Below are positions 1 to 64,000 of a DNA stretch of 64,000 nucleotides, piece by piece. Position 1 is the stretch's first letter, and the number at the start of each line of letters is the position of its first letter. Origin of the DNA: Neckera pumila (taxonomy: Eukaryota > Streptophyta > Bryopsida > Hypnales > Neckeraceae); NCBI GenBank assembly GCA_963969595.1, contig OZ018417.1, positions 19,532,501 through 19,596,500 of the forward strand, in the 5' to 3' direction. The position numbers and the translations under genes were made by a program. The notes beneath the pieces were generated by a model. It was not told where the DNA came from. It saw only the letters and a program-made list of their open reading frames with translations, and did no database searches.

Positions 1-1800
1 TTAGGGGTTAAAGATCACATAGAAATACAAGATACAAGAATATCATGTACAGACTAAAAGATTATAATGTTTCATCATGAGGGTGTTACCCCCTTAAAGA
101 TGAAGGCTTTTCTTTTTCCCAAAGACACTTGAAACTTACATTTCTATAAGAAACATCAAGAAGAATTGAAAAATACTTTTTCTCCACATCTATCCGTAGA
201 ATCTTATACCTCACTAGTATGACAATGTGTATTTGAAATTTTAGAATTTTTGGCCATAGATACTGCAAGATATCTGCAATTAAAGTGAAGAAAATAAAAT
301 TTGATTCACACTGTACGGCAAGATTTTTGGACTTCCAACATTTTTAACTTTACATTTTTGTGATACAGAGTTCTAAGCTTCAAATCTTCATAGAGGAGAA
401 TTGAATTCAGAGTCTAGGAGAAAAAACAAACTAAAAAAAACTTATTTTTCATTATTAAAAAAGTTGTAAAACTGAAGATAAAAGGAAAATGTAAAATATT
501 CATATGTTGAATATGGAATTAAAATGCACTAATCTCAATGGTAAGATTGTTGTAGCCATGAAACTAAACTGTGTGGAATTTTTTTGGGAGAAATTGTAAA
601 AATTCTCATAAAAATTCCATTCATAAATTAATCCTACATTTATCTTGTTTTGAGCTCATTTGGGCATAATTTTTGTTTTCAAGCATCGATTAAAAAATAT
701 ATATATATCCCATGGGGCTTATCATTTTTTTTATTTTGAAAAACAATTTAAAAAAATATGGACAAAAATTCAGCCCGTTGTTACTTGCCCAATATCCCAA
801 ATGTCCGCTGTAGGGACAATGGCCCTTAAGGGGTTAGAATTGCTAAAGTGATTTGAAAGCTTTTAATGTTATTTTCTCATGTCAAATCTAAATAGTTGGT
901 CACCCTAGAATATGAGATTAAAGTGCCTAACATGCATGACTGCAATGAACTTATAGCTTAAGAAAATATACTCCACCATTTTGTAAATGAATTTCTAATG
1001 TGTTTTCTTCTCCAAAATCTATTGTGGAAGAGGCGCATTTACAACAATGCTCAACACTACGGAAAATGAAGACTGCAATGGGTATCCTTGCATAAACTCT
1101 TGAACATAAAAATTATAATCAATCATTGTCAAAATTGGATTTGACAATGCTACAAGTAGACTTCAAATAAAATGATGCAAAATTTTTCAATGAAGAATCA
1201 AAACTCATAAAAAATTTCAATTAGCATGTAATCTTATAAAATATACAGTTCAGTATCCAAACTCATCAAAAAAAATCCTCCTTCTATCAATGATGAAAAA
1301 GAAATGCAAGTTCTTCATAGTTGTAACATGTACATCCATCAATACTTAATGTCAACCTAATTTTGACCGAATTACCAAGAAAATTCTAAATCTTTTACGA
1401 AGCTATCCTTTCTGTACTTTAAAGGTTAAAGATACACTCCTTGAAATTAATTCAATTTCCATTTTCCTATTCTATCAATACAAAATACATCATACGATTT
1501 GGACCACATCTTTACCAACGTCCAAATCAACATCCATCAACATCTAATATTGCCATTTTCATTCAAGATGGACATATGTTCATTGTCACTAAAGAGTAAA
1601 GAATGTAATCATTAGTAACTAAAAATTTGGAATGGAGTAGAGAATTTGAAAAGTATATCAAATTTCACTTATATTATTATACAATGCTGCTATATATATA
1701 ACATATGGTTTGCGCGCATACATTCGGCCTCTTACATTTACTAAAGATTTATATACTTCTTGCTATATAGTATGCAAAACTATTTGTATGAACATCAAAA
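1..1800. other. AT-rich non-coding DNA
   Basis: No gene is supported here. The stretch is AT-rich with many short A and T runs. The only open frames are short (about 60 codons) and show no domain, no codon bias and no splice context. I see no tandem repeat and no terminal repeats. Confidence 0.6.
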
Positions 1801-1974
1801 ATATTCAACAAGTACAAGCCAACAAAAAGTATTGCAAAATCGATTGATGATGTGGGCTAAACCGCCTGCGTTCTTTGGGCCTTCTTGACAAGGCCGCTCC
1901 AAATAATCTTAAAACGCTAATGCCAATGTGTGGTGGCTGAACTTGTTCATATTGTTTGTTTCCATGTTCAACTT

Positions 1975-2992
1975 CTAGTACTCGCTGGACATGCAGTCCC
2001 CGTTGATTTGCCAAGCTATTTTGCAAACTGCATATTCCTCCGATGCACTTGACAAACTTGGAATGATAATTGCATCTCCATTTTTCTTGTGTAGATATGC
2101 TATTTGGAGATTCACCCACCATCTCCGAGCCAAAGCCTCCTTCAAGTCACTTGCTAAAGTGAACACATATAAGGATTTAGGCGGTTTTGCTGCTAAGGTA
2201 GTCACTCCCCAATCGCAAACTCCAATGTACACACGTGACTTTTCTTTTGGAAAGTGAAACATGATGTTGTCTGGAGAGATATGATTGTGAAGATGTCTTG
2301 CATCGTGCACCGCTCGCATGATGTGTAGTAATGCCCATGCAAGCTCCATTCGTTTCTTCCTAAAACCAAGCTAGGCGGAAAGCGTCAATTGTCTTTGCAT
2401 CCGTTGAATCGCTATACATCCAGTGAACATGTATGTTGTTTGCAATAGAGCAATCGAGGTACGGCATCTCTCGTAGTGTTTTGCCGTTCCATCAATACGA
2501 GTACCCTTCATATTTTGTTGCATGAACAGTAACAAACCGTATAAATCCAACATGTAGAATTCTCATTGCCAATGACTCATTCTGTTGTTCCAATTTTGCA
2601 AGCTCAGGATGTTTGATGTGTTGGTTGGATATCTTTGCTGCAAATTCCCAATAATTAGGAATCTCTGGATAGCCCTCAATTGTGACCTTCTGAATTGTCG
2701 CATACCCGCCCTTCCGGACTTCTTTGTCTTGCGGAATCACTCTTGCCGTGTTAGGAAGCGCTATGAGATGTCGTCTACCCTTACCCAATTCAACAATTTC
2801 ATCAACGCTTTTCCACCGATGCAGAGACCCTCGTCTATTCCGGCTCTTTGCAAACGAAGCAGAATGGCTAACGGACAATTCAACTGTGAGAGTCACTTGC
2901 TCAAAGGCTTCATCACTTGCACGGTGACGCTTCCCATACTTTACTAGGGTGTCCTTTGCATTCCACAATGAATCTCGGACCCTGGTCGTCAA
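1975..2992 (-). pseudogene. protein kinase-like pseudogene (N-lobe to DFG region)
   Basis: Read on the minus strand, the first part (2992-2492) carries a kinase-like N-lobe. It has a glycine-rich loop (RKGGYATIQKV), a VAIK-like lysine in EFAAKI, and an alpha-C glutamate region (ESLAMRIL). The second part (2349-1975) carries a catalytic-loop relic, HNHISPDNIMF, where HRD is lost, and CDWGVTT in place of DFG. The two parts are joined by about 50 codons that hold one in-frame TGA (2482-2484) and one single-base frameshift near 2370. The loop has H-N-H instead of H-R-D and DWG instead of DFG, so even the ancestor may have been a pseudokinase or strongly diverged. No activation segment or C-lobe is convincing downstream. 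Another open frame upstream (3422-3207) may be a more 5' part of the same gene but is unrecognised. The GC-rich array at 3.43 kb lies just 5' of it. The identification rests on motif order rather than on any single perfect motif. Confidence 0.6.
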
Positions 2993-3429
2993 GAATTGGT
3001 TGAAGTCCCTCTTGTCTGTCTCTTGTTGTCATTCCAGAATGTTGACTGCATCCATAAATCATTTCCACATATCTGCCTTGAATTTCTCCGGACCCTCTTC
3101 ACCTTATTGAATATATTTGGTATGTAGGGACATAATGCTTTCTGTCTCATAGAAGTTGACCGTGCATTTGATCAAAAAACATTTCAATGCATAAGAAAGT
3201 TGCTCTTTATCGGGCGCATTGCTCGATGGGCACTAATGTTTCTTGCATTTCCTCTTTGTTGCGTTCTTTGTTTGCACCATCGTGATGGACTTCTTTGTAT
3301 GAATGAATTTTTTGGAATTCCCAAAGAACGTCGCTTCCAAAAACAATTACGCCAAAGTTTGAAAAAAAAGTAATAAGAGGGCCTCCAAATCTGACTTTTG
3401 TTTTTCCTTGTAAAGGAACCAATGGAGAC

Positions 3430-3900
3430 CTAAGCCATGCTTAAACCACCAAGCTTTCCGCTCCAATCTTGCAAGATGCAAGGGAGAAAACAAAAGTGAA
3501 GAGCGGACGAGTCGTCCGCCTTTCTTATAGCTTGGCGGACGGCAAGGCGGTCGGACAATGTCGCATCGGACGGCCTAAATGAGGTGTGGAGTCCGCCGCC
3601 CGCAAGATCCAATAGTCCGTGAGCCAAATCAGACGCTCGGCAAACGCAGACGGGGTACGCGGACGAAGATCGCGAGCCATCGGACAACAGGTGGCGAACG
3701 GAAGATTGACCGCTCGGATGGGGAAGCGGACGCAGCAGGACTCCTTGGACGGCTTTGGCGGATGGAGGGGGACTGCTCGGAAGGCTGCCTGCAGACGAAG
3801 GGGATTGTTCGGACGGTAGAGGGCGGACGGAGGGGGGCTACTCAGACGGTAGGCACGGAAGGCAGACGGCAGGTGAGCATTGCTAGGACGTGAGCTTGGA
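3430..3900. repeat. GC-rich CGGACG array (copy 1)
   Basis: This is an abrupt GC-rich island in AT-rich surroundings. It is made of irregularly spaced GCGGACGG, GCGGACG and reverse-complement GTCCGCC words on the plus strand. Open frames here run in several overlapping frames on both strands, as expected from stop-poor CG-rich repeats, so I do not call a gene. Six further blocks of the same type occur at about 20.2, 23.7, 25.3, 27.5, 37.3 and 42.7 kb. Confidence 0.75.
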
Positions 3901-3950
3901 GCGGCGAGCGGCGAGCGGGGAGCAGGGATTGGTGAGCGGGGAGCATAGAT
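3870..3950 (+). repeat. GAGCGGGGAGC segment, left inverted-repeat arm
   Basis: About 75 bp made of GAGCGGCGAGC and GAGCGGGGAGC words, ending in GAGCGGGGAGCATA. It aligns by eye to the reverse complement of about 20,160-20,240, including the spacing GTGAGC ... GGAGCA(G/A) ... GGGATT(G/C)GTGAGC ... GGAGCATA. The two copies are therefore inverted relative to each other across 16 kb. Confidence 0.65.
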
Positions 3951-4014
3951 TTTTGTATTTTAGAAAAAAAATTGGATGTGGCAAATGGATAATATTTGGA
4001 TGACAGTAGGTAAG

Positions 4015-4210
4015 TCAATCGATTTGGATGGATGAAATGGATGAAAATGGATGAATGTGAGCTAAAATGGATGAAAGTGGATGATAGTGGATGACTGTGG
4101 ATGACAATGGATGAAAGTGGATGATAATGGATGACAATGGATGACAATGGATGATAGTGGATGATAGTGGATGACAATGGATGACAGTGGATGAAAATGG
4201 ATGAAGAAAG
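4015..4210 (+). repeat. 10-bp minisatellite (AATGGATGAC-like)
   Basis: About 18 units of a 10-bp motif of the form (A/G)(A/G)TGGATGA(C/T/A). Ten is not a multiple of three, so overlapping Ser/Ile/His/Pro-rich open frames appear on the minus strand; these are artefacts of the repeat. The GGATGA core recurs in arrays at 19.8-20.1, 49.4 and 63.7-63.95 kb. Confidence 0.9.
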
Positions 4211-4214
4211 ATGG

Positions 4215-4728
4215 AAAAAGAATTTTTGAGATGAGATGAAAAATGTGAAAATAAAATTTGGATGAGGATGAAGGGTTTATGAATGCAAAACTGACGTAAC
4301 AAGTACATATTAAGGAAACAAAGAGAATGAACATGGAAGAGGGTCCAATGGCTTACAGATTTGATGGCCTTTTTCTTACAGAGCATATGCCAATTGTTTT
4401 AGGGTGTCCTTAGACCATGTAGGATGATTGTGCATTCACCTTGCATTACCGGAACCAAGTCGTACACAATCATTTCGAGGATTTGGAGGGTACGGTGAAG
4501 AATAAAAAGATTTGGGATTACATTAAAATATAGAACTCTACAACACCTCATGCCAAGAAAGGGATCTTCTAATACAATTAGGAGTAATGAGGGTTTAGGG
4601 GAGGACACAGTATTATATATAAATACTAGTCTATTTGAAATGGTCATAGTGGCCCTTTTAGTCTCACTATTATTTCACTTTTGAATAAAGTAGATCATAT
4701 AAAGAGGTCCTACACTACAGAACGCACG
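4215..4728. other. no gene seen; downstream of MULE transposase
   Basis: This stretch lies between the minisatellite and the stop codon of the minus-strand MULE gene, so it probably includes its 3' untranslated region. I see no convincing coding potential or repeat. Short minus-strand open frames are shadows of the minisatellite. Confidence 0.5.
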
Positions 4729-4729
4729 T

Positions 4730-7700
4730 CTAGTTCAAATCTAAGTTATTCAGTATCCCGCTGAGAAGCACTCGCTTGACTTCATTAAAACTAAAACTCG
4801 GAGAATGAATGAAGACATCTTCGGTAGATTGCAAATTGCAAATGACTGGGAATATAAAATATAAATGCTTGCAATTTGCCCATTGTCCTCGCTTCCCCAA
4901 TGCTTTTCTTGCCATTTCGTTGAAGTAAAGGCAATTGCAGTTTGGGAACGAAGAAATTGTAAGCATATATTGCTGAGCCTGTGGCTCCACCCCTGAATTC
5001 AAACAAACTATACAGCCAAAACCAGGGTGAGGTACCATGGTCACTCGATGAATGTGTGCATTCAAGGTCACGGCAGAGGCACAACTGTTAGCTTGTTTTG
5101 TGGAGGGGGCCTTTGGATTCCGGCGAATCAGTTTTCCTGATCGAATTTTGGGGTGGTCGTCTGCGGACGAGGGAACAAGGTAGGCAGAAACTACATCTAT
5201 CCTTGGCTCTCCGCCAAATAGTCTCCATGGTGAAATCAATTCACGTTGTGGGAGTCGAAAGCCAGCAGCTTCTAAAGCTAGAATTTCAGCTTTGGACAGA
5301 GTAGTGCCCCTTTTCACTGGCCAAATGGAAGGAATGGAAGGACGGGACAACACCCATTTTTGTTTGGTTCCCTTCACGCACCTTTCAATGTCGTCATTGC
5401 AAAAGAAGAACTCCATCCTATCATTCCAATTCTTTTTGTAATTGACCATTATACCTGTATAAGTGGGTGCTGCTGTGGCAACGTTGTTCTGGACAATCTT
5501 GGCAATGCACTTCTTCTTGGATACTGCTTGTAGTGCAAAGCAAGCCTTTGCAGATGCTTTCGGAAGTCTTGCTATGTGCCACTCCATTTCGTCATAGTCA
5601 CTTTCTTGAATTGCTGTCGCATGTGAAGACAATTTGCTTCTCTCTTGTCTTAGATTCTCTTCAGTTTCCATTGCTTCCAATATGTCTGCTTCTTCCCTGT
5701 GCGACAAGTCTTTTGTAATTGTGTTTAAATAGGGAACACTTGACGAGCCTCTGTACAATCTTGTTTGGATGTGAGGATAGGAGAAATTAACCTTATTCGG
5801 TCTATGAGAATCGTGCTCGCAACCCAATGGCATGTCTGCCTTCCGCTTTGGGAATCCAAATACTTCTTCATCTTCCAAATGAGGCTCTTTGTTCACAAAT
5901 TCCTCAACACCTGAGACGCTAGATATAGCTTGTGTAAGGACCTTTGGATTTTCGGTCCGCACAGCCGATCGTTGAGCAACTCGAAGTAACAGCTCTTCCT
6001 TCCCAGGTCCTGTCCCGGGTTTGTTTCCTTTTAGATACTGGTAGTACCTAACCATTTGCATGAAAGCTCTTACGAAGTCGTCAACAGTGGCTATGTATAA
6101 GTCGTTACCACGATTACCAGATTGTTGAAGCCACTTACTGTGTACCGTCTCTGCCAGGTTGCATGCCGGCATTTCTGCAAGCTCAATTTTGCTGAGATTC
6201 TACAGAAAGAAAGTAAAGGTGCCACTGAATCTTAGAATGAGACATGCAAACAATTGTTCTAGAAAGTGCCATGAATGCGGTTAGGGGGTTTAGGGTATGA
6301 AATTTTATTATGATCATTTACCCTTACAAATAACCACTTTACAATAGTTGCATGGAAGAAGGATAGAAAGGGGCCATGACAAACCTAAATATTGCTATTC
6401 TATAGGCCCCAATAGGACAATTCGAGGACCACTTCCGACCATTGCACCAAAGTCACATAATGCAGCATGACCTACAATTCATTTTGAAAGCCTTTGAGAG
6501 ATGAGTCTCGGCCCCGAGACGACACATTTGGCGGGCGACCCAAGCAAGGATTTTTGAGCATATGTTCTGTTAGACACCAGCCCATGGAAATGGAAATCTG
6601 ATAATTGGACCATGGAACTTTGTCTTGTCTATCACTCCGACCACCGGCTGAGCATTATGAATAGGCTGGTTTAGGGACACAAAACAATATTAGCGGATGA
6701 CTCAATTATCCCCCGACAATTCCCATTTGATTATAAGTTTAAATGCTATTGAACTAGTCTAATGAAGACACTTACAAGACACTTACAAGTTGCATGAAGC
6801 TGCCCTATTGCCGATATAGGAAATGCCAAAATGAGAGCCACAACTCGAGTCAATGCAAGCCTTCTACCGTTGTAGCACCCGATGATAGCCACCAAGCCTT
6901 GATAGCCAAGTAACGGGTTTCAGATTCCTCCAAAGAAACAACATTCCTGTATTGTTTGCAAAAGTGTCAATGTTGGTCTTGTAGGTCACCACGAATTTCA
7001 GCTTTGGTATGCTTCTCCATCGATTGAGTCCAATGAAAGAGGCAAGTCCTTTCCCGATTGTCCATTGGCACGCTGATGTCTCCCGGTCCATAAATCATCC
7101 TCACAGCATTCCAGTTTGCTTGAGCACTGTCAGCCATGAATCCCTTAAATTGAATCTGAGGTACACCGTGTCTCTCAAGAATGGAATTCAAATTTTGCCA
7201 GAACAGAATCTGGGCTGCACAATCTTCTGATTGCATGTCGCAAACAACGATTGTCATAACTCGACAGTATAAAGAATCATAGACATGGCACACCATAGTG
7301 GTCCGCTCTTTAACATGTTTTACATGATCAAACATTATCCATGCATCTTCCAAGTCACCGCCCATTTGCATGCGTTTTACTAAGTCCACTCCACTTCCCG
7401 GATCTACTTCGGACATCTTAAACACAAATACTTTATCAGCATCAGTTCCTTGACCAAGGAATTTGCTCTCCTGAACAAAAGCTCAAGTACTGGAACCCCT
7501 CAACTTAGTAATGCTGTCGATGATTCCGAATCTCCTCAAATACTTAAAAGAAGTTACCTCATTTTGTATACTTGGAGAGCTGAAGTACTTGCACTTGTCT
7601 AATACTGGTACCAGCTCAGCAAAGTCCATTGTCTTCGACATCATCCCATTAGGACGCAAGAGAAGATCCCCAAACAACTCTTTTGTAGCCTCAAGGACGA

Positions 7701-8448
7701 TGGAAGAATTTGTTGCAGTTGGTGTCTTCTCCATCTGCTGCCCAATAAGAGATCGAGTAAGGTCCTTCATGTCTCTCAATTCTCCCTCCTTTATGGGATG
7801 CTCATGAATGCCTAAATGTACAAATGCTTGGATCATCTTGCAGTTGCTGATGACATAGTATACTCTCACAGAACACCTCGCAATACAACTCGGAGGTTCC
7901 TTACAAATTTTGCAAACCAAGGATGACCCAGGAGGGTGCAATTGTCCAACATCAAGTGCCGTGGAGCACAGTCCTTCCCATTCCAATTCATTCACAGTTC
8001 TGATTCGGTGAACCCGACTAAGGAACTCGCAATTACTGTTCATGCATCTAAGATGCCCTATACAAACGAAAGTGCGAAACGACAATCCCATAGGATTAGT
8101 GATGTTTGTGGTGACGGTTTTTGACCAAACATGGCCATCGTATCTTTTATCCATCCCAATCATCTGCCGAGCATGAGAAGGAGAGGACCCACTATCTAGT
8201 GGCGGTAGCTCAAATATGAGATTGCCGTTAAAACTTGGAGGCAAGTTGGTCACTCTCTGAATGCGAATCTGGTCATAATCAATTTTCGCCAACACATTCC
8301 TACATCCCTTCAAGTTCCTTAAACCTCTCAAGCATTGAATGATCGATGCTACGGATCCTGTTAAGTCATTTTTGAACTCAATGACCGGTGACTTCATGCT
8401 AGTAAGCGGAGGGAATGTTGTCATCAAAGAGGGAGCGTGTGTACTCAA
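4730..8448 (-). pseudogene. Mutator-like (MULE) transposase, multi-exon, decayed
   Basis: Exon 1 (8448-6787) starts with an N-terminal Cys/His DNA-binding region (CMNSNCEF, SLVCKICKEPPSC, then FVHLGIHEHP, of the WRKY-GCM1/FLYWCH type). It continues into the MULE catalytic core (WIMFDHVKHV, FKGFMADSAQANWNAV, RERTCLFHWTQS, YLAIKAWWLSSG, WLSFWHFLYRQ). Exon 2 (6181-4730) begins NLAETVHSKWLQQSGN and ends with a SWIM-type zinc motif, CNC ... NCKHLYF. The splice pair, donor GTAAGT at 6786 and acceptor after TTGAG at 6182, keeps phase 0. Exon 1 has at least three in-frame stops, at 7483-7485 (TGA), just after QDQH near 6964 (TGA) and in YRQ-stop-GSF (TAG, where relatives have Trp). Exon 2 has none over 480 codons. 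The frame is otherwise continuous. This is probably the transposase of the surrounding element, recently disabled by point mutations. The true start is uncertain; upstream DNA has an 8-base C run (8,503-8,510) that could hide a frameshift. Confidence 0.85.
6505..6520. repeat. palindromic site in MULE intron
   Basis: GTCTCGG-CC-CCGAGAC: 7-bp perfect arms around a 2-bp centre. It lies in the intron of the MULE transposase (6182-6786). It is the leftmost member of a palindrome family that otherwise clusters at 10.7-18.5 kb. Confidence 0.8.
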
Positions 8449-8594
8449 GAGAGGTTCAAGAAAGGTTGTATCTGAGTCAGAACTAAGGACAGTGACATTG
8501 GGGGGGGCTTTGTTCTATCTTAACAGGTAGCAGAGGAGGCTTCTTAGACGACAACAAGGAGGACCGACGCGGTGTTCGTAAGTCTACAGAAGCT

Positions 8595-8879
8595 TCATTT
8601 ATGGCAAGGGACCCCATATGCTTTATATTTTCCTAGCTTCAAGTTCCAAGCAATGTCCTCTCCAACCGAAGCAGGCACTTGTCCTATGGTGTGCGTAAGT
8701 TCTCTTGAGTCGCAATCAAATACATCTTTGTCAACATGGATCGAGCTTGCTGTAAATTGAAATCGAAGACTCAAGCGAGCTGCCAAAAATATTGCCAATC
8801 CATCTTGGCCTACACGAAAAATCAAGGGTACGCCTTCACCATTTGCCTTGACTACAACCATGTCCTGAAAGTCTACCAT
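8595..8879 (-). CDS. possible 5' exon of the MULE gene, unrecognised
   Basis: An ATG-initiated frame of 94 codons on the minus strand, just upstream of the MULE exon and in the same direction. It contains ordinary mixed-composition sequence (for example VGEDIAWNLKLGKYKAYG) but no domain I recognise. The distance to the MULE exon and the lack of other genes suggest a 5' exon or a small separate gene. No splice join can be proven, so it may also be a chance open frame. Confidence 0.25.
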   Translation of the reverse strand: MVDFQDMVVVKANGEGVPLIFRVGQDGLAIFLAARLSLRFQFTASSIHVDKDVFDCDSRELTHTIGQVPASVGEDIAWNLKLGKYKAYGVPCHK

Positions 8880-8889
8880 CCCAACGGAC

Positions 8890-11085
8890 CAGATGGAACT
8901 GATCGCGACAATGTATAATACTGCTTCTAGAAGAGATAAAACGGGAACATCACTGCATCACAGAAACCATAGACCCAATACACAAGACTAACTAATCGGG
9001 AGCAGACATCATGAAAGCCATTTGCACAGAAGAGTTGACAACATGGTGATACTCACCATTTCAACCAGGAATACATTCAAAGTTCGAGAAGGCAATAAAA
9101 CATGAGTAATCAGTGGTAAAGAGTTGGGTGGAATACCTTTGCGACCAGTCATCATATACACATTGACGGTTAAGTAAATGCCAAGCCCTTTCAAATTCAA
9201 AATTATGTGCATGAATCTATTTTACGTTGCCTCCCAACGAACACATTTGATTCACTAATGTTAGTGTCAGTGTCAGTGGTCTGTGAAACAAATTTTCAAG
9301 GTGTTGCTATAGGCTTCAATACGGAGCCCATGGACAACAGAAAGGGCTAGTAGTATAATCTGTGACACGTTGAACCGCCGCCGGTCGATTGTGATTTTGA
9401 ATATAATTGCATTCTAACAAGTTACATATAAATAATGACCCTCCTTTGAGCGCAAACCAGACCATTGTGGATAGTTGATCCATAGTGGACACCTAACAAA
9501 TACATGACAGCGTGTTCCCCCATTATTAATATCTAATCTGACACCAATGGAGAGATTAGTAATGGTGTTAAACTGTTAGGAGCATCTGCAATTCTGAAAC
9601 ATGTCATAGTGCTCTCCACCATATTAATGTTCTTGTATATAAGAGAGTATTTTGACATTCCATTCAAAATAGCATATGTTGTCAAATTCTTCATGGATAT
9701 TGCACTTGCTCTTGACTCTCTTGAATAGATCACATCAGAATACTCAAGCTTTTTCATATTTCAGTCAATTCTTGTTGGATATTGCTCTAAGGTCTTCAGA
9801 AATATCAGGAATTCTTGAAGAAAGAACTACTAAATACATATGTACACTCCAATGTATGACCACAATTGGCATGAGTACCTCTACACTAAGACTCCCTCTC
9901 TCTAATTTAGGTATACGGGGGATTAGTAAGCACAGCCAAGAATTAGAAATAAATAAATGAAGATTACCAATTTTTCATCGTAGACGAAACAAAACTCAAA
10001 AGCCAAAAGTAACCTTCATTTCCCAGGTCACCTTATACCGCACCCCGTTAGCGGGAACTCCATACCCGGAATAGAATCGGAAAGTCATATACCCGGACTG
10101 CCCTCGCAAACACCACTCTGAGATCAGAAGAAAACGGCCCTCGGGAACCCTAAATGGGCACACTTCGCCGCGAGGCTTGTGAGTAGTCCGCCGCCAACCT
10201 TCCCAGTCCAAGGCGTTGCTTTGTTGTACGTGATACATTGTATTGATGCATACTTACTCGTTGTGTGTGAGGTTTGGAACACGGGGTTTGTGAATTGCAA
10301 GTTCTTTCATCATGTCTCGCAATCTTCGACCGCATCGCAGGAAACTTGGAGACGGAGAAGGGGAAGCACATGGCAGAGAGGCGGATTCGACTACGAATGA
10401 GGTACAACATACTTCGTTTTCTGATGAACAAGGTTAAGGTCTCTTGCGTAATACTCTGGTCTTCAAATGTCTTCACTCGCTCATACCTCTTTGAGATCTC
10501 ATAAGGTCGCCAAACTAGGATTAGGATTTGCAGCAGGATTAAGTCAGTCCAAGCATTAGACTAGAGGATTGTTATTTCCAATTTCGATTTGGTTTATCAC
10601 AGCTACAACGTAGGAGATCAATTAACGATTGGCGGTATAAGTTCTTGGCAGCGGGTCAAGAATGCAAGATTTTTGGGTTAGGGATCCCTTGACGAAAGTC
10701 ATGGATTTGGTTATCTTATCATTCTCATTCAGCTAGCGGACGAAGACTTCTGTGCTTGCGGTGTTGTCTTGGTCCCGAGAGAGGGTTTTGTGGATTCACT
10801 AGTATGCATAATATAATAGAGTGCACTCACTTGCAATATCATTTGACGGGTTCATGCAAAATAGGGATAAAAGAAATTGATAGAGAATCTGTTCAGACCT
10901 TGGACATAGTCTGTACATTTGTAGTCATTGATTATGAAATGGTAGGTGTGTCAGTCAGTTGTCCTGGGCTGGTTCACTCAGATTTTGGTCTCGGTCCCTT
11001 GACTGCTTTTCCCGAGTACAGGTTATTAGTATTCTTTTTGTGACCACCGACTCATGGAGTATGCATACTCTGTTCTGTAAGAGTA
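8890..11085. other. central region of the element, no gene supported
   Basis: This region separates the two divergently transcribed genes. A minus-strand frame at 10238-9996 (80 codons) and neighbouring plus-strand frames near 10.2-10.5 kb are open but unrecognised. Two imperfect palindrome-family members occur near its right end (10,767-10,780 and 10,988-11,003). Promoters for both genes may lie here, but I see no specific promoter element. Confidence 0.4.
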
Positions 11086-11087
11086 AC

Positions 11088-11960
11088 GTCTTGGGAACGA
11101 AACATGGTCTACCCAGCGACGGTCCTGCAAAGCTTTCATTGCTTAATTTGAATTAAGGAAAGACTAACCACTATTATAAAATGGAAATCTCGAGTTCCTG
11201 TATCTGTGCTTTCATTGAAGATTACATATCATGCGTAATCCTATCGATCTCGTAGAGCTCTCGGGGCCGAGACATAGTCTAACCAGCGATGGTCATGCAA
11301 AGTGTTGATTGCTTAGTATGAATTAAGGCAAAACTAACTAGTATAACTCTACAGAATTCTGGAGTTCTTGAATCTATGCTTTTGTTGAGGTTTACATATC
11401 ATACATAGCCCTTTTTGTCTCGTAGTGGTCTCAGAACCGAGACATGGTCTAACCAGAGACGGTCGTGCATAGCCTTGATTCCTTAATTTGAATTAGGGAA
11501 GGACTAACTAGTATTTTTATAAGGAAATCTTGAGTTCCTGTATCTGTGCTTTCGTTTAGGATTACATATCATGCATAATCCTTTCGGTCTCGTAGAGCTC
11601 TCGAGACCGAGGCATGGTCTAACCAACAATCGTCATGCATAGCTTTGATTGCATAATTTGAGTTAGGGAACAACTAACCAGTATTATCATAAGGAAATTA
11701 TGAGTTCTTGTATCTGTGCATTTGTTGAGGATTACATATCATGCATAATCCTTTTGGTCTTGAAGAGCTTTTGGGACCGAGACATGGTCTACACAGAGAC
11801 GGTCATGCATAGCTATCCTTTCATAATATGAGTTAAGGAAAAACTAACAAGTATTACAGTAGTGAAACCTCGAATTCCTTTTGTTGTGCTTTCATTGAAT
11901 TTTACATATCATGCAAAGCCGTTTCAGTCTTTGTGAGCTCTCGGTACCGAGAGCTAATCT
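11088..11960. repeat. 170-bp tandem array, about five units
   Basis: The reference word ACATGGTCT (or a variant) falls at 11,102, 11,272, 11,442, 11,612, 11,782 and 11,952, which is an exact 170-bp spacing five times. The units have diverged by many substitutions but the length is conserved. Each unit has the order: palindrome core (TCTCGGGACCGAGA-like), ACATGGTCTAACC, GCGACGGTCATGCA, a TTGATTGCTTAATTTG segment, TTCCTGTATCTGTGC, and TTACATATCATGCATAATCC. The last unit carries a perfect 16-bp palindrome. Constant unit length despite divergence suggests purifying constraint or homogenisation acting on spacing. Confidence 0.92.
11938..11953. repeat. perfect 16-bp palindrome CTCTCGGTACCGAGAG
   Basis: The sequence equals its own reverse complement. 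It terminates the 170-bp array, and it is the perfect version of the degenerate cores at 11,258, 11,428, 11,598 and 11,768. Confidence 0.9.
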
Positions 11961-12570
11961 GCCATACTGCGGTCATGCAAAAATTCCAGATGACTTCATG
12001 TAGTTTTCAGAGATCTCACAATATTAGTTCGATGGAGTGCAAAATTGGTCATACTGGTCAGTATATTATGAATTTTATGTAATTAGGTCATATGCATTTC
12101 AAATATAAGTAACCGGGTTTGCATGACTCACTAGAGGTGGCAAAAGCCTCGGTCCCGAGAGTCGAATTCTGTTGGCATGGCTATGCACAAGAATCCAGTT
12201 TGTCCCAAACCGGTAAGGCGTCATCTTACAGATAACCACTAATATCGGGACCGGAGGGTATTTGAACCTCTATGAATTTGTATGATCCGTTAGCATTTGA
12301 TGTTATTTATTGAGTCTAATACAAGTTGAATGTAATCTCGATGCCGGTAGTATAATTCGGGGAATCAGGTCTATGCGTAATTCCTTGAATTTGGATAGCC
12401 TTACAAATTAGAATTTGGATTTATTAGTACCGTCACGGTTGCCAATGATTCATGACAATGCTTCAGTGTTTAGTTAATGATCAGTTTCAATGCCTAGAAG
12501 TGTGGAGGGAATCTGAAGAATTGTAGACAATGTTCATGGTTTATGCATAGTCGAGCAGGTGGGGTAGACA

Positions 12571-12584
12571 TCTCGGGCCCGAGA
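12571..12584. repeat. perfect 14-bp palindrome TCTCGGGCCCGAGA
   Basis: A self-complementary member of the palindrome family, about 0.5 kb upstream of the first coding segment of the ParB-methyltransferase gene. Confidence 0.9.
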
Positions 12585-12753
12585 GTGGTGTTCCTGGCTC
12601 GATGCCTTTGTTTTCATTCATTGAGAGTCTCAAATGAATCCCAAATCTATAGTCTGGTCTAACAAACATATCCTTATTTACTGAAGACATGGATGACACG
12701 TGGAGTCCTGAATGGACCCTCTGATTGCATACCCTACCATGCATGCAAGATGA

Positions 12754-12765
12754 CTCGGGCCCGAG
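12754..12765. repeat. perfect 12-bp palindrome CTCGGGCCCGAG
   Basis: A self-complementary member of the same family, 183 bp from the preceding site. The flanks are GA on the left and AGAAC on the right, so the longer arm is partly lost. Confidence 0.85.
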
Positions 12766-13102
12766 AGAACATATCTGCGGTACATGGTTAAGAATAAATT
12801 GCCAAAATTATGACAATATCCAGATCTTCAGAGATTGCTATAGACCATGTTCTAGAATCATAGGCTGGGATTCTGAGCCGTAGGTTGACCTAAATTGTTT
12901 CTGCGTATCAGTTGACCTAATGAGATTGTGTTCCTGCTTTCTGTCTGTGATTATTGGGATGTGATTTTGGGACCATGACAGGTTATATTGGGTCTAGACT
13001 CAATCCAATTTTGTCATATCGTTCTAACAAACTGTAGCAATAATCAAATCAATGGTTCAGTTTCATGTTGGCATTGTCTAATGTGCAATTATTACTTTCA
13101 GG

Positions 13103-16100
13103 TGAACCCCATCGACCCGCAGCTACCTATGGCTTAGGATGCCTTCGACCATCCAGTGCCGTTGTCGCAGGATGCCATCGACCTACAGGTGCCTATGGCG
13201 CCTAACGCTATTATTAATCATGTACTACTAGAGCAGGCGCAGCAAAATCATCCGATTGACATTGCACCAGAAGTTCCTGCATATAGTCCTGGGATAAACA
13301 TCAATGGCTTACTCTAGGACCGACATCTATTCATTGACAATATACATCGAGGGGGATATCTCCCTACCCCCGATTTGGCTTGCTTATCTTTAGGATCAAA
13401 TGAGACAGTTCAGATTCTATCAGGATCATTGTCATCCGAGGATTTTTGCTCATGTGAGCATGACATCGCGGAAGTCACATCCGGATTTGATTCCAAGGAT
13501 GATGTATTAATTTTTTGCTGTGGACACTATCGTATTGTATCAGAGACATGCGATTGTGCAATATGAAGCGTTGTCTATATATATATCGTCTTTGATTGAA
13601 AATGATATTTCTGCCCATGACGGCCTGCCACTATGATCAGCATTCATTAGTACGCCATTTAGAATTCTTGTAATGAATGTAGAAGATCATGTTTCAACTC
13701 TGATTGATTCATACACTAACTTTGAATCATGTAAAACTGCAGAATATAGACAAATCCACTACGTCCATGATTTTGGATCAGGACATGGACAACGGTGGAG
13801 TGATTCATATACCCGGTCTTCCCCAGAGCTACATGGAGGACGACATAAGGAGATCACAGACAATGGACACGATCTCTATGATATCGAGTTTGAGGTTAAC
13901 CACCTCGAACCTGTCTCAAATGCAAATTCCGCTGTGTAGGTTGGTGCCGATGGTTTGTCCTACCCTTTCTTGTGACTTGATATTGCTTGAAAATCAATTC
14001 AGTCGCAGATACAAAGAGGGAGCGTGTGTGTTCTATGTCTCAATTGCAGATGAAGGAGGCCAGACGGCGGTGTTCACGGACTCAGAGAAAGAGGAATGGG
14101 GACCTCTGTGGAATTCAGTGAATGACCAATTCAACATGCAACTCAAGTCGCCCCCTGCATTGAAGCACCTCGTAGACTACAAGTTTTATGTCTGTGATGG
14201 GAATCACAGACGATTGGCTTGGATGAACCATATCATGCGGCTTCACCCTATGGAGAGAGCTTGGCATATTTGCGTGGACTCCATCGTTCTGGATACAAGA
14301 AACCGCATAGGAGCAACCATGCAAGCAATGCACGATATTAACAAGTATGATTTCTATTCTGTCATTGAATTTGAAAATGCATTTTCTTAATGATTGTAAA
14401 TCACATATTATTTATGAATTCTATGTTTCTTATAACATTGTAATCCCAGGCATACAGAGAACTCACATATCAAGACAAACCTCGTGCATACCTTATACCG
14501 AGTGCAGAAGCACAGAGTTATGGAGCTCGAGAAGTTTATGGAGCTCCTCAATCCTAATGAAGTACTCACCTGTAAGCAGAGTACTCAAAGTAAATGGTAC
14601 TCCATGCCTTTAGAGGTCTTCACCTCATTCATATTCAAGGTATAACTGATATTATTTACCTTCTTCTGTTATGATGTTCATCACGACTTGCTTTCTGACC
14701 TTACCATATTTTAATATAATATGTTTTGTGGGCATTGCCAGCAAGAGATTTCCGCTACTACGGATGATGCAGTTTGGAAGTACAAGGAAGATACTCCCAA
14801 TGATGAGGTGACTCCTGAAGGAGTTGCGATGGCAATGAGGATCTCTATCAAGGAGTCCACTGCTAACTATCACCAAAAACTTTCGAAGATTGTTGCGGTA
14901 GCAGATCCAAAGCACGGTCCAAAGTTTGTAAAGGAGGTATGACTCTATCCTTGTGGATGTGCTACTGATTCTTTTTGATTGATGTGTGGTACTTAATATG
15001 GTCAATTGTTGGATTGCAGATTGAGAGACATTGGAGTCTCTTTGCTGTTCCGGAGTTAACTCTTGAAAAGCTCCAGATGATTGCCACGGCAGTGGCCAAC
15101 CGGGTATACAAGGTCAAGTGGCTGAAGTGGATGAATGCCTCTATTCCTACTCGAGAGGCTCAAAAATTTCCACCTCGACTTGTTAATGAAGACAAATTGT
15201 TACTATTCCTCGTGAAGGCGTGTTGGTATGCAGGGGTAAGCTGGTCCATATTTCCCATTAGTATCTCCAGTGTTCTACTATCATCTCTAAGCTCTGGCAA
15301 TCTCATGTCAGCTTCCACTTGATTTGTAACTCTCATATTGTTCTTTGTGCAATTGGAGGAAACCGCCGCGGAGATGTTTGAGAGTATTATTCGCGCTGAC
15401 AATATCCCGATCAACATGGCTGTTTCCACTGATCCACAGACTCTATCCGAATACCTAAAAGATTGGAGATTGAAGCTATGGGATCTGGCGTACACGGGCA
15501 TGTTTAAGGGAGAAGATGCCTACAAGAAGTCGAAGCCCTTTAAAGATTTCAGAGGTGCTATTGGTGCCGTTAAGCGCCTGATCTACAGGTATAGTCTACG
15601 CTTTGTTGTTTACCATATATACGTCTCACTATTTAATTGCTTCAGTTGAATATGATTTCACTCATTGTTATGCATGACCTATCTCCTTCCCGGTCCTCTC
15701 TCGGCCCCGAGACATGTTCTTAAGCCTCCTCTGATGAGAAGCACTGCCTTCACAAATCCTCGTTGTCTATTCCAATGTACACCAGATTAGGATTTTTTGA
15801 CAATTCTTTTGAGGATACACTGTAAATGTTATGCATGGGTACATCTCCTTAAGATGGTGTTTTGGGGCCAAGACATTAGTTCGGTCGGCCTAAGTTGTGA
15901 CGGAGGATTTCTGAATCTGACCAGTTAGATCGTTGCTTGTTTGGAGGGATGACCTCATTGCAGTTCGATACCATATAAGTCACGTTCACTTCGATTTCAT
16001 TTCTTCGGAATCAATGAGTCGCAAAATTGAAATGGTTCTAATATTTTTTTGTTTGTAGATATTTTAAATTGGAGTTGTACGCAAAGAAGGCTATCAAGAA

Positions 16101-18206
16101 GGGAGACTTACCACCGTTTCTCACTACATGGTTGACCCCATCCTCCTCGGATTGCATGTTCTCGACAACTCAGCTACAGAAATGGACCACTCCACATCTT
16201 CGAGCATGCCCCTGGTACTTGGAGTGTAACTTTGGGACTACTCCACCCAAAAAAGAAGCTCTCTTCACATCATTGAAGGAATCCACTGACGTTGAGCTAG
16301 AGTTCGACGAGTTTGCAAACTTAGATCCGGAGGCGCGTGCCAAGGCCATTGCTAGGCGGGAAGCATCTGACAAGAAAAAAGAGGACAAATGGGAGGAAGC
16401 AAAGAAGAAGACCGAAGATACGAAAAACAAGAGGCTTGCCGCGAAGCAGGTGAAGGAGCAAAAGAAGGTAAAGAAGAAAAGCACAAAGCGGAAGGCGGAG
16501 ATTGCGTTTCAGGAATTGGCAGGAAGTGCAGCCGAAATGAAGGACACTTCATTTGGCTTCTCTTTGACTCAGGAGAAATTGGTGCATGGCTTGACACCGA
16601 CTGTTCACAACCTGGCTCCAGTTCCCGATATTGACGAGTGTATCCTGAACTTGTCATTGGATGATCTTCCCAGTAATCAGAAGGCCTTCTCCAATGTTGT
16701 TGCATTCTTAGCCATGGTTTGTGAATAATATCCCAACATTGTTTATATTGTAATGGTCAATTGACATAGATTTTCATGGTCCGAGTTCATTGAACTATTC
16801 TTGTCTTATTCATCTTCACATCTATTTCCCTAAAAATTTCTTATTGTCTCCAGCATTCAGGTGACAAGGACCGCTACTTCAACGGCAAATTGATTGCCAA
16901 GGCCGCGATAGATTTGATTATTGTAGACGTTCCAGAAGGGCTCCACGTCCCTACCGTTTCCGCTCCACCAAATCCCATTCCGAAGTGGAATGAGTACAAG
17001 TCGGACTTCTTGGTGCCCAAATTCGATTTTGTGCAAGAGTACTTGCATGACAGCGGTGGCCTACTCATCATGTACCCATGTCCTTCTCTTCCTCACAGGA
17101 GCCAGATTCTTGGATGCTGCCAGTCCTATGGATTCCGCATACTTGATACATACTTGTGCATGAATCATCTGCATTTGACATCGCCTACGGATCCCTCTAA
17201 GACGGTAAGCGATATTCTGTCATCTTGCATTGTCCTCCTCAAAATTTAATTACAATGACTTGGATTCTAACTATGTGTCCTGTAGACAATGAGGTTCTCC
17301 ATATTGCTTCTGGTGAAGGATTGTGGACCAAAGACCGACAAGGATTTCCCGTTTCAATTCGTTCCCTCGCACTTTGCCGTGGGGGTTACCGTCGGTCGTG
17401 ACGACATCCTTCAGAATTTTACGAACAAGGAAGATGTTAGTATGAATGGCAACATACCATGGCGGGGACCTCGAGAGAAGGCCCGCGAATTCATGCAGAT
17501 GCTTATTGAAGGCTGCTCTGAACCAGGGTCAGTGATTGTGGACTGCACAGCTGCTACAGGTAGTTCTATTTTTATATTTTATTCTACATCCATCCACATG
17601 CACATGGAGCATTGTCTTTCGGTTTGCTAAACCGCTTATTCCTATTTTGATTGATGATAGGTTCAAGCATTCAAGCTTGCCGGGCCACACGTCGCCATGT
17701 CCTTGTATTTGAAGCGGACAAGGCTATCTTTGACGCTGTTATTGCTCCAGGGATGCGCGCCGCTATCATTCCTCAATCTATACCAGGAAGCGTATCTAGT
17801 GCCACGATAGAGCTTGAAGACGAGGACGTACTAGTGCAACATACCATACCGACATCTCGATTCAGTAAGTAAGTTTTTCCTTAAGCTCTTTTTATTTGGC
17901 CCCATTAGAAACAAAACTTGTGCAAATCTGACATGTGTTTCTATGGCTTTGTAGGCATCTCCAAGAAGTGAAGACATCCACATCTTCCTTTTTTTGCCAA
18001 TCCAAGTTTTTTTTCCTACCCCCCCAAAACTCTATCACCTACTCGTATATGCAGAGGAGATTGCTCGTCGTTTTGTTAGAGAGAACCCTTGGCCAGCTTC
18101 TAGGGCCCACTTGGTAGATCCACGTATTCTCAAATTCGTGGATGATTCAGCCATCGAAACAGATTCAGATTTGTCAGAAACTAAGGGTAGCTCTAGCTCA
18201 GCATAG
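13103..18206 (+). pseudogene. ParB-like domain fused to N6/N4 DNA methyltransferase, multi-exon
   Basis: The main part is an orderly chain of phase-consistent exons: about 13,765-14,344; 14,450-14,639; 14,742-14,936; 15,020-15,235; 15,359-15,588; 16,059-16,716; 16,854-17,204; 17,286-17,559; 17,661-17,864; final exon from about 17,955. The first large exon has the ParB/sulfiredoxin-fold signature YKFYVCDGNHRRLAW (about 14,178-14,222). The exon at 16,059 has a Lys/Glu-rich, coiled-coil-like, probably nuclear-targeting stretch. The methyltransferase follows with motif IV-like DLIIVDVPEG (16,911-16,940) before motif I-like VIVDCTAATGSS (split by the intron at 17,560) and FEADKAIFDAV. This order (IV before I) is that of beta-class N6-adenine/N4-cytosine enzymes (PF01555-type). 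Motif IV is DVPE rather than DPPY/SPPY, so activity is doubtful. The upstream segment 13,103-13,566 is in one frame but has two TAG codons, and the last splice join is off by one base near T/C runs. Expression and function are unknown. Confidence 0.75.
15698..15713. repeat. palindrome-family site in intron of ParB-methyltransferase gene
   Basis: CTCTCGG-CC-CCGAGAC, nearly identical in core to the site in the MULE intron at 6,505. A weaker copy (TTTTGGGGCCAAGAC) follows in the same intron at about 15,860-15,874. The sites lie between exons ending at 15,588 and starting at 16,059, an unusually long intron for this gene. Confidence 0.8.
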
Positions 18207-18209
18207 TGT

Positions 18210-18900
18210 ATGTCTCCCTATTTGCTATTTTGGACTCTAGTATTTCTGGTACATCCTCTTGCCATGACTATGTTTTTTTGTTGTATTCAAATTTCAGGTG
18301 TTCTTGCTCTTTTTCTAGACTATGTAGTTTATAAAATTGGGCATGACTTGTAGCATGTTGTATTTTGCACCGTCGTGTCAATATTTTGGAATTAATTCGT
18401 TGACCCTAAACCTCTATTATTGACCCCTGAAGCAGAATTTCTGTTTTGATGTTTCCTTCGGTCTTCCCTAAACCATGTCTCGGTACCGAGACATTGTATC
18501 TAAGGTTCACGTTCCAGAAGTTGTCTCCTCATGGATCGCAGGGGGGTCCCAAATTTCTGGCTGAATCTCCTTGAACCTTCATGACACTAGTATAACTTAT
18601 ACATTTGCTTCATTTCATACAAAATTGCTGTTTCGGAGGAATAACTCACGGAATGCGGCCAAAAGTTACGTGCTATTCCAATAGACAAAAACACAGTAAT
18701 GTATACAAATTGTCGTCTACCCTACATAATTTGGACAAATGCTCACCAAACTCAAGCAAGTGGTGTCCACCTCCACTACCAACAAGTTCCATGGAAGGTT
18801 CTTCTGACAATGTGACCACTGGCAAGACTACTCAAATCATCAGTATGGCTGCTATTAGTATATAATACTATCACCAATTGTAAATCTGCAATTCAACTTC
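18210..18900. other. 3' region of ParB-methyltransferase gene
   Basis: No coding sequence is recognised. It contains the 18-bp palindrome and ordinary AT-rich DNA between two convergently oriented coding units. Confidence 0.45.
18476..18493. repeat. perfect 18-bp palindrome TGTCTCGGTACCGAGACA
   Basis: The longest perfect member of the family. It lies about 270 bp downstream of the ParB-methyltransferase stop codon and is the rightmost copy seen. Confidence 0.92.
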
Positions 18901-18912
18901 ATCGCGCAACGT

Positions 18913-19401
18913 TCATTCAGGCAAATACGGGCTTTCTGTATAAGTGATCTCCCCAAAAAAGATGTCAATGCCAGCGTCAGTGTAGTATCCCCCTTCCTCG
19001 GGCCAAATGTCGTCTTCATAATCTCCCAATGCACGGTGACGGATTGGTCCACCGCTCCACTCCCCCTTTGTCCACCACATTGGCTCCCGCACCCACTCCT
19101 TCAAATCGCCTTTGTAGTTGATGCTTGTGCAATACTCCATGTGGCGGAATTGGTAATTTGTAGCCTTGGTCCAACTCAAGTTCTCACTGTCTCCTTGGCA
19201 TAGAAGAGCCCTCACTTCATCTGATTCAAAAAAAGGGAGCTTCCCATTCCTCCTCTCGACCAGCTCATCCACTTTGGCAAGATATTCATGCAAATCAACC
19301 TTCAACTTTGGAAGGGAAGACATCTCAACAAAACCGGATCCACCAGCAAGTGACTCTGTAAGAATGCAATGAAAAACAAAATGAATCAATGCTAGAAACA
19401 A
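18913..19401 (-). CDS. hypothetical protein, 3' exon
   Basis: A minus-strand frame of about 145 clean codons begins after a plausible acceptor (ATTCTTACAG at about 19,357-19,366) and ends at 18,913. The composition is acidic and aromatic, with LHEYLAKVDELVERRNG near its start, then WWTKGEWSGGPIRHRALG and GDYEDDIWPEEGGYYTDAG. There is no low-complexity sequence and no premature stop. I do not recognise the family. No upstream exon could be identified on the minus strand before the repeat at 19.8 kb, so it may be a 3'-terminal fragment of a captured or additional cargo gene. It lies inside the putative element, convergent with the ParB-methyltransferase gene. Confidence 0.4.
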   Translation of the reverse strand: MFLALIHFVFHCILTESLAGGSGFVEMSSLPKLKVDLHEYLAKVDELVERRNGKLPFFESDEVRALLCQGDSENLSWTKATNYQFRHMEYCTSINYKGDLKEWVREPMWWTKGEWSGGPIRHRALGDYEDDIWPEEGGYYTDAGIDIFFGEITYTESPYLPE

Positions 19402-19404
19402 AAG

Positions 19405-19812
19405 ATAAATGAAAAAGACAGAAATGAGCTTTCCAAATCAAACCATTTCCCTTCATCAGCCTAAAATGAGCAGCATTTACTAGGACCCTAAACCCTAAAC
19501 ACAGAATGAGTAATAAGGTATCCACACCCCTAAACATCAAATCCAAACATCATTAATAAATTCAAATCTTCCCAACACGTGTCATGACATAATTTAATGA
19601 GTACACTTACAATTTCTGGCGTGTAATAACCCTAAACTCACTAATTATCGCGGATTATGGGGACACTTACTGAATAAGTGTAATTATTGTTCATTACATT
19701 GAAAATTAGACCTTGAAGTTAAAAGTATAGCCCTGTAATTTTGCCTTGCTTAGTTTATCCGTATTGTTTATGTAATTCCGTATTTTTCATTTTAAATTAG
19801 ATGAAAAATATG
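19405..19812. other. no gene seen
   Basis: AT-rich DNA between the hypothetical exon and the TTTCATCCA array. It contains one short CCCTAAACCCTAAA stretch (about 19,484), too short to be a telomeric array. Confidence 0.5.
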
Positions 19813-19814
19813 CT

Positions 19815-20110
19815 ATAATTCATCCAAAATTTTCATCCGCTTTCATCCATGTTTTTTCATCTACTTTCATCCATGTTTTTCATCCACTATCATCCATGTT
19901 TTCAAGCAACTTTCATCCATATTTTCCATCTATGTTTTTCATCCACTTCCATCTGTATTTTTCATCCGCTTTCTTCCGTATTTTTCATCTAATTCTTCCA
20001 ATCCATTTCATCTATTTTTTTCCAAACTTTTCCTCCATTTCTTTTTTTATTTGCACCCAATTTCATGAATTTTCTTTTGAATTTCATCCATGTTTGCTTA
20101 AACTTTCATC
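19815..20110 (-). repeat. TTTCATCCA-type minisatellite, right arm
   Basis: Irregular repeats of TTTCATCCATGTTTTTCATC, about 20-25 bp per unit. On the minus strand this reads as GGATGAAA, the same core as the left minisatellite at 4.0-4.2 kb but in inverted orientation relative to the block's interior. A long Phe/Ser/His-rich plus-strand frame across it is a repeat artefact. Confidence 0.8.
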
Positions 20111-20159
20111 CACTTTTCTATTCATTTTTTCAAACTTTTTTATCTTCCTTCCAATATTT

Positions 20160-20335
20160 ATGCTCCAAGCTCACGAATCCCCGCTCCCCGCTCACTGCTC
20201 GCTGCTCCCCGCTCACACCCCAGCATTCCCCGACGGCAGGTTCCCGTCCGCCGCTTCAACAAATGGTGGCCACTGCTCCAATGCCAACTCAGACGGAGGG
20301 CACGCGGACGACCGCTTGAAGGAAGTCATTTCAAA
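20160..20335 (-). repeat. GAGCGGGGAGC + CGGACG blocks, right inverted-repeat arm
   Basis: On the plus strand: GCTCCAAGCTCACGAATC, then CCCGCTCCCCGCTCACTGC, then CCGACGGCAGG and CCCGTCCGCCGC. Its reverse complement aligns to 3,850-3,950, giving the inverted partner of the left block. It is shorter than the left copy, with only a short CGGACG part. Confidence 0.65.
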
Positions 20336-20339
20336 TAAA

Positions 20340-22185
20340 ATTCTAAAAATGTCAAAGTAATCTTTTTTTTCTTAAAAAAATTCACGTAACTTAACTCAAA
20401 ATATTACAGAATTGGGTGAGTATGCTATTCTCATCAATGAGTTGATTAGGTTTATTTCATTCAGGATGTGCATGTTTCAGCCATTATTGTGTATTTAATC
20501 CCGAAAGTCCCAATAGGACCTATATGGGCCAAAATGCAACTTTGGGTAGGTTCCTAATTGTTCAAATCTTATTGTGATTATCTTAAACTTCTTCAAGAGC
20601 TTTCAAAATACACAAGATTATTGGAAATATAATTTTGTGTGTCAATTGTTGCCTAGGACTCCAGGATTTGAAGTTCTAGCACAATAAGTCAAAAATGTAG
20701 GTTGGCGGGTAGTCCAAATAAAAACATAAAAATTTATTGTATTTTTTAATTTTTAATTTTTCCTACAATGTTATGTTTTTATATACATGTAAACTTCTGA
20801 TTCATTCTATTTGAATTGGGGATAAGAAATTTATGGACTAGTTTTAGTTTGGAGCAATTTAAGTAAGTTTTTCAAAAAATTACCTATCGAAGCTACAACT
20901 CAATTTTCAATGTAATTTTAAAATTTTAATTTTTTTTTTTTGAATAGGGTTACATTTTCTTTCTATAACAATCCTCACCATTGGGATTATTATATTTCAA
21001 TTGCATTCCAAAAAAAAAAAAAATTTTGTTTTCTTGTTCAATTTTGAATATACTTGTATTTAACAATTTTCTAAAGAATAAAGACCAATTTTTTCTTTCT
21101 TGATTTTTTTATTAGACTCTAAACTCAATCCATCAACATAGAAAATTTGAAATTCAAAAATTGTAGTGCCCAAAAAATAACACAAATGGAGATTACAGTT
21201 ATCTAAAATTGCAAGACAACAACTCAAAAAAACTTTCTTTTCAACTTTGAATGCTAATATCTTCTAATTGGTACGGTCGAACTTCATGAAATTTTTTCCA
21301 CATCTTCTCAAATAAGTGAAGCAAAAGATCCTATGGTTAGGGTTTTAGGGAGAACTGACAACTCTATTGCCCCAAGGTTTTACCTTCCAGAAAACATTGA
21401 AATTCATTATTTTCCACATTTGATAAAATTTGCAATTTTTGAATTCATATTTGCAATCATAGGCCCCAAATTAGTTACAAAATGTGAAGAAATATAAAAT
21501 TAAAGCGGCACAATATAGGGGGCAGTTTTCACATTTATCTTTTCACGTGCCAATAGAGGGGTCAGTATCCAAAATGGTAGTTTCATATCATTTTGGGCAA
21601 AATAGTTGCTTTAGGACTTCATAGGTTTAAATGTTTTATTGAGGTCAACATAATTATCCCTCCATCAATCCATCTTCTCTTAATTTCATCATGCATATCA
21701 AATTCCAAAAAAAAACCCGATACGTTTGGCTTGAATGTTGTTATATGGTTTTTATGTTAACTTCATTGCATTTATGGACAAACATTGATGATGAATTCTT
21801 CTACTTTGATTGCCTACATATGTACCAATCACATAATTATCATTTATTCAATTCAAATGTACAAAATTATATATTCATCATCCATGCACTATTGCACATT
21901 GATATTGACATGGCAAAAGAATAGAAAGCGGTCCAATGCAATTTTCATTATCAAAAACTCCACGAATTATACATCAATGGTTTGCAATAATAGTGCTAAA
22001 TATACTAATCTACTAATCTACTAATCTACGTATACATTGTGATGTATTGTGTATTTTTTAAACCTCAAAAATAACTCCGTAATACTTACCATCATTTCAT
22101 TACTATGCTTGCCACATTCTATATTACATGGTAGCTAATTACAATCACTGGACCGTATTGTGCGACAGTGCCTACAATAGTCCAA
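20340..22185. other. AT-rich non-coding DNA
   Basis: No gene is supported. Long A and T homopolymer runs (for example near 20,930 and 21,010) and short open frames without recognisable content. I see no tandem repeat or terminal repeats. Confidence 0.55.
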
Positions 22186-22191
22186 CATACT

Positions 22192-23457
22192 TCACTCGAA
22201 ATTTAAATTCATGTCATATCCCTGAGTTGGGGCAGTAGACCCCGACCCATAAACTCTGAGATATGGTCCTCCACCGTAGGTGTCTCCATGTCTGGTTAAT
22301 GCACCTCCTTGCCTATAATTTCCGTAGTAAGGACCTCCAAAAGTTAGAGGGGGAATTGGAAGATTTTGTTTGGACGGTCCTCCAATTGAACCACCGATAT
22401 CATATCTTCTACAATGTCCATACGAACCACCTGGAATACGTCCCAAATCGTACTGGGACCACTCCTTGCTAGAAAGAATATAGTGCATGGTTCCATGGCT
22501 CCCTCCTTCGCTTCGAGAGCCAATTTGAGGGTTGTTATTGTAGTATAAACCATGCCTCCCAGCTTGTGAATCACGTGTACCGCGGTCACTTTCGTATGAC
22601 CCCTGATATCTATGATGTCCATATGAACCACCTGCACTGGATCTAGAATAGTACTGTGAGCCTTCTTGTCTAGAACCACCTGCAGTGGATCCATAATAGT
22701 ATTGTAAGCCCCCTTGGCTAGAACCACCGCAACGGTATGGCCCATGTTCCCCTTGTTGTCGTCCATGGTCTTCCAGACTCCTGTGCGTTGCTTCTTGCAG
22801 TTGCTGCTCATACTCAATGTCATCTTGGCTTTCTACAAGTGTCACGCGCATTGCACCCTCATTATCATTGTCGCCGTCGTCTAAGTATTCATCCTCGGCA
22901 TCCGGCATCACCGTTGCAAGAAATCCAAACTGGCCTCGATTGGACCACTCTGGCATGCAATCGCTTAGTTGAGTCCAACTTGTATAAATAGTTGCTTCAC
23001 TGCAATTCAAATTGGTCACCAATTTCCCATAAATGGTGCGCCAATCTACATCTTTGTGGAGTACAATCTCCGCCCAAACCATGGCCATGTTGGAATAGTT
23101 CATGATATTTGGTTTGGAGTCACGTATATTAGCATTCCGCGTTACTTCATCATATCAATGGATGAAGTGTTTGCTCAAACACAACAATTGTGCGCCTTCC
23201 CAACGAGGAACTTGTACAATGATGCATTCTTTTGGCCAAATTTTGGCGAGGTGCATCATTTTCACGTACTTCTTGCACGTAGTGCAAGACCAAGTTTTTT
23301 TGGATGACGACTTCCATCCACTTTCCGCTACACAAGTTGGGTTGGTCCAATCGTCCCAATTTATGTCTTGGGACTTGGCTTTCTTACTATTTTTTGAGGG
23401 TTTATTGCAAAGCATGGTGACCTGATTTAAATCCTCTTTCTTGATCACCAAGTTCAC
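22192..23457 (-). pseudogene. unrecognised plant protein family, copy A (Gly/Ser/Tyr-rich tail)
   Basis: Two open frames on the minus strand (23457-23155 and 23103-22192) are in the same reading frame and are separated by a single TGA at 23,155-23,157. The N-terminal part contains CTTCKKYVKMMHLAKIWP, then KHFIH, and MAMVWAEIVLHKDVDW. The same order (CKKYVKMYHINKLWP, HFVHW, MVYVELQLARKVDW) occurs in the plus-strand gene at 28.1-29.7 kb, so the two are paralogues. The TGA falls where copy B has Trp (FVHWSNEV), consistent with TGG to TGA. After an acidic segment (DAEDEYLDDGDNDNEGA) the C-terminal 180 residues are low-complexity Gly/Ser/Tyr/His-rich with imperfect repeats. Copy B lacks this tail. 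I recognise no known domain. The family could be a TE accessory protein or an expanded plant family. Confidence 0.55.
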
Positions 23458-23689
23458 ATGAACTTCTCCAATGTGCAGATGAAATGCTTCACAGTTACAA
23501 TAAAAAACCCTTACATACTCACTTGAAATAAACTGCGTGAAGCAGTCCCACCTTCAAGCCCAACCATTCGCGCACCTGACTGGAAGGGACGTGCAGAGCT
23601 ACAGACTGAAATCGGGCACTGGATCATCCAGTACTTGAGGGAAACGGTTGTGAAGAAATGAGCCGTCCACCCTGCTTTTTATTCAGTAC

Positions 23690-24165
23690 GATGGCGGACG
23701 AGCCAAGGCGAACGCGTACGACCACATCAGACAGCTTGGAGGTGGACGCCAAGATCCAGCAGATAGAAATTGGTGTCTGATGGATCGCATGGCCACCGAC
23801 AACGGGCAGACGGACCGACAGACGGACCGACAGACGGAGAAAGCGGACGGAGGGAAAAGGTGGACGGTGGGAATAGGGGGACAAAAAGCGAAGGCGGACG
23901 CGGAACGGGGACTACGAGGCTGGCGTTGGAGCGGACGGAGGTGTCACCATGGTGGACGCAGACATTGGACGGCGCGAATGAGGGCATCTACGAGGCGGAC
24001 GGAGGTATTGGAAAAGCGGACGGAGGCATCGGATGTTGCAGACGGGGGCATCGGACGTTGTGGATGGGGGCGTCGGCAAGGTGGACGGGGCCGCATTTGG
24101 TTGCTAGAGGCAACTAACGGTCAACCAGTCGCTCAGCAGACGTCATGGCGGACATAAAGGCGGAC
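23690..24165. repeat. GC-rich CGGACG array (copy 2)
   Basis: GCGGACGGAGG-type words on the plus strand, including a short perfect run of an 8-bp unit (CAGACGGACCGACAGACGGA near 23,805-23,840). It lies about 200 bp upstream of the start of the minus-strand gene at 22.2-23.46 kb. Confidence 0.75.
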
Positions 24166-24299
24166 ATATTGCGTTTGGCTGTGACAAAAATTAGGTTGGG
24201 ATCTTCGAGATAAAACAAAACAAAGGATAAAACTGCAAAGGATTACAAGGATATAGAGTCTACGGGAAGAAGTGTGTTAAGTAAAAAATGGTTTGCTCT

Positions 24300-24960
24300 C
24301 ATTGACCATTAGAAACCACAATTCATTTGCACTTCAATTAAGTCTCTCTAAAAATGTAGAGTACAAACATTAAAAGAAATTAGAAGAAGTTTTATACAAG
24401 GGACCATTTATAGAAACCACAACTATTTTGTCCAAACATCATTATTTAAAATTTACAAGGAGAATCCTAAACAAAAATGCCTTGTATGAAACTATTAGAA
24501 AACACAATTCATCCACATTTAAATGAAGTCCCTCTAAAAATGTAGAGCACAAACATTAAAAGAAATTAGAAGAAGTTTTATACAAGGAACCATTTGTAGA
24601 AACCACAACTATATCATCCAAACATCATTATTTAAAATTTACAAAGAGAATCCTAAACAAAAATGCCTTGTATAAAACTATTAGAAACCGCAATTCATCC
24701 GCACTTAAATTAAGTCCTTCTAAAAATGTAGAGTACAAACATTCCAAAAAATTAGAAGAAGTTTTATACAAGGGACCATTTGTAGAACCCACAACTATTT
24801 TGTCCAAACATCATTATTTAAAATTTACAAGGGGAATCCCAAACAATGGTCCCCTCTCATTCACCATTGGAAACAACAGTTCATCCCCACTGGAATTTAG
24901 ACAATGTTGGAAATTGTGAATTACGAAGTCTGATACAAAAAAATTACAAGCTCTACATGA
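24300..24960 (+). repeat. 186-bp tandem array
   Basis: ATTAGAAACCACAATTC-like words fall at 24,308, 24,494, 24,680 and 24,866, an exact 186-bp spacing three times. Units share GTAGAGTACAAACATT, GAAGAAGTTTTATACAAGG and CATCATTATTTAAAATTTAC. A related pair of units is found at 26,882 and 27,070 (188 bp apart), within a second copy of the surrounding segment. Confidence 0.9.
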
Positions 24961-25350
24961 ATTCCAATTGTAAAATCCAGGAGTATTTGGTGTAGACATT
25001 ATTTGTTAAAATTTAATACGGGAATCTTCAAAAATTTGCCCTCCTTTTTAATTTTATAGGAGTTTTAGGGTCTAGAATCTAGGGTTTAGGGTTTACAATT
25101 TGGGTTTACAATACACAAGGCGTTTTAAAATGAGAGGACAAAAAGTTGTTAAACATTTCCACATAAATGTCACATTGGATACTTCTTACATTGAATGGCA
25201 TCTATGGGCATAAATGAAACCTTTTCTAGAATCCAATGTTCGCAGAATAATTTCAACATTGCTTTCATAGCCGAGTGAGCATATCGGACAGAAACATCGG
25301 TCAAGAGGGCGGACGGAGAAGGTGGACGGAGATTGGCAGACGGACTAGGC
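24820..25350 (+). repeat. dispersed direct repeat, copy 1 (partner about 27,020-27,560)
   Basis: The order of words is the same in both copies: AACAATGGTCCC, TGATACAAAAAAATTACAAG, a TAGGGTTTAGGGTTTA(C/T)AATT segment, CACAAGGC(G/A)TT, ATGAGAGGACAAAAA, CTTTTCTAGAATCCAATGTT, then entry into a CGGACG array through CGGTCAAGAGGGCGGACGG. The two segments are about 0.5 kb long with small differences, so this is a duplication or two members of one TE family whose end is the GC-rich array. Confidence 0.85.
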
Positions 25351-25530
25351 GGTCGGATGTGGTCGATATGGCGGACGCATACAGCGGACGCCGCGACAAG
25401 GCCGACAGAGGCGGCGGCTAGGCGTATGACAGGGTCGGCGAGGCGGACAGGGTCCCAATCGGTTGGATGGTAAGGCAGCAGCGGCGAATGGCATGGCGGA
25501 TGGCAAGACAAAGAGCAAAGCGGACAAGTC
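25305..25530. repeat. GC-rich CGGACG array (copy 3)
   Basis: GCGGACGGAG, GGCGGACGCAT and GGACGCCGCG words on the plus strand, directly joined to the 3' end of the duplicated AT-rich segment. Confidence 0.75.
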
Positions 25531-25587
25531 GTATTTCAGGTTGGGGGCTTCGAGATAAAACAAAACAAAGGATAATAATGCAAAGGA

Positions 25588-26075
25588 ATCACTATGTCAC
25601 ACCCAAGGTCGACCCGTGTGGGACCGAGGAGACTTTGTAGTACCTTGAGGGGATGGCCGTAAGTCATGGGCTTCTTACAACTCATTTGGGTTTGAGGTAG
25701 TCTAGTGTTTGAATCCCAGTGACATCTTCTCCCTTATGTGGTGATGTCACCCCCTTTGTTGGAGGATTTGTTTTGGTTGTGGTAGCCAACCACTTAAAAA
25801 AAAAAAGCCTCCAAGGAATTTGTATTTGTATGTGGAAGGGATGATGATTTGTTTATGAAGGGGTTTATTATGTATTGGAGGGTTTGGAGGGGTGCAGTTT
25901 TGAGTCTCAAATCGAGATGTTTGTAGTGGAATCCAACCACAAATATTTCCGTTTGAAACTCAAAACTCTACCCTCCAAACCCTCAAAGTACATGACTAGC
26001 TTCTTCATTAACAAATAATATTTGCTACTCGCGTAGAACCATATATTGGCTAAACGTTTTGTTATTTTAGCAAGG
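25588..26075. mobile_element. 0.48-kb non-autonomous insertion with hairpin (MITE/SINE-like)
   Basis: The surrounding repeat family reads CTGCAAAGGATTACAAGGATATAGAGTC without interruption at 24,230-24,260. Here the same context is split: TGCAAAG occurs just before (about 25,580) and again just after (about 26,072) a 0.48-kb foreign stretch, as a likely target duplication. The insert holds a GTTTGAATCCC word like a Pol III B box (about 25,709) and an A run (about 25,797-25,808), which suggests a SINE part, followed by a long hairpin (25,875-25,988). One element or two nested ones cannot be decided. Confidence 0.5.
25875..25988. repeat. near-perfect long hairpin
   Basis: The left arm starts TTGGAGGGTTTGGAGG and contains GTTTTGAGTCTCAAA; the right arm ends with CTCCAAACCCTCAA and contains TTTGAAACTCAAAAC. 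The arms are about 55 bp with a few mismatches and a loop of only a few bases. It could be a folded-back MITE end or a small-RNA precursor. Confidence 0.85.
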
Positions 26076-26079
26076 CTGA

Positions 26080-27480
26080 TTGCAAAGATATAGAGTCTAA
26101 GAGAAAGAGTGTGTTAGGTAAAAAATGATTCCTTGTTATTCATCATATGAAACCACTATTCATCTGCATTCCAATTCAATCCCTTAAAGAACGTAGAGTA
26201 TAAAGATCTGAAAAAAAAATTAGAAGTTTCAAGAAAGGAAACATTTGTACAATCCACAACTATTTTGGCTAAACATCATACTACTAAAATCACAATGCCC
26301 TCTATAATATCATGATTCAATTTTGAATTATAATATTATAGAAAATGAATTACTTTTGTAATAGCCATAGAATACTTTCTACTATATACTGTATATTCTA
26401 TTTGTGAAATATTTGAAATTCAAATGGATACTTCTAAAATAATTTCAAAGAAACTTTTCAAACAACAAAACTATAGATAAATTCTATGTCTTTTTAAAAT
26501 GTGATTAAAAAAATAAGAAAGCACCAATCGCCAGCATTGCTCTACATAATCAAATGTGAAGATTCTACTTACATACTTCACGGTATTAATTCATTCTTAT
26601 TGCAATGTTTTCATCTTTGCAAAGGTTATTTTGAAAAAATTACGATATAAATCTTTTCTTCAATTACTTTATATTGCACTATTATTTTTTTCCAAAGAGT
26701 ACTGTATGAGGATGTCAATATTTTCATTTAAAGATTATACATACTTTGTTTATCTACATTCTATCACATAAAAAATTGATGAAAGTAATATATTTAACTT
26801 GTAGCAAAGCAAGCTCCAATCGTTAGGCATTATTTAAAATTTACAACGGAAATCCTAAACAATGGTCCCTTTTCATTGACCATTACAAACCACAATTCAT
26901 ACGCACTCCAATTTAGTCCCTCTAAAAACATAGAGTACAAAGATAAAAAAAAAATTTAGAAGAAGTCTTATACAAGGGACCATTTGTACAGTCTAAGACT
27001 ATTTTGGCTAAAAATTATTACTTAAAATTTATAAGGTGAATCCTAAACAATGGTCCCTTGTCATTCACCATTAGAAATAGCAATTCATCCACACCAGAAT
27101 TTAGTCAATGTTAAAAAATGTGAATTATAAAGTCTGATACAAAAAAATTACAAGTTCTACATGAATTTCAATTGTAAAATCCTCAAGTAGTTAGTGTAGA
27201 CATCATTTGTTAAAATTTAATATGGGAATCTCCAAGAATTTGCCCTTATTCTTTAATTTTATGGGAGTATAGGGTTAAGGGTCTAGGGTTTAGGGTTTAT
27301 AATTTGGGTTTACGGTACACAAGGCATTCTAAAATGAGAGGACAAAAAATGGTTAAATATTCCTACATGAATGTCACATTGGATGCTTCTTGCATTGAAA
27401 GGCATCTGTGGGCATAAAAGAAACCTTTTCTAGAATCCAATGTTTGAAGAGTAATTTCAACATTGCTTCCATGGCAAACG
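26080..27480 (+). repeat. second copy of the AT-rich duplicated segment, partly diverged
   Basis: It begins with the same ATAGAGTCTA(A/C)G(A/G)GAAG context as 24,250 and ends with the ~0.5-kb direct repeat (27,020-27,480) entering a GC-rich array. Between them about 0.5 kb (26,290-26,800) is unique AT-rich sequence without coding potential. Confidence 0.7.
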
Positions 27481-27925
27481 GAGCATGCCGGACGGAACAT
27501 CAGTCAAGAGGGCAGACAGAGAAGGTGGACGGAAATACGCGGACGGACTAGGTGGTCGGATCCGGACGCACATGGCGGACACTACAGTGGTCAAACAAAG
27601 CCAAAGTGGACGTTGAGGTCCGCAGCGGACGGCGTGGTGTGAAGGATGCCAAAGCAGACACGCAGGCTGTCGGCCGTCCCTGAAGCAGATGGGAAGGTGG
27701 TTGGCTGTCCCCAAAGCAGATAGGAAGGAGGTTGGCCGTCGCGGAGGCAGATGGCAAAGGTCCGGCAAGCGGTTTTAAGGTCCGGGCCATGTTCGCATTG
27801 GCCATCCGCCGGTCCGGTGCCAGATCGCTTTTAGGTTTGGTGTTGGACGGGTATAAGGGCGGACGGTCGCTTTCATTTTCTTCACTTCTTCTTTCTGCCA
27901 CTTTGTTGTGAGCCAAGTCAGATGT
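27480..27925. repeat. GC-rich CGGACG array (copy 4)
   Basis: GCGGACGG-type words plus a short internal repeat of GGCCGTC(G/C)C(G/C)GAAGCAGATGG-like units (27,665-27,760). It ends about 170 bp before the ATG of the plus-strand gene at 28,099. Confidence 0.75.
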
Positions 27926-28098
27926 TCTATTGTTGCTACGTGTTTAGCGTGGTACTGACTGCACCTACTTGGTGGAGAGAAGGGGTCCAACTTTTATTAC
28001 GGCAAAGCTTTGACGATTTTTTTCACAAATATCGGTGTCAAGACTACATGTGTAGAGATTATTTCATTGCAAGTACTTAAAAATTCAAATTCTCGGTC

Positions 28099-29670
28099 AT
28101 GGCCGCTGAGGGTGCTGCAGGTACTGATGGGATGACTTTAGGAGATGACCAAAAGAAAAAGGGTAAAGTGAAGGGGGTCACATATGGGCTTCACTATGAG
28201 ATTTTAGATGATCCTAACATCCTGGCGGAGAGCGGTTGAGAGGAAGAGGAAGCAGCATACTGGAACTTTTGATTGTGCAAGAAATATGTAAAAATGTACC
28301 ACATCAACAAGTTGTGGCCTCGGAGTGCACACGAACGTCAAACAAAGGATTTTTGTATTAAGCCGAAGACTTGCACAAGTCCGCACTTTGTCCATTGGTC
28401 AAATGAGGTGTGGAAGGCCCTATTTTTAGACATGTCAATGAGTAAGGGATACATAAAATACAGCCTGGCCTTCATGGTGTATGTAGAACTCCAATTGGCG
28501 CGGAAGGTGGACTGGAGCACGTTTCCAATGACAAAAAAGAATTCACTTTTGCTTCTTGCTGGCTAGAAGGATATTCCCGATTTGTGGGTGAAGGAGGCTG
28601 AACCTGTTAAAGCAACAAAAGTGAACAATGCTTCCTTTGCAATTGTGCACGGAAAAGAGGTTATGCCTCCCACAACATTTTCTATATCTCCACCAAATCA
28701 AGTTACCAGCGTGGGTGAGCCAAGCATTGCTCCTGACAAGCGGGACTTTGTGAAAGCATGTGGTGGCCCTTCTTCATCAGGGAAAGAGGACATTGATGAA
28801 CAATTAGTGGAGACCGATGTTACAATTACAAAGATTCTAGACAGCGGTGCTCTAGATCCCTTGAAATTTTTAGGTGTTTATCCCGGTGAAGTGGGTACAC
28901 CCAAAACGTTGCAAAGCCCAACACAAAGTCCGATCATTCAAGAGCAACCGTTAGGAACCAACGTAGAGCAGCCCAACAACTTGGCCACGGAGCCTACCAT
29001 GGGGAAAGATGAGATGCGAAGGAAATTTCCACACGTGGCGTTTCATTTGTCATCCATAAATGTGCCGGTAACGGAGGCAAACAAGATTATGAAATATGTG
29101 CAGGGATTGGACAACTTCCTTCAGCTCGCTACCAAGTAGAGAATATTTGAAAGACGGCGGGTAGATTGTAGACAGCAGTCCGGCCCCAGCGAGGCGGGCT
29201 CTAGCTATACGCCATCAGCACTAGCATGTAAGCTGAGAGAAATGCCGGACATTGCTCTGGCATTGTCATGTGGTGCAAACTGGCTCGTTGAATTTGGCCT
29301 GGTGATTGTGGAGCTCACCCATGACATAGCAGCTATTTCTCCTGAACTGGTGAAAGGTGCTCAAGGTTTTCGGCATTTCATCAACCAAATAATGCCAACT
29401 TACAAGGCCGGAATTGAATTAGAGGAAAGTTATCAGGTGTTGCGCAAAGAATGCGACGTCTTGGAACAGCAGGTGCAATTTTTGAAGGGTCAAAACAAAA
29501 CCCTGAGGGCCCTAAACGATACAAGACAATTTTTCCAGCCAACTCAAGAGAGCAATTTATTGTCTCTTCCTTTAGACAAGGGCAAAGGAGTTGATGCATC
29601 CGACACATTTACGATGCATAATGGTAAAGGGTGGAAGCAGTTGGAAAAAGAATTGGTGGAAGAAAACTGA
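28099..29670 (+). pseudogene. unrecognised plant protein family, copy B (coiled-coil C-terminus)
   Basis: A single reading frame of about 523 codons runs from the ATG at 28,099 to the TGA at 29,668, broken by four in-frame stops: 28,237 (TGA), 28,270 (TGA), 28,564 (TAG) and 29,137 (TAG). No frameshift is needed. The shared N-terminal domain has VTYGLHYEI, CKKYVKMYHINKLWP, PHFVHWSNEVW and LARKVDWSTF. It is paralogous to the minus-strand gene at 22.2-23.46 kb, which has Trp (AESGW) at the position of the first stop. The middle is Pro/Ser/Thr-rich and disordered. The C-terminal third contains a likely coiled coil (ELEESYQVLRKECDVLEQQV and following residues). The four stops are all reachable by single transitions from CGA, CAG or TGG. 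Its function is unknown; its repetition in two orientations beside GC-rich arrays suggests a TE-encoded protein. Confidence 0.6.
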
Positions 29671-29679
29671 AGAAATTAC

Positions 29680-31035
29680 TTTTTTCAGTCCAAGTTGGAA
29701 CAAATGGAACGAGTGCAGGAGATCATTGATGAGTGCAGGCCTTAGAGCAGATCGGAGTCTTGATGGTTGGGATGGTGTGAGCTCCCGATTTGTCATTTGG
29801 GACTCATAGTTTTCTTTTCTTTGTTATTGTGCAATTTAAATCATAAAAAGTTACAAAAAGACCAAAAAAGAGTGAAAGACCAAACTAGAGTTGTTACATA
29901 TCCATGTAGCCTTTGGTCAATAAGAAGGTTTTTCCCTTAATAGATCCCTAACTCCTGCTTGTAAATAGATTAGACTCCAAGAAGTAGCGGGAATACAAAG
30001 GTTTGAAGGTTCTTACCCAAAATAGCCTAAAATGCTGTGCATGTGACTCTACCTAGCTAAAAGTGGTCCAAGGGAAGTCTAGATGAGTCTTAGGATAGAT
30101 TCCCCCGGAGAGGTTTCAGTTTTTCCATCCCACCGTCGAAATAGTAGAAATCTCATATGTTAGCCTACAGGAGTTACTTTCTCAAGATGGGCCAACGGAG
30201 GAATTTGCGGCCGCCGGATTGTGCTCTTGGTTCGGAAGCATCTCAGGAGGTCAAAAGCGGGATCCACCCGCCAAGATTCCCTCACATATGAAAGATTCTT
30301 TGACCTACTGGTTACTTTAACCAAGATGGAATTTCCATCCAGACCACTGTGTGTAGGGTGAAGAATTATGAACTTGCACATCTCTTGGAAAACTCCATGA
30401 AAGGTTCCCCGAGAAGTTTCGGAATTTTCCGACTTAGGGAAATACCCCATCCGGACAGTCAACCACTTAAACTGACAACGGGAAATTCATGTAAATTCCC
30501 TTGGTTGCGGTAAAATCTCACAAAAAATTAGGATAGTCTCTTTTATATTAATAATGCACTTTGACAAGTTTCATGGCGTTCCGATAGCGAGAGGTGGCCC
30601 AATTAGCGACATTCCTCCAAATTAATCACATGGCGGGATTTGCATAAAGTTGACCGGCATCCCAGGAGCGTACGAAGTCAAAATCAAGTCAACAAGGGGT
30701 CTTTTCTTACTCCTTTAGACATTCTTGACAACCCTAGCTAGTTACTTTAGTCAGAAAAGGCCAACTCCAAAATCTAGATTTTTACCCTTTGACTGGCCTC
30801 AATTAGCGCTAATCTAGGAGAGGTTTTAGACGTTGGAATAGGGGGTTGGAGGACTTCTGGACAAAAAATGGCCTTCTGAAGCCATTGGCGCAATCCGTTT
30901 GAAGTTTCAAGGCAAACTCCAAAAGATACAACGTTGGACCAGAGTAAACCTAAATGCCATGAAAATCTTAGAGATAAGGATGAAAATCTAAGTTGATAAG
31001 GTTACCAAGGTAACTTGAGGGAGGTGAGCCCCTTG
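29680..31035. other. no gene seen; possible LTR U3
   Basis: Mixed-composition DNA without a supported gene. A minus-strand frame of 100 codons (30462-30160) has no recognisable content. It leads into a TATA-box-like site at 31,043. No matching second LTR was found in the window. Confidence 0.35.
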
Positions 31036-31042
31036 GAAAACC

Positions 31043-31050
31043 TATAAAAG
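31043..31050 (+). promoter_or_regulatory. TATA-box-like site (TATAAAAG)
   Basis: CCTATAAAAGGGGG followed by a pyrimidine-rich stretch and CCACCCCCATTCTTGTC. This has the look of a Pol II core promoter, as in an LTR or TE promoter. No coding exon is securely attached downstream. Confidence 0.4.
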
Positions 31051-31504
31051 GGGGTCCATTTCCCTCTCAAACCACCCCCATTCTTGTCTTAGGTCCGTGG
31101 GTCCAACTTATGTTGAATTTTTTTGGCATTTTAGCCAAAAGCACTTCCACGGTGTTTTGTGAGCACTTTGTGCTTTGTTGTTGCTTTATTTTCAGCTTTT
31201 AAAGGTCTTGGGGGTCCTTCTTTCTTTGCGGTTATAAACTTTTGAGTAGTTTTGAGAGTCATTTTGGTCACTAATTTGTTATCAAAAGTTTTTTGCTTGA
31301 AATACTAACCTTGGTTGAGAGTTCCTTTGAGTTTTGTACTAATCCTAAAGCTATCTCCCTTTGTGTCTTGGCTATGCCGCCGTAGGGGGCCTTTAGTGTT
31401 CAAAGTTGCTATTCACTAACCCATGTGTTTATACTAACCTCTAAGTCTTTCCCTCTGAGTCAGGGACCTTTTTTAAGCTTTCTTTGAGAGTCTTTTGTGT
31501 GTGT

Positions 31505-31945
31505 CTTTCCCCCGGGACGGCAAAGCTTTGACCTCCCCATGCAGTTATTTTTTAATAGTTCTAACTTCCTTCATGTAACTTGCTCCTTGGCGTGTGGTCC
31601 TCCCCCCAGTACGGCGAAGCTTTGGACCCCCCGGAATGTCACGTGCTAACATTTGAAATCCACCCTCTTTTAAGTTGCCCCTACGCACGTGGTCCTTTCC
31701 TTGATACGGCGGAGCTTTGGACCCCTCAGGGTTGTCATGTTCTAACAATTAAGTCCCTCTTTGAAGTTGCTTACGGATGTGTGATCCCTTCTCTTAGACG
31801 GCGGAGCTTTGACTTTAATTCTTAATCTTAGAGTGTGTGTTAAAGAAAAACCAACATGCGGCGAAGCTTTGGTCCCACGGGCAAGGAAAATCCTACAATT
31901 GGTGTTAAACCCAACTTGACGGCAAAGCCTTGAACCCCCCGGGTG
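31505..31945 (+). repeat. degenerate array of GGCGAAGCTTTGGACCCC motif
   Basis: ACGGC(G/A)(A/G)AGC(T/C)TTG(G/A)(A/C)CC words occur at about 31,514, 31,611, 31,706, 31,798, 31,857 and 31,919. The first three gaps are about 92-97 bp and the last two about 60 bp. A single related word (ACGGCAAAGCTTTGACG) lies at about 27,999, just upstream of the gene at 28,099. Confidence 0.7.
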
Positions 31946-32099
31946 ATTGTCTCCAAAGTTTAGTTTTCAAGACAAGTGTGAAAACTTTCAAAGTTTAGCA
32001 TTCAAGAATTTAGGAGTCACGAAAAAAACAGAAATCTAGGTAGGCTTGGGATTGGTTAGACAATAGGTTATCCTTTTTTAAAGGGCCCCTCATGGTAGT

Positions 32100-34240
32100 T
32101 TAGCTAGCCCATGTCAAGACCCCCTTCAACGGAAGAAAAAAGACAAAAAAAAGAAAGATCAGCCCCTGGCCAGCCCGACTCCCAGCAGCCCCTGGATAGC
32201 TCGATTCTCGGCAGCCCTAGACAGCCCGATTCCCCTGGCGAGACCCAACTCCTTCGGCGACCTTGACAACCCCAACTCCCTGACTCCCTCGGCAACCTTG
32301 ACAGCCTCAACTCCCCCGGTGGCCCCAGACAGCCCAACTCCCCAGCCCTCATCTGATCCAGGCTGCGCCTCAGGCCCAACTTGTGTTTTTTTTGGGGTTT
32401 TTTTAGTTCTCTTTTTAGGAAGAAAGTAGGAGAAAAAGAAGGGGAAGACTAAGTTAGAAGTTAGCAAGGAAGAAATGGAAAATTGGGATAGTAGCAATAA
32501 GAGATTAGAATAGTAGAAGTAGGAAATCCCAAAGTAGAAGTAGGCACGTTTTCAAAGTAGAAGGAAGAAAAGTAGAAAAGTAGAAATAGAGGTAGACATT
32601 ATAGGGTTGGGGGAGGAAATGGTGTTGGAGCCCTAAGTAACCTACAAACTCACACAATCACTCCACGCACAACTCACCCAAGCTCTCTACATACTATAAA
32701 CTAAAAACTTGAGCATTGCAAACGAGGAGGGAAATGAAATAGTAGAGAGGAATACTAGTGGATAGATTAGGGGAAATCCCAACTAACAAATTTGGACCAT
32801 TGAGAAAATAGGTGTAAGGGTAAAAAAAATGTGCCCTTAGTTGTAAGAGAAAAGTCAAGGTGTAAGACCTTTAGAAGGCCATGGGATAAGAACGAAGTCA
32901 ACGCGTAAGAACATGGGAAGGCCAAAGTGTAAGAGGTATAAGAACGAAGTCAACGCTTAAGAACTTTGGAAGGCAAAGTCTTTCGGTGTAAGAAAGGGGT
33001 GGAAAGAAGGAGAAGGAGGAAGGGAAGGAAGAAAGAAATCCCGCCACATCTACCATTTCGTTCTAAAATCTTCCCCGATTCAAGAATCATACAAGGAATT
33101 GAGAATCCAAGAGGAGGGGACATGGCCAAAGGGAAAAATCTTGACCATTTGATCCAGGATCTCCAATACGAGGTGGGCCACTAAAAATCCCATTCTTCTT
33201 TGTTAAACCTTGCCTTAATTAGTGTAATTAGAAGGGGGCCGAGAGCTAGATCAGCATAGACCATAGGTCAGGTCAGATTTAGGTTAGGAAGTAGAAACTA
33301 GATAAAGTATGTCCAAATCCGAGTTAAAACGAGAAAGTTACATGCGGATGAAGTTTTGCCCACAAACCGGCTAAAATCCGCCCAAAATTCATCCAAAAGA
33401 TAGGAGACTTACATCTAAGAGGGAAATTTAACTTAGAAAGGAGAAAGTAAAAGTAGAAATTTATTTAGGAAATTAGAATAGCAATAAATAGTGGATGAAA
33501 TTTCAAATCCAAGTTACCAACCAACTTTCATCCATTGATAAATTAAGTTAGTAAAAGTCCATTCTAAAGTAAATTAATAAATTAGGGAGGATAAAAGTAA
33601 CTAGTAAAAGCAGAAGAATAAAAAACAAGGAAAACCAAGTCAAAATCCAACAAACAATTACCAATGGGATAAATTAGATTTAACCGGATAAATTAGGTTA
33701 ACTTTATTTGGTCAAAATTTAGAGCCATAATTAGTTAGGATAACTTGAATCAGACCTTGGGTAAAAATATCAAGTGAAATTAAAAGTAGCAATCCATAGA
33801 AAATCATGGATGAAGTTTGATAAACCAAAAAGCGGTCAAACTTCATCCACGCATAACTTTTGCTAGGAACATCCGATTCTAGTGAACCTTAAATTCCTGG
33901 AAATGACATGAGATCTTCTATCACCTAAAAATACGATTATCAAACAATAGATTAGGAAAACCCAAGACCCTTGTAGCTCACCCAAGTTAGAACACCTCAG
34001 TTGTAGGCAGTCATAGGCTAGAATATTTGAGGCCTCTTTTTTGCAAGGGGATTAGATGTTTAGTGGTTAGAAAAGTTCCATTGCTTGGAAGGCACTATGG
34101 ATTGACGCTTAGACACCCACTTAGGATAGGATTTCGTGAATACAACTAGAACCTGGTTGTGTAAGATTATTTACCAAGGGTGGGTAAATAAGCGCCCACA
34201 GATGGATACAACAACTCCAAGACAAATCCTTAGTAGTATC
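32100..34240. other. non-coding, repeat-like, purine-biased segments
   Basis: 32,160-32,380 is a CAGCCC(C/G)A-rich low-complexity stretch whose frames in several registers are artefacts. 32,450-33,200 is strongly purine-rich on the plus strand, with AAGTAGAA and GAACGAAGTCAACGC(G/T)TAAGAAC repeats (two clear copies of the latter near 32,890 and 32,943). 33,200-34,240 has no supported gene. I see no terminal repeats. Confidence 0.5.
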
Positions 34241-34247
34241 TCGAGCA

Positions 34248-35480
34248 ATGAACGGACTTTTTAGACTTGCAAAGAATTCAAAACATGAATGCAAGATCGT
34301 GGAGGGCTTCTTGAAGAGGTTCAAGAACGAGTTGAAGCAACATCCACGGGGGTCTACAAAAATTACATCTTAGGGAAACATGGAGGCTATGTTTAAGCAA
34401 TTGAACCTAAAAGAAAAGGGAGGGGAGAAAGACATCAATTGGGCCTTGGAACTAGAGGAGGGATGGATCCCTTACCAAACGCTTTCACCACACATCAACA
34501 AGAAGGACAAGACACTGGTGCATGGTTTTGATGCAGGTCATGAAATGTTGAAAGGTGTTTGTGCCATTTGTCAAGAACGTTTCGGCCCTGAAGGAGCCAT
34601 AAGCATGGGCCACTGTCACCACACTTTCCACGTCACATGCATCATTACAACATTACATTTTAGTTTGGCTTGCGCACAATGCCGTTCTCCTTTGAGCCCT
34701 AGGTTCTACAAATTGTTTGCTCTCTTGGAGGTTATGCCTCCTGGCCATGAATACAATAGAAGGACCTTTCCACTAGACCAAGCACCCTACAAATTTCAAA
34801 ATTATCAACATTGGGGGAAAACAATGCATTGGGATCCAATAGAACAGAGACATGCTTTATACAATAAGTTTGAGGAACCAGTGGATTCTTTCATGTGGAT
34901 GATCCAAAACAGAGAGGTCGAGTTACGAGCCCGTTCAATTGAAGATCTTGAGGCTTGTGAATTGTTCTGTCGCAACATGGGGGGGCATTGGAGCGAGCAA
35001 CATGACAAATTCTTCCGCTTTCCAGAGAAGCAGGTGCAGAAAAGAAAAGATGACCAATGGGTAGAGGTGGAGGCTTCAAAAAATTTAGCAATCAATATGC
35101 GGCATATACCATATTTTGATAGGCAAAGCCCTCTTCTTGTCAAAGTTGGAAGAAGGTGCAGAAGTTTGTTCTCTCGTGGACGTAGCTGTGGAATCAAACA
35201 TTGGGGACCAATTAGTAGAGGTGGCTGGGATGTTTGACAAGAGGATCGGCGACATCATAACTCAGTGAAGAATGTTCCTATTGGAAGGAGAAACCCAAGG
35301 TACCGCATTGCAAATCAAAAGTGATGACGAAGCGGTAAACAGGTTGCTATTGAAGGTGGATTCTGCTTTAAAACCTTGAAGTTGAAGTCAGTGGATTTAA
35401 CTCCTAAACAAAACAAGAAACGGAAGGCAGAAGATGATGATGACTACTCTCCGGAAGCAGCACAGCAATTTGCCGTTATT
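34248..35480 (+). pseudogene. RING-H2 zinc-finger gene, decayed
   Basis: From an ATG at 34,248 the frame reads NGLFRLAKNSKHECKIVEGF, crosses one TAG (34,371) and continues to 35,237. A RING-H2 domain is clear: CAICQERFGPEGAI, then GHCHHTFHVTCI, then CAQCRSPLSPRFY, giving C-x2-C ... C-x-H-x3-H-x2-C ... C-x2-C. This is the usual fold of ubiquitin E3 ligases. Downstream there is an unrecognised charged region (WGKTMHWDPIEQRHALYNKF). Near 35,150 a frameshift moves the likely reading into another frame (LEEGAEVCSLVDVAVESNIG), which continues with further stops to a basic KQNKKRKAEDDDD tail near 35,450. A stop codon at 34,185 upstream of the ATG may also be a mutation, since the intervening frame is open and protein-like. 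Probably a dead copy of a repeated gene. Confidence 0.65.
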
Positions 35481-35784
35481 AATCGGCAGAGCAAATCCAT
35501 ATGACACCCGGGTGTCGAAAGTCCAGAAGCCGTGGCTCTCCAAGAAAGTCTGAGAAGCGCCGCTAAAGGAGGGCAATACACCAACGAAGGGCCGTCTTGT
35601 GTTTCGGAATAGGGTACAAGTGATAGATTGAAATAGATATGGACATATAGATCTATTACAAATTTACAATTATGGATTGTTGTTTGGATGTTAGGAGGAT
35701 TGAGTACTACTAAATGACTATGCATACAATATGTTTTGACTTTTGATTGGCTTCTAATATGTATGTATCTACGCTTTTTTTTAT

Positions 35785-35802
35785 TTATCTATATCTATAT
35801 CT

Positions 35803-35868
<66 letters not shown>
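35785..35868 (+). repeat. TATC then (TC)n microsatellite
   Basis: Three to four TATCTA units followed by an uninterrupted (TC)n run of about 60 bases. Confidence 0.97.
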
Positions 35869-35872
<4 letters not shown>

Positions 35873-35978
35873 CTATTTACATACAATATGTTTTGATGTG
35901 TTTTCAATATTTATTATTTTGGATTTCATGTTATGGCGATTGTGATTTGTGACAATTATCTTGGCTATGTAACAAGTT

Positions 35979-36603
35979 CTCCCTCTGTCCCAAAATGATC
36001 TTCTTGTTGAACATAATTTTTTGTCCCAAAATGATCTTCTTGTTGTGGAAAGAAGGAGATTGGTGGACACTTTCTCACCCATTGTAGCAACTATAATGCA
36101 CTATACTAAGGAGCATCCATTATAATAATGAGCATTTCCAATTTCAATCTTTCATTTGCAATTTTTTAAGGATTAATTCCAATAAAGTAGGTTGATTGAC
36201 AAATTTGCTCCAATGGAAGAGGTTGCTTTACAGTAATAGGTCAAACAACCTATATGGGTGGCCCCTCCTCATCAATCCCTTACTAAAATTAATGGCATTT
36301 ATGTTCAGTTAATTTGGCAAGTGACGTACAGCATAACATAACTTGCAAATACGGCTGTAGTCAGATTTTGTATTGTGGCACACAAATGAGTGGTCATAGG
36401 TGCTTGTTAAAAATGGTCCCAAATTTCCATTTTCAAATACTCTAAAATTATATTTCAAAAAAGATTTTGAAATTCAAAATTCTAGGGCGATTGGAGTATA
36501 TAGAACTTTACTTACATGTCAAAAAAAATTTGAAAAAATGTTATTTTAAACCTTAATCTGGAACATTTTGTTTAACAGGAAGATCATTTTGGGATGGAGG
36601 GAG
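35979..36603. mobile_element. Stowaway/mariner-like MITE, about 625 bp
   Basis: The left end is CTCCCTCTGTCCCAAAATGA (TCTTCTTGTT follows). The right end is the reverse complement, AGATCATTTTGGGATGGAGG followed by GAG, then TA. The arms match over about 30 bp with few differences. CTCCCTC-GTCCCAAAAT is the classic Stowaway terminal motif, and mariner-type elements duplicate TA; the right flank is TA, the left flank is TT. The inner end of the left arm is duplicated at 36,022. There is no transposase inside. Confidence 0.88.
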
Positions 36604-36609
36604 TATATC

Positions 36610-37250
36610 ATTTAACCCTATGAGGGTTTTGCTCCATTGGGAAATGGTGAGACTTCCTTTTCATTTGAACATGACCTTCTCAATTGTATTGAAAAATGAA
36701 CCTTATATTTTGATTACTTGGAACTCCAAATTGTATATGACTACGAAAATTCCAATGTGTGTTTAAGCAAAGAAAGACTATATAGAAGTTTAAAGTACGC
36801 CAAGTAGTACATTTAAATCCATGGGCAAAATCAAGTGCATTATCCATTTATATAAATTTTTGTCATTATGTGAATGAAGAAGGCCTTGCCTTATATTTTA
36901 GTTAATGAATAATTCATTAGCCATAAAATAAGTACATGTGGATGTGGGGACCAGAAATGTAGAAGTTTTAAAATATGGTATGCATGACTTTGAAAATCAA
37001 TGGCCACATTCAGTTCATCAAGCATGTTCTATATTCCCTAAATGTCCAAGGACTTCCTTAAATTTTTGGAAGTTTGCTTTAAATTGACCAAGAAGTCAAC
37101 ATGGTGAATACTTGTATTCATGTTTTTGAAATTGTAACCATACAAAATTGAAATGGACCCGTTACAACCTACGTAGAAAAAAAGTATTGTCGCCCAAAAA
37201 AATTGTGGCCTCTTGCATTCCGTAGTAAAAATGCCAGTGTAATTAGTCAG
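36610..37250. other. no gene seen
   Basis: AT-rich DNA between the MITE and the GC-rich array at 37.26 kb. Only a short unrecognised minus-strand frame. Confidence 0.5.
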
Positions 37251-37254
37251 TCCA

Positions 37255-37620
37255 GTTCGCCACCGTTGGCTCGTCCAACAGCGGATCGGCGGCGGACGCA
37301 TCCGACCGCATTTGCCGTCCACTAGCATCGACCCCGTCCGCCACCTACGGCCTTGTTTGCCACTAGAGTTGGCGTCCGAAGCATTTGACCAGTCTGCCGT
37401 CTAAAAACGTCTTCCCCGTCCGCCATTGTTGGCCCCATCGGCCACCTACGGCCCTGTCTGCCATTGGAGTTGGCATCCAAAGTGTCCAAACACGTCCGCC
37501 GTCCGTAAACGTCTTTCCCGTCCGCCTCCGTTAGCCCCATCCGCCACCGTTGGCACTGCTAGACCGCAGTTGCTGTCCGCCAACACCTGCCCGTCCAACA
37601 GGACTTGCCATCTGCGACGT
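37255..37620. repeat. GC-rich GTCCGCC array (copy 5), ~100-bp higher-order unit
   Basis: GTCCGCC words on the plus strand (opposite orientation to copies 1-4). A higher-order unit of about 101 bp is visible: CCACCTACGGCC(T/C)TGT(T/C)TGCCA occurs at 37,341 and 37,442, each followed by GAGTTGGC(G/A)TCC(G/A)AAG. It ends about 300 bp before the hAT gene. Confidence 0.8.
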
Positions 37621-37925
37621 CTACCTTGAGACTGCAACGGGAAGTCTGTTTTCTTTTTCAACAGTCACTTCCAATTAAAGAGTATAAAGTGTGAAGAAGA
37701 GCTCATTTTCAAGCACTCCTTATAAAATGAATGCTAAGATTTCCAAGGACTAGGCGCTACAAATGCATTTTTGTGTCCCTTGCTTGGTGGTGTATAGTTT
37801 GGTGGAAGGGGGAGCCTTGTTTTGCAAGGCTTTGTGGAGGCATTGATTTTTTCATTGTTGACATTGTTTTACACGGTGCACACTGTTTTTAATCTTTCCA
37901 AAATCAAGGATTAGAATCGGTCAGG

Positions 37926-40900
37926 ATGAGCAAGAATTTTTCCGGTTGGTACAGAGTCCCAGAAACGGGTAAAGTACAATGCAAGGCTTGCAAGTGTATA
38001 TTTAGCAAGAAAGTGAGCCGTATGTTGAGTCACTTGGGATATGAAGGTCCCTCTGAGTAGACCTCCTAGGACACAAAGCAGTCTATTGGATGGCTTTCAA
38101 GAAGCCAATAAATGCAAATTGCATGCAACGTGGGCCCATTTTTTTTATGCAGCAAATACACCATTTTCAGTAGCTCAAAATCCTGCCTTCAAAGAAGCAG
38201 TGAAGATGACGGCTGAGTGTGCAAGGCCGTACACTCCACCCTCATACCATGATCTACAACATAAATTGCTTCAAGAAGCGAAGGTTGATCTTGCGAGGAA
38301 GTTACATCAAAGAATTGAAGACAGCGTGAGGAAGTTTGGAGCAACATTGTCCATTGATGGATGGAGCTCAATGAAGAATCGACCATTGATAAATGCCATG
38401 CTTGTATCTTTAGCCGGTGAGCATTTTCTTGGATCCGTAGGTATAAGTGGAGAAAAAAAGATGTCGCCGTACCTAGCGGCTATCTTGGAAAAATTTATAG
38501 AGCAAGTGGGTTCCAAAAACATGGTGCAAATGACAGCAGATAATACTAATGCAAACCCAACAGCATGGAATTTGGTGTCGAGTAAATATCCATACATCTT
38601 CTTCCAAGGATGCATGGTGCACACCTTGAATTTATTGCTCAAAGATTGGGGGGGGCAGAAATGGAAATCAGATTCAGTGAAGGATGCTGAGCTTGTGGTA
38701 AACTTCTTTGGGAAAAGGCACTTGCCTCTTGCTATATTTCAAAAGTACGAGACCAAGCATAGTTTATTGAAACCATTGAGAACCAGATTTGTCTCTTATT
38801 TTATCATGATTGACCACTTGTTGGAGGTGAAGAGCGCAATGAGACAGAGTGTGATGGACCCACAGTATGTTACATACATGAACACACTCAATGACAGCAG
38901 AAAAGGCAAAACACGCACGACTTCTCGGTAAGTATACAGTATTGTTGTAACCGAGCATTTTTGGAACCGTTGGACCAATGTGCGGGAATTGACCTCTCCA
39001 GTTGTATAGGGTCTACATGATTTGGATGCAAAGACACCGTGCATAGGGAAGGTGTTGCATATTATGAGGAACTTAGAAGAACATGTCCTTTGTTTACAAA
39101 CGGAGCCTTTTTGTTTGGACATTGAGAAGGCAGAACTGTTGGAGGCAGCATTTGAAGACCGACGCAAGAAGGGAGAGATCGATCTACATTATGTAGGAAC
39201 TCTCTTGAACCTATACCTTCTTCACGATAAACAACTAGCCGATGATCAAAATGCAACTGATCGATGTAAGCGTATTATAATGAAAATACATGACCCCAAA
39301 GAGTATGCAGCGGTGGTCAAAGAATTTGTAGCCTTTTGACATAGGGACCCTCCGTTCCACAACATATTGAAGCCAGGTGAACAAGTGCTTTCGGCACACT
39401 CTTGGTGGAACTTTGAGGGGACATGTGGAAAATTCATTGCTCCAATTGCCAAGAGCATATTGGCCTAACCGGTGTCATCATCTTTGTGTGAACGAAATTG
39501 GAGTAGCTACTTCTATGTTCACAACAAATCTTGGAACAAATTGACGACAAAAAGGGCAGCGGACTTGGTGTATGTGTACAGCAATTCCAAAGTCGTGGCT
39601 GCATCAAAAGAGAAGGATGAGAAGAAGTGGTACCATGACAATGTGGACTCCGAGGAGTCAGAGCCGTGGTTTGGTTCGGAGCCAAAGGATGATAGGCCTC
39701 ACCCACTAGAAGAGGTCCTGAATTCCGACACAGAAGATTCACATGATGAATCGTATTGTAGTCCTAACAGGACCAATGAAGAGCGAGGAGGCAATGATAG
39801 AGATGCATTTGAGTTTAGATTGGAAGACAAGAATGATGGATATGATGAGCGTGCACCTTCGATAGCCAGATTTGTAGATGGATCTGGATTTCTGAATAGC
39901 GAGAAGGTTCTATCAGAAAATGAGGATGCTTACGTGGAGATAGTGGAGGCTAATAGGACAACAATGTCCAATGGTGGAACTGATGGAATTGATGAAGTCA
40001 TTCGGATTCCTAAGTCTCCGTCCATAGAAAGGGCGCAAGAAGAAGATAATGACAAACAAAATGAGGGTAAAGGAGGTGACATGAAGGTCCAACAAGAAGT
40101 CAGCAGTATAAAAGATGAACTTCTCTTGGCGTTGGCGAGAAAAAAACTGCGGAACCCATTGCAAGAAAGGACAAACCGAATGAAATGCATCAAAATGGTG
40201 ATGGATTTTTGATGGAGCATGGAAGCCCAATTTTCGCCAACCAAGGCAAAGGCAAGCAACAACTTAGGAAAGAACCACAAGGACAACCATATAGTGCTCC
40301 TCCATGTGCCCTATTTGGAAGCAGTAGTAGAACTTGGGATGGTTTGAGGAATTTAAGTTTTGGAAAACAGCTTGCCCAGATTCCAAAAGAGATGGTGCCT
40401 TCCATCAATCGAAGTCACAGCATAGTATCATCCACCAATAATGATAAAGATGAGACCTTGGCTACAATGGTGCTTCGGAATGCTTCTCGCAATGCACCAC
40501 CACGACAGAACAGAAATTGTCATCCCGTATGTCGCAATCTAAAAATGCAATCAAAATAACCATTCAGGAAGGGCACACATCAGAGAAACAAGAGGTCAAA
40601 GAAGGCACTGAAGGCAATAATAAAAGAGTTATGCGACCTTTTACAATTTCTCCAACCAAAAAATTGAATGTGGGTAGAACTCCCCTTGATATATAGTGGC
40701 CTGTTTCACAGACAAAAATGAAACTGGTCCCATGTCCGAAGGAAGAGAAGAAGAAAGCCATATTAAAAGTAAAAACTGAAAAAAAGAAGGGCCGAAGAAA
40801 GAGGTCCCGCACTTTAAAAGAAGTACAAGAAGGAGGATGGAACCTTCAATGCTCTTCATCACATAACATGGAAGACAAATCCAATAAAGAAGACAACAAA

Positions 40901-40962
40901 TGGACAAAAAGATATGAAAGTAGCGGGACAAAGGTGAAAAGAGATGATGATTATTGTCCCTA
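37926..40962 (+). pseudogene. hAT transposase with BED zinc finger and DUF659, decayed
   Basis: The ATG at 37,926 opens a BED-type finger (WYRVPETGKVQCKACKCIF, then VSRMLSHLGYEG). A frameshift near 38,050 moves into the main frame, which runs from 38,041 to 40,212. This carries the DUF659 core (LSIDGWSSMKNRPLINAMLV, VQMTADNTNANPTAW, FFQGCMVHTLNLLLKDW, TRFVSYFIM) and the C-terminal hAT dimerisation region (SSSLCERNWSSYFYVHNKSW, LTTKRAADLVYVYSN). The main frame is broken by TAA at 38,929, TAG at 39,007, TGA at 39,337 and TAA at 39,466, then ends at a TGA at 40,210. Sequence across each break stays homologous to hAT proteins, so these are point mutations rather than introns. A Lys/Arg-rich, disordered tail continues in other frames to about 40,960, so more indels follow. 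DUF659 hATs are cut-and-paste transposases; this copy is dead. Confidence 0.88.
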
Positions 40963-40964
40963 AA

Positions 40965-42600
40965 TAGGGCTTGAAGGGTCGCAAACTTAGGGATTCATGT
41001 GCATATATTACATGTACAAATAGCATGCAATGGAAAAAGGCTGTTTTTATTTTTTAGTGTAGCACTACCATGCTTGTTCATGTAATGGAAAATTTACAAT
41101 TTTCTTTGGTGTGCAAAACCGTACGGAAATTTCATTTCATTTTTACATCCATTTTATTTGGATGAAACAATTTGTCTTTATATATATACGTGTGTGTGTG
41201 TGTGTGTTTGTTTTATACCCTAATTTTTTGGGTAAGCGTCTTAGATTTAGGGACTTTGTTTCTTCTTTTTCAAATCCACATTTTGGTAATAAGAACTGGA
41301 GTTAGACATTTGGTTGATTTGAAAATTTAAATTCCTTTTCACATCTTGTATATTTTTACTTTGACATTTGCGTTTATTAAAAAATTTTCACTCTCAATTT
41401 TTTTGGGTAGTACTTCTACATTTAGGTGAATTTATCTAGGTTTTTTTATATTTTATGTTGTTAGGGTTTGACCTTTGGAATCTTCCAAAAATTCTTCATA
41501 TTTTCTCACACCCAATTGTTCTTTGGCATTGTGAAAATTGGTTAATGATCATTTTTCCTTTCTTTCCACATTCTATATTTCAGGATAGGTGTTTTTGGTT
41601 TAGGTCTTCAGGACTTCAGGTGAAATTTTTATTTCTCTTTCCACATTCTTTTTTTCCCCTAAGATCCCAAGTTAGACACCACCATTTAGTTTGGAATTTT
41701 TCATTCTTTTTCACATCATGTACATTTTGATTTGACACTTGGGTTGGTGCTAATGTTTTCATTAATTTTTACATTCTATTTGGTATAGCACTCTTTGGTT
41801 CAAGTTTTTCTTTTTTTAAAACATCTTTCTTGTTGGGGGGATTGGACACTTGGGTTAGGGATAAAGTTTTGATTTCTTTCACACCCTATTTTTTGGAATA
41901 AAACACTTTGGTTAATATGAATTTTCTACTTTCTATATTTATTGACACCCCATTTTTTGGGTTACGTCTCTTTGGTATAGGTTTGATTTATTTTTCTTCT
42001 TGTACCTCCTTTTCTTTAAGTAAACCTAGGATTCAAGTGTTAGACACCTGGGTTGGTTAGAAATTTTTCATTTTTATTCACATCCTACATATTTAGATTT
42101 GACACTTGGATTGGTGTAGAAGTTTTTATTACTTTTCACACTCAATTTCATTTGGGGAAGAGTGCATCATTGAATTCCAAATTTTTTATTCTTTTTCACA
42201 TCCTAAGGTTTTGAAGATTGCCACTTGAGTTGGTTTGAACGTTATTATATTTTTTTGCACCCTAATTTTTGGGTAGGTGTCTTTTGGTTTAGGTGATATT
42301 TTTATTTCTACTTCTACATCCTTCTTTTTTTAATAGACCGGTTAAACACTTGGGGTGATTTGGAATTTTCATTTTTTTTCACATCCTATATATTTTGGTT
42401 TGACTCTTCGGTTGGTGCAATATTTTTGACACTACAATTGGTATAAAAGTTTTGATTTTTTTCACACCTAATTTTTTTAGTTAAAATAGTTCACTCCAAA
42501 TTTAGGAAAAAATTATCTAACCATAATTAAACACCGTTATATCCATAAACAAAATAAATGCAGATCATATTTAAAATTGGAATCATATGAAAAATTTACC
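40965..42600 (+). repeat. T-rich region with degenerate repeated phrases
   Basis: No gene. From about 41,300 to 42,480 the phrase TTTTTCACATC(C/T)T(A/G)TATATTTTG(G/A)TTTGACACTTGGGTTGGTG recurs in shortened or mutated form at least five times (near 41,338, 41,708, 42,081, 42,198, 42,380), interspersed with CACCCTATTTTTTGG-type phrases. Spacing is irregular. Confidence 0.6.
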
Positions 42601-42704
42601 AATCCCCTTAGAGTAGACCTTCACCAAAATCTTGAAATTTTGCGCTGTTCATCTCCATATAAACCATCTGTCCGACCAGTCGTTCGCTAGGACTTGGGCC
42701 GTCC

Positions 42705-43165
42705 GTCCAATCATCCGACATCCCGTCCGCCAAAAACACGACTGTCGGCCGTCCACCCTCTAGTTCGTCCAAGTTCTGACTGTCCACCCTTCCGTCCGCC
42801 CAAGTTCCGACCGTCTGCCACCCCGTCCGCCAAAATTCCAACCGTCCGCCACCTCGTCCGCCAAAATTCCGACTGTCCGCCACCCCGTCCGCCAAAATTC
42901 TGACCATCCGCCACCCTGTCCGCCAAAGTTCTGACCATCCACCCTCCCGTCCGCCAAAATTCTGACCGTCCGCCACCCCGTCCACCAAAATTCCGGCCGT
43001 CTGCCCTCTCGTCCGCTAAAATTTCGACTGTCCACCACCCCGTCCGCCAAAGTTCTGACCGTCTGCCCTCCCGTCCGCCAAAATTTTGAATGTCCGCCCT
43101 CTTGTCTGCCAAAATTCCAACTATCGGCCCTCCGTCCGCCAAAATTTTGACCATCCACCTTCCTG
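42705..43165. repeat. 31-bp minisatellite of GTCCGCCAAAATTCCGAC type (GC array copy 6)
   Basis: CCAAAATTC words fall at 42,830, 42,861 and 42,892, which is exactly 31 bp apart, and the unit (GTCCGCCAAAATTCCGACC + GTCCGCCACCCC) continues for about 14 copies. Because 31 is one more than a multiple of three, all three minus-strand frames stay open and read the same Gly/Arg/Asp-rich peptide in turn. These frames are artefacts, not genes. Confidence 0.95.
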
Positions 43166-43199
43166 TTTGCCCTTCCATCCACCGAAAGTCTGACCATCC

Positions 43200-45845
43200 G
43201 TTGTTTTACCCAAACGCCCGCTGCATCTGCACGTCTGAACGTCCAATTTTTGAACGTAATTTGCCCCGGGACGCAACGTCCCATCAACCCTGCTCAAAAG
43301 TCAACAAGTGTAAATGCAACTTTATCTGAAGCAGCCAAACAAACAAACTTTCAATGAACTATAAACGATAAAAGGGAATACTATATCTCTTTTTAATTTC
43401 CCTTTTCCACTTTGTCTAGGAAAAGGTTTTCAAAGATTGAGCACATATCTTCTCGTCTTTGCTGATGTGTAATAATGTCAAGTGACTCCCTTTTGAGAGA
43501 AATCTCCTCTTTGACCTTAAGATTCAATGCATCTTCTTGTCTATATTGGTGTTCAAAATTGTATCCACATTTGGGAAAGGCTAGGCTTTTCTACTTGTTT
43601 TTTTAATTGTAGTAGAATGTTACTAATTGCATTAGAGCTTTCTTGTTAGCTTTGTCATCACTTATTGATTTTTCAGACAGATTAGAAGTGAGCTACCTAC
43701 AATACTGAGTCTACTGTCTCGTAGTTACTTATACAATTTATTGTTGGCAACACCCAAAGTAGATTGATCATATAGCTTTGACCTTTAAAGACCTTGAGAA
43801 AGAAATTAATATATAACTTTTGTTGCGATTGTCGCATAAATTAGTAGTAGAGATTGTCATGAGCCTTTATCTCTTTCTAAGCTTATGTTTTTCGTGACAT
43901 TTGTTCATTTTTTAATTGACGAGTTTGAAAATGATATAAACCATCTTCAAATTCTATAAATCCAAGTTTGTTAATGAGATTTGGAAAGAGCAGATTAGTT
44001 AAATGGTTTTTTCTTCAATTCATTCTTTAGATTATCCTAGATGATTTTGAGGTACACTAAAGTTTTTAGATGTTATAGATTTTGATAGTCAAATATTTGG
44101 ATGATCCAAGTTGCAAATATCTTGTATTGTTTCAAGAAATTTGTTGTTAGATTCGAGCCAAACATATTGTAAATTATTTTATTTAATATAGAAGTCTCTT
44201 TCAACAATTTTGTAATATGTATTGGATTAGTGTAGCAAAAGTGAAGCATATCCTCTTTTAACTCCATTTAAGCATTTTTTTGTTTTTGATAAAATGCACA
44301 TCAAGCTTTTTGCTCAAGTGTTTGGACTTACTTTTACATTCTGGATACCATTTAAGGTATAATTGATTTTTTAGTTGTTTATACCATTTCAAATAGATGC
44401 TATTAATCAATATAGTAAAAATTATTGATGCTTCAATAGTGATACTTATGTTATTATCTCCAATTTTTATATTAGAAAATTTTTGTTTATTGCGTTTGCA
44501 CAGTATTCTTTTAACAAGTAGTTGTTTATAATTTGAATCATGTGAAATTTAAAGCTAAAACACCCTTAAAAAGATAACAAGACATGTGGACTAGTCCTAT
44601 AGAATCACCTACAAAATCATATATTGACGATAGTTGGATTGATTATAAAGATTATTAGTTTCATTAAAAGTCTTTTTCCTTAAAACATTAAAAATAACTA
44701 TGTAGGTACAATAATGTAGACTATCAAGTCGTGTAGTCCTATTCCATTTATATGCCACTTATTGGTTAGATGGTCATATGCGTTTTTAGTATATCAATTT
44801 TTTAAGAGCTATATATAGATTTTAGAAGTGTTTCGTATGTATTTTCATAAAAATATTCATAGGATGTTTTTCATACAATAGGTATATACAAGGAATTGAC
44901 CAAATGCAAAACAAAATACGAGATTATTGAATGTCATGTCAAAGAGCCCCTATATATGAAGTGTTTAGGCCACGTATAAGCCTTGCCATTGTGCAATTTA
45001 TAAATTATGTCTCTATGCTGTGGCTTTGGATTTAACTTTTAAGTTAAGTTTTGAAACATTGTTTTGTCAAGTCATATAACATGGTTCTGAAAAATTTGCA
45101 AAGGATAAGATAATACCCTTCTCAATTCATTACATCACTAAATTACTAAGATTGAATGGTATAGAAGCATTTTCTTGGAACAAAGGGCATAGAGTCTCAT
45201 TTACCATTTTACCATTTCACATGATCCACAATTTGAAATTTGTCATTATTATATTTGAAATTATAATATTTTGGAAGTAAATATAACACCAAATATTCAC
45301 TATAAGACATTAAATACAATCATATTAATTCTTTTGACTTCCACATGTGACATATCATCTTCATAAGGTCAATCCATAAATGTTAATGTAGGATAACCTC
45401 TGTTGTATTGCACGTAATTTGACTACTTTGATTAAAAAAAATTGCATTTTGACAACAAATAAAAAAATATACATTACATCTTTTGGTCAATTCACTTTTA
45501 GAAAGAAAAAAAGATACAAAATAGATGGTCTAAGCTAAATATAAATAGCTTCCCATTATGAACTATAAGAAAGACTAATCTAGTCTTTTTGGATCCTAAT
45601 GCAAAGTTCATAATTCTCCAAACCGCTACCTTGACAATCCAAGAACATCCCAATAGATTGTGGGAAAGTAAGAATCCTTTGCCATATGTATAAACCTCAT
45701 GACTCCATGGATGGAATTCAAGAAACCACCGTTTCGCAATCGAGTTCCAACCCTCTTGAGGTATATTCTACACGCAACCTATTTTCCACTCGACATTAAG
45801 GATGGTATTAGGATGGAACTAAGCAAAATTGGATTTTGAGCCTTC
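43200..45845. other. AT-rich non-coding DNA
   Basis: 2.6 kb without supported genes, repeats or terminal structures. Only one open frame of about 60 codons, on the minus strand. Confidence 0.6.
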
Positions 45846-45849
45846 GTAC

Positions 45850-46172
45850 CTATGCCACTTGCCCATTGACTGGGATATATTTTCGCCAAAAAATGCTATG
45901 ATACTTCCCTAAAGTCTCTCCAAAGGATTCAAAGGATTCATATGTCCACATCTCCTCATCAAAGTCTTCAATGAATCATCCACGTGTCCAGGGAGCTCCG
46001 GTCATTCGCCATCAATAACAATGTTGTAAGAATTGCGACCGATATCCTCATAAGGAATGCAACCTGTTAAGACTTAATAACAAGCCATTCCAAAACCATA
46101 AACATCTGATTCTTTGGTACACGAATGAACTGGGACTTTTCCAGCAGATGGAGAGTTGTGGAAAGTATTTCG
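45850..46172 (-). pseudogene. protein kinase C-lobe relic
   Basis: The minus-strand frame reads HSCTKESDVYGFGMACY, stop, VLTGCIPYEDIGRNSYNIVI, DGE, stop, PELPGHVDDSLKTLMRRC. This is kinase subdomain IX (SDVYSFGM-x-CYE-LTG) through XI (RPELP ... L-x-L-x-x-CW). The stop codons occupy positions normally held by Glu and Arg. No N-lobe is found upstream; instead the fragment directly follows the stop codon of the ASI1-like gene and may be part of its 3' untranslated region. Confidence 0.75.
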
Positions 46173-46202
46173 GTTTGTCAAATCTGCAATGAAAAGTTCT
46201 TT

Positions 46203-49200
46203 TCATGCCATTTTCTTTGAAACTATGGTTTTGTTGCTGTTGAACTCCTGTAAAAAAAAAAAAAAGTAAGCAGAGGAAAAGAGACAAGACAAATACTTGA
46301 ATTGCCAGGGTCAAAACTGCAAAAACGAACAGTAGTAACAGCTCCACATTCTAGCGCTCGTGCGAGCTCGGCAAAAGGAAAAACACACCTCTTGTAACAT
46401 ACGCCATTGCTCCTCATGCTGATCATCCAGCACTCGCCATGCAAGACCATAATCAAACTCGATTGTATTGCCCTGTGCTAAATGGGAAGTTGCAACTGCG
46501 TCTCTCTGCAGTAAGTTCAGAATCAGTCCCATACGCCAGTTACTTCAATCGCACTTCAATTCATAGAAACATACTCTTCAATTCTCCCAACATTTGCTGG
46601 TTACGGAATGTGCTTAAAAATGCGGGTATCCTGTTGTATTAATCACAAAATTTATAGATCATATCGGGACGAATGCTCTATCGCTACTTCCAGAAGTCAG
46701 GTAAGATCAATTGTAACTCACATAATCGTCATTATTATAATCTCGTCCTGCTTTAGGTAATTCAATATGGCCAAGAGGCGTTGATGACTTTGGTTTGAAA
46801 TCCTGGTATTTAAATAAACTTGCAGTCACTAGCCTGTGCAACCACGAAAGTCAGATACCTGGTAGATTGCACAACATAAATGATCAAGCACTGAGTAACC
46901 AATCACTCACTAAAATAACGAACAATCAGAAACTTACAGCACATTTTCAGAATGAAGACCCGACATACCTGCCTGATACAATTACATTTCTTTGATTCAT
47001 TGACTCATTAATCTTAAACGCTATAGTGGCTGTCGGAAACTTCAACAGTGCCGAAGCTAGAAAGACAGGCACACACCACGTTAGAGTAAATCATAAACAA
47101 ATTTCTAGTTACCAAATATTCCCAGTCCTTCCACCTAACAAGAATCCCAAGGGAGTACTTCAACACTTCAAATAGAGAGATCAAAAGGAGAGAGAGGGAC
47201 GCACTGGTTCTAAAAGAAGAAGACTCGGGCGGTGCAATTCGGACGTCACATCTGTGCTCAAAAAACTCAGTAAGAGCCTCCTGCATGTCATTCAGGTAAG
47301 TGTCACCTAATTAGTACTTTTAGTTGTGAGCTCGCGAACATCAGGAAAAACAGGATATATTATTCAAGTCACATGGATACTCTAAAACTGAACCGAGATT
47401 GAAGAAACGTTATGGTGATACGATTAAAAGAGAAAGTTCTGACCGCCAGGTCATCAGAATGAAGTCCTGCAGCCAGATTTTCAAGTAATAGAACCCTGTT
47501 GTTCTGAATTGCCGGGACCAAATTGGCGACATCCCAATCCTGTTTCGGCTTGAAAATTTTTCCTCGAGGATTCTGCAGCATCGAAACATGAAAGAAGTAA
47601 ATTCCGCAATTCAGCATTACCACATGTCAGAGAGGAATCACATAACACGTAACTGCGGGAAGTACAAAAGGGTAAACAGTCCTCTTCAACGGCCACGAAA
47701 TATGGTCAGTAGGGGTTTTCGTGAAGACATTGTAACATTGTGCCCGCTCTCATACATACAAAAAATAAACAGGCATCAACAAAGGCTTCATACAAATGCC
47801 CTGAGAGAAGAAATTAGGTGACCACTTGTTACCTGTTCAACCGTGGGAGAGCTCCCTCTAGCAATACCTTCATCAGCTCTTTTCTGAAGTTGAGAAGGCT
47901 TCTCCCTCTCAACTAAGGCATTAGACCTCTCTGTAGGCTTGAGGATTTTCTTCCGCGGCTCTTCAGTACCAGGTATGTTTTCATGTTTCCTTTTCTTCAC
48001 ACCACTCACTGCTCCCTCTTTAGTACTAACTTTTTGCTTCAAGCCAACTGGGGGAATAGAAGAACTTGAAACTCTGCGAGATTCACCCTTAACTTCCGGA
48101 AGAGTTGCCTTGGCCTTGGCCATTGATTCACGCTTCCCTTCCGGTTTATTTGCTTTTACCTTGGACGTTGATTCACCCTTCCCTCCCGGCTTAATTGCTT
48201 TCGCCTTGGACGTTGATGAAGTAGGCGGTTTACCTTTCATGACTGGCGTAATCTCCGGTCTTTGACTTAAATTGACATCTGATGGTGCTGGAATAGCGAA
48301 GACTAAGAGATCAGAATGTGAAGAAGGCTTTTCTCTCGATACTGCACTCATCTCATTTTTGCGAAAACGTAATTCGTTCGTTTTCTTTACAGCGTCAACT
48401 TCGGGGGGCTCTGGTACCGACTTATCGATCTTTCGATCTCTCAATTTTCGTTCCGCTGCATCTCCCGACAGAGCAAGTGATGCAGGCATACCTTTGGCTG
48501 CACCCTGATGGGAAGACGAACCTGAGACTGCAGGAGACTGGCGGTGTATTTTGGAAGCAGAGACCTACAAAAGAGTATACCAAAAAAAGATGTTGGGAGC
48601 GACAAGTGCATGTAGGACAAGACATGTGGAAGATGAAACAAAGTCTTGGTACCACAAACTAAGTTAATAAATTATCACCAAAATCGTTAAAAGAGCACAA
48701 AACCAGGTGCACTTTTTCAGCCTTTCTATCTCATTCCACCTACAAAACCTTCAATGTTGTATCCTTTCTGCTTCCAGCATGGTTATTAAAGCTAAAGGGG
48801 ATAGACTGTCATCCACCCACTTTTCCGATATCTTTGGTGGTCAATTTGGTGCAAAAACTGCTTCATAAGAATTTACACTTAAGACGCATTGTTCAAAAGT
48901 CACCTGCATTCCTAGCATTGTTAAAATGGTACGAATCTTGGAGGTGGGGTGTAGGAATAGTTCAAACCTGTGGAGACGAGCGTGCAAAAGGCTTGTCTGC
49001 TGGAACCAACCACTCCTTCTTGTTGAATAATTTTTGAGCTGCAGCCAAACAACTTTTGCACTCAAGGGGAATTGCTTAAAACTAATCACTATCTACACCC
49101 CAAACCCTAAACCCTAAAACTCCAAATAAGAAATGATGGTGCTTGCGAAACTGGACCCAGATTGTTTGTACCTCCGATGGCCTCTTCCACAACATCAAGC

Positions 49201-49901
49201 CCAACAACTTCCTCATCGGCAGGATCATAAGCTCGTTGAAAAAAGTAGTCCGAGGCTTCCACTTGCTCATGCGAAGGCATAATATTAAAGCTCGCCTCTA
49301 CAGTGCAAAACACGATGCATCGCCCAGCTATCTTTCTCTGCTCAAATAAAACCCCGAACCATCCGTGAATTGTCAAAGAAACTGCATGAAACTGCAAATG
49401 CAACCATCCATGAAACCATCCATGAAAATGAAAATGAAACCATCCATGAAACCATCCATGAAAATGAAAATGAAACCATCCATGAAACCATCCATGAAAA
49501 TGAAAATGAAACCATCCATAAAACTGCAAATGGCAATGGCATACCAATAATATATCCTTCTCCACGCCAAGTCCGTCTCCAGTCGCCAGAAAGAGCTCTT
49601 TCGGCTCGGGGGTGTAATCCAGACTTTTCAAGGCCGGCGTGAACTCAGACGGTGAATAGAAACTCCGAATTCGGCACATCTGCTTCCCCTCCTTATCAAA
49701 CAACCTCACAATTTTCCCAATGTGACCTGGCTTCGTATTCAATAGACATCTCACACAATCCCCAAGCCAAAACACTTCCCCGTCTACAGTCACAGACTTG
49801 TAATTTCCGCTCGCTTTCCCCACTGTCGCTCCCCATACATAATCCGGTTTCAAAACACCGTCCTTTTCAGGAACAGCCATACTACTCTCCGCCATCCCCA
49901 C
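46203..49901 (-). CDS. ASI1: ASI1/IBM2-like BAH + RRM protein
   Basis: In Arabidopsis, ASI1 (IBM2/SG1) binds RNA and chromatin and promotes full-length transcription and distal polyadenylation through introns that contain heterochromatin, with EDM2 and AIPP1. Ten coding exons on the minus strand keep phase throughout: 49901-49545, 49337-49172, 49039-49011 (donor ambiguous, alternative end 48968), 48564-47833, 47572-47444, 47280-47205, 47056-46969, 46833-46722, 46505-46389, 46247-46203, giving about 616 aa. The BAH domain spans exons 1-3 (EVFWLGDCVRCLL, HIGKIVRLFDKEGKQM, KELFLATGDGLGVE, KIAGRCIVFC, ASDYFFQRAYDP). The middle is Lys/Ser/Pro-rich and basic. The RRM has RNP2-like RVLLLENLAA and an RNP1 region ALLKFPTATIAFKI. 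The C-terminal block DAVATSHLAQGNTIEFDYGL matches the family. There is no premature stop. Splice sites are canonical GT-AG. Start: the first of two close ATGs. Confidence 0.9.
49404..49520 (+). repeat. 36-bp tandem array in intron 1 of the ASI1-like gene
   Basis: CCATCCATGAAACCATCC starts at 49,404, 49,440 and 49,476, with a partial copy at 49,512: exactly 36 bp apart. The unit is a short 12-bp plus a long 24-bp variant of CCATCCATGAAA. It lies inside intron 1 (49,338-49,544). It stays open in several frames because 36 is a multiple of three. Confidence 0.95.
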
Positions 49902-49904
49902 TTG

Positions 49905-50640
49905 ATTCCGCTCTCAACTCCGTCGCAAGATTGACGCGCCGTGATGACCGAACTAAGTTTTCCAACACCTGCAATGAGACTCGCTCAGAATCAGGGTTTC
50001 GTCTCTCAAATCCCCAATGTAGCCACACATTTCCAAAACTACACGAAAATTCCGTGGCAATTCGATAGTAACCTAAATAATTTCGTCAAATTTCACTCTC
50101 TTGGCGAATTACTGCTTAGGGTTCAAAACCAGATGACAAGTTTCCTAGAACAACACACAGGCGGAGCTATCCGGGCGGGAGTATTGCGATTCCCACGAGT
50201 TTCACTGAAAGTCGCCCTGATTGAAGAAAAAAGAACAGAAAAAGAAACAAAAACATATCTAGACCATGAGCAATCTACTGCGACTTCGAGCCATAGAAGA
50301 AACGAGAGTAGTACTCCCTCTGTCTCAAAATAAAATCCGTGGTCTGCTCTTGTGCGGAGCTGTGGGAGTACCACGGACTCATTTTGAGTGTAGTTTGTTA
50401 CAAAGAGTGGAGTCGAAAATCCTCCAGGAAGGACCAGAATTGAAGAAAAATGGGATCCACAAGAAGAGGAAAGCAAGGACAAGCAAGTGCGGCGAATGTG
50501 AGCTCACATAAAAGCCCATAACCTGACGAAACAAGGAATCCGAAAGCGCTAGCCAACACAAAGAGATGAGAGACTCGTTGTGTTGCGGAGCGAAATGGCA
50601 GCTCAATTGGAGAGAAGGCGACGGAGTGGACATGTATAGT
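49905..50640. other. 5' region of the ASI1-like gene
   Basis: Probably promoter and 5' untranslated region for the minus-strand gene. Several open frames on both strands have no recognised content. A fold-back element lies at about 50,314-50,400. Confidence 0.4.
50314..50400. repeat. short fold-back element (MITE-like)
   Basis: ACTCCCTCTGTCTCAAAATA followed by AAATCCGTGGT, then about 28 bp, then ACCACGGACTCATTTTGAGT. The arms pair over about 20 bp. The outer left end resembles the CTCCCTC-type end of the Stowaway element at 35.98 kb. It lies about 0.4 kb upstream of the ASI1-like start codon. Confidence 0.65.
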
Positions 50641-50644
50641 AGAG

Positions 50645-53125
50645 GCTCAGTTCCCGCGTCGGGAATGGATGAATATGGATGAAAATGTGTCTCGATGAAC
50701 GGATGATATCTGAGATCACTGACTTCAGCTCAGGTCACTGGAACCCTACTCTTTCTCTGTTTGTTCCGCACTCAACCTTTCTGTGATTGAACTGCCACGT
50801 GGGACAGAAACCCTAAAGGTGGAACCTTGGGCCGCAAAAATAATGATTGAAAGTTCTTGGATGTGATTGGAGGAGTTGATACGCAAGTCAGTTCAATTCG
50901 GAGATTTTTTTTTTTTTTAAATTTAGAGAAGGAGCCAACTGCTTCTTCAATACTTGGGTGATACTTGGATGATACGCGGTGATATCTATATGAGAACTAG
51001 GTGAAACCTAGGTAAAATTTGGCTACGAGTTCTAATATATAACAGTAATTTTGGCTACTTTGATTTTTAAAAATGAAAATTTTCTTTACAAAAGTAGCCA
51101 ATATTTTACAGCTGTAGTCAAGTGGTGAAAATTTGTGCATAAAAAAGTCAAATAGGTTCAATTAGTGATAGTCATTGAATATTGGTAGTGTGAGATCCTT
51201 ACATGAATTTGGCTATTTGTTTGGATGAATGTGACCTAATTCGTATGAAGCTTTCAATGAAATTCAAATGGGAATGGATATCAAGATCACAATATTTGAA
51301 AGAATATACAAAAATCTTGTGGGCCTTATTTATCATATTATATTTATCTCAAATGTTGTCAATTACCACATTAGTGTACCTCTGATAAATTCACGTATTT
51401 TGGAATTAGTGAGAATTAGCTATATTTGTTCAAGCCCCTCCAAAGTAGATTGACTTCTTTAGTTCCAAGTCTCATTGGGATGCTTTGATATGATTACTAT
51501 AGTTTGATAGGAAGATTAACAAAAGATTCACTACCAAAAAGTTCTATCTAACCCCATAAGGATGAATTTTATGACCTTGAAATCAAATGTTAAAACCCAT
51601 CACTTTGAATGTCCAATTTTTTCATTTTGAAGATATCACCATATATCTTCTATATGTCATAATATTTTAGATGTTTTTGTAAAAGTTTAAAATAATCATG
51701 AACATATGGAAAAAAAATATCAAATATATATCAAATGTAAAATTTCACAAGGGCTTTGTGTTGTTGCACACAACCATCAATGATTATATTGCAAGGGAGA
51801 TATTTTGTATTTATTTTTGTTTCCAAAAGAAATTTTGACAGTGGAGACAAAAGAAGAGACTTTTAAAACACACAAAGATGCAAAAATATTCAATTTTCTT
51901 AATTTGCTCCCCCAATTATGCCTTTGTTATTACAACCGACCAAAGTTCTATATTTCAATCTAGATAAATACTCTCTGATATATACCTGAATATACCTTAC
52001 CTGCAAAAGATATTGATGCTAAAATGAATTTGAAAAATTCATACCTGCAAAAGATATTGATGCAAATTAACTAGTGTAGTTGCATACCCTCAATAAAACT
52101 AAGGGAGACCCTATACCTTCTAAGTGTAGGGAAGTGCTAGTTTGTAGGTTGAAATGTTGATGATGACTTTAATTTTTAGATAGTATTTGATACAATGTTG
52201 TTGATGTTGGGTAGGGTAAAAAAGAATCATTCTCAATACGAAAATGAAAATCTTGAAAAAAAATGAACAAACGTGCTCAAAAATACTACACACATAAATC
52301 ATATTTTAGATATTATATCTTGTATAAATGAGGTAATAATTAATATAGCTAAAATTCACTTGATGATGTATACAAAGTGAGTTTTGAAAGTCTTAGCTTC
52401 ACAAATTTTATAAAAAGCCTTTGTTGACCATACGCAGGTGGCTTGGTTCAAAACCATAAAGCTATGTGGCCTATACTCTGACAAAGAAGGCACCTTCCTA
52501 TGGTGATTTGACAACATATGGCTCCAATCAAACTTCTTTGGCGAGAGAAATCATCTTTCAATGAGTCGGAAATAGGCTCACCTTCAGATGGTTACTTCCA
52601 ACTAGAGTGGCAAGGATTTTCCTTGAGTTTTGGGTTTTGATAGCAGATTTCATCTGCTATGGGAATCATTCTTTGGTCTTGCTTTCTCTTGCCCCTGCTG
52701 TTTTGCTATAAAAAAGTGTCAGGAAAATGTTTTGAAAAAATGTAAAAATCTTTGCCAAGGACGTGTCTTTTGGTTAATTGGTTCTAAGTATTTTTTCCGT
52801 ACTCAATGGAATTTGTCCATTTGTTTCAAAATAAAGAAAAAACTAAAAAAACTAAAAAGAAAAAGTCTCAGCCTCCTACCATGAAAGTTGCATTTGATAT
52901 CTCAAAACAATCATAAACCAAAGCATTCAAATTGTTGATTTTGGTGGTGACAAGTCAAGGGATAGACAATCTCAAAAGTTGTTCAATGGACATTAGAGCA
53001 TCGCCACCACAAGGCGCCAAGGGAGGCTGACGCGTTAAATTGGCACGTTAGGCCAAATATTTTCCCCCACCGTAGGCACATGGACTCGCCAGAAATGCCT
53101 GGCCATTTTAATTTTAATTTTAATT
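50645..53125. other. AT-rich non-coding DNA
   Basis: No gene is supported. A few GGATGA words occur near 50,665-50,705, a T run at 50,908, and a TTTTAATTTTAATTTT repeat at 53,104-53,145. Open frames of 60-80 codons have no recognisable content. Confidence 0.55.
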
Positions 53126-53129
53126 TTTT

Positions 53130-53370
53130 TAATTTTAATTTTTTTGAAACAAATGAAACAGGATTTCATTGCCAAGGAAGATTACAAAGTCACCAGTCAC
53201 AAGTGGCCTAGTGGGATGACAGACATGGCAACTAAACAAAAACAACAACACAGACATACCAAATAGATAGACGAAGGAAGGACAATGGTGCAACACAATA
53301 AAGAGCCATAAGGCCATTTCAAGTTTTGAAGAGCAGACGGGCAAATGGGGAGTCCCCGCATGCCTCACTA
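53130..53370 (-). mobile_element. LINE 3' end (minus strand)
   Basis: Read on the minus strand: GGCCACTTGTGACTGGTGAC, then CAATGAAATCCTGTTTCATT TGTTTCAAAAAAA. The same end, CAATGATATTCTATTTCATT TGTTTC plus an A run, is present on the plus strand at 58,458-58,495, attached to a LINE coding relic. Two insertions of one non-LTR family in opposite orientation explain this. Confidence 0.65.
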
Positions 53371-53739
53371 TGGAGTTTGACTTTGCTTTTTATCCTAACT
53401 TGGAGATACTAACACCCTTAGCTGGTCCTCAAAAGTAATTAAATGAGTTTAATTGCCATGAAATTTCCTTCATTTGTATGAAAAACAAAGGAAAAAAATA
53501 CTTTTGACTATAAGAAAGATTCCTTTACTTATGTCTATCAAAATTGGAATGTAAGTATTTTCAACTTTTGTTGGGTTCCAAGTGAGAACAGTAGCTCCCT
53601 ATATACACATGGGGTGGTAGAAGGTAGAACAATCAATGTGGGATAAATAAATTAATGTAGTAGGAGCTCCAACACTCATAGTTTATTCAAAATTATGAAT
53701 TGTGTTAAAAGTAGAATTTCAAACCTCATTTAGGCATAT

Positions 53740-54950
53740 TTCAAATCTTCCCTCGCAAGTACCAAATACTTCTTCTGTCCAAGTCCTATAGGCATTGCAA
53801 CCAAATCTACTACCCACTTATAATATATGGCTAGTGGGAAAGTAGGATGTGCCCCGTTCCTATGGCATACATTTGATTACATTTGGCAAGTCTTATATGA
53901 TCCTACAAACTCCACCACGTCCTTGTACAAGCCCTTCTACCAATACTTCTCTTTGATTTTGGCAAAAGTTGCCCATATGCCACGGTGCCCAGCCCACCAA
54001 CTCTCATAGAACTCACTAATGATCTTTTGTTGTCCCTCCAAGCCGCATACTACTCGTTGAGGTGTACCACCCCTTTGTTTTGGATGCTTCCATAAAACCC
54101 CAACTTGAAGGAAATAACCATAAGCTTTCCTACGAATCCTCTTGAATTCTTCATCACTCCTCCTCTCTTGGCGTTGCAGTATACTCAAATATCTTCTAAT
54201 ATTCAACCATTCACCTTCATAAGATTCTTCCACAAATGTCTCCAACAGTGTAGCCAAACACAAGCCCTCCCTTCTTGCCAATGAAGTATAATAAAAATTT
54301 GTACCTACATCTTCCTCTTCATCAATCATTTCTTCTTCACCTTCATATCTTGCATGTGACAACGTATCAGCAACTGGATTGTCTTTTCCTGCAATGTGTT
54401 TGAACTCCGGATCCAGTGATTTGATGTAGGCAATATACCTCAGCATAGCTGTATCTGGTGTAGAACAACTAGCAATCAATCCCCATTAAAGGTAAACAGT
54501 CTGTTTCCACAACTACTGCAACTCCAATCAAATAATCCCTCTCATTCTTTATGGCAGTCACCACACCCCACAATTCTCTCTTAACCTGAGCATATGCTCG
54601 TTGACGTGAATTCAAAACCTTTGCTCCAAATCTGACTACATATCTTTCCATGTTCTCATCATCTTGCCTAATTGCCCATCCAATTTGTCTTGGACTGGCG
54701 TCGACTATCAATATAACTGGTCTTCCGCATTCATAGTCTATCTTCTTCAACGTAGGTGGGGAAGAAAGAAGCTTCTCAGTCAACCTTTTCATTGCATTGC
54801 TTTGCTCTTCATTCCATTGAAACTTCTGCCCCTTTCTCAACAAGCAATATAGTGGATCTACCACATGTGCATAGTGTGGAATCCAAATGCAATAAAAAAT
54901 GCATGCACCCAAAAACCTTTGTACCTCCGTAGTGTTTTCACACTTTTAGA
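53740..54950 (-). pseudogene. Ty3/gypsy retrotransposon fragment (RNase H to integrase)
   Basis: On the minus strand from about 54,950: end of the reverse transcriptase thumb (FYCIWIPHYAHVVDPLYCLL), RNase H (VILIVDASPRQIGWAI, KRELWGVVTAI), the RNase H exit motif GKDNPVADTLSHARYE, then the integrase zinc-binding end HRGIWATFAKIKEKYW and the beginning of the integrase core (YKWVVDLVAMPIGLGQKKY, VLAREDL). Breaks: a frame change near 54,475 and stops at and after the end of the zinc-binding region. The domain order RT-RNase H-integrase is Ty3/gypsy type. No LTRs, gag or protease were found, so this is an internal fragment. Confidence 0.88.
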
Positions 54951-54954
54951 TCCG

Positions 54955-55555
54955 TAGTAAAAACAACATTCAACTACAACTCTCACAGAAATATAACTCA
55001 CAAAAGAATGTGATCTCTAAATAAAAATGAAGTATAAATCAACCTCAACTCCTTTCAACTTAGACCGCAAGGTTTTCTCAAAACCAAGACCTGATCCAAA
55101 TCCAAAGGAAACCAAAAATCCAAATACAAGAAGATGATTCCAAAGAAAAAAGGCCAACCTTTAAGTACCTGAAGAAGGGACTCAAGGCAACAAACAATAT
55201 GGGACAATACCCTATCAAATCCTACAACCAAGGTAAACAACCCTTTGAAGAATAAGGGACAAATGCCCTACCAAACCTTTCAACTAAGCCTAATAACCTT
55301 CTAACTCCAGCTACCACCCTTAAGACCTAACAATCCTTGAAACCAATACAAATGAAGTAAGGTGCCTAATTTTCAAATAGAAGACAGCCCACATCACAAC
55401 ACCGGAAGAGAAAGGTAGCAGGTCATTGCCCAGTTTACTGATGACTCATCACTCACCCATTTGCGGAGGAGCACTCACAGTAGCAATTATTGATTAGTTT
55501 TGCCTTGCGTCCAGATTGGTACTCAATCCGACCAAGTCTTGTGGATATTGGAACT
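54955..55555. other. no gene seen
   Basis: Between the Ty3/gypsy fragment and the LINE relic. The sequence around 55,180-55,330 repeats words such as GGGACAA(A/T)(T/A)(A/G)CCCTA(C/T)CAAA and CAACCAAGGTAAACAACC, but no clear unit or gene emerges. Confidence 0.4.
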
Positions 55556-55559
55556 CTGA

Positions 55560-58495
55560 GATCTTACCAGAACGCCCGTAATGGACAGAGCAATTGAAGG
55601 TGGTGTGGGTCAACAGGGAGGGATCAACAAACTCCTTGGCACCCCATTCGGAAGGAATATTTCTTCCTCCTTAGTGGACAAGTTTGTGAAGGAAAGGTCT
55701 ATCAAGCAGCTCCAATATTGGAGTACCACCTTAGTCAATTCTACAGGGGACTAAAGAGAATCAGAGATGTCCGGCAAGAAGATCGCTTCCTTACCCTCAA
55801 AGAAGCTCAGAGGAAATTCGGGCTTAAAGATACATAATCGGGGACTTGGATTGGAATCACCAAGGCAATAGAATCCAAGTGGGGCGGCCTTCTATCCAAT
55901 CCCCCCCTCCCTTGAGCCTTGGCAAAGGAATGGGTGGGTGGGTTTACTAATGACAATAGCTTGTAGCCATCAATGGTTGTCGAGATTCCCCTTGGCCACT
56001 TAACACACACTGGTTCTCCTCGCAGCGAATGGCCCCAAGCTTGGTCAAAATCAGAGTTCTCCATCTTATTGACGACAAGCACACTCTTCCCCAACTTGGT
56101 GATCAAAGGGGCCCCCCAGCAAGGCATCAAAATTGGCACTTTCTATAGGGTCCGGGTTATCCAAATTCAGAGAGGGTTGAAGAAAACACCAGTCCTCCTG
56201 TTCTACCCACGCTTGGACAGCCTAGAATGGGATCCTAGTAAGTAAGAATGGAACACCAATGGCCAAGGCACCCCATTCATGGGATATACAGCAAGCTTGG
56301 GAAGAAAGCTCATTCAGAGGAAGCACAACATGCCCAATCCAATGGACAAAAAATGAGGAGGGTCCTACCATTGGACTTCACTCTGAGGTGGAAAACCGTC
56401 TAGACAAATGAGTGTATCACAAAAGAAGTAGGTCTATTGTGGTTGATTTGGCATAAGGCTGTTGCCGTGAATCATTGGAAGGGTTGTATAGATGGTGAAG
56501 TGGACACCGCCGCTGCCCAATGTACCCAAGAAGATCAGAAGAGATTATACTCTATAGATTCTAGAAATGTCATTCGGCACAAAGGGCATGGCAATGGGCC
56601 ACGCACATTCTGAACACTTTAGTTGCAAGAAAAGATGCCAAGGGCCTATGGAGACCGCTCACTTGGCAGCAAGGTATCTTCTCCATCATCATTCCTAGAA
56701 AATTTAATCCTTACAAGAGAATTTGGCTTTAAGCTCACACTTCGGTCATTTAGGCCCTATGGCTGCAGTGCAACGACAAAGTCTTCAATGACCAAACTGA
56801 GACAGAGGAGAGGCTCTTGGGTCAAGTGTGGAGAGGGATTATAGATTATGGTAGGACTGAGTGGTCAGATATTTGTAGCAAAGGGGTGCGCTCCGTCGTT
56901 GTTCACCACAAGCTTCTTTGCAGCTTTGAGAAACGGTGATGTAGGTACGAGGTTTTTGCTCGGATGGAAGCTAGCCAGCCGCAATGGGAGTTGCGCCGGC
57001 TTTGCGTTTCAACCGCCTTGAGATTGTCGCCGACAGATAGGCGCGAGACTGCGCCTTCGGCCGGCCGACTGTGAGAGACCTCACGGTCTCTCTCTATGAT
57101 TCAGCCCCTGCTTTGTTGTCCTTCACTAGAAGAAACCCGTGTATTTTTTTATGTCAGTCATTTGACATGTGATAGTTTTATAGGCATCATGATATCAGAG
57201 TGCTGTTGACCCCAAAGGCAAATTTCCATAAAAGTTGCAAAGTGCGCTAGTAAATTACTATCAAAATATGTTGATGTTGTCATTTACGTCTATGTTTTTT
57301 TTGACATGAATTCAAACATAGTGATGTTTTTTTAAACATCCAAAACAACATACCACTACCACGTCAGCAAAAAAATGCATTTTGACTAAGGGTAAGTCTA
57401 TAAAATTATTGTGGGGTATGATAAAATGCTAACCAAATGTAAAAATTTAGAGAAAAGGCAACCACGTGGCATGCTTTGCAAAAAAGGGATTGGGATGGAT
57501 GTCCACTAGGGATGAAAAGAGAAGCTCTTTATACAGGTGGGGTGGTAGGAAATGAGACAAACCATATGGGATATATAAAAAAAGAACTATGCTCAAAGTA
57601 GAATGTTTGAAACAATATCCAGATGTCTGAAATGACATCACCTGTCTAAAACAACGTCAAGATGTCTAGCGATTAAGTTGCCATCTTCAAATTATCCCAT
57701 ATTGTTTGTCTTACCATGGACGGACAATGGATTTCAGTATAAATACATCCCTACACCCTTCATTCTCATTAACTATTAATGAGGTACTTCCTTTATTTTG
57801 CCATCACAAATTCTCTTGATGGTAGATGGTAAATTTCTTTAATTTTTGTTGATTTCAACAATTTTTTTTATTTACTTGTTTTTCATTTTTTTTAAATGTC
57901 ATTAAATTTTGCTAACCCTACCCTATGGATACGATATGCATCAACTAATGTCTCCAAAAATGTCTGGACCTCTAAGTTGACATTTCAAAAAATAAAATGA
58001 AAATTCTAAAACGGCGTAAAAGTGTGTTGATTAGGCATGCCACATCATCCTTGCTGGTTGCTACATCATTTTTCCCGCCGCCATGTCAGCTGCCATGTCA
58101 TAGACGGACTAGATGAAAAAAATTCCATGTGGCTCTCTTTGCTCACATGGCGCTGACATGGTACAAATGTGGTAGCCACATGGCATGATTTTGTTGAGTG
58201 CAAAACCAATGTCTCAATGGACATTACATGCTTAACATCCAATGCTACCCTATCAAGCGGGATGTTTTTTGGACATTAATTTTGACACGATTTTTTTGAA
58301 CATCGATATTGACACCAGTAGATGTCAACCTTGACATCAAACTGAAGATGGGTTTCTTCTAATGCCTTGTCTTGTTGTCAGTATTGTGCGTCTCTGTGCG
58401 GTCTGTCTGTGGTCCTTTTTCCCGCCAGGTCACTTGTGGCTAGCGGTCTTGTATTGTGCCCTTGCAATGATATTCTATTTCATTTGTTTCAAAAA
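55560..58495 (+). pseudogene. LINE (non-LTR) C-terminal relic with poly(A), interrupted by a CACTA-like element
   Basis: A zf-RVT-type C-terminus is readable in shifting frames: IWHKAVAVNHW near 56,449, CTQEDQ near 56,528, RPLTWQQGIFSIIIPRKFNP near 56,655-56,715, ALWLQCNDKVFNDQTETEER near 56,756-56,815 and LGQVWRGIIDYGRTEW near 56,817-56,864. Upstream (55,560-56,250) the DNA is protein-like but broken. The 3' end resumes after the inserted element at 58,365 and finishes in TTTGTTTCAAAAAAAAAAAA at about 58,482-58,495. Multiple stops and frameshifts make it an old copy. The reverse transcriptase and endonuclease parts are not recognisable. Confidence 0.7.
57124..58364. mobile_element. CACTA-like non-autonomous element, 1.24 kb
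   Basis: The left end is CACTAGAAGAAACCCGTGT; the right end, reverse complemented, is CATTAGAAGAAACCCATCT. Both sides are flanked by CCTT. Subterminal regions are full of TGACATC / GATGTCA words in both orientations, the kind of short repeats that CACTA transposases bind. The insert has no coding capacity. It splits a LINE relic: GTTGTC-CTT on the left continues in CCTTGTCTTGTTGTC on the right. CACTA elements normally duplicate 3 bp, so the apparent 4-bp match may include one chance base. Confidence 0.78.
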
Positions 58496-58499
58496 AAAA

Positions 58500-59725
58500 A
58501 AAAAATCTATTGATTTTTTGAGTTTTTAATGAATCAAAAATTAGAAAATTACTTGTATTTTTATTTTGACCAATTGTACTTGTGATTTTGACTGTGGCAA
58601 TGGCACAAAGCACACTAGCACTCTAGAACTAGTATAAATGAAACCACAATCAACATTTTAAAGTCAATTCAGGTGACTTCAGAATTTCCAGACCAGCGAT
58701 CTTAAAACTGGCTAATATTTGCAAGAAATTTACAAAAAAAAACAGACTACTAAATGACTATGGGAGAAATTTTTTCCAAAATCAACAATTGAGCCAGAAT
58801 GCACAGGCTTTTTTAGATAGGTAGCCGAAATGCACATCCATCCCCACCCTGTAGCTTTCATCCGCTCCACGTTCGTCGTGCTGTTGCGTTGTCGCGATCT
58901 GGGCAGCAGCTGTCTCGTTCGGTGGCATTGGTGGCGACATTGCAGCGGTCAAATTAGCGGCTTAGGATTTTGGGTTTTGATTTTCTGCTCCTTTGTGTTT
59001 TGGCAGGTAGCCTTGTTTTCCACTACCATTGCTCCTCTTTTGCATTAATGGCAGGAGGCTTTGTCTTCAATGCTGTCAATTGGATCCTGCTTGAGTGCCT
59101 CTGAGAATCTGGTTTTCAAAGCGGCAATGCGGCATCTTCAGCATTTCAAAATTTTTTTTCCACTGGACGCCACTTGCCCACTTCCGGGCTGCTGTGATCG
59201 TTTTGGAGGTGCGCTCGTCTCTTGCATTCACTGCAATTCTTAAATGGGGGCTACAAGTGAATGAACAATTGCAATTTTCAGGTTTGCAGGGCTTCAGGCA
59301 AGGGCAGGGGAGTGAGGGGACGGTAGGGTGCCAAGGAGCTCTTGCGCACTTGCGCCAAGTGAGATGCACAATTGCACAGATCTTAGATTGAGGTGAACTT
59401 TGAGCCTTGAAGGTTGATTTAAGGAGAGGGGTGGTTGTCACTTACACATTGCCAATTGCGAGTTGCGACGTATTTTTTTGCTTTCATCAGGTTTTGCTTT
59501 GCTTTCAATTGCTCAGATTGTCTGGCGTTGTTCCTGATCTTTGTGTTTGGTTTCTTGTTTCTTCTTGTGCGCTTCCAGTTGGGGACTTGGGGTCTTTTGT
59601 GATACTGCTGTGTATTTGTGGCAAGTGTGCACTTTGTAGGTTCTGATGGCGCTGAAACTCAGGCTTCCCGATAATTTCCGGGTCCGAACCTTTGGTTCAG
59701 TCAAAATGTCAATGACGTTGGAAAA
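58500..59725. other. 5' region of the DUF4371 hAT gene
   Basis: AT-rich to 58.8 kb, then mixed composition. It may contain 5' untranslated exons or introns of the downstream transposase (several (T)nCAG-type acceptors occur), but no coding exon is recognisable. Confidence 0.4.
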
Positions 59726-59728
59726 TAT

Positions 59729-62564
59729 TTGATGCCAAATCCTGGCGCTTGTCACGTGACGGAGGTGACCCACGTTTCTAAAACGCGATGTTTGCAGTCC
59801 CTATCTCGACCATCTAGCGACCCACCTTCCGAAGAGACCGTTGTATCTCCTGCGGTGCTTGATCTTGCGTTTGATCCGTTCAGCAATAGTGAGCAATGTG
59901 TTACGGGGAGGAGGAAGAAGCGTCGGTATGCCATTGTGCCACACAAAAGTTGCAAGACGGCACCGGGGACCATCAGCAGATGCTGGCAGGAGGTATGGGC
60001 CTGTAAGCTTGCTTGGGCAAAGGCCGAATATGCTTCGAATGGCAATTTGTCCGATGTTGTTTGCCAAAGCTGCAACGCTATTACGGGAAGGAAGAAAGTG
60101 CTAGTCCCGAAAGCTGACAACCTCGAAAAGCCTAAGGGGAAGCAAATTTGTTTAGAAGATGGTGTACCATTCCCAAACTTGAAGAAGGGCGACACTTTCA
60201 TGAAATCTGATTGCAAGCATGTGAAGCTCTGTAAACTTTGGGCAGCACGCAAGCACGCTGGTAGTGTCGCTGATCAACTTGCTGGTGGCACGGAGAGCAA
60301 CCTCAAGCGCAAGGGAGTACAATTTTCTTCCCTATTTCAAATTCTTAGGCATGGTCGACCTATGTGTGATTATGAGAGGCAGGAGTCATTACTCAGGCAC
60401 TTAAAGGTTCGTCATTTACCTAAGAAGCATTGGTCCGAAAGCTCCGGTTGGGAGATGAGCGAGCACTTGCATGCGATTGTTCTGAGCTCTTTGAGGTCCG
60501 TTGTTCAGTTCGCTTCAATCATCTCCATTAGTGCCGATGAGGTTACTGCGATAGATAACACTTGCTGGATCGATGTGCACGTTTACGCGATGCAAAGTTG
60601 GGAGAGAATTCCATATTTGTTGCATTTGAGTTGTATCCCTGATGGAGGTACTGCTGACCACCTGACCACTATTATAATGCAAGCATTGGTTGATGAGGGG
60701 GGTCTGAGTCGTGAGGAGATTGCCTCAAAACTTGTTTGCTTTGGTGCTGACAGTGTCAGTACATTCCAGGGGTCCAAAACTGGTGTCACGACACAAATCC
60801 GGGAGAAATGGGCTTTGTTTTCTTTAGGAGCCAGTTGTGTGAGTCACCGTGTTAACCTGGTTGTTGAGACTCTTTCAAAGTATTCGATGGTCTGTACGCT
60901 CGAGGGTCTATTTTAGTCCGTTTATTTATACTTTTGCAAGAGTAACAAGCGACACGCTGAGTTGACAAAACTCGCAAACCTCCTGGAAACTGAGGGCAAT
61001 AAAATGCTTTGTAATGTAGAAACGCGTTGGATCTCCATGAGGAGTCCTACACAGCGCATCATGGACAAGTACCGCACTTTTCTTCTGAAAATGGGTGTGG
61101 ACATGAGCGGTGGTCCTGGCCAGAAGGTTCCTACAAGGGCGAGGGATAATTTTGATCTCTTGGCTGACATTGAGGTCTTATTGTCATTGGCTTGTTTTAT
61201 ACCATTGGTGAATGCAATTCATTGTCTTATCAAGCTATCTCAGGCACGGGACATTTTTGTTTGCGATTTTGTGCAAGCTGTGAAAGTTTGCCAAAACGAG
61301 CTGGCAAGGCTTTTCATGGATGGCCAAATTTCTTTCAGCAAGAAGGAATTCCGCACATACCACAACTTGGTGGCTATGCAATACAAAGACATCCCGATCC
61401 AGTGGAAAGAGCTTGGGGTGGGTTGCGGCATTTCTCACTTATACTTTGATTTGACAGAGAACCATATCTACGCCCGGTGTCATGATAAAGAAATTGACCA
61501 GCACATTTTTGTAATGTAGCAAGATTTCCAACGTGTTCAGGATTGCGTCGAACGCCAGTTTGCAGGTAAATTTTTTTTTCTAGTTTCAAATTTTTTTGGT
61601 GATTTGGCCTTTTACAATTGTTGGTCTTTATTTTTCTTTCCCAATTTTTTTTGTTCAGTGCATGTGGTATTCTACTTCACTCCACTTGAAGTACTAAATT
61701 GTTTCTTTGCACTTGTGTAGTTCATTCAATTCTATGTAATTTATGAACGTGGCAGTGACCTTTTTTTTGGTAGTGCAGCCAGGCAGGTCGCTGGCGGGCG
61801 CATTCAAGTGCTTACGGTTCTGAACTTCGTAGTTACATCTGGTCTTTCAATTGTGGGCTTGTGGCTTTCAATTGCGTCTTTCAGGTCTGCTTTGTGCACA
61901 CATATCTCATGTGTATTTCACAGTGAGTCTCTGTTTGTGCACAGACATAGCGCAATCCCTGTTCGTTGAATTAGATCACCGTTTTCCCCAACAAGAGCTC
62001 CTGGATGCATTCAGAATTGTTTATCCTCAATATTGGTGTCAGGAGGGCGCTGAGGCCAGCTTCCCGCACCACTTGGCCATTTTGAAGGAGTTTTACTGCC
62101 AAGCCCAAGTTGTTAACAGGGGACAACCTTTGTATCAGGGTGGAATGGCTCATACTGCCCCTGAGTTGCTTTCAGCTTCTAACTTGGACTTGCAACAGGG
62201 GTTGTTTAAAGTGACAATGAAGGCAAACTACAAGGCAACTTGTGGCCCACCCTTGCACGTGAATCCGGTCATGAAGCTTTGGCGGAAGCTCTCACAGTCC
62301 CGCCACCTCTGTAAACTGATCTTCGAGTATTTTAAAGTGGCTGAGATTGGGTGTTGTTTAGTCCTTGGGTCAATAGAGGATGAGAGATGTTTCTCCAATC
62401 TCAAGTTCTTGAAATCATGCCACCGGAATAGACTGGGAAAGCACCTCCCGCTTGTTGTGCGTAAGTTTGGGCAGCAATTTTTCTCCCTTGAAACCTTACC
62501 TTACACGGAAGCAATTAACTCTTGGAGGAGCATTGTGAAAGTGGGCTGGCAAGGGGACTTGTGA
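59729..62564 (+). pseudogene. hAT transposase, DUF4371 type, nearly intact
   Basis: The first exon runs from the ATG at 59,729 to a splice donor at about 61,566 and the last exon from about 61,945 to the TGA at 62,562. The N-terminus has a zinc-finger-like region (VVCQSCNAITGRKKVLVPK ... DNLEK ... CKHVK). The DUF4371/RNase H-like core follows: IISISADEVTAIDNTCWIDV, LVCFGADSVSTFQGSKTGVT, GASCVSHRVNLVVETLS, then CNVETRWISM. The hAT C-terminal dimerisation region is LVLGSIEDERCFSNLKFLKS with LVVRKFGQQFF. Two TAG codons interrupt exon 1 in frame (60,914 in LEGLF-stop-SVYLYF; 61,517 in FVM-stop-QDFQRV); both could be former CAG. There are no frameshifts. Some further exon sequence between 61,780 and 61,945 is uncertain. 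This family is unrelated in sequence to the DUF659 hAT at 38-41 kb. Confidence 0.85.
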
Positions 62565-62569
62565 ATTAG

Positions 62570-63590
62570 TATTGCCATATCCATGTCCTTACCTCAATAT
62601 CCTTTACATTATAGTGTTTCATATTCTTAGTTTTCATGAGGTTTTGCAAGACTACCCTCTCATGTTCACCTTGGCACGGAGCTTGTGCTATCTGGGATGA
62701 AGCCTTGGTGAAGACTGAAGAATGAAGTACTTTGGAGCTTTGGAGAAGACTGCAGGAGCTTTGCTGACGCTGGAAAACAACAACGGTACTTCTACACCTT
62801 TTTGCTTGTTTGAATTTACTAACATGTTCTAACGTGGCTTGTTCTTATGTGTGTAGAACACTAACACTGCATTGGGCAGTCTTGCATTTTGCAAGAAGGG
62901 TTCAACTCCCTTGTTAGTGAAAAAAATAATCATTGCATGCATTTGTTGTTTCACCAAAATTTTCATTCTACAACAAAATTTCACATTGCAGAACACAAAT
63001 CTCCATTGCACACAATCAACACTTGGGCTGTGTACTTGCCCAAATAATAGCTAGTACACGAATTTTCACTTCAAAAATTCTCACTTAGTAAATCCATGCA
63101 TGTCAAAAATTGTCAATTAGCACATCCCTATAGTAGAAAAGACCAGAAGTAGTAACATTGCATCTCCATAAATTTACGTAAGGTCGCAAATGCACCCTAC
63201 TGCCTAAAAATAAGGGAGACAAATTACCACTTGTTGCTGTCACTTTTATCTCATCACTTTCACAAAAAAAAAGGAAAAGTCACGGAATAGATATCCTTTT
63301 ATATGAGGATAGCTTTTCCAAGAATTGCAATAAAAGGGCTTTGGGATCGCTATTCCAGACTTGAATGGAACATTTGTGAGTTCTGGACGGGCAGTGCACT
63401 TAGTAATAGCACCGCTAATCCCAAGGAGCTCTGAGGTCAAGCTTCATTTATTTGAACAATGGGCACGACAACTCCAATTCATTTATTAGCTCCTTGACGT
63501 CTCAAGGACAATTTGACCATCACTTATATTATTCCACACAGGTAGTTTTCAATAGGTAATTGAACTACATCCACAAGGAGACCGGGAGCC
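62570..63590. other. 3' flank of the hAT gene, no gene seen
   Basis: Contains the likely 3' untranslated region. Two oppositely oriented words, TTTTGCAAGAAGGGTTCAAC and a later AAAATTTTCATTCTACAAC, give short overlapping frames on both strands, but nothing recognisable. Confidence 0.45.
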
Positions 63591-63594
63591 CGAT

Positions 63595-63705
63595 ACCGGG
63601 GGAGGGGGGGGGTAAACTTCCCCCAAATACACTAAGGGGGGATATTTTCAAATACCCCCCCCCCCTCCCAAACCCCCATTGTTACTTCACCCCCCCAGTG
63701 TTTTC
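63595..63705. repeat. G-run / C-run cluster
   Basis: CGGGGGAGGGGGGGGGTAAAC is followed by CCCCCAAATACACTAAGGGG and by C runs of up to about 12 bases and AAACCCCCATTG, ending in CACCCCCCCAGTG. Four G runs and several C runs lie within 110 bp, so quadruplex and i-motif potential exists on both strands. Confidence 0.85.
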
Positions 63706-63724
63706 AACACTTCAACTGCCTTGG

Positions 63725-63965
63725 GATGAAAAGAGAATCTATGAATGACAATTTTTTGGATGATATATATTTTGGATGGATGAGAATTTGGTGGATGAAT
63801 GACAAATTTTGTAGATGAATTTGAAGGGATGGATGAATTTTTTGTTGTTTGGATGAGAAGTTTCTGGATGAATTTTTGGATGAATTTTCTTGGATGCATG
63901 AAATCAGTGACAAATATTTGGATGAATTCATTAATGCACAGATGAATCTGTGACAGAGAACTGTG
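63725..63965 (+). repeat. GGATGAAT-type degenerate minisatellite
   Basis: TTTTTGGATGAAT(T)-like units with variable spacers. This is the fourth array in the window built on the GGATGA core. Minus-strand Ser/Ile/His-rich frames here are artefacts. Confidence 0.8.
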
Positions 63966-64000
63966 TGCACAGATAACTCGATGCTAATAAGGAAGAGACA

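What the first reader, a model, noticed from the sequence alone, without database searches (positions are those of the whole stretch)
13103..18206. ParB-like domain fused to a beta-class DNA methyltransferase in a plant, encoded in a TE-like block
Seen: a multi-exon frame with CDGNHRRLAW (ParB/sulfiredoxin-fold signature) about 2.7 kb upstream of a methyltransferase with motif IV-like DLIIVDVPEG preceding motif I-like VIVDCTAATGSS. Known: ParB-methyltransferase fusions occur in phages and bacterial mobile elements; eukaryotic N4/N6 methyltransferases of bacterial descent exist, including a reported N4-cytosine methyltransferase in a liverwort. Inference: a bacterial- or phage-derived ParB-methyltransferase was captured, gained introns and now travels with a plant transposon, possibly marking or hiding its DNA. 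The DVPE motif in place of DPPY/SPPY may mean altered or lost catalysis.
Basis: partly seen in the sequence, partly recalled or inferred. Interest (0 to 1): 0.95.

Follow-up and report, generated by a model that had tools for sequence, protein, structure and literature searches.

The report
Moss transposon ParB-methylase and its palindromes
A large jumping-gene family in what is most likely a moss carries a bacterial-looking DNA-binding and DNA-methylase-like protein together with arrays of one short palindrome that is kept while the sequence around it changes, which looks like a way for a selfish element to recognise its own DNA.

Summary
An 11-exon gene (10312-18206, 1053 aa, no internal stop) encodes a ParB/sulfiredoxin-like domain and a divergent beta-class methylase domain. 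It belongs to a 16,357-bp Mutator-like transposon, 3875-20231, flanked by a 10-bp target-site duplication, with a transposase (one in-frame stop) on the other strand. The host is probably a moss; relatives lie at 33 places, the window included. The fusion in transposons is already in print (Ectocarpus; green and red algae). New here: a palindrome, TCTCGGNNCCGAGA, occurs 13 times in the window (two mismatches allowed), always inside the element and outside coding exons, and 414 times exactly in the genome against 3 for the reversed control. It recurs in unrelated tandem units of diverged lineages, in changed form in the most diverged one, and in gene-less elements with similar ends. Exceptions exist: one relative has a single site. 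The methylase motifs are non-canonical across the family. Best reading: a parS-like self-recognition site for the element's own ParB-methylase, working like VANC of VANDAL transposons. Binding and chemistry are untested.

The parts
3865..3874 (.). target-site duplication GACGGCAGGT, left copy
   Evidence: found at 3865 and 20232 only (+ strand), at the edge of homology with other copies
20232..20241 (.). target-site duplication GACGGCAGGT, right copy
3875..20231 (.). Mutator-like transposon, 16,357 bp
   Evidence: homology ends at 3872-3881 in six copies and at 20231-20232 in five copies; four other copies have their own 10-bp duplications, read by eye
3875..4260 (.). left terminal inverted repeat: GC-rich end, then ATGGATGAAA minisatellite (inner limit approximate)
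19790..20231 (.). right terminal inverted repeat: TTCATCC minisatellite and GC-rich end (inner limit approximate)
4730..6199 (-). transposase, C-terminal exon with SWIM-like CxCx(n)CxH signature (motif recalled, seen by eye)
   Evidence: open frame; 80-90% identical in A1 and B, 43% in C
6967..8514 (-). transposase, main exon; in-frame TGA at 7483-7485
8595..8957 (-). probable N-terminal exon of the transposase
   Evidence: matched in A1, B and C; joining to the next exon not shown
10312..10401 (+). ParB-methylase gene exon 1 (MSRNLRPHRRK...)
   Evidence: 80% identical in copy A1; not found in B or C
10402..13742 (+). intron 1, holds 10 of the 13 palindromes
11089..11952 (+). 170-bp tandem array, about 5 copies, with palindromes at 170-bp spacing
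13743..14344 (+). exon 2, ParB/Srx-like domain (13836-14342), DGNHRR
   Evidence: model pLDDT 80.9; leading matches Noc, Srx, ParB, KorB
14450..14639 (+). exon 3
14742..14936 (+). exon 4
15020..15235 (+). exon 5
15359..15588 (+). exon 6
16059..16716 (+). exon 7, includes a lysine-rich stretch
16854..17204 (+). exon 8, start of the methylase domain, motif IV-like DVPEG
17286..17559 (+). exon 9, motif X-like and motif I-like DCTAATG
17661..17864 (+). exon 10, end of the motif I region
18055..18206 (+). exon 11 and stop
6506..6519 (.). palindrome TCTCGGCCCCGAGA between two transposase exons
10767..12766 (.). ten palindromes starting at 10767, 10989, 11259, 11429, 11599, 11769, 11939, 12147, 12571, 12753
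15699..15712 (.). palindrome in the intron between 15588 and 16059
18478..18491 (.). palindrome TCTCGGTACCGAGA downstream of the stop
18913..19437 (-). accessory open frame of unknown role; 86% identical in A1, no match in B or C

Best explanation
A Mutator-like transposon family of a probable moss carries its own ParB-methylase accessory protein and a matching palindromic site. The protein is recruited to clusters of TCTCGGNNCCGAGA in introns and spacers of the element, densest between its own first exon and its ParB exon. Through its methylase-fold domain it modifies, or at least marks and occupies, the element's DNA. The same sites on gene-less elements would let those use the protein in trans. 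It thus works like a sequence-specific self-recognition and anti-silencing factor, comparable to VANC. Shown: the gene model, the borders of the element, linkage to the transposase in three lineages, constraint on the protein, and recurrence of the palindrome in unrelated repeat units and in gene-less elements. Supported but not proved: the ParB/Srx fold. Inferred: that this protein binds the palindrome, and what it does there.
For: Borders and 10-bp duplications. Transposase on the other strand in A1, B and C. Leading structural matches Noc, ParB, KorB, sulfiredoxin. N6_N4_Mtase match in 5 of 7 members. 13 of 13 window palindromes inside the element, 0.85 expected over the window and at most 4 in 100 shuffles; 0 of 13 in coding exons. 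414 exact genome sites against 3 for the reversed control. TCTCGG with gap 2 is the commonest palindrome in ten elements picked by protein, 29 exact copies in 8 of 10. Units of 170, 285, 181 and 151 bp share at most 28 bp in the reported matches, yet each holds the palindrome or its variant. Lineage C has CCCTCGNNNNCGAGGG instead. Gene-less elements keep similar ends and arrays. VANC targets are motifs in tandem repeats of non-coding regions (PMC5735166, passages).
Against: Binding is not shown; the transposase diverged in step and could be the binder. Of ten protein-picked elements, L054 has one site, L053 (no ParB exon found) none, and C none of the standard form. Motif IV lacks the aromatic residue and motif I the first glycine, so catalysis may be lost. 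In the window copy the ParB box lacks two residues and an arginine kept in most relatives, and the transposase has a stop. Sites in A1 are decayed: 2 exact of 17. No ParB_N match to the family, and no Foldseek match at E 0.001 or better. Eleven of the 50 listed genome sites were not traced to any element.
Confidence: 0.6

Rival explanations
1. The palindromes are binding sites of the transposase (or of the small third open frame), used for regulation or for assembling the transposition complex, and the ParB-methylase acts elsewhere.
For: The transposase occurs in the same elements and is diverged in C as well (43-47%); one site lies between two of its exons (6506).
Against: 10 of 13 window sites lie in the first intron of the ParB-methylase gene, not at the terminal repeats where Mutator transposases bind (recalled).
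Confidence: 0.2
2. The palindromes are an operator: the ParB-methylase or another factor tunes its own transcription there, with no wider self-recognition role.
For: The densest cluster lies between the first exon and the ParB exon.
Against: Sites also lie in the transposase gene, in a late intron and behind the stop, and gene-less elements hold long arrays.
Confidence: 0.15
3. A host protein binds the palindrome and the elements exploit it; the linkage to the ParB-methylase is incidental.
For: The binder is unknown; 11 of the 50 listed genome sites were not traced to an element.
Against: 414 exact sites in 339.5 Mb, and a changed site in the most diverged lineage, fit an element-specific partner better.
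Confidence: 0.05

Closest known systems
[quoted passage not shown]
   Same: 1104 aa there, 1053 aa here; ParB-like domain plus DNA methylase domain; gene on the strand opposite to the transposase of a giant DNA transposon
   Different: here in a probable moss, with a Mutator-like rather than a Sola1 element; palindromic site arrays and gene-less relatives found; motifs IV and I altered. No sequence comparison with the algal proteins was possible
VANC anti-silencing proteins of Arabidopsis VANDAL transposons (PMC5735166, passages read)
   Same: element-encoded accessory protein; short motif repeated in introns, spacers and terminal non-coding regions, often as tandem repeats that differ between related elements; VANDAL is of the Mutator superfamily (recalled)
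   Different: homology to VANC was not tested; the VANC21 motif YAGTATTAY is not this palindrome; anti-silencing is not shown here
Bacterial ParB/Noc/KorB and parS-like sites
   Same: ParB/Srx-like fold; clusters of a palindrome of about 14 bp (bacterial sites recalled)
   Different: no ParB_N profile match; no HTH or CTP binding shown; in a plant genome within a transposon; fused to a methylase domain
Bdelloid rotifer N4-cytosine methylase (PMC8885841, listing and start of abstract only) and the liverwort one (recalled)
   Same: eukaryotic amino-methylase; bacterial descent (recalled)
   Different: host genes without a ParB domain or transposon linkage (recalled); here the active-site motifs are altered

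Membership tests
beta-class N4/N6 DNA methylase (PF01555) | profile match to N6_N4_Mtase | tested here: inconclusive
   window E 4e-4, 20.9 bits against a cut-off of 26.7; 5 of 7 members match, best 3.1e-5; Ceratodon relative 1.9e-5, 25.2 bits; 0 matches in a six-frame scan of the own genome at E 0.001
beta-class N4/N6 DNA methylase (PF01555) | catalytic motif IV [DNS]PP[YFW] (recalled) | tested here: not met
   ten elements: DVPEG in 7, DVPKG, NVPEG, DVSKG; DVPEG, DVPKD or DQPKG in the 5 of 9 database relatives read that cover it
beta-class N4/N6 DNA methylase (PF01555) | motif I D-x-F-x-G-x-G (recalled), placed after motif IV | tested here: not met
   order met; DCTAATG, DCTASTG, DCTTSTG, DCTTATG, DCSTSTG where covered: D and last G kept, F and first G lost; last G not covered in L052 and L055
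ParB/Srx superfamily | ParB_N profile match | tested here: not met
   none in the window, 8 aligned members or 76 aligned sequences; own genome two weak matches outside the family; PHROG ParB 0.018 at best in 5 of 8
ParB/Srx superfamily | ParB/Srx fold | tested here: met
ParB-parS partition system | specific binding to clustered palindromes and CTP-dependent clamping (recalled) | not testable with these tools
   clusters present; binding not tested
Mutator superfamily (MULE) | target-site duplication of about 8-11 bp (recalled) and terminal inverted repeats | tested here: met
   10 bp in 5 of 5 copies with both ends matched; one gene-less element 10 bp, one 9 bp
Mutator superfamily (MULE) | MULE transposase profile | tested here: not met
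   no Pfam match at E 10 to the 942-aa read-through with X at the stop; SWIM-like and acidic motifs by eye only
ParB-methylase transposon accessory proteins | ParB-like plus amino-methylase domains, on the strand opposite to the transposase of a giant DNA transposon | tested here: met
   description from PMC12477816
VANC | homology to VANC; loss of methylation over the element | not tested
   only the arrangement of targets was compared

The most novel reading that the evidence does not exclude
A ParB-parS-like system runs in a plant nucleus for the benefit of a transposon: the ParB part loads at palindromic arrays, spreads along the element as a clamp, and carries a methylase-fold domain with a rebuilt active site that gives a non-canonical mark or blocks silencing; gene-less elements parasitise it by keeping the arrays.
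Probability: 0.3. Interest if true: 0.95.

Novelty: new variant of a known kind. Interest (0 to 1): 0.8.

Why it matters
Accessory ParB-methylases of algal transposons were proposed to bind and modify their own element (PMC12477816), but no target is named in the parts I read. Here a probable target is visible: one palindrome kept on several unrelated repeat backbones, changed in a diverged lineage, and held by gene-less elements. That turns an idea into a test in mosses, which are tractable for genetics, and would offer another example of VANC-type self-recognition. It would also show what a bacterial partition-type protein can become in a nucleus, and what a methylase fold without its DPPY motif does.

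Tried and rejected
Whole-length single-sequence protein search: none of 4783 candidates at E 1; domain alignments did find relatives. Viral contigs with the methylase domain: no relative. Single-sequence structure of the ParB exon was useless, pLDDT 31. PDB sequence search with the ParB alignment: nothing at E 10; with the methylase alignment only weak matches, best 0.12 to DpnA. N6_N4_Mtase in the own genome: no match at E 0.001. ParB_N in the own genome: two weak matches, 0.027 and 6.5; the stronger, read as L061, shows no kinship; the other was not read. Rfam and tRNA scans of the window: none. Transposase pieces and read-through against Pfam: none. NCBIfam: best 0.0053, PRK13699 DNA methyltransferase. 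Coding between 13103 and 13742 was rejected: stops in frame, and homology with A1 starts at about 13740. Pseudogene or chance frame rejected, although A1 has one stop and C seven in the compared codons. A search for another palindrome in L054 gave nothing convincing. Genome counts for the variant palindrome of C and for the transposase did not complete. A giant-transposon review (PMC6431247, passages) does not mention ParB.
Full report
Gene. The motifs of the finding are real and lie in one gene. With splice sites read from the sequence, and exon 1 recognised from a second copy, the gene has 11 exons (10312-18206), all introns GT..AG, and 1053 codons without an internal stop. Exon 1 was matched in copy A1 only, not in B or C. 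By my own counting script on tblastn-aligned codons, dN between this gene and lineage B is 0.24 over 1008 codons with dS saturated; over the methylase part dS is 1.74, dN 0.24, ratio 0.14. Against the closer copy A1 the ratio is 0.43, with one stop in A1; C has seven stops and saturated dS.

Element. Homology ends at 3872-3881 in six copies (A1, A2, A3, A5, A6, B) and at 20231-20232 in five (A1, A3, A4, A5, A6); the left pieces fetched for A4 and C and the right piece for A2 gave no match, and B's right match stops short. The flanking 10 bases GACGGCAGGT occur at 3865 and 20232 only. A1, A3, A5 and A6, the copies with both ends matched, have their own 10-bp duplications, read by eye. The ends are GC-rich inverted repeats followed by ATGGATGAAA/TTCATCC minisatellites. 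On the minus strand lies a transposase with an in-frame TGA here. It occurs on the same side and strand in A1 (72-90%, the lowest across a frame shift), B (80-81%) and C (43-47%). No Pfam model matches it; the SWIM-like signature and the duplication length point to the Mutator superfamily, which is my inference.

Family and host. A search of the own genome gave 149 exon matches with 45 of 1613 candidates scored. By my grouping they fall at 33 places, the window included, on eight contigs; judged by their leading matches the lineages lie at roughly 85-92%, 69-80%, 64-68% and 48-62% identity. One more copy turned up through its palindromes (L056). A LEAFY DNA-binding domain of this genome differs from PDB 4bhk at four of 165 positions in the printed alignment; that 4bhk is from the moss Physcomitrium is recalled, and moss is my inference. 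A profile of the ParB part finds 528 proteins at E 10 among 1016 candidates (best 120 listed); the search admits only lengths near that of the query, so their exon size is by construction. A profile of the methylase part finds 25 of 5239, among them Ceratodon purpureus KC19_5G032000.

Palindrome. TCTCGGNNCCGAGA with up to two mismatches occurs 13 times in the window; 0.85 expected, at most 4 in 100 shuffles. All 13 are inside the element and none in the coding exons listed; outside the 170-bp array the flanks look unrelated by eye. Genome-wide there are 414 exact sites against 3 for the pattern read backwards. Among ten elements picked by their protein, counts with up to two mismatches are W 13, A1 17, B 12, C 0 (17.2 kb each), L050 11, L051 11, L052 9, L053 0, L054 1, L055 14 (8.3-8.8 kb each). 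C has instead CCCTCGNNNNCGAGGG at ten places with three or fewer mismatches in and between two arrays of about 150 bp upstream of the ParB exon. L053 shows no ParB exon. L054 is a true exception. In an open count of palindromes TCTCGG with gap 2 ranks first, 29 exact in 8 of 10. I listed tandem units of 130-290 bp with three or more copies: all 22 carry the palindrome or its variant with up to two mismatches. These limits were my choice, rows overlap, and 15 of the 22 come from gene-less loci chosen for their palindromes and one from L056; six come from protein-picked elements (W, A1, B, C, L051, L052). The 170, 285, 181 and 151-bp units and the two gene-less unit types show only 20-28-bp matches between types at E 0.001.

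Gene-less elements. Of five palindrome clusters on C1 away from scored copies, one is a further gene-carrying element (L056). Four (L057-L060) have similar ends and minisatellites (96% over 74 bp in L060, 91% over 56 bp in L058, about 69% over 360-380 bp in L057 and L059) without transposase or ParB-methylase matches, apart from a 43-residue remnant in L059. One is bounded by a 10-bp duplication (7.0 kb) and one by 9 bp (10.0 kb); for the other two no duplication was established. Of the first 50 genome sites listed, 14 lie within 15 kb of a scored copy, 25 in the five loci just described, and 11 were not examined.

Mechanism. The simplest account is that an element-encoded factor recognises the palindrome and that gene-less copies keep it to be recognised too. 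The ParB-methylase is the better candidate because the arrays sit beside its ParB exon and because ParB proteins act on clustered palindromes (recalled). The transposase is not excluded. VANC of Arabidopsis is the working model: its motifs lie in introns, spacers and terminal non-coding regions, often as tandem repeats that differ between related elements (PMC5735166, passages).

Prior art. PMC12477816 (abstract, passages, first of two parts of section 5, one of five parts of the references; [quoted passage not shown] The two papers cited there are not held. In ten library searches the rows listed showed no paper, by title and abstract start, on a palindromic site of such proteins or on a moss element of this kind; only part of the matching papers is listed and most subscription papers are outside that library.

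Noticed in passing
window 18913-19437 (-): An open frame inside the element (147 aa compared), 86% identical in copy A1, no match in B or C, no Pfam match.
   Followed up: partly
window 38029-40212 (+) and 59675-62564 (+): hAT-like transposase fragments: DUF659 match at 38029-38931 (E 3e-31); the second judged by eye only.
   Followed up: partly
window 53937-54945 (-): Gypsy-type reverse transcriptase/RNase H fragments, judged by eye from the translation.
   Followed up: no
window 23654-24157, 27457-27943, 37038-37548, 42608-43293: Blocks of CCGTCCGCC-type GC-rich repeats (and by eye); the element seems to be inserted in such a block.
   Followed up: no
window 1975-2370 (-): Weak protein kinase-like fragment (Pkinase E 0.005, under the cut-off).
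   Followed up: no
L054 (C5:25171200-25179800): Encodes the ParB-methylase at 49-80% identity per match but has a single palindrome; its own site, if any, was not found.
   Followed up: partly
G000 C2:36.59-36.75 Mb: Four copies of lineage B with identical scores within about 165 kb, apparently 5'-truncated (one read, L053), as if by segmental duplication.
   Followed up: no
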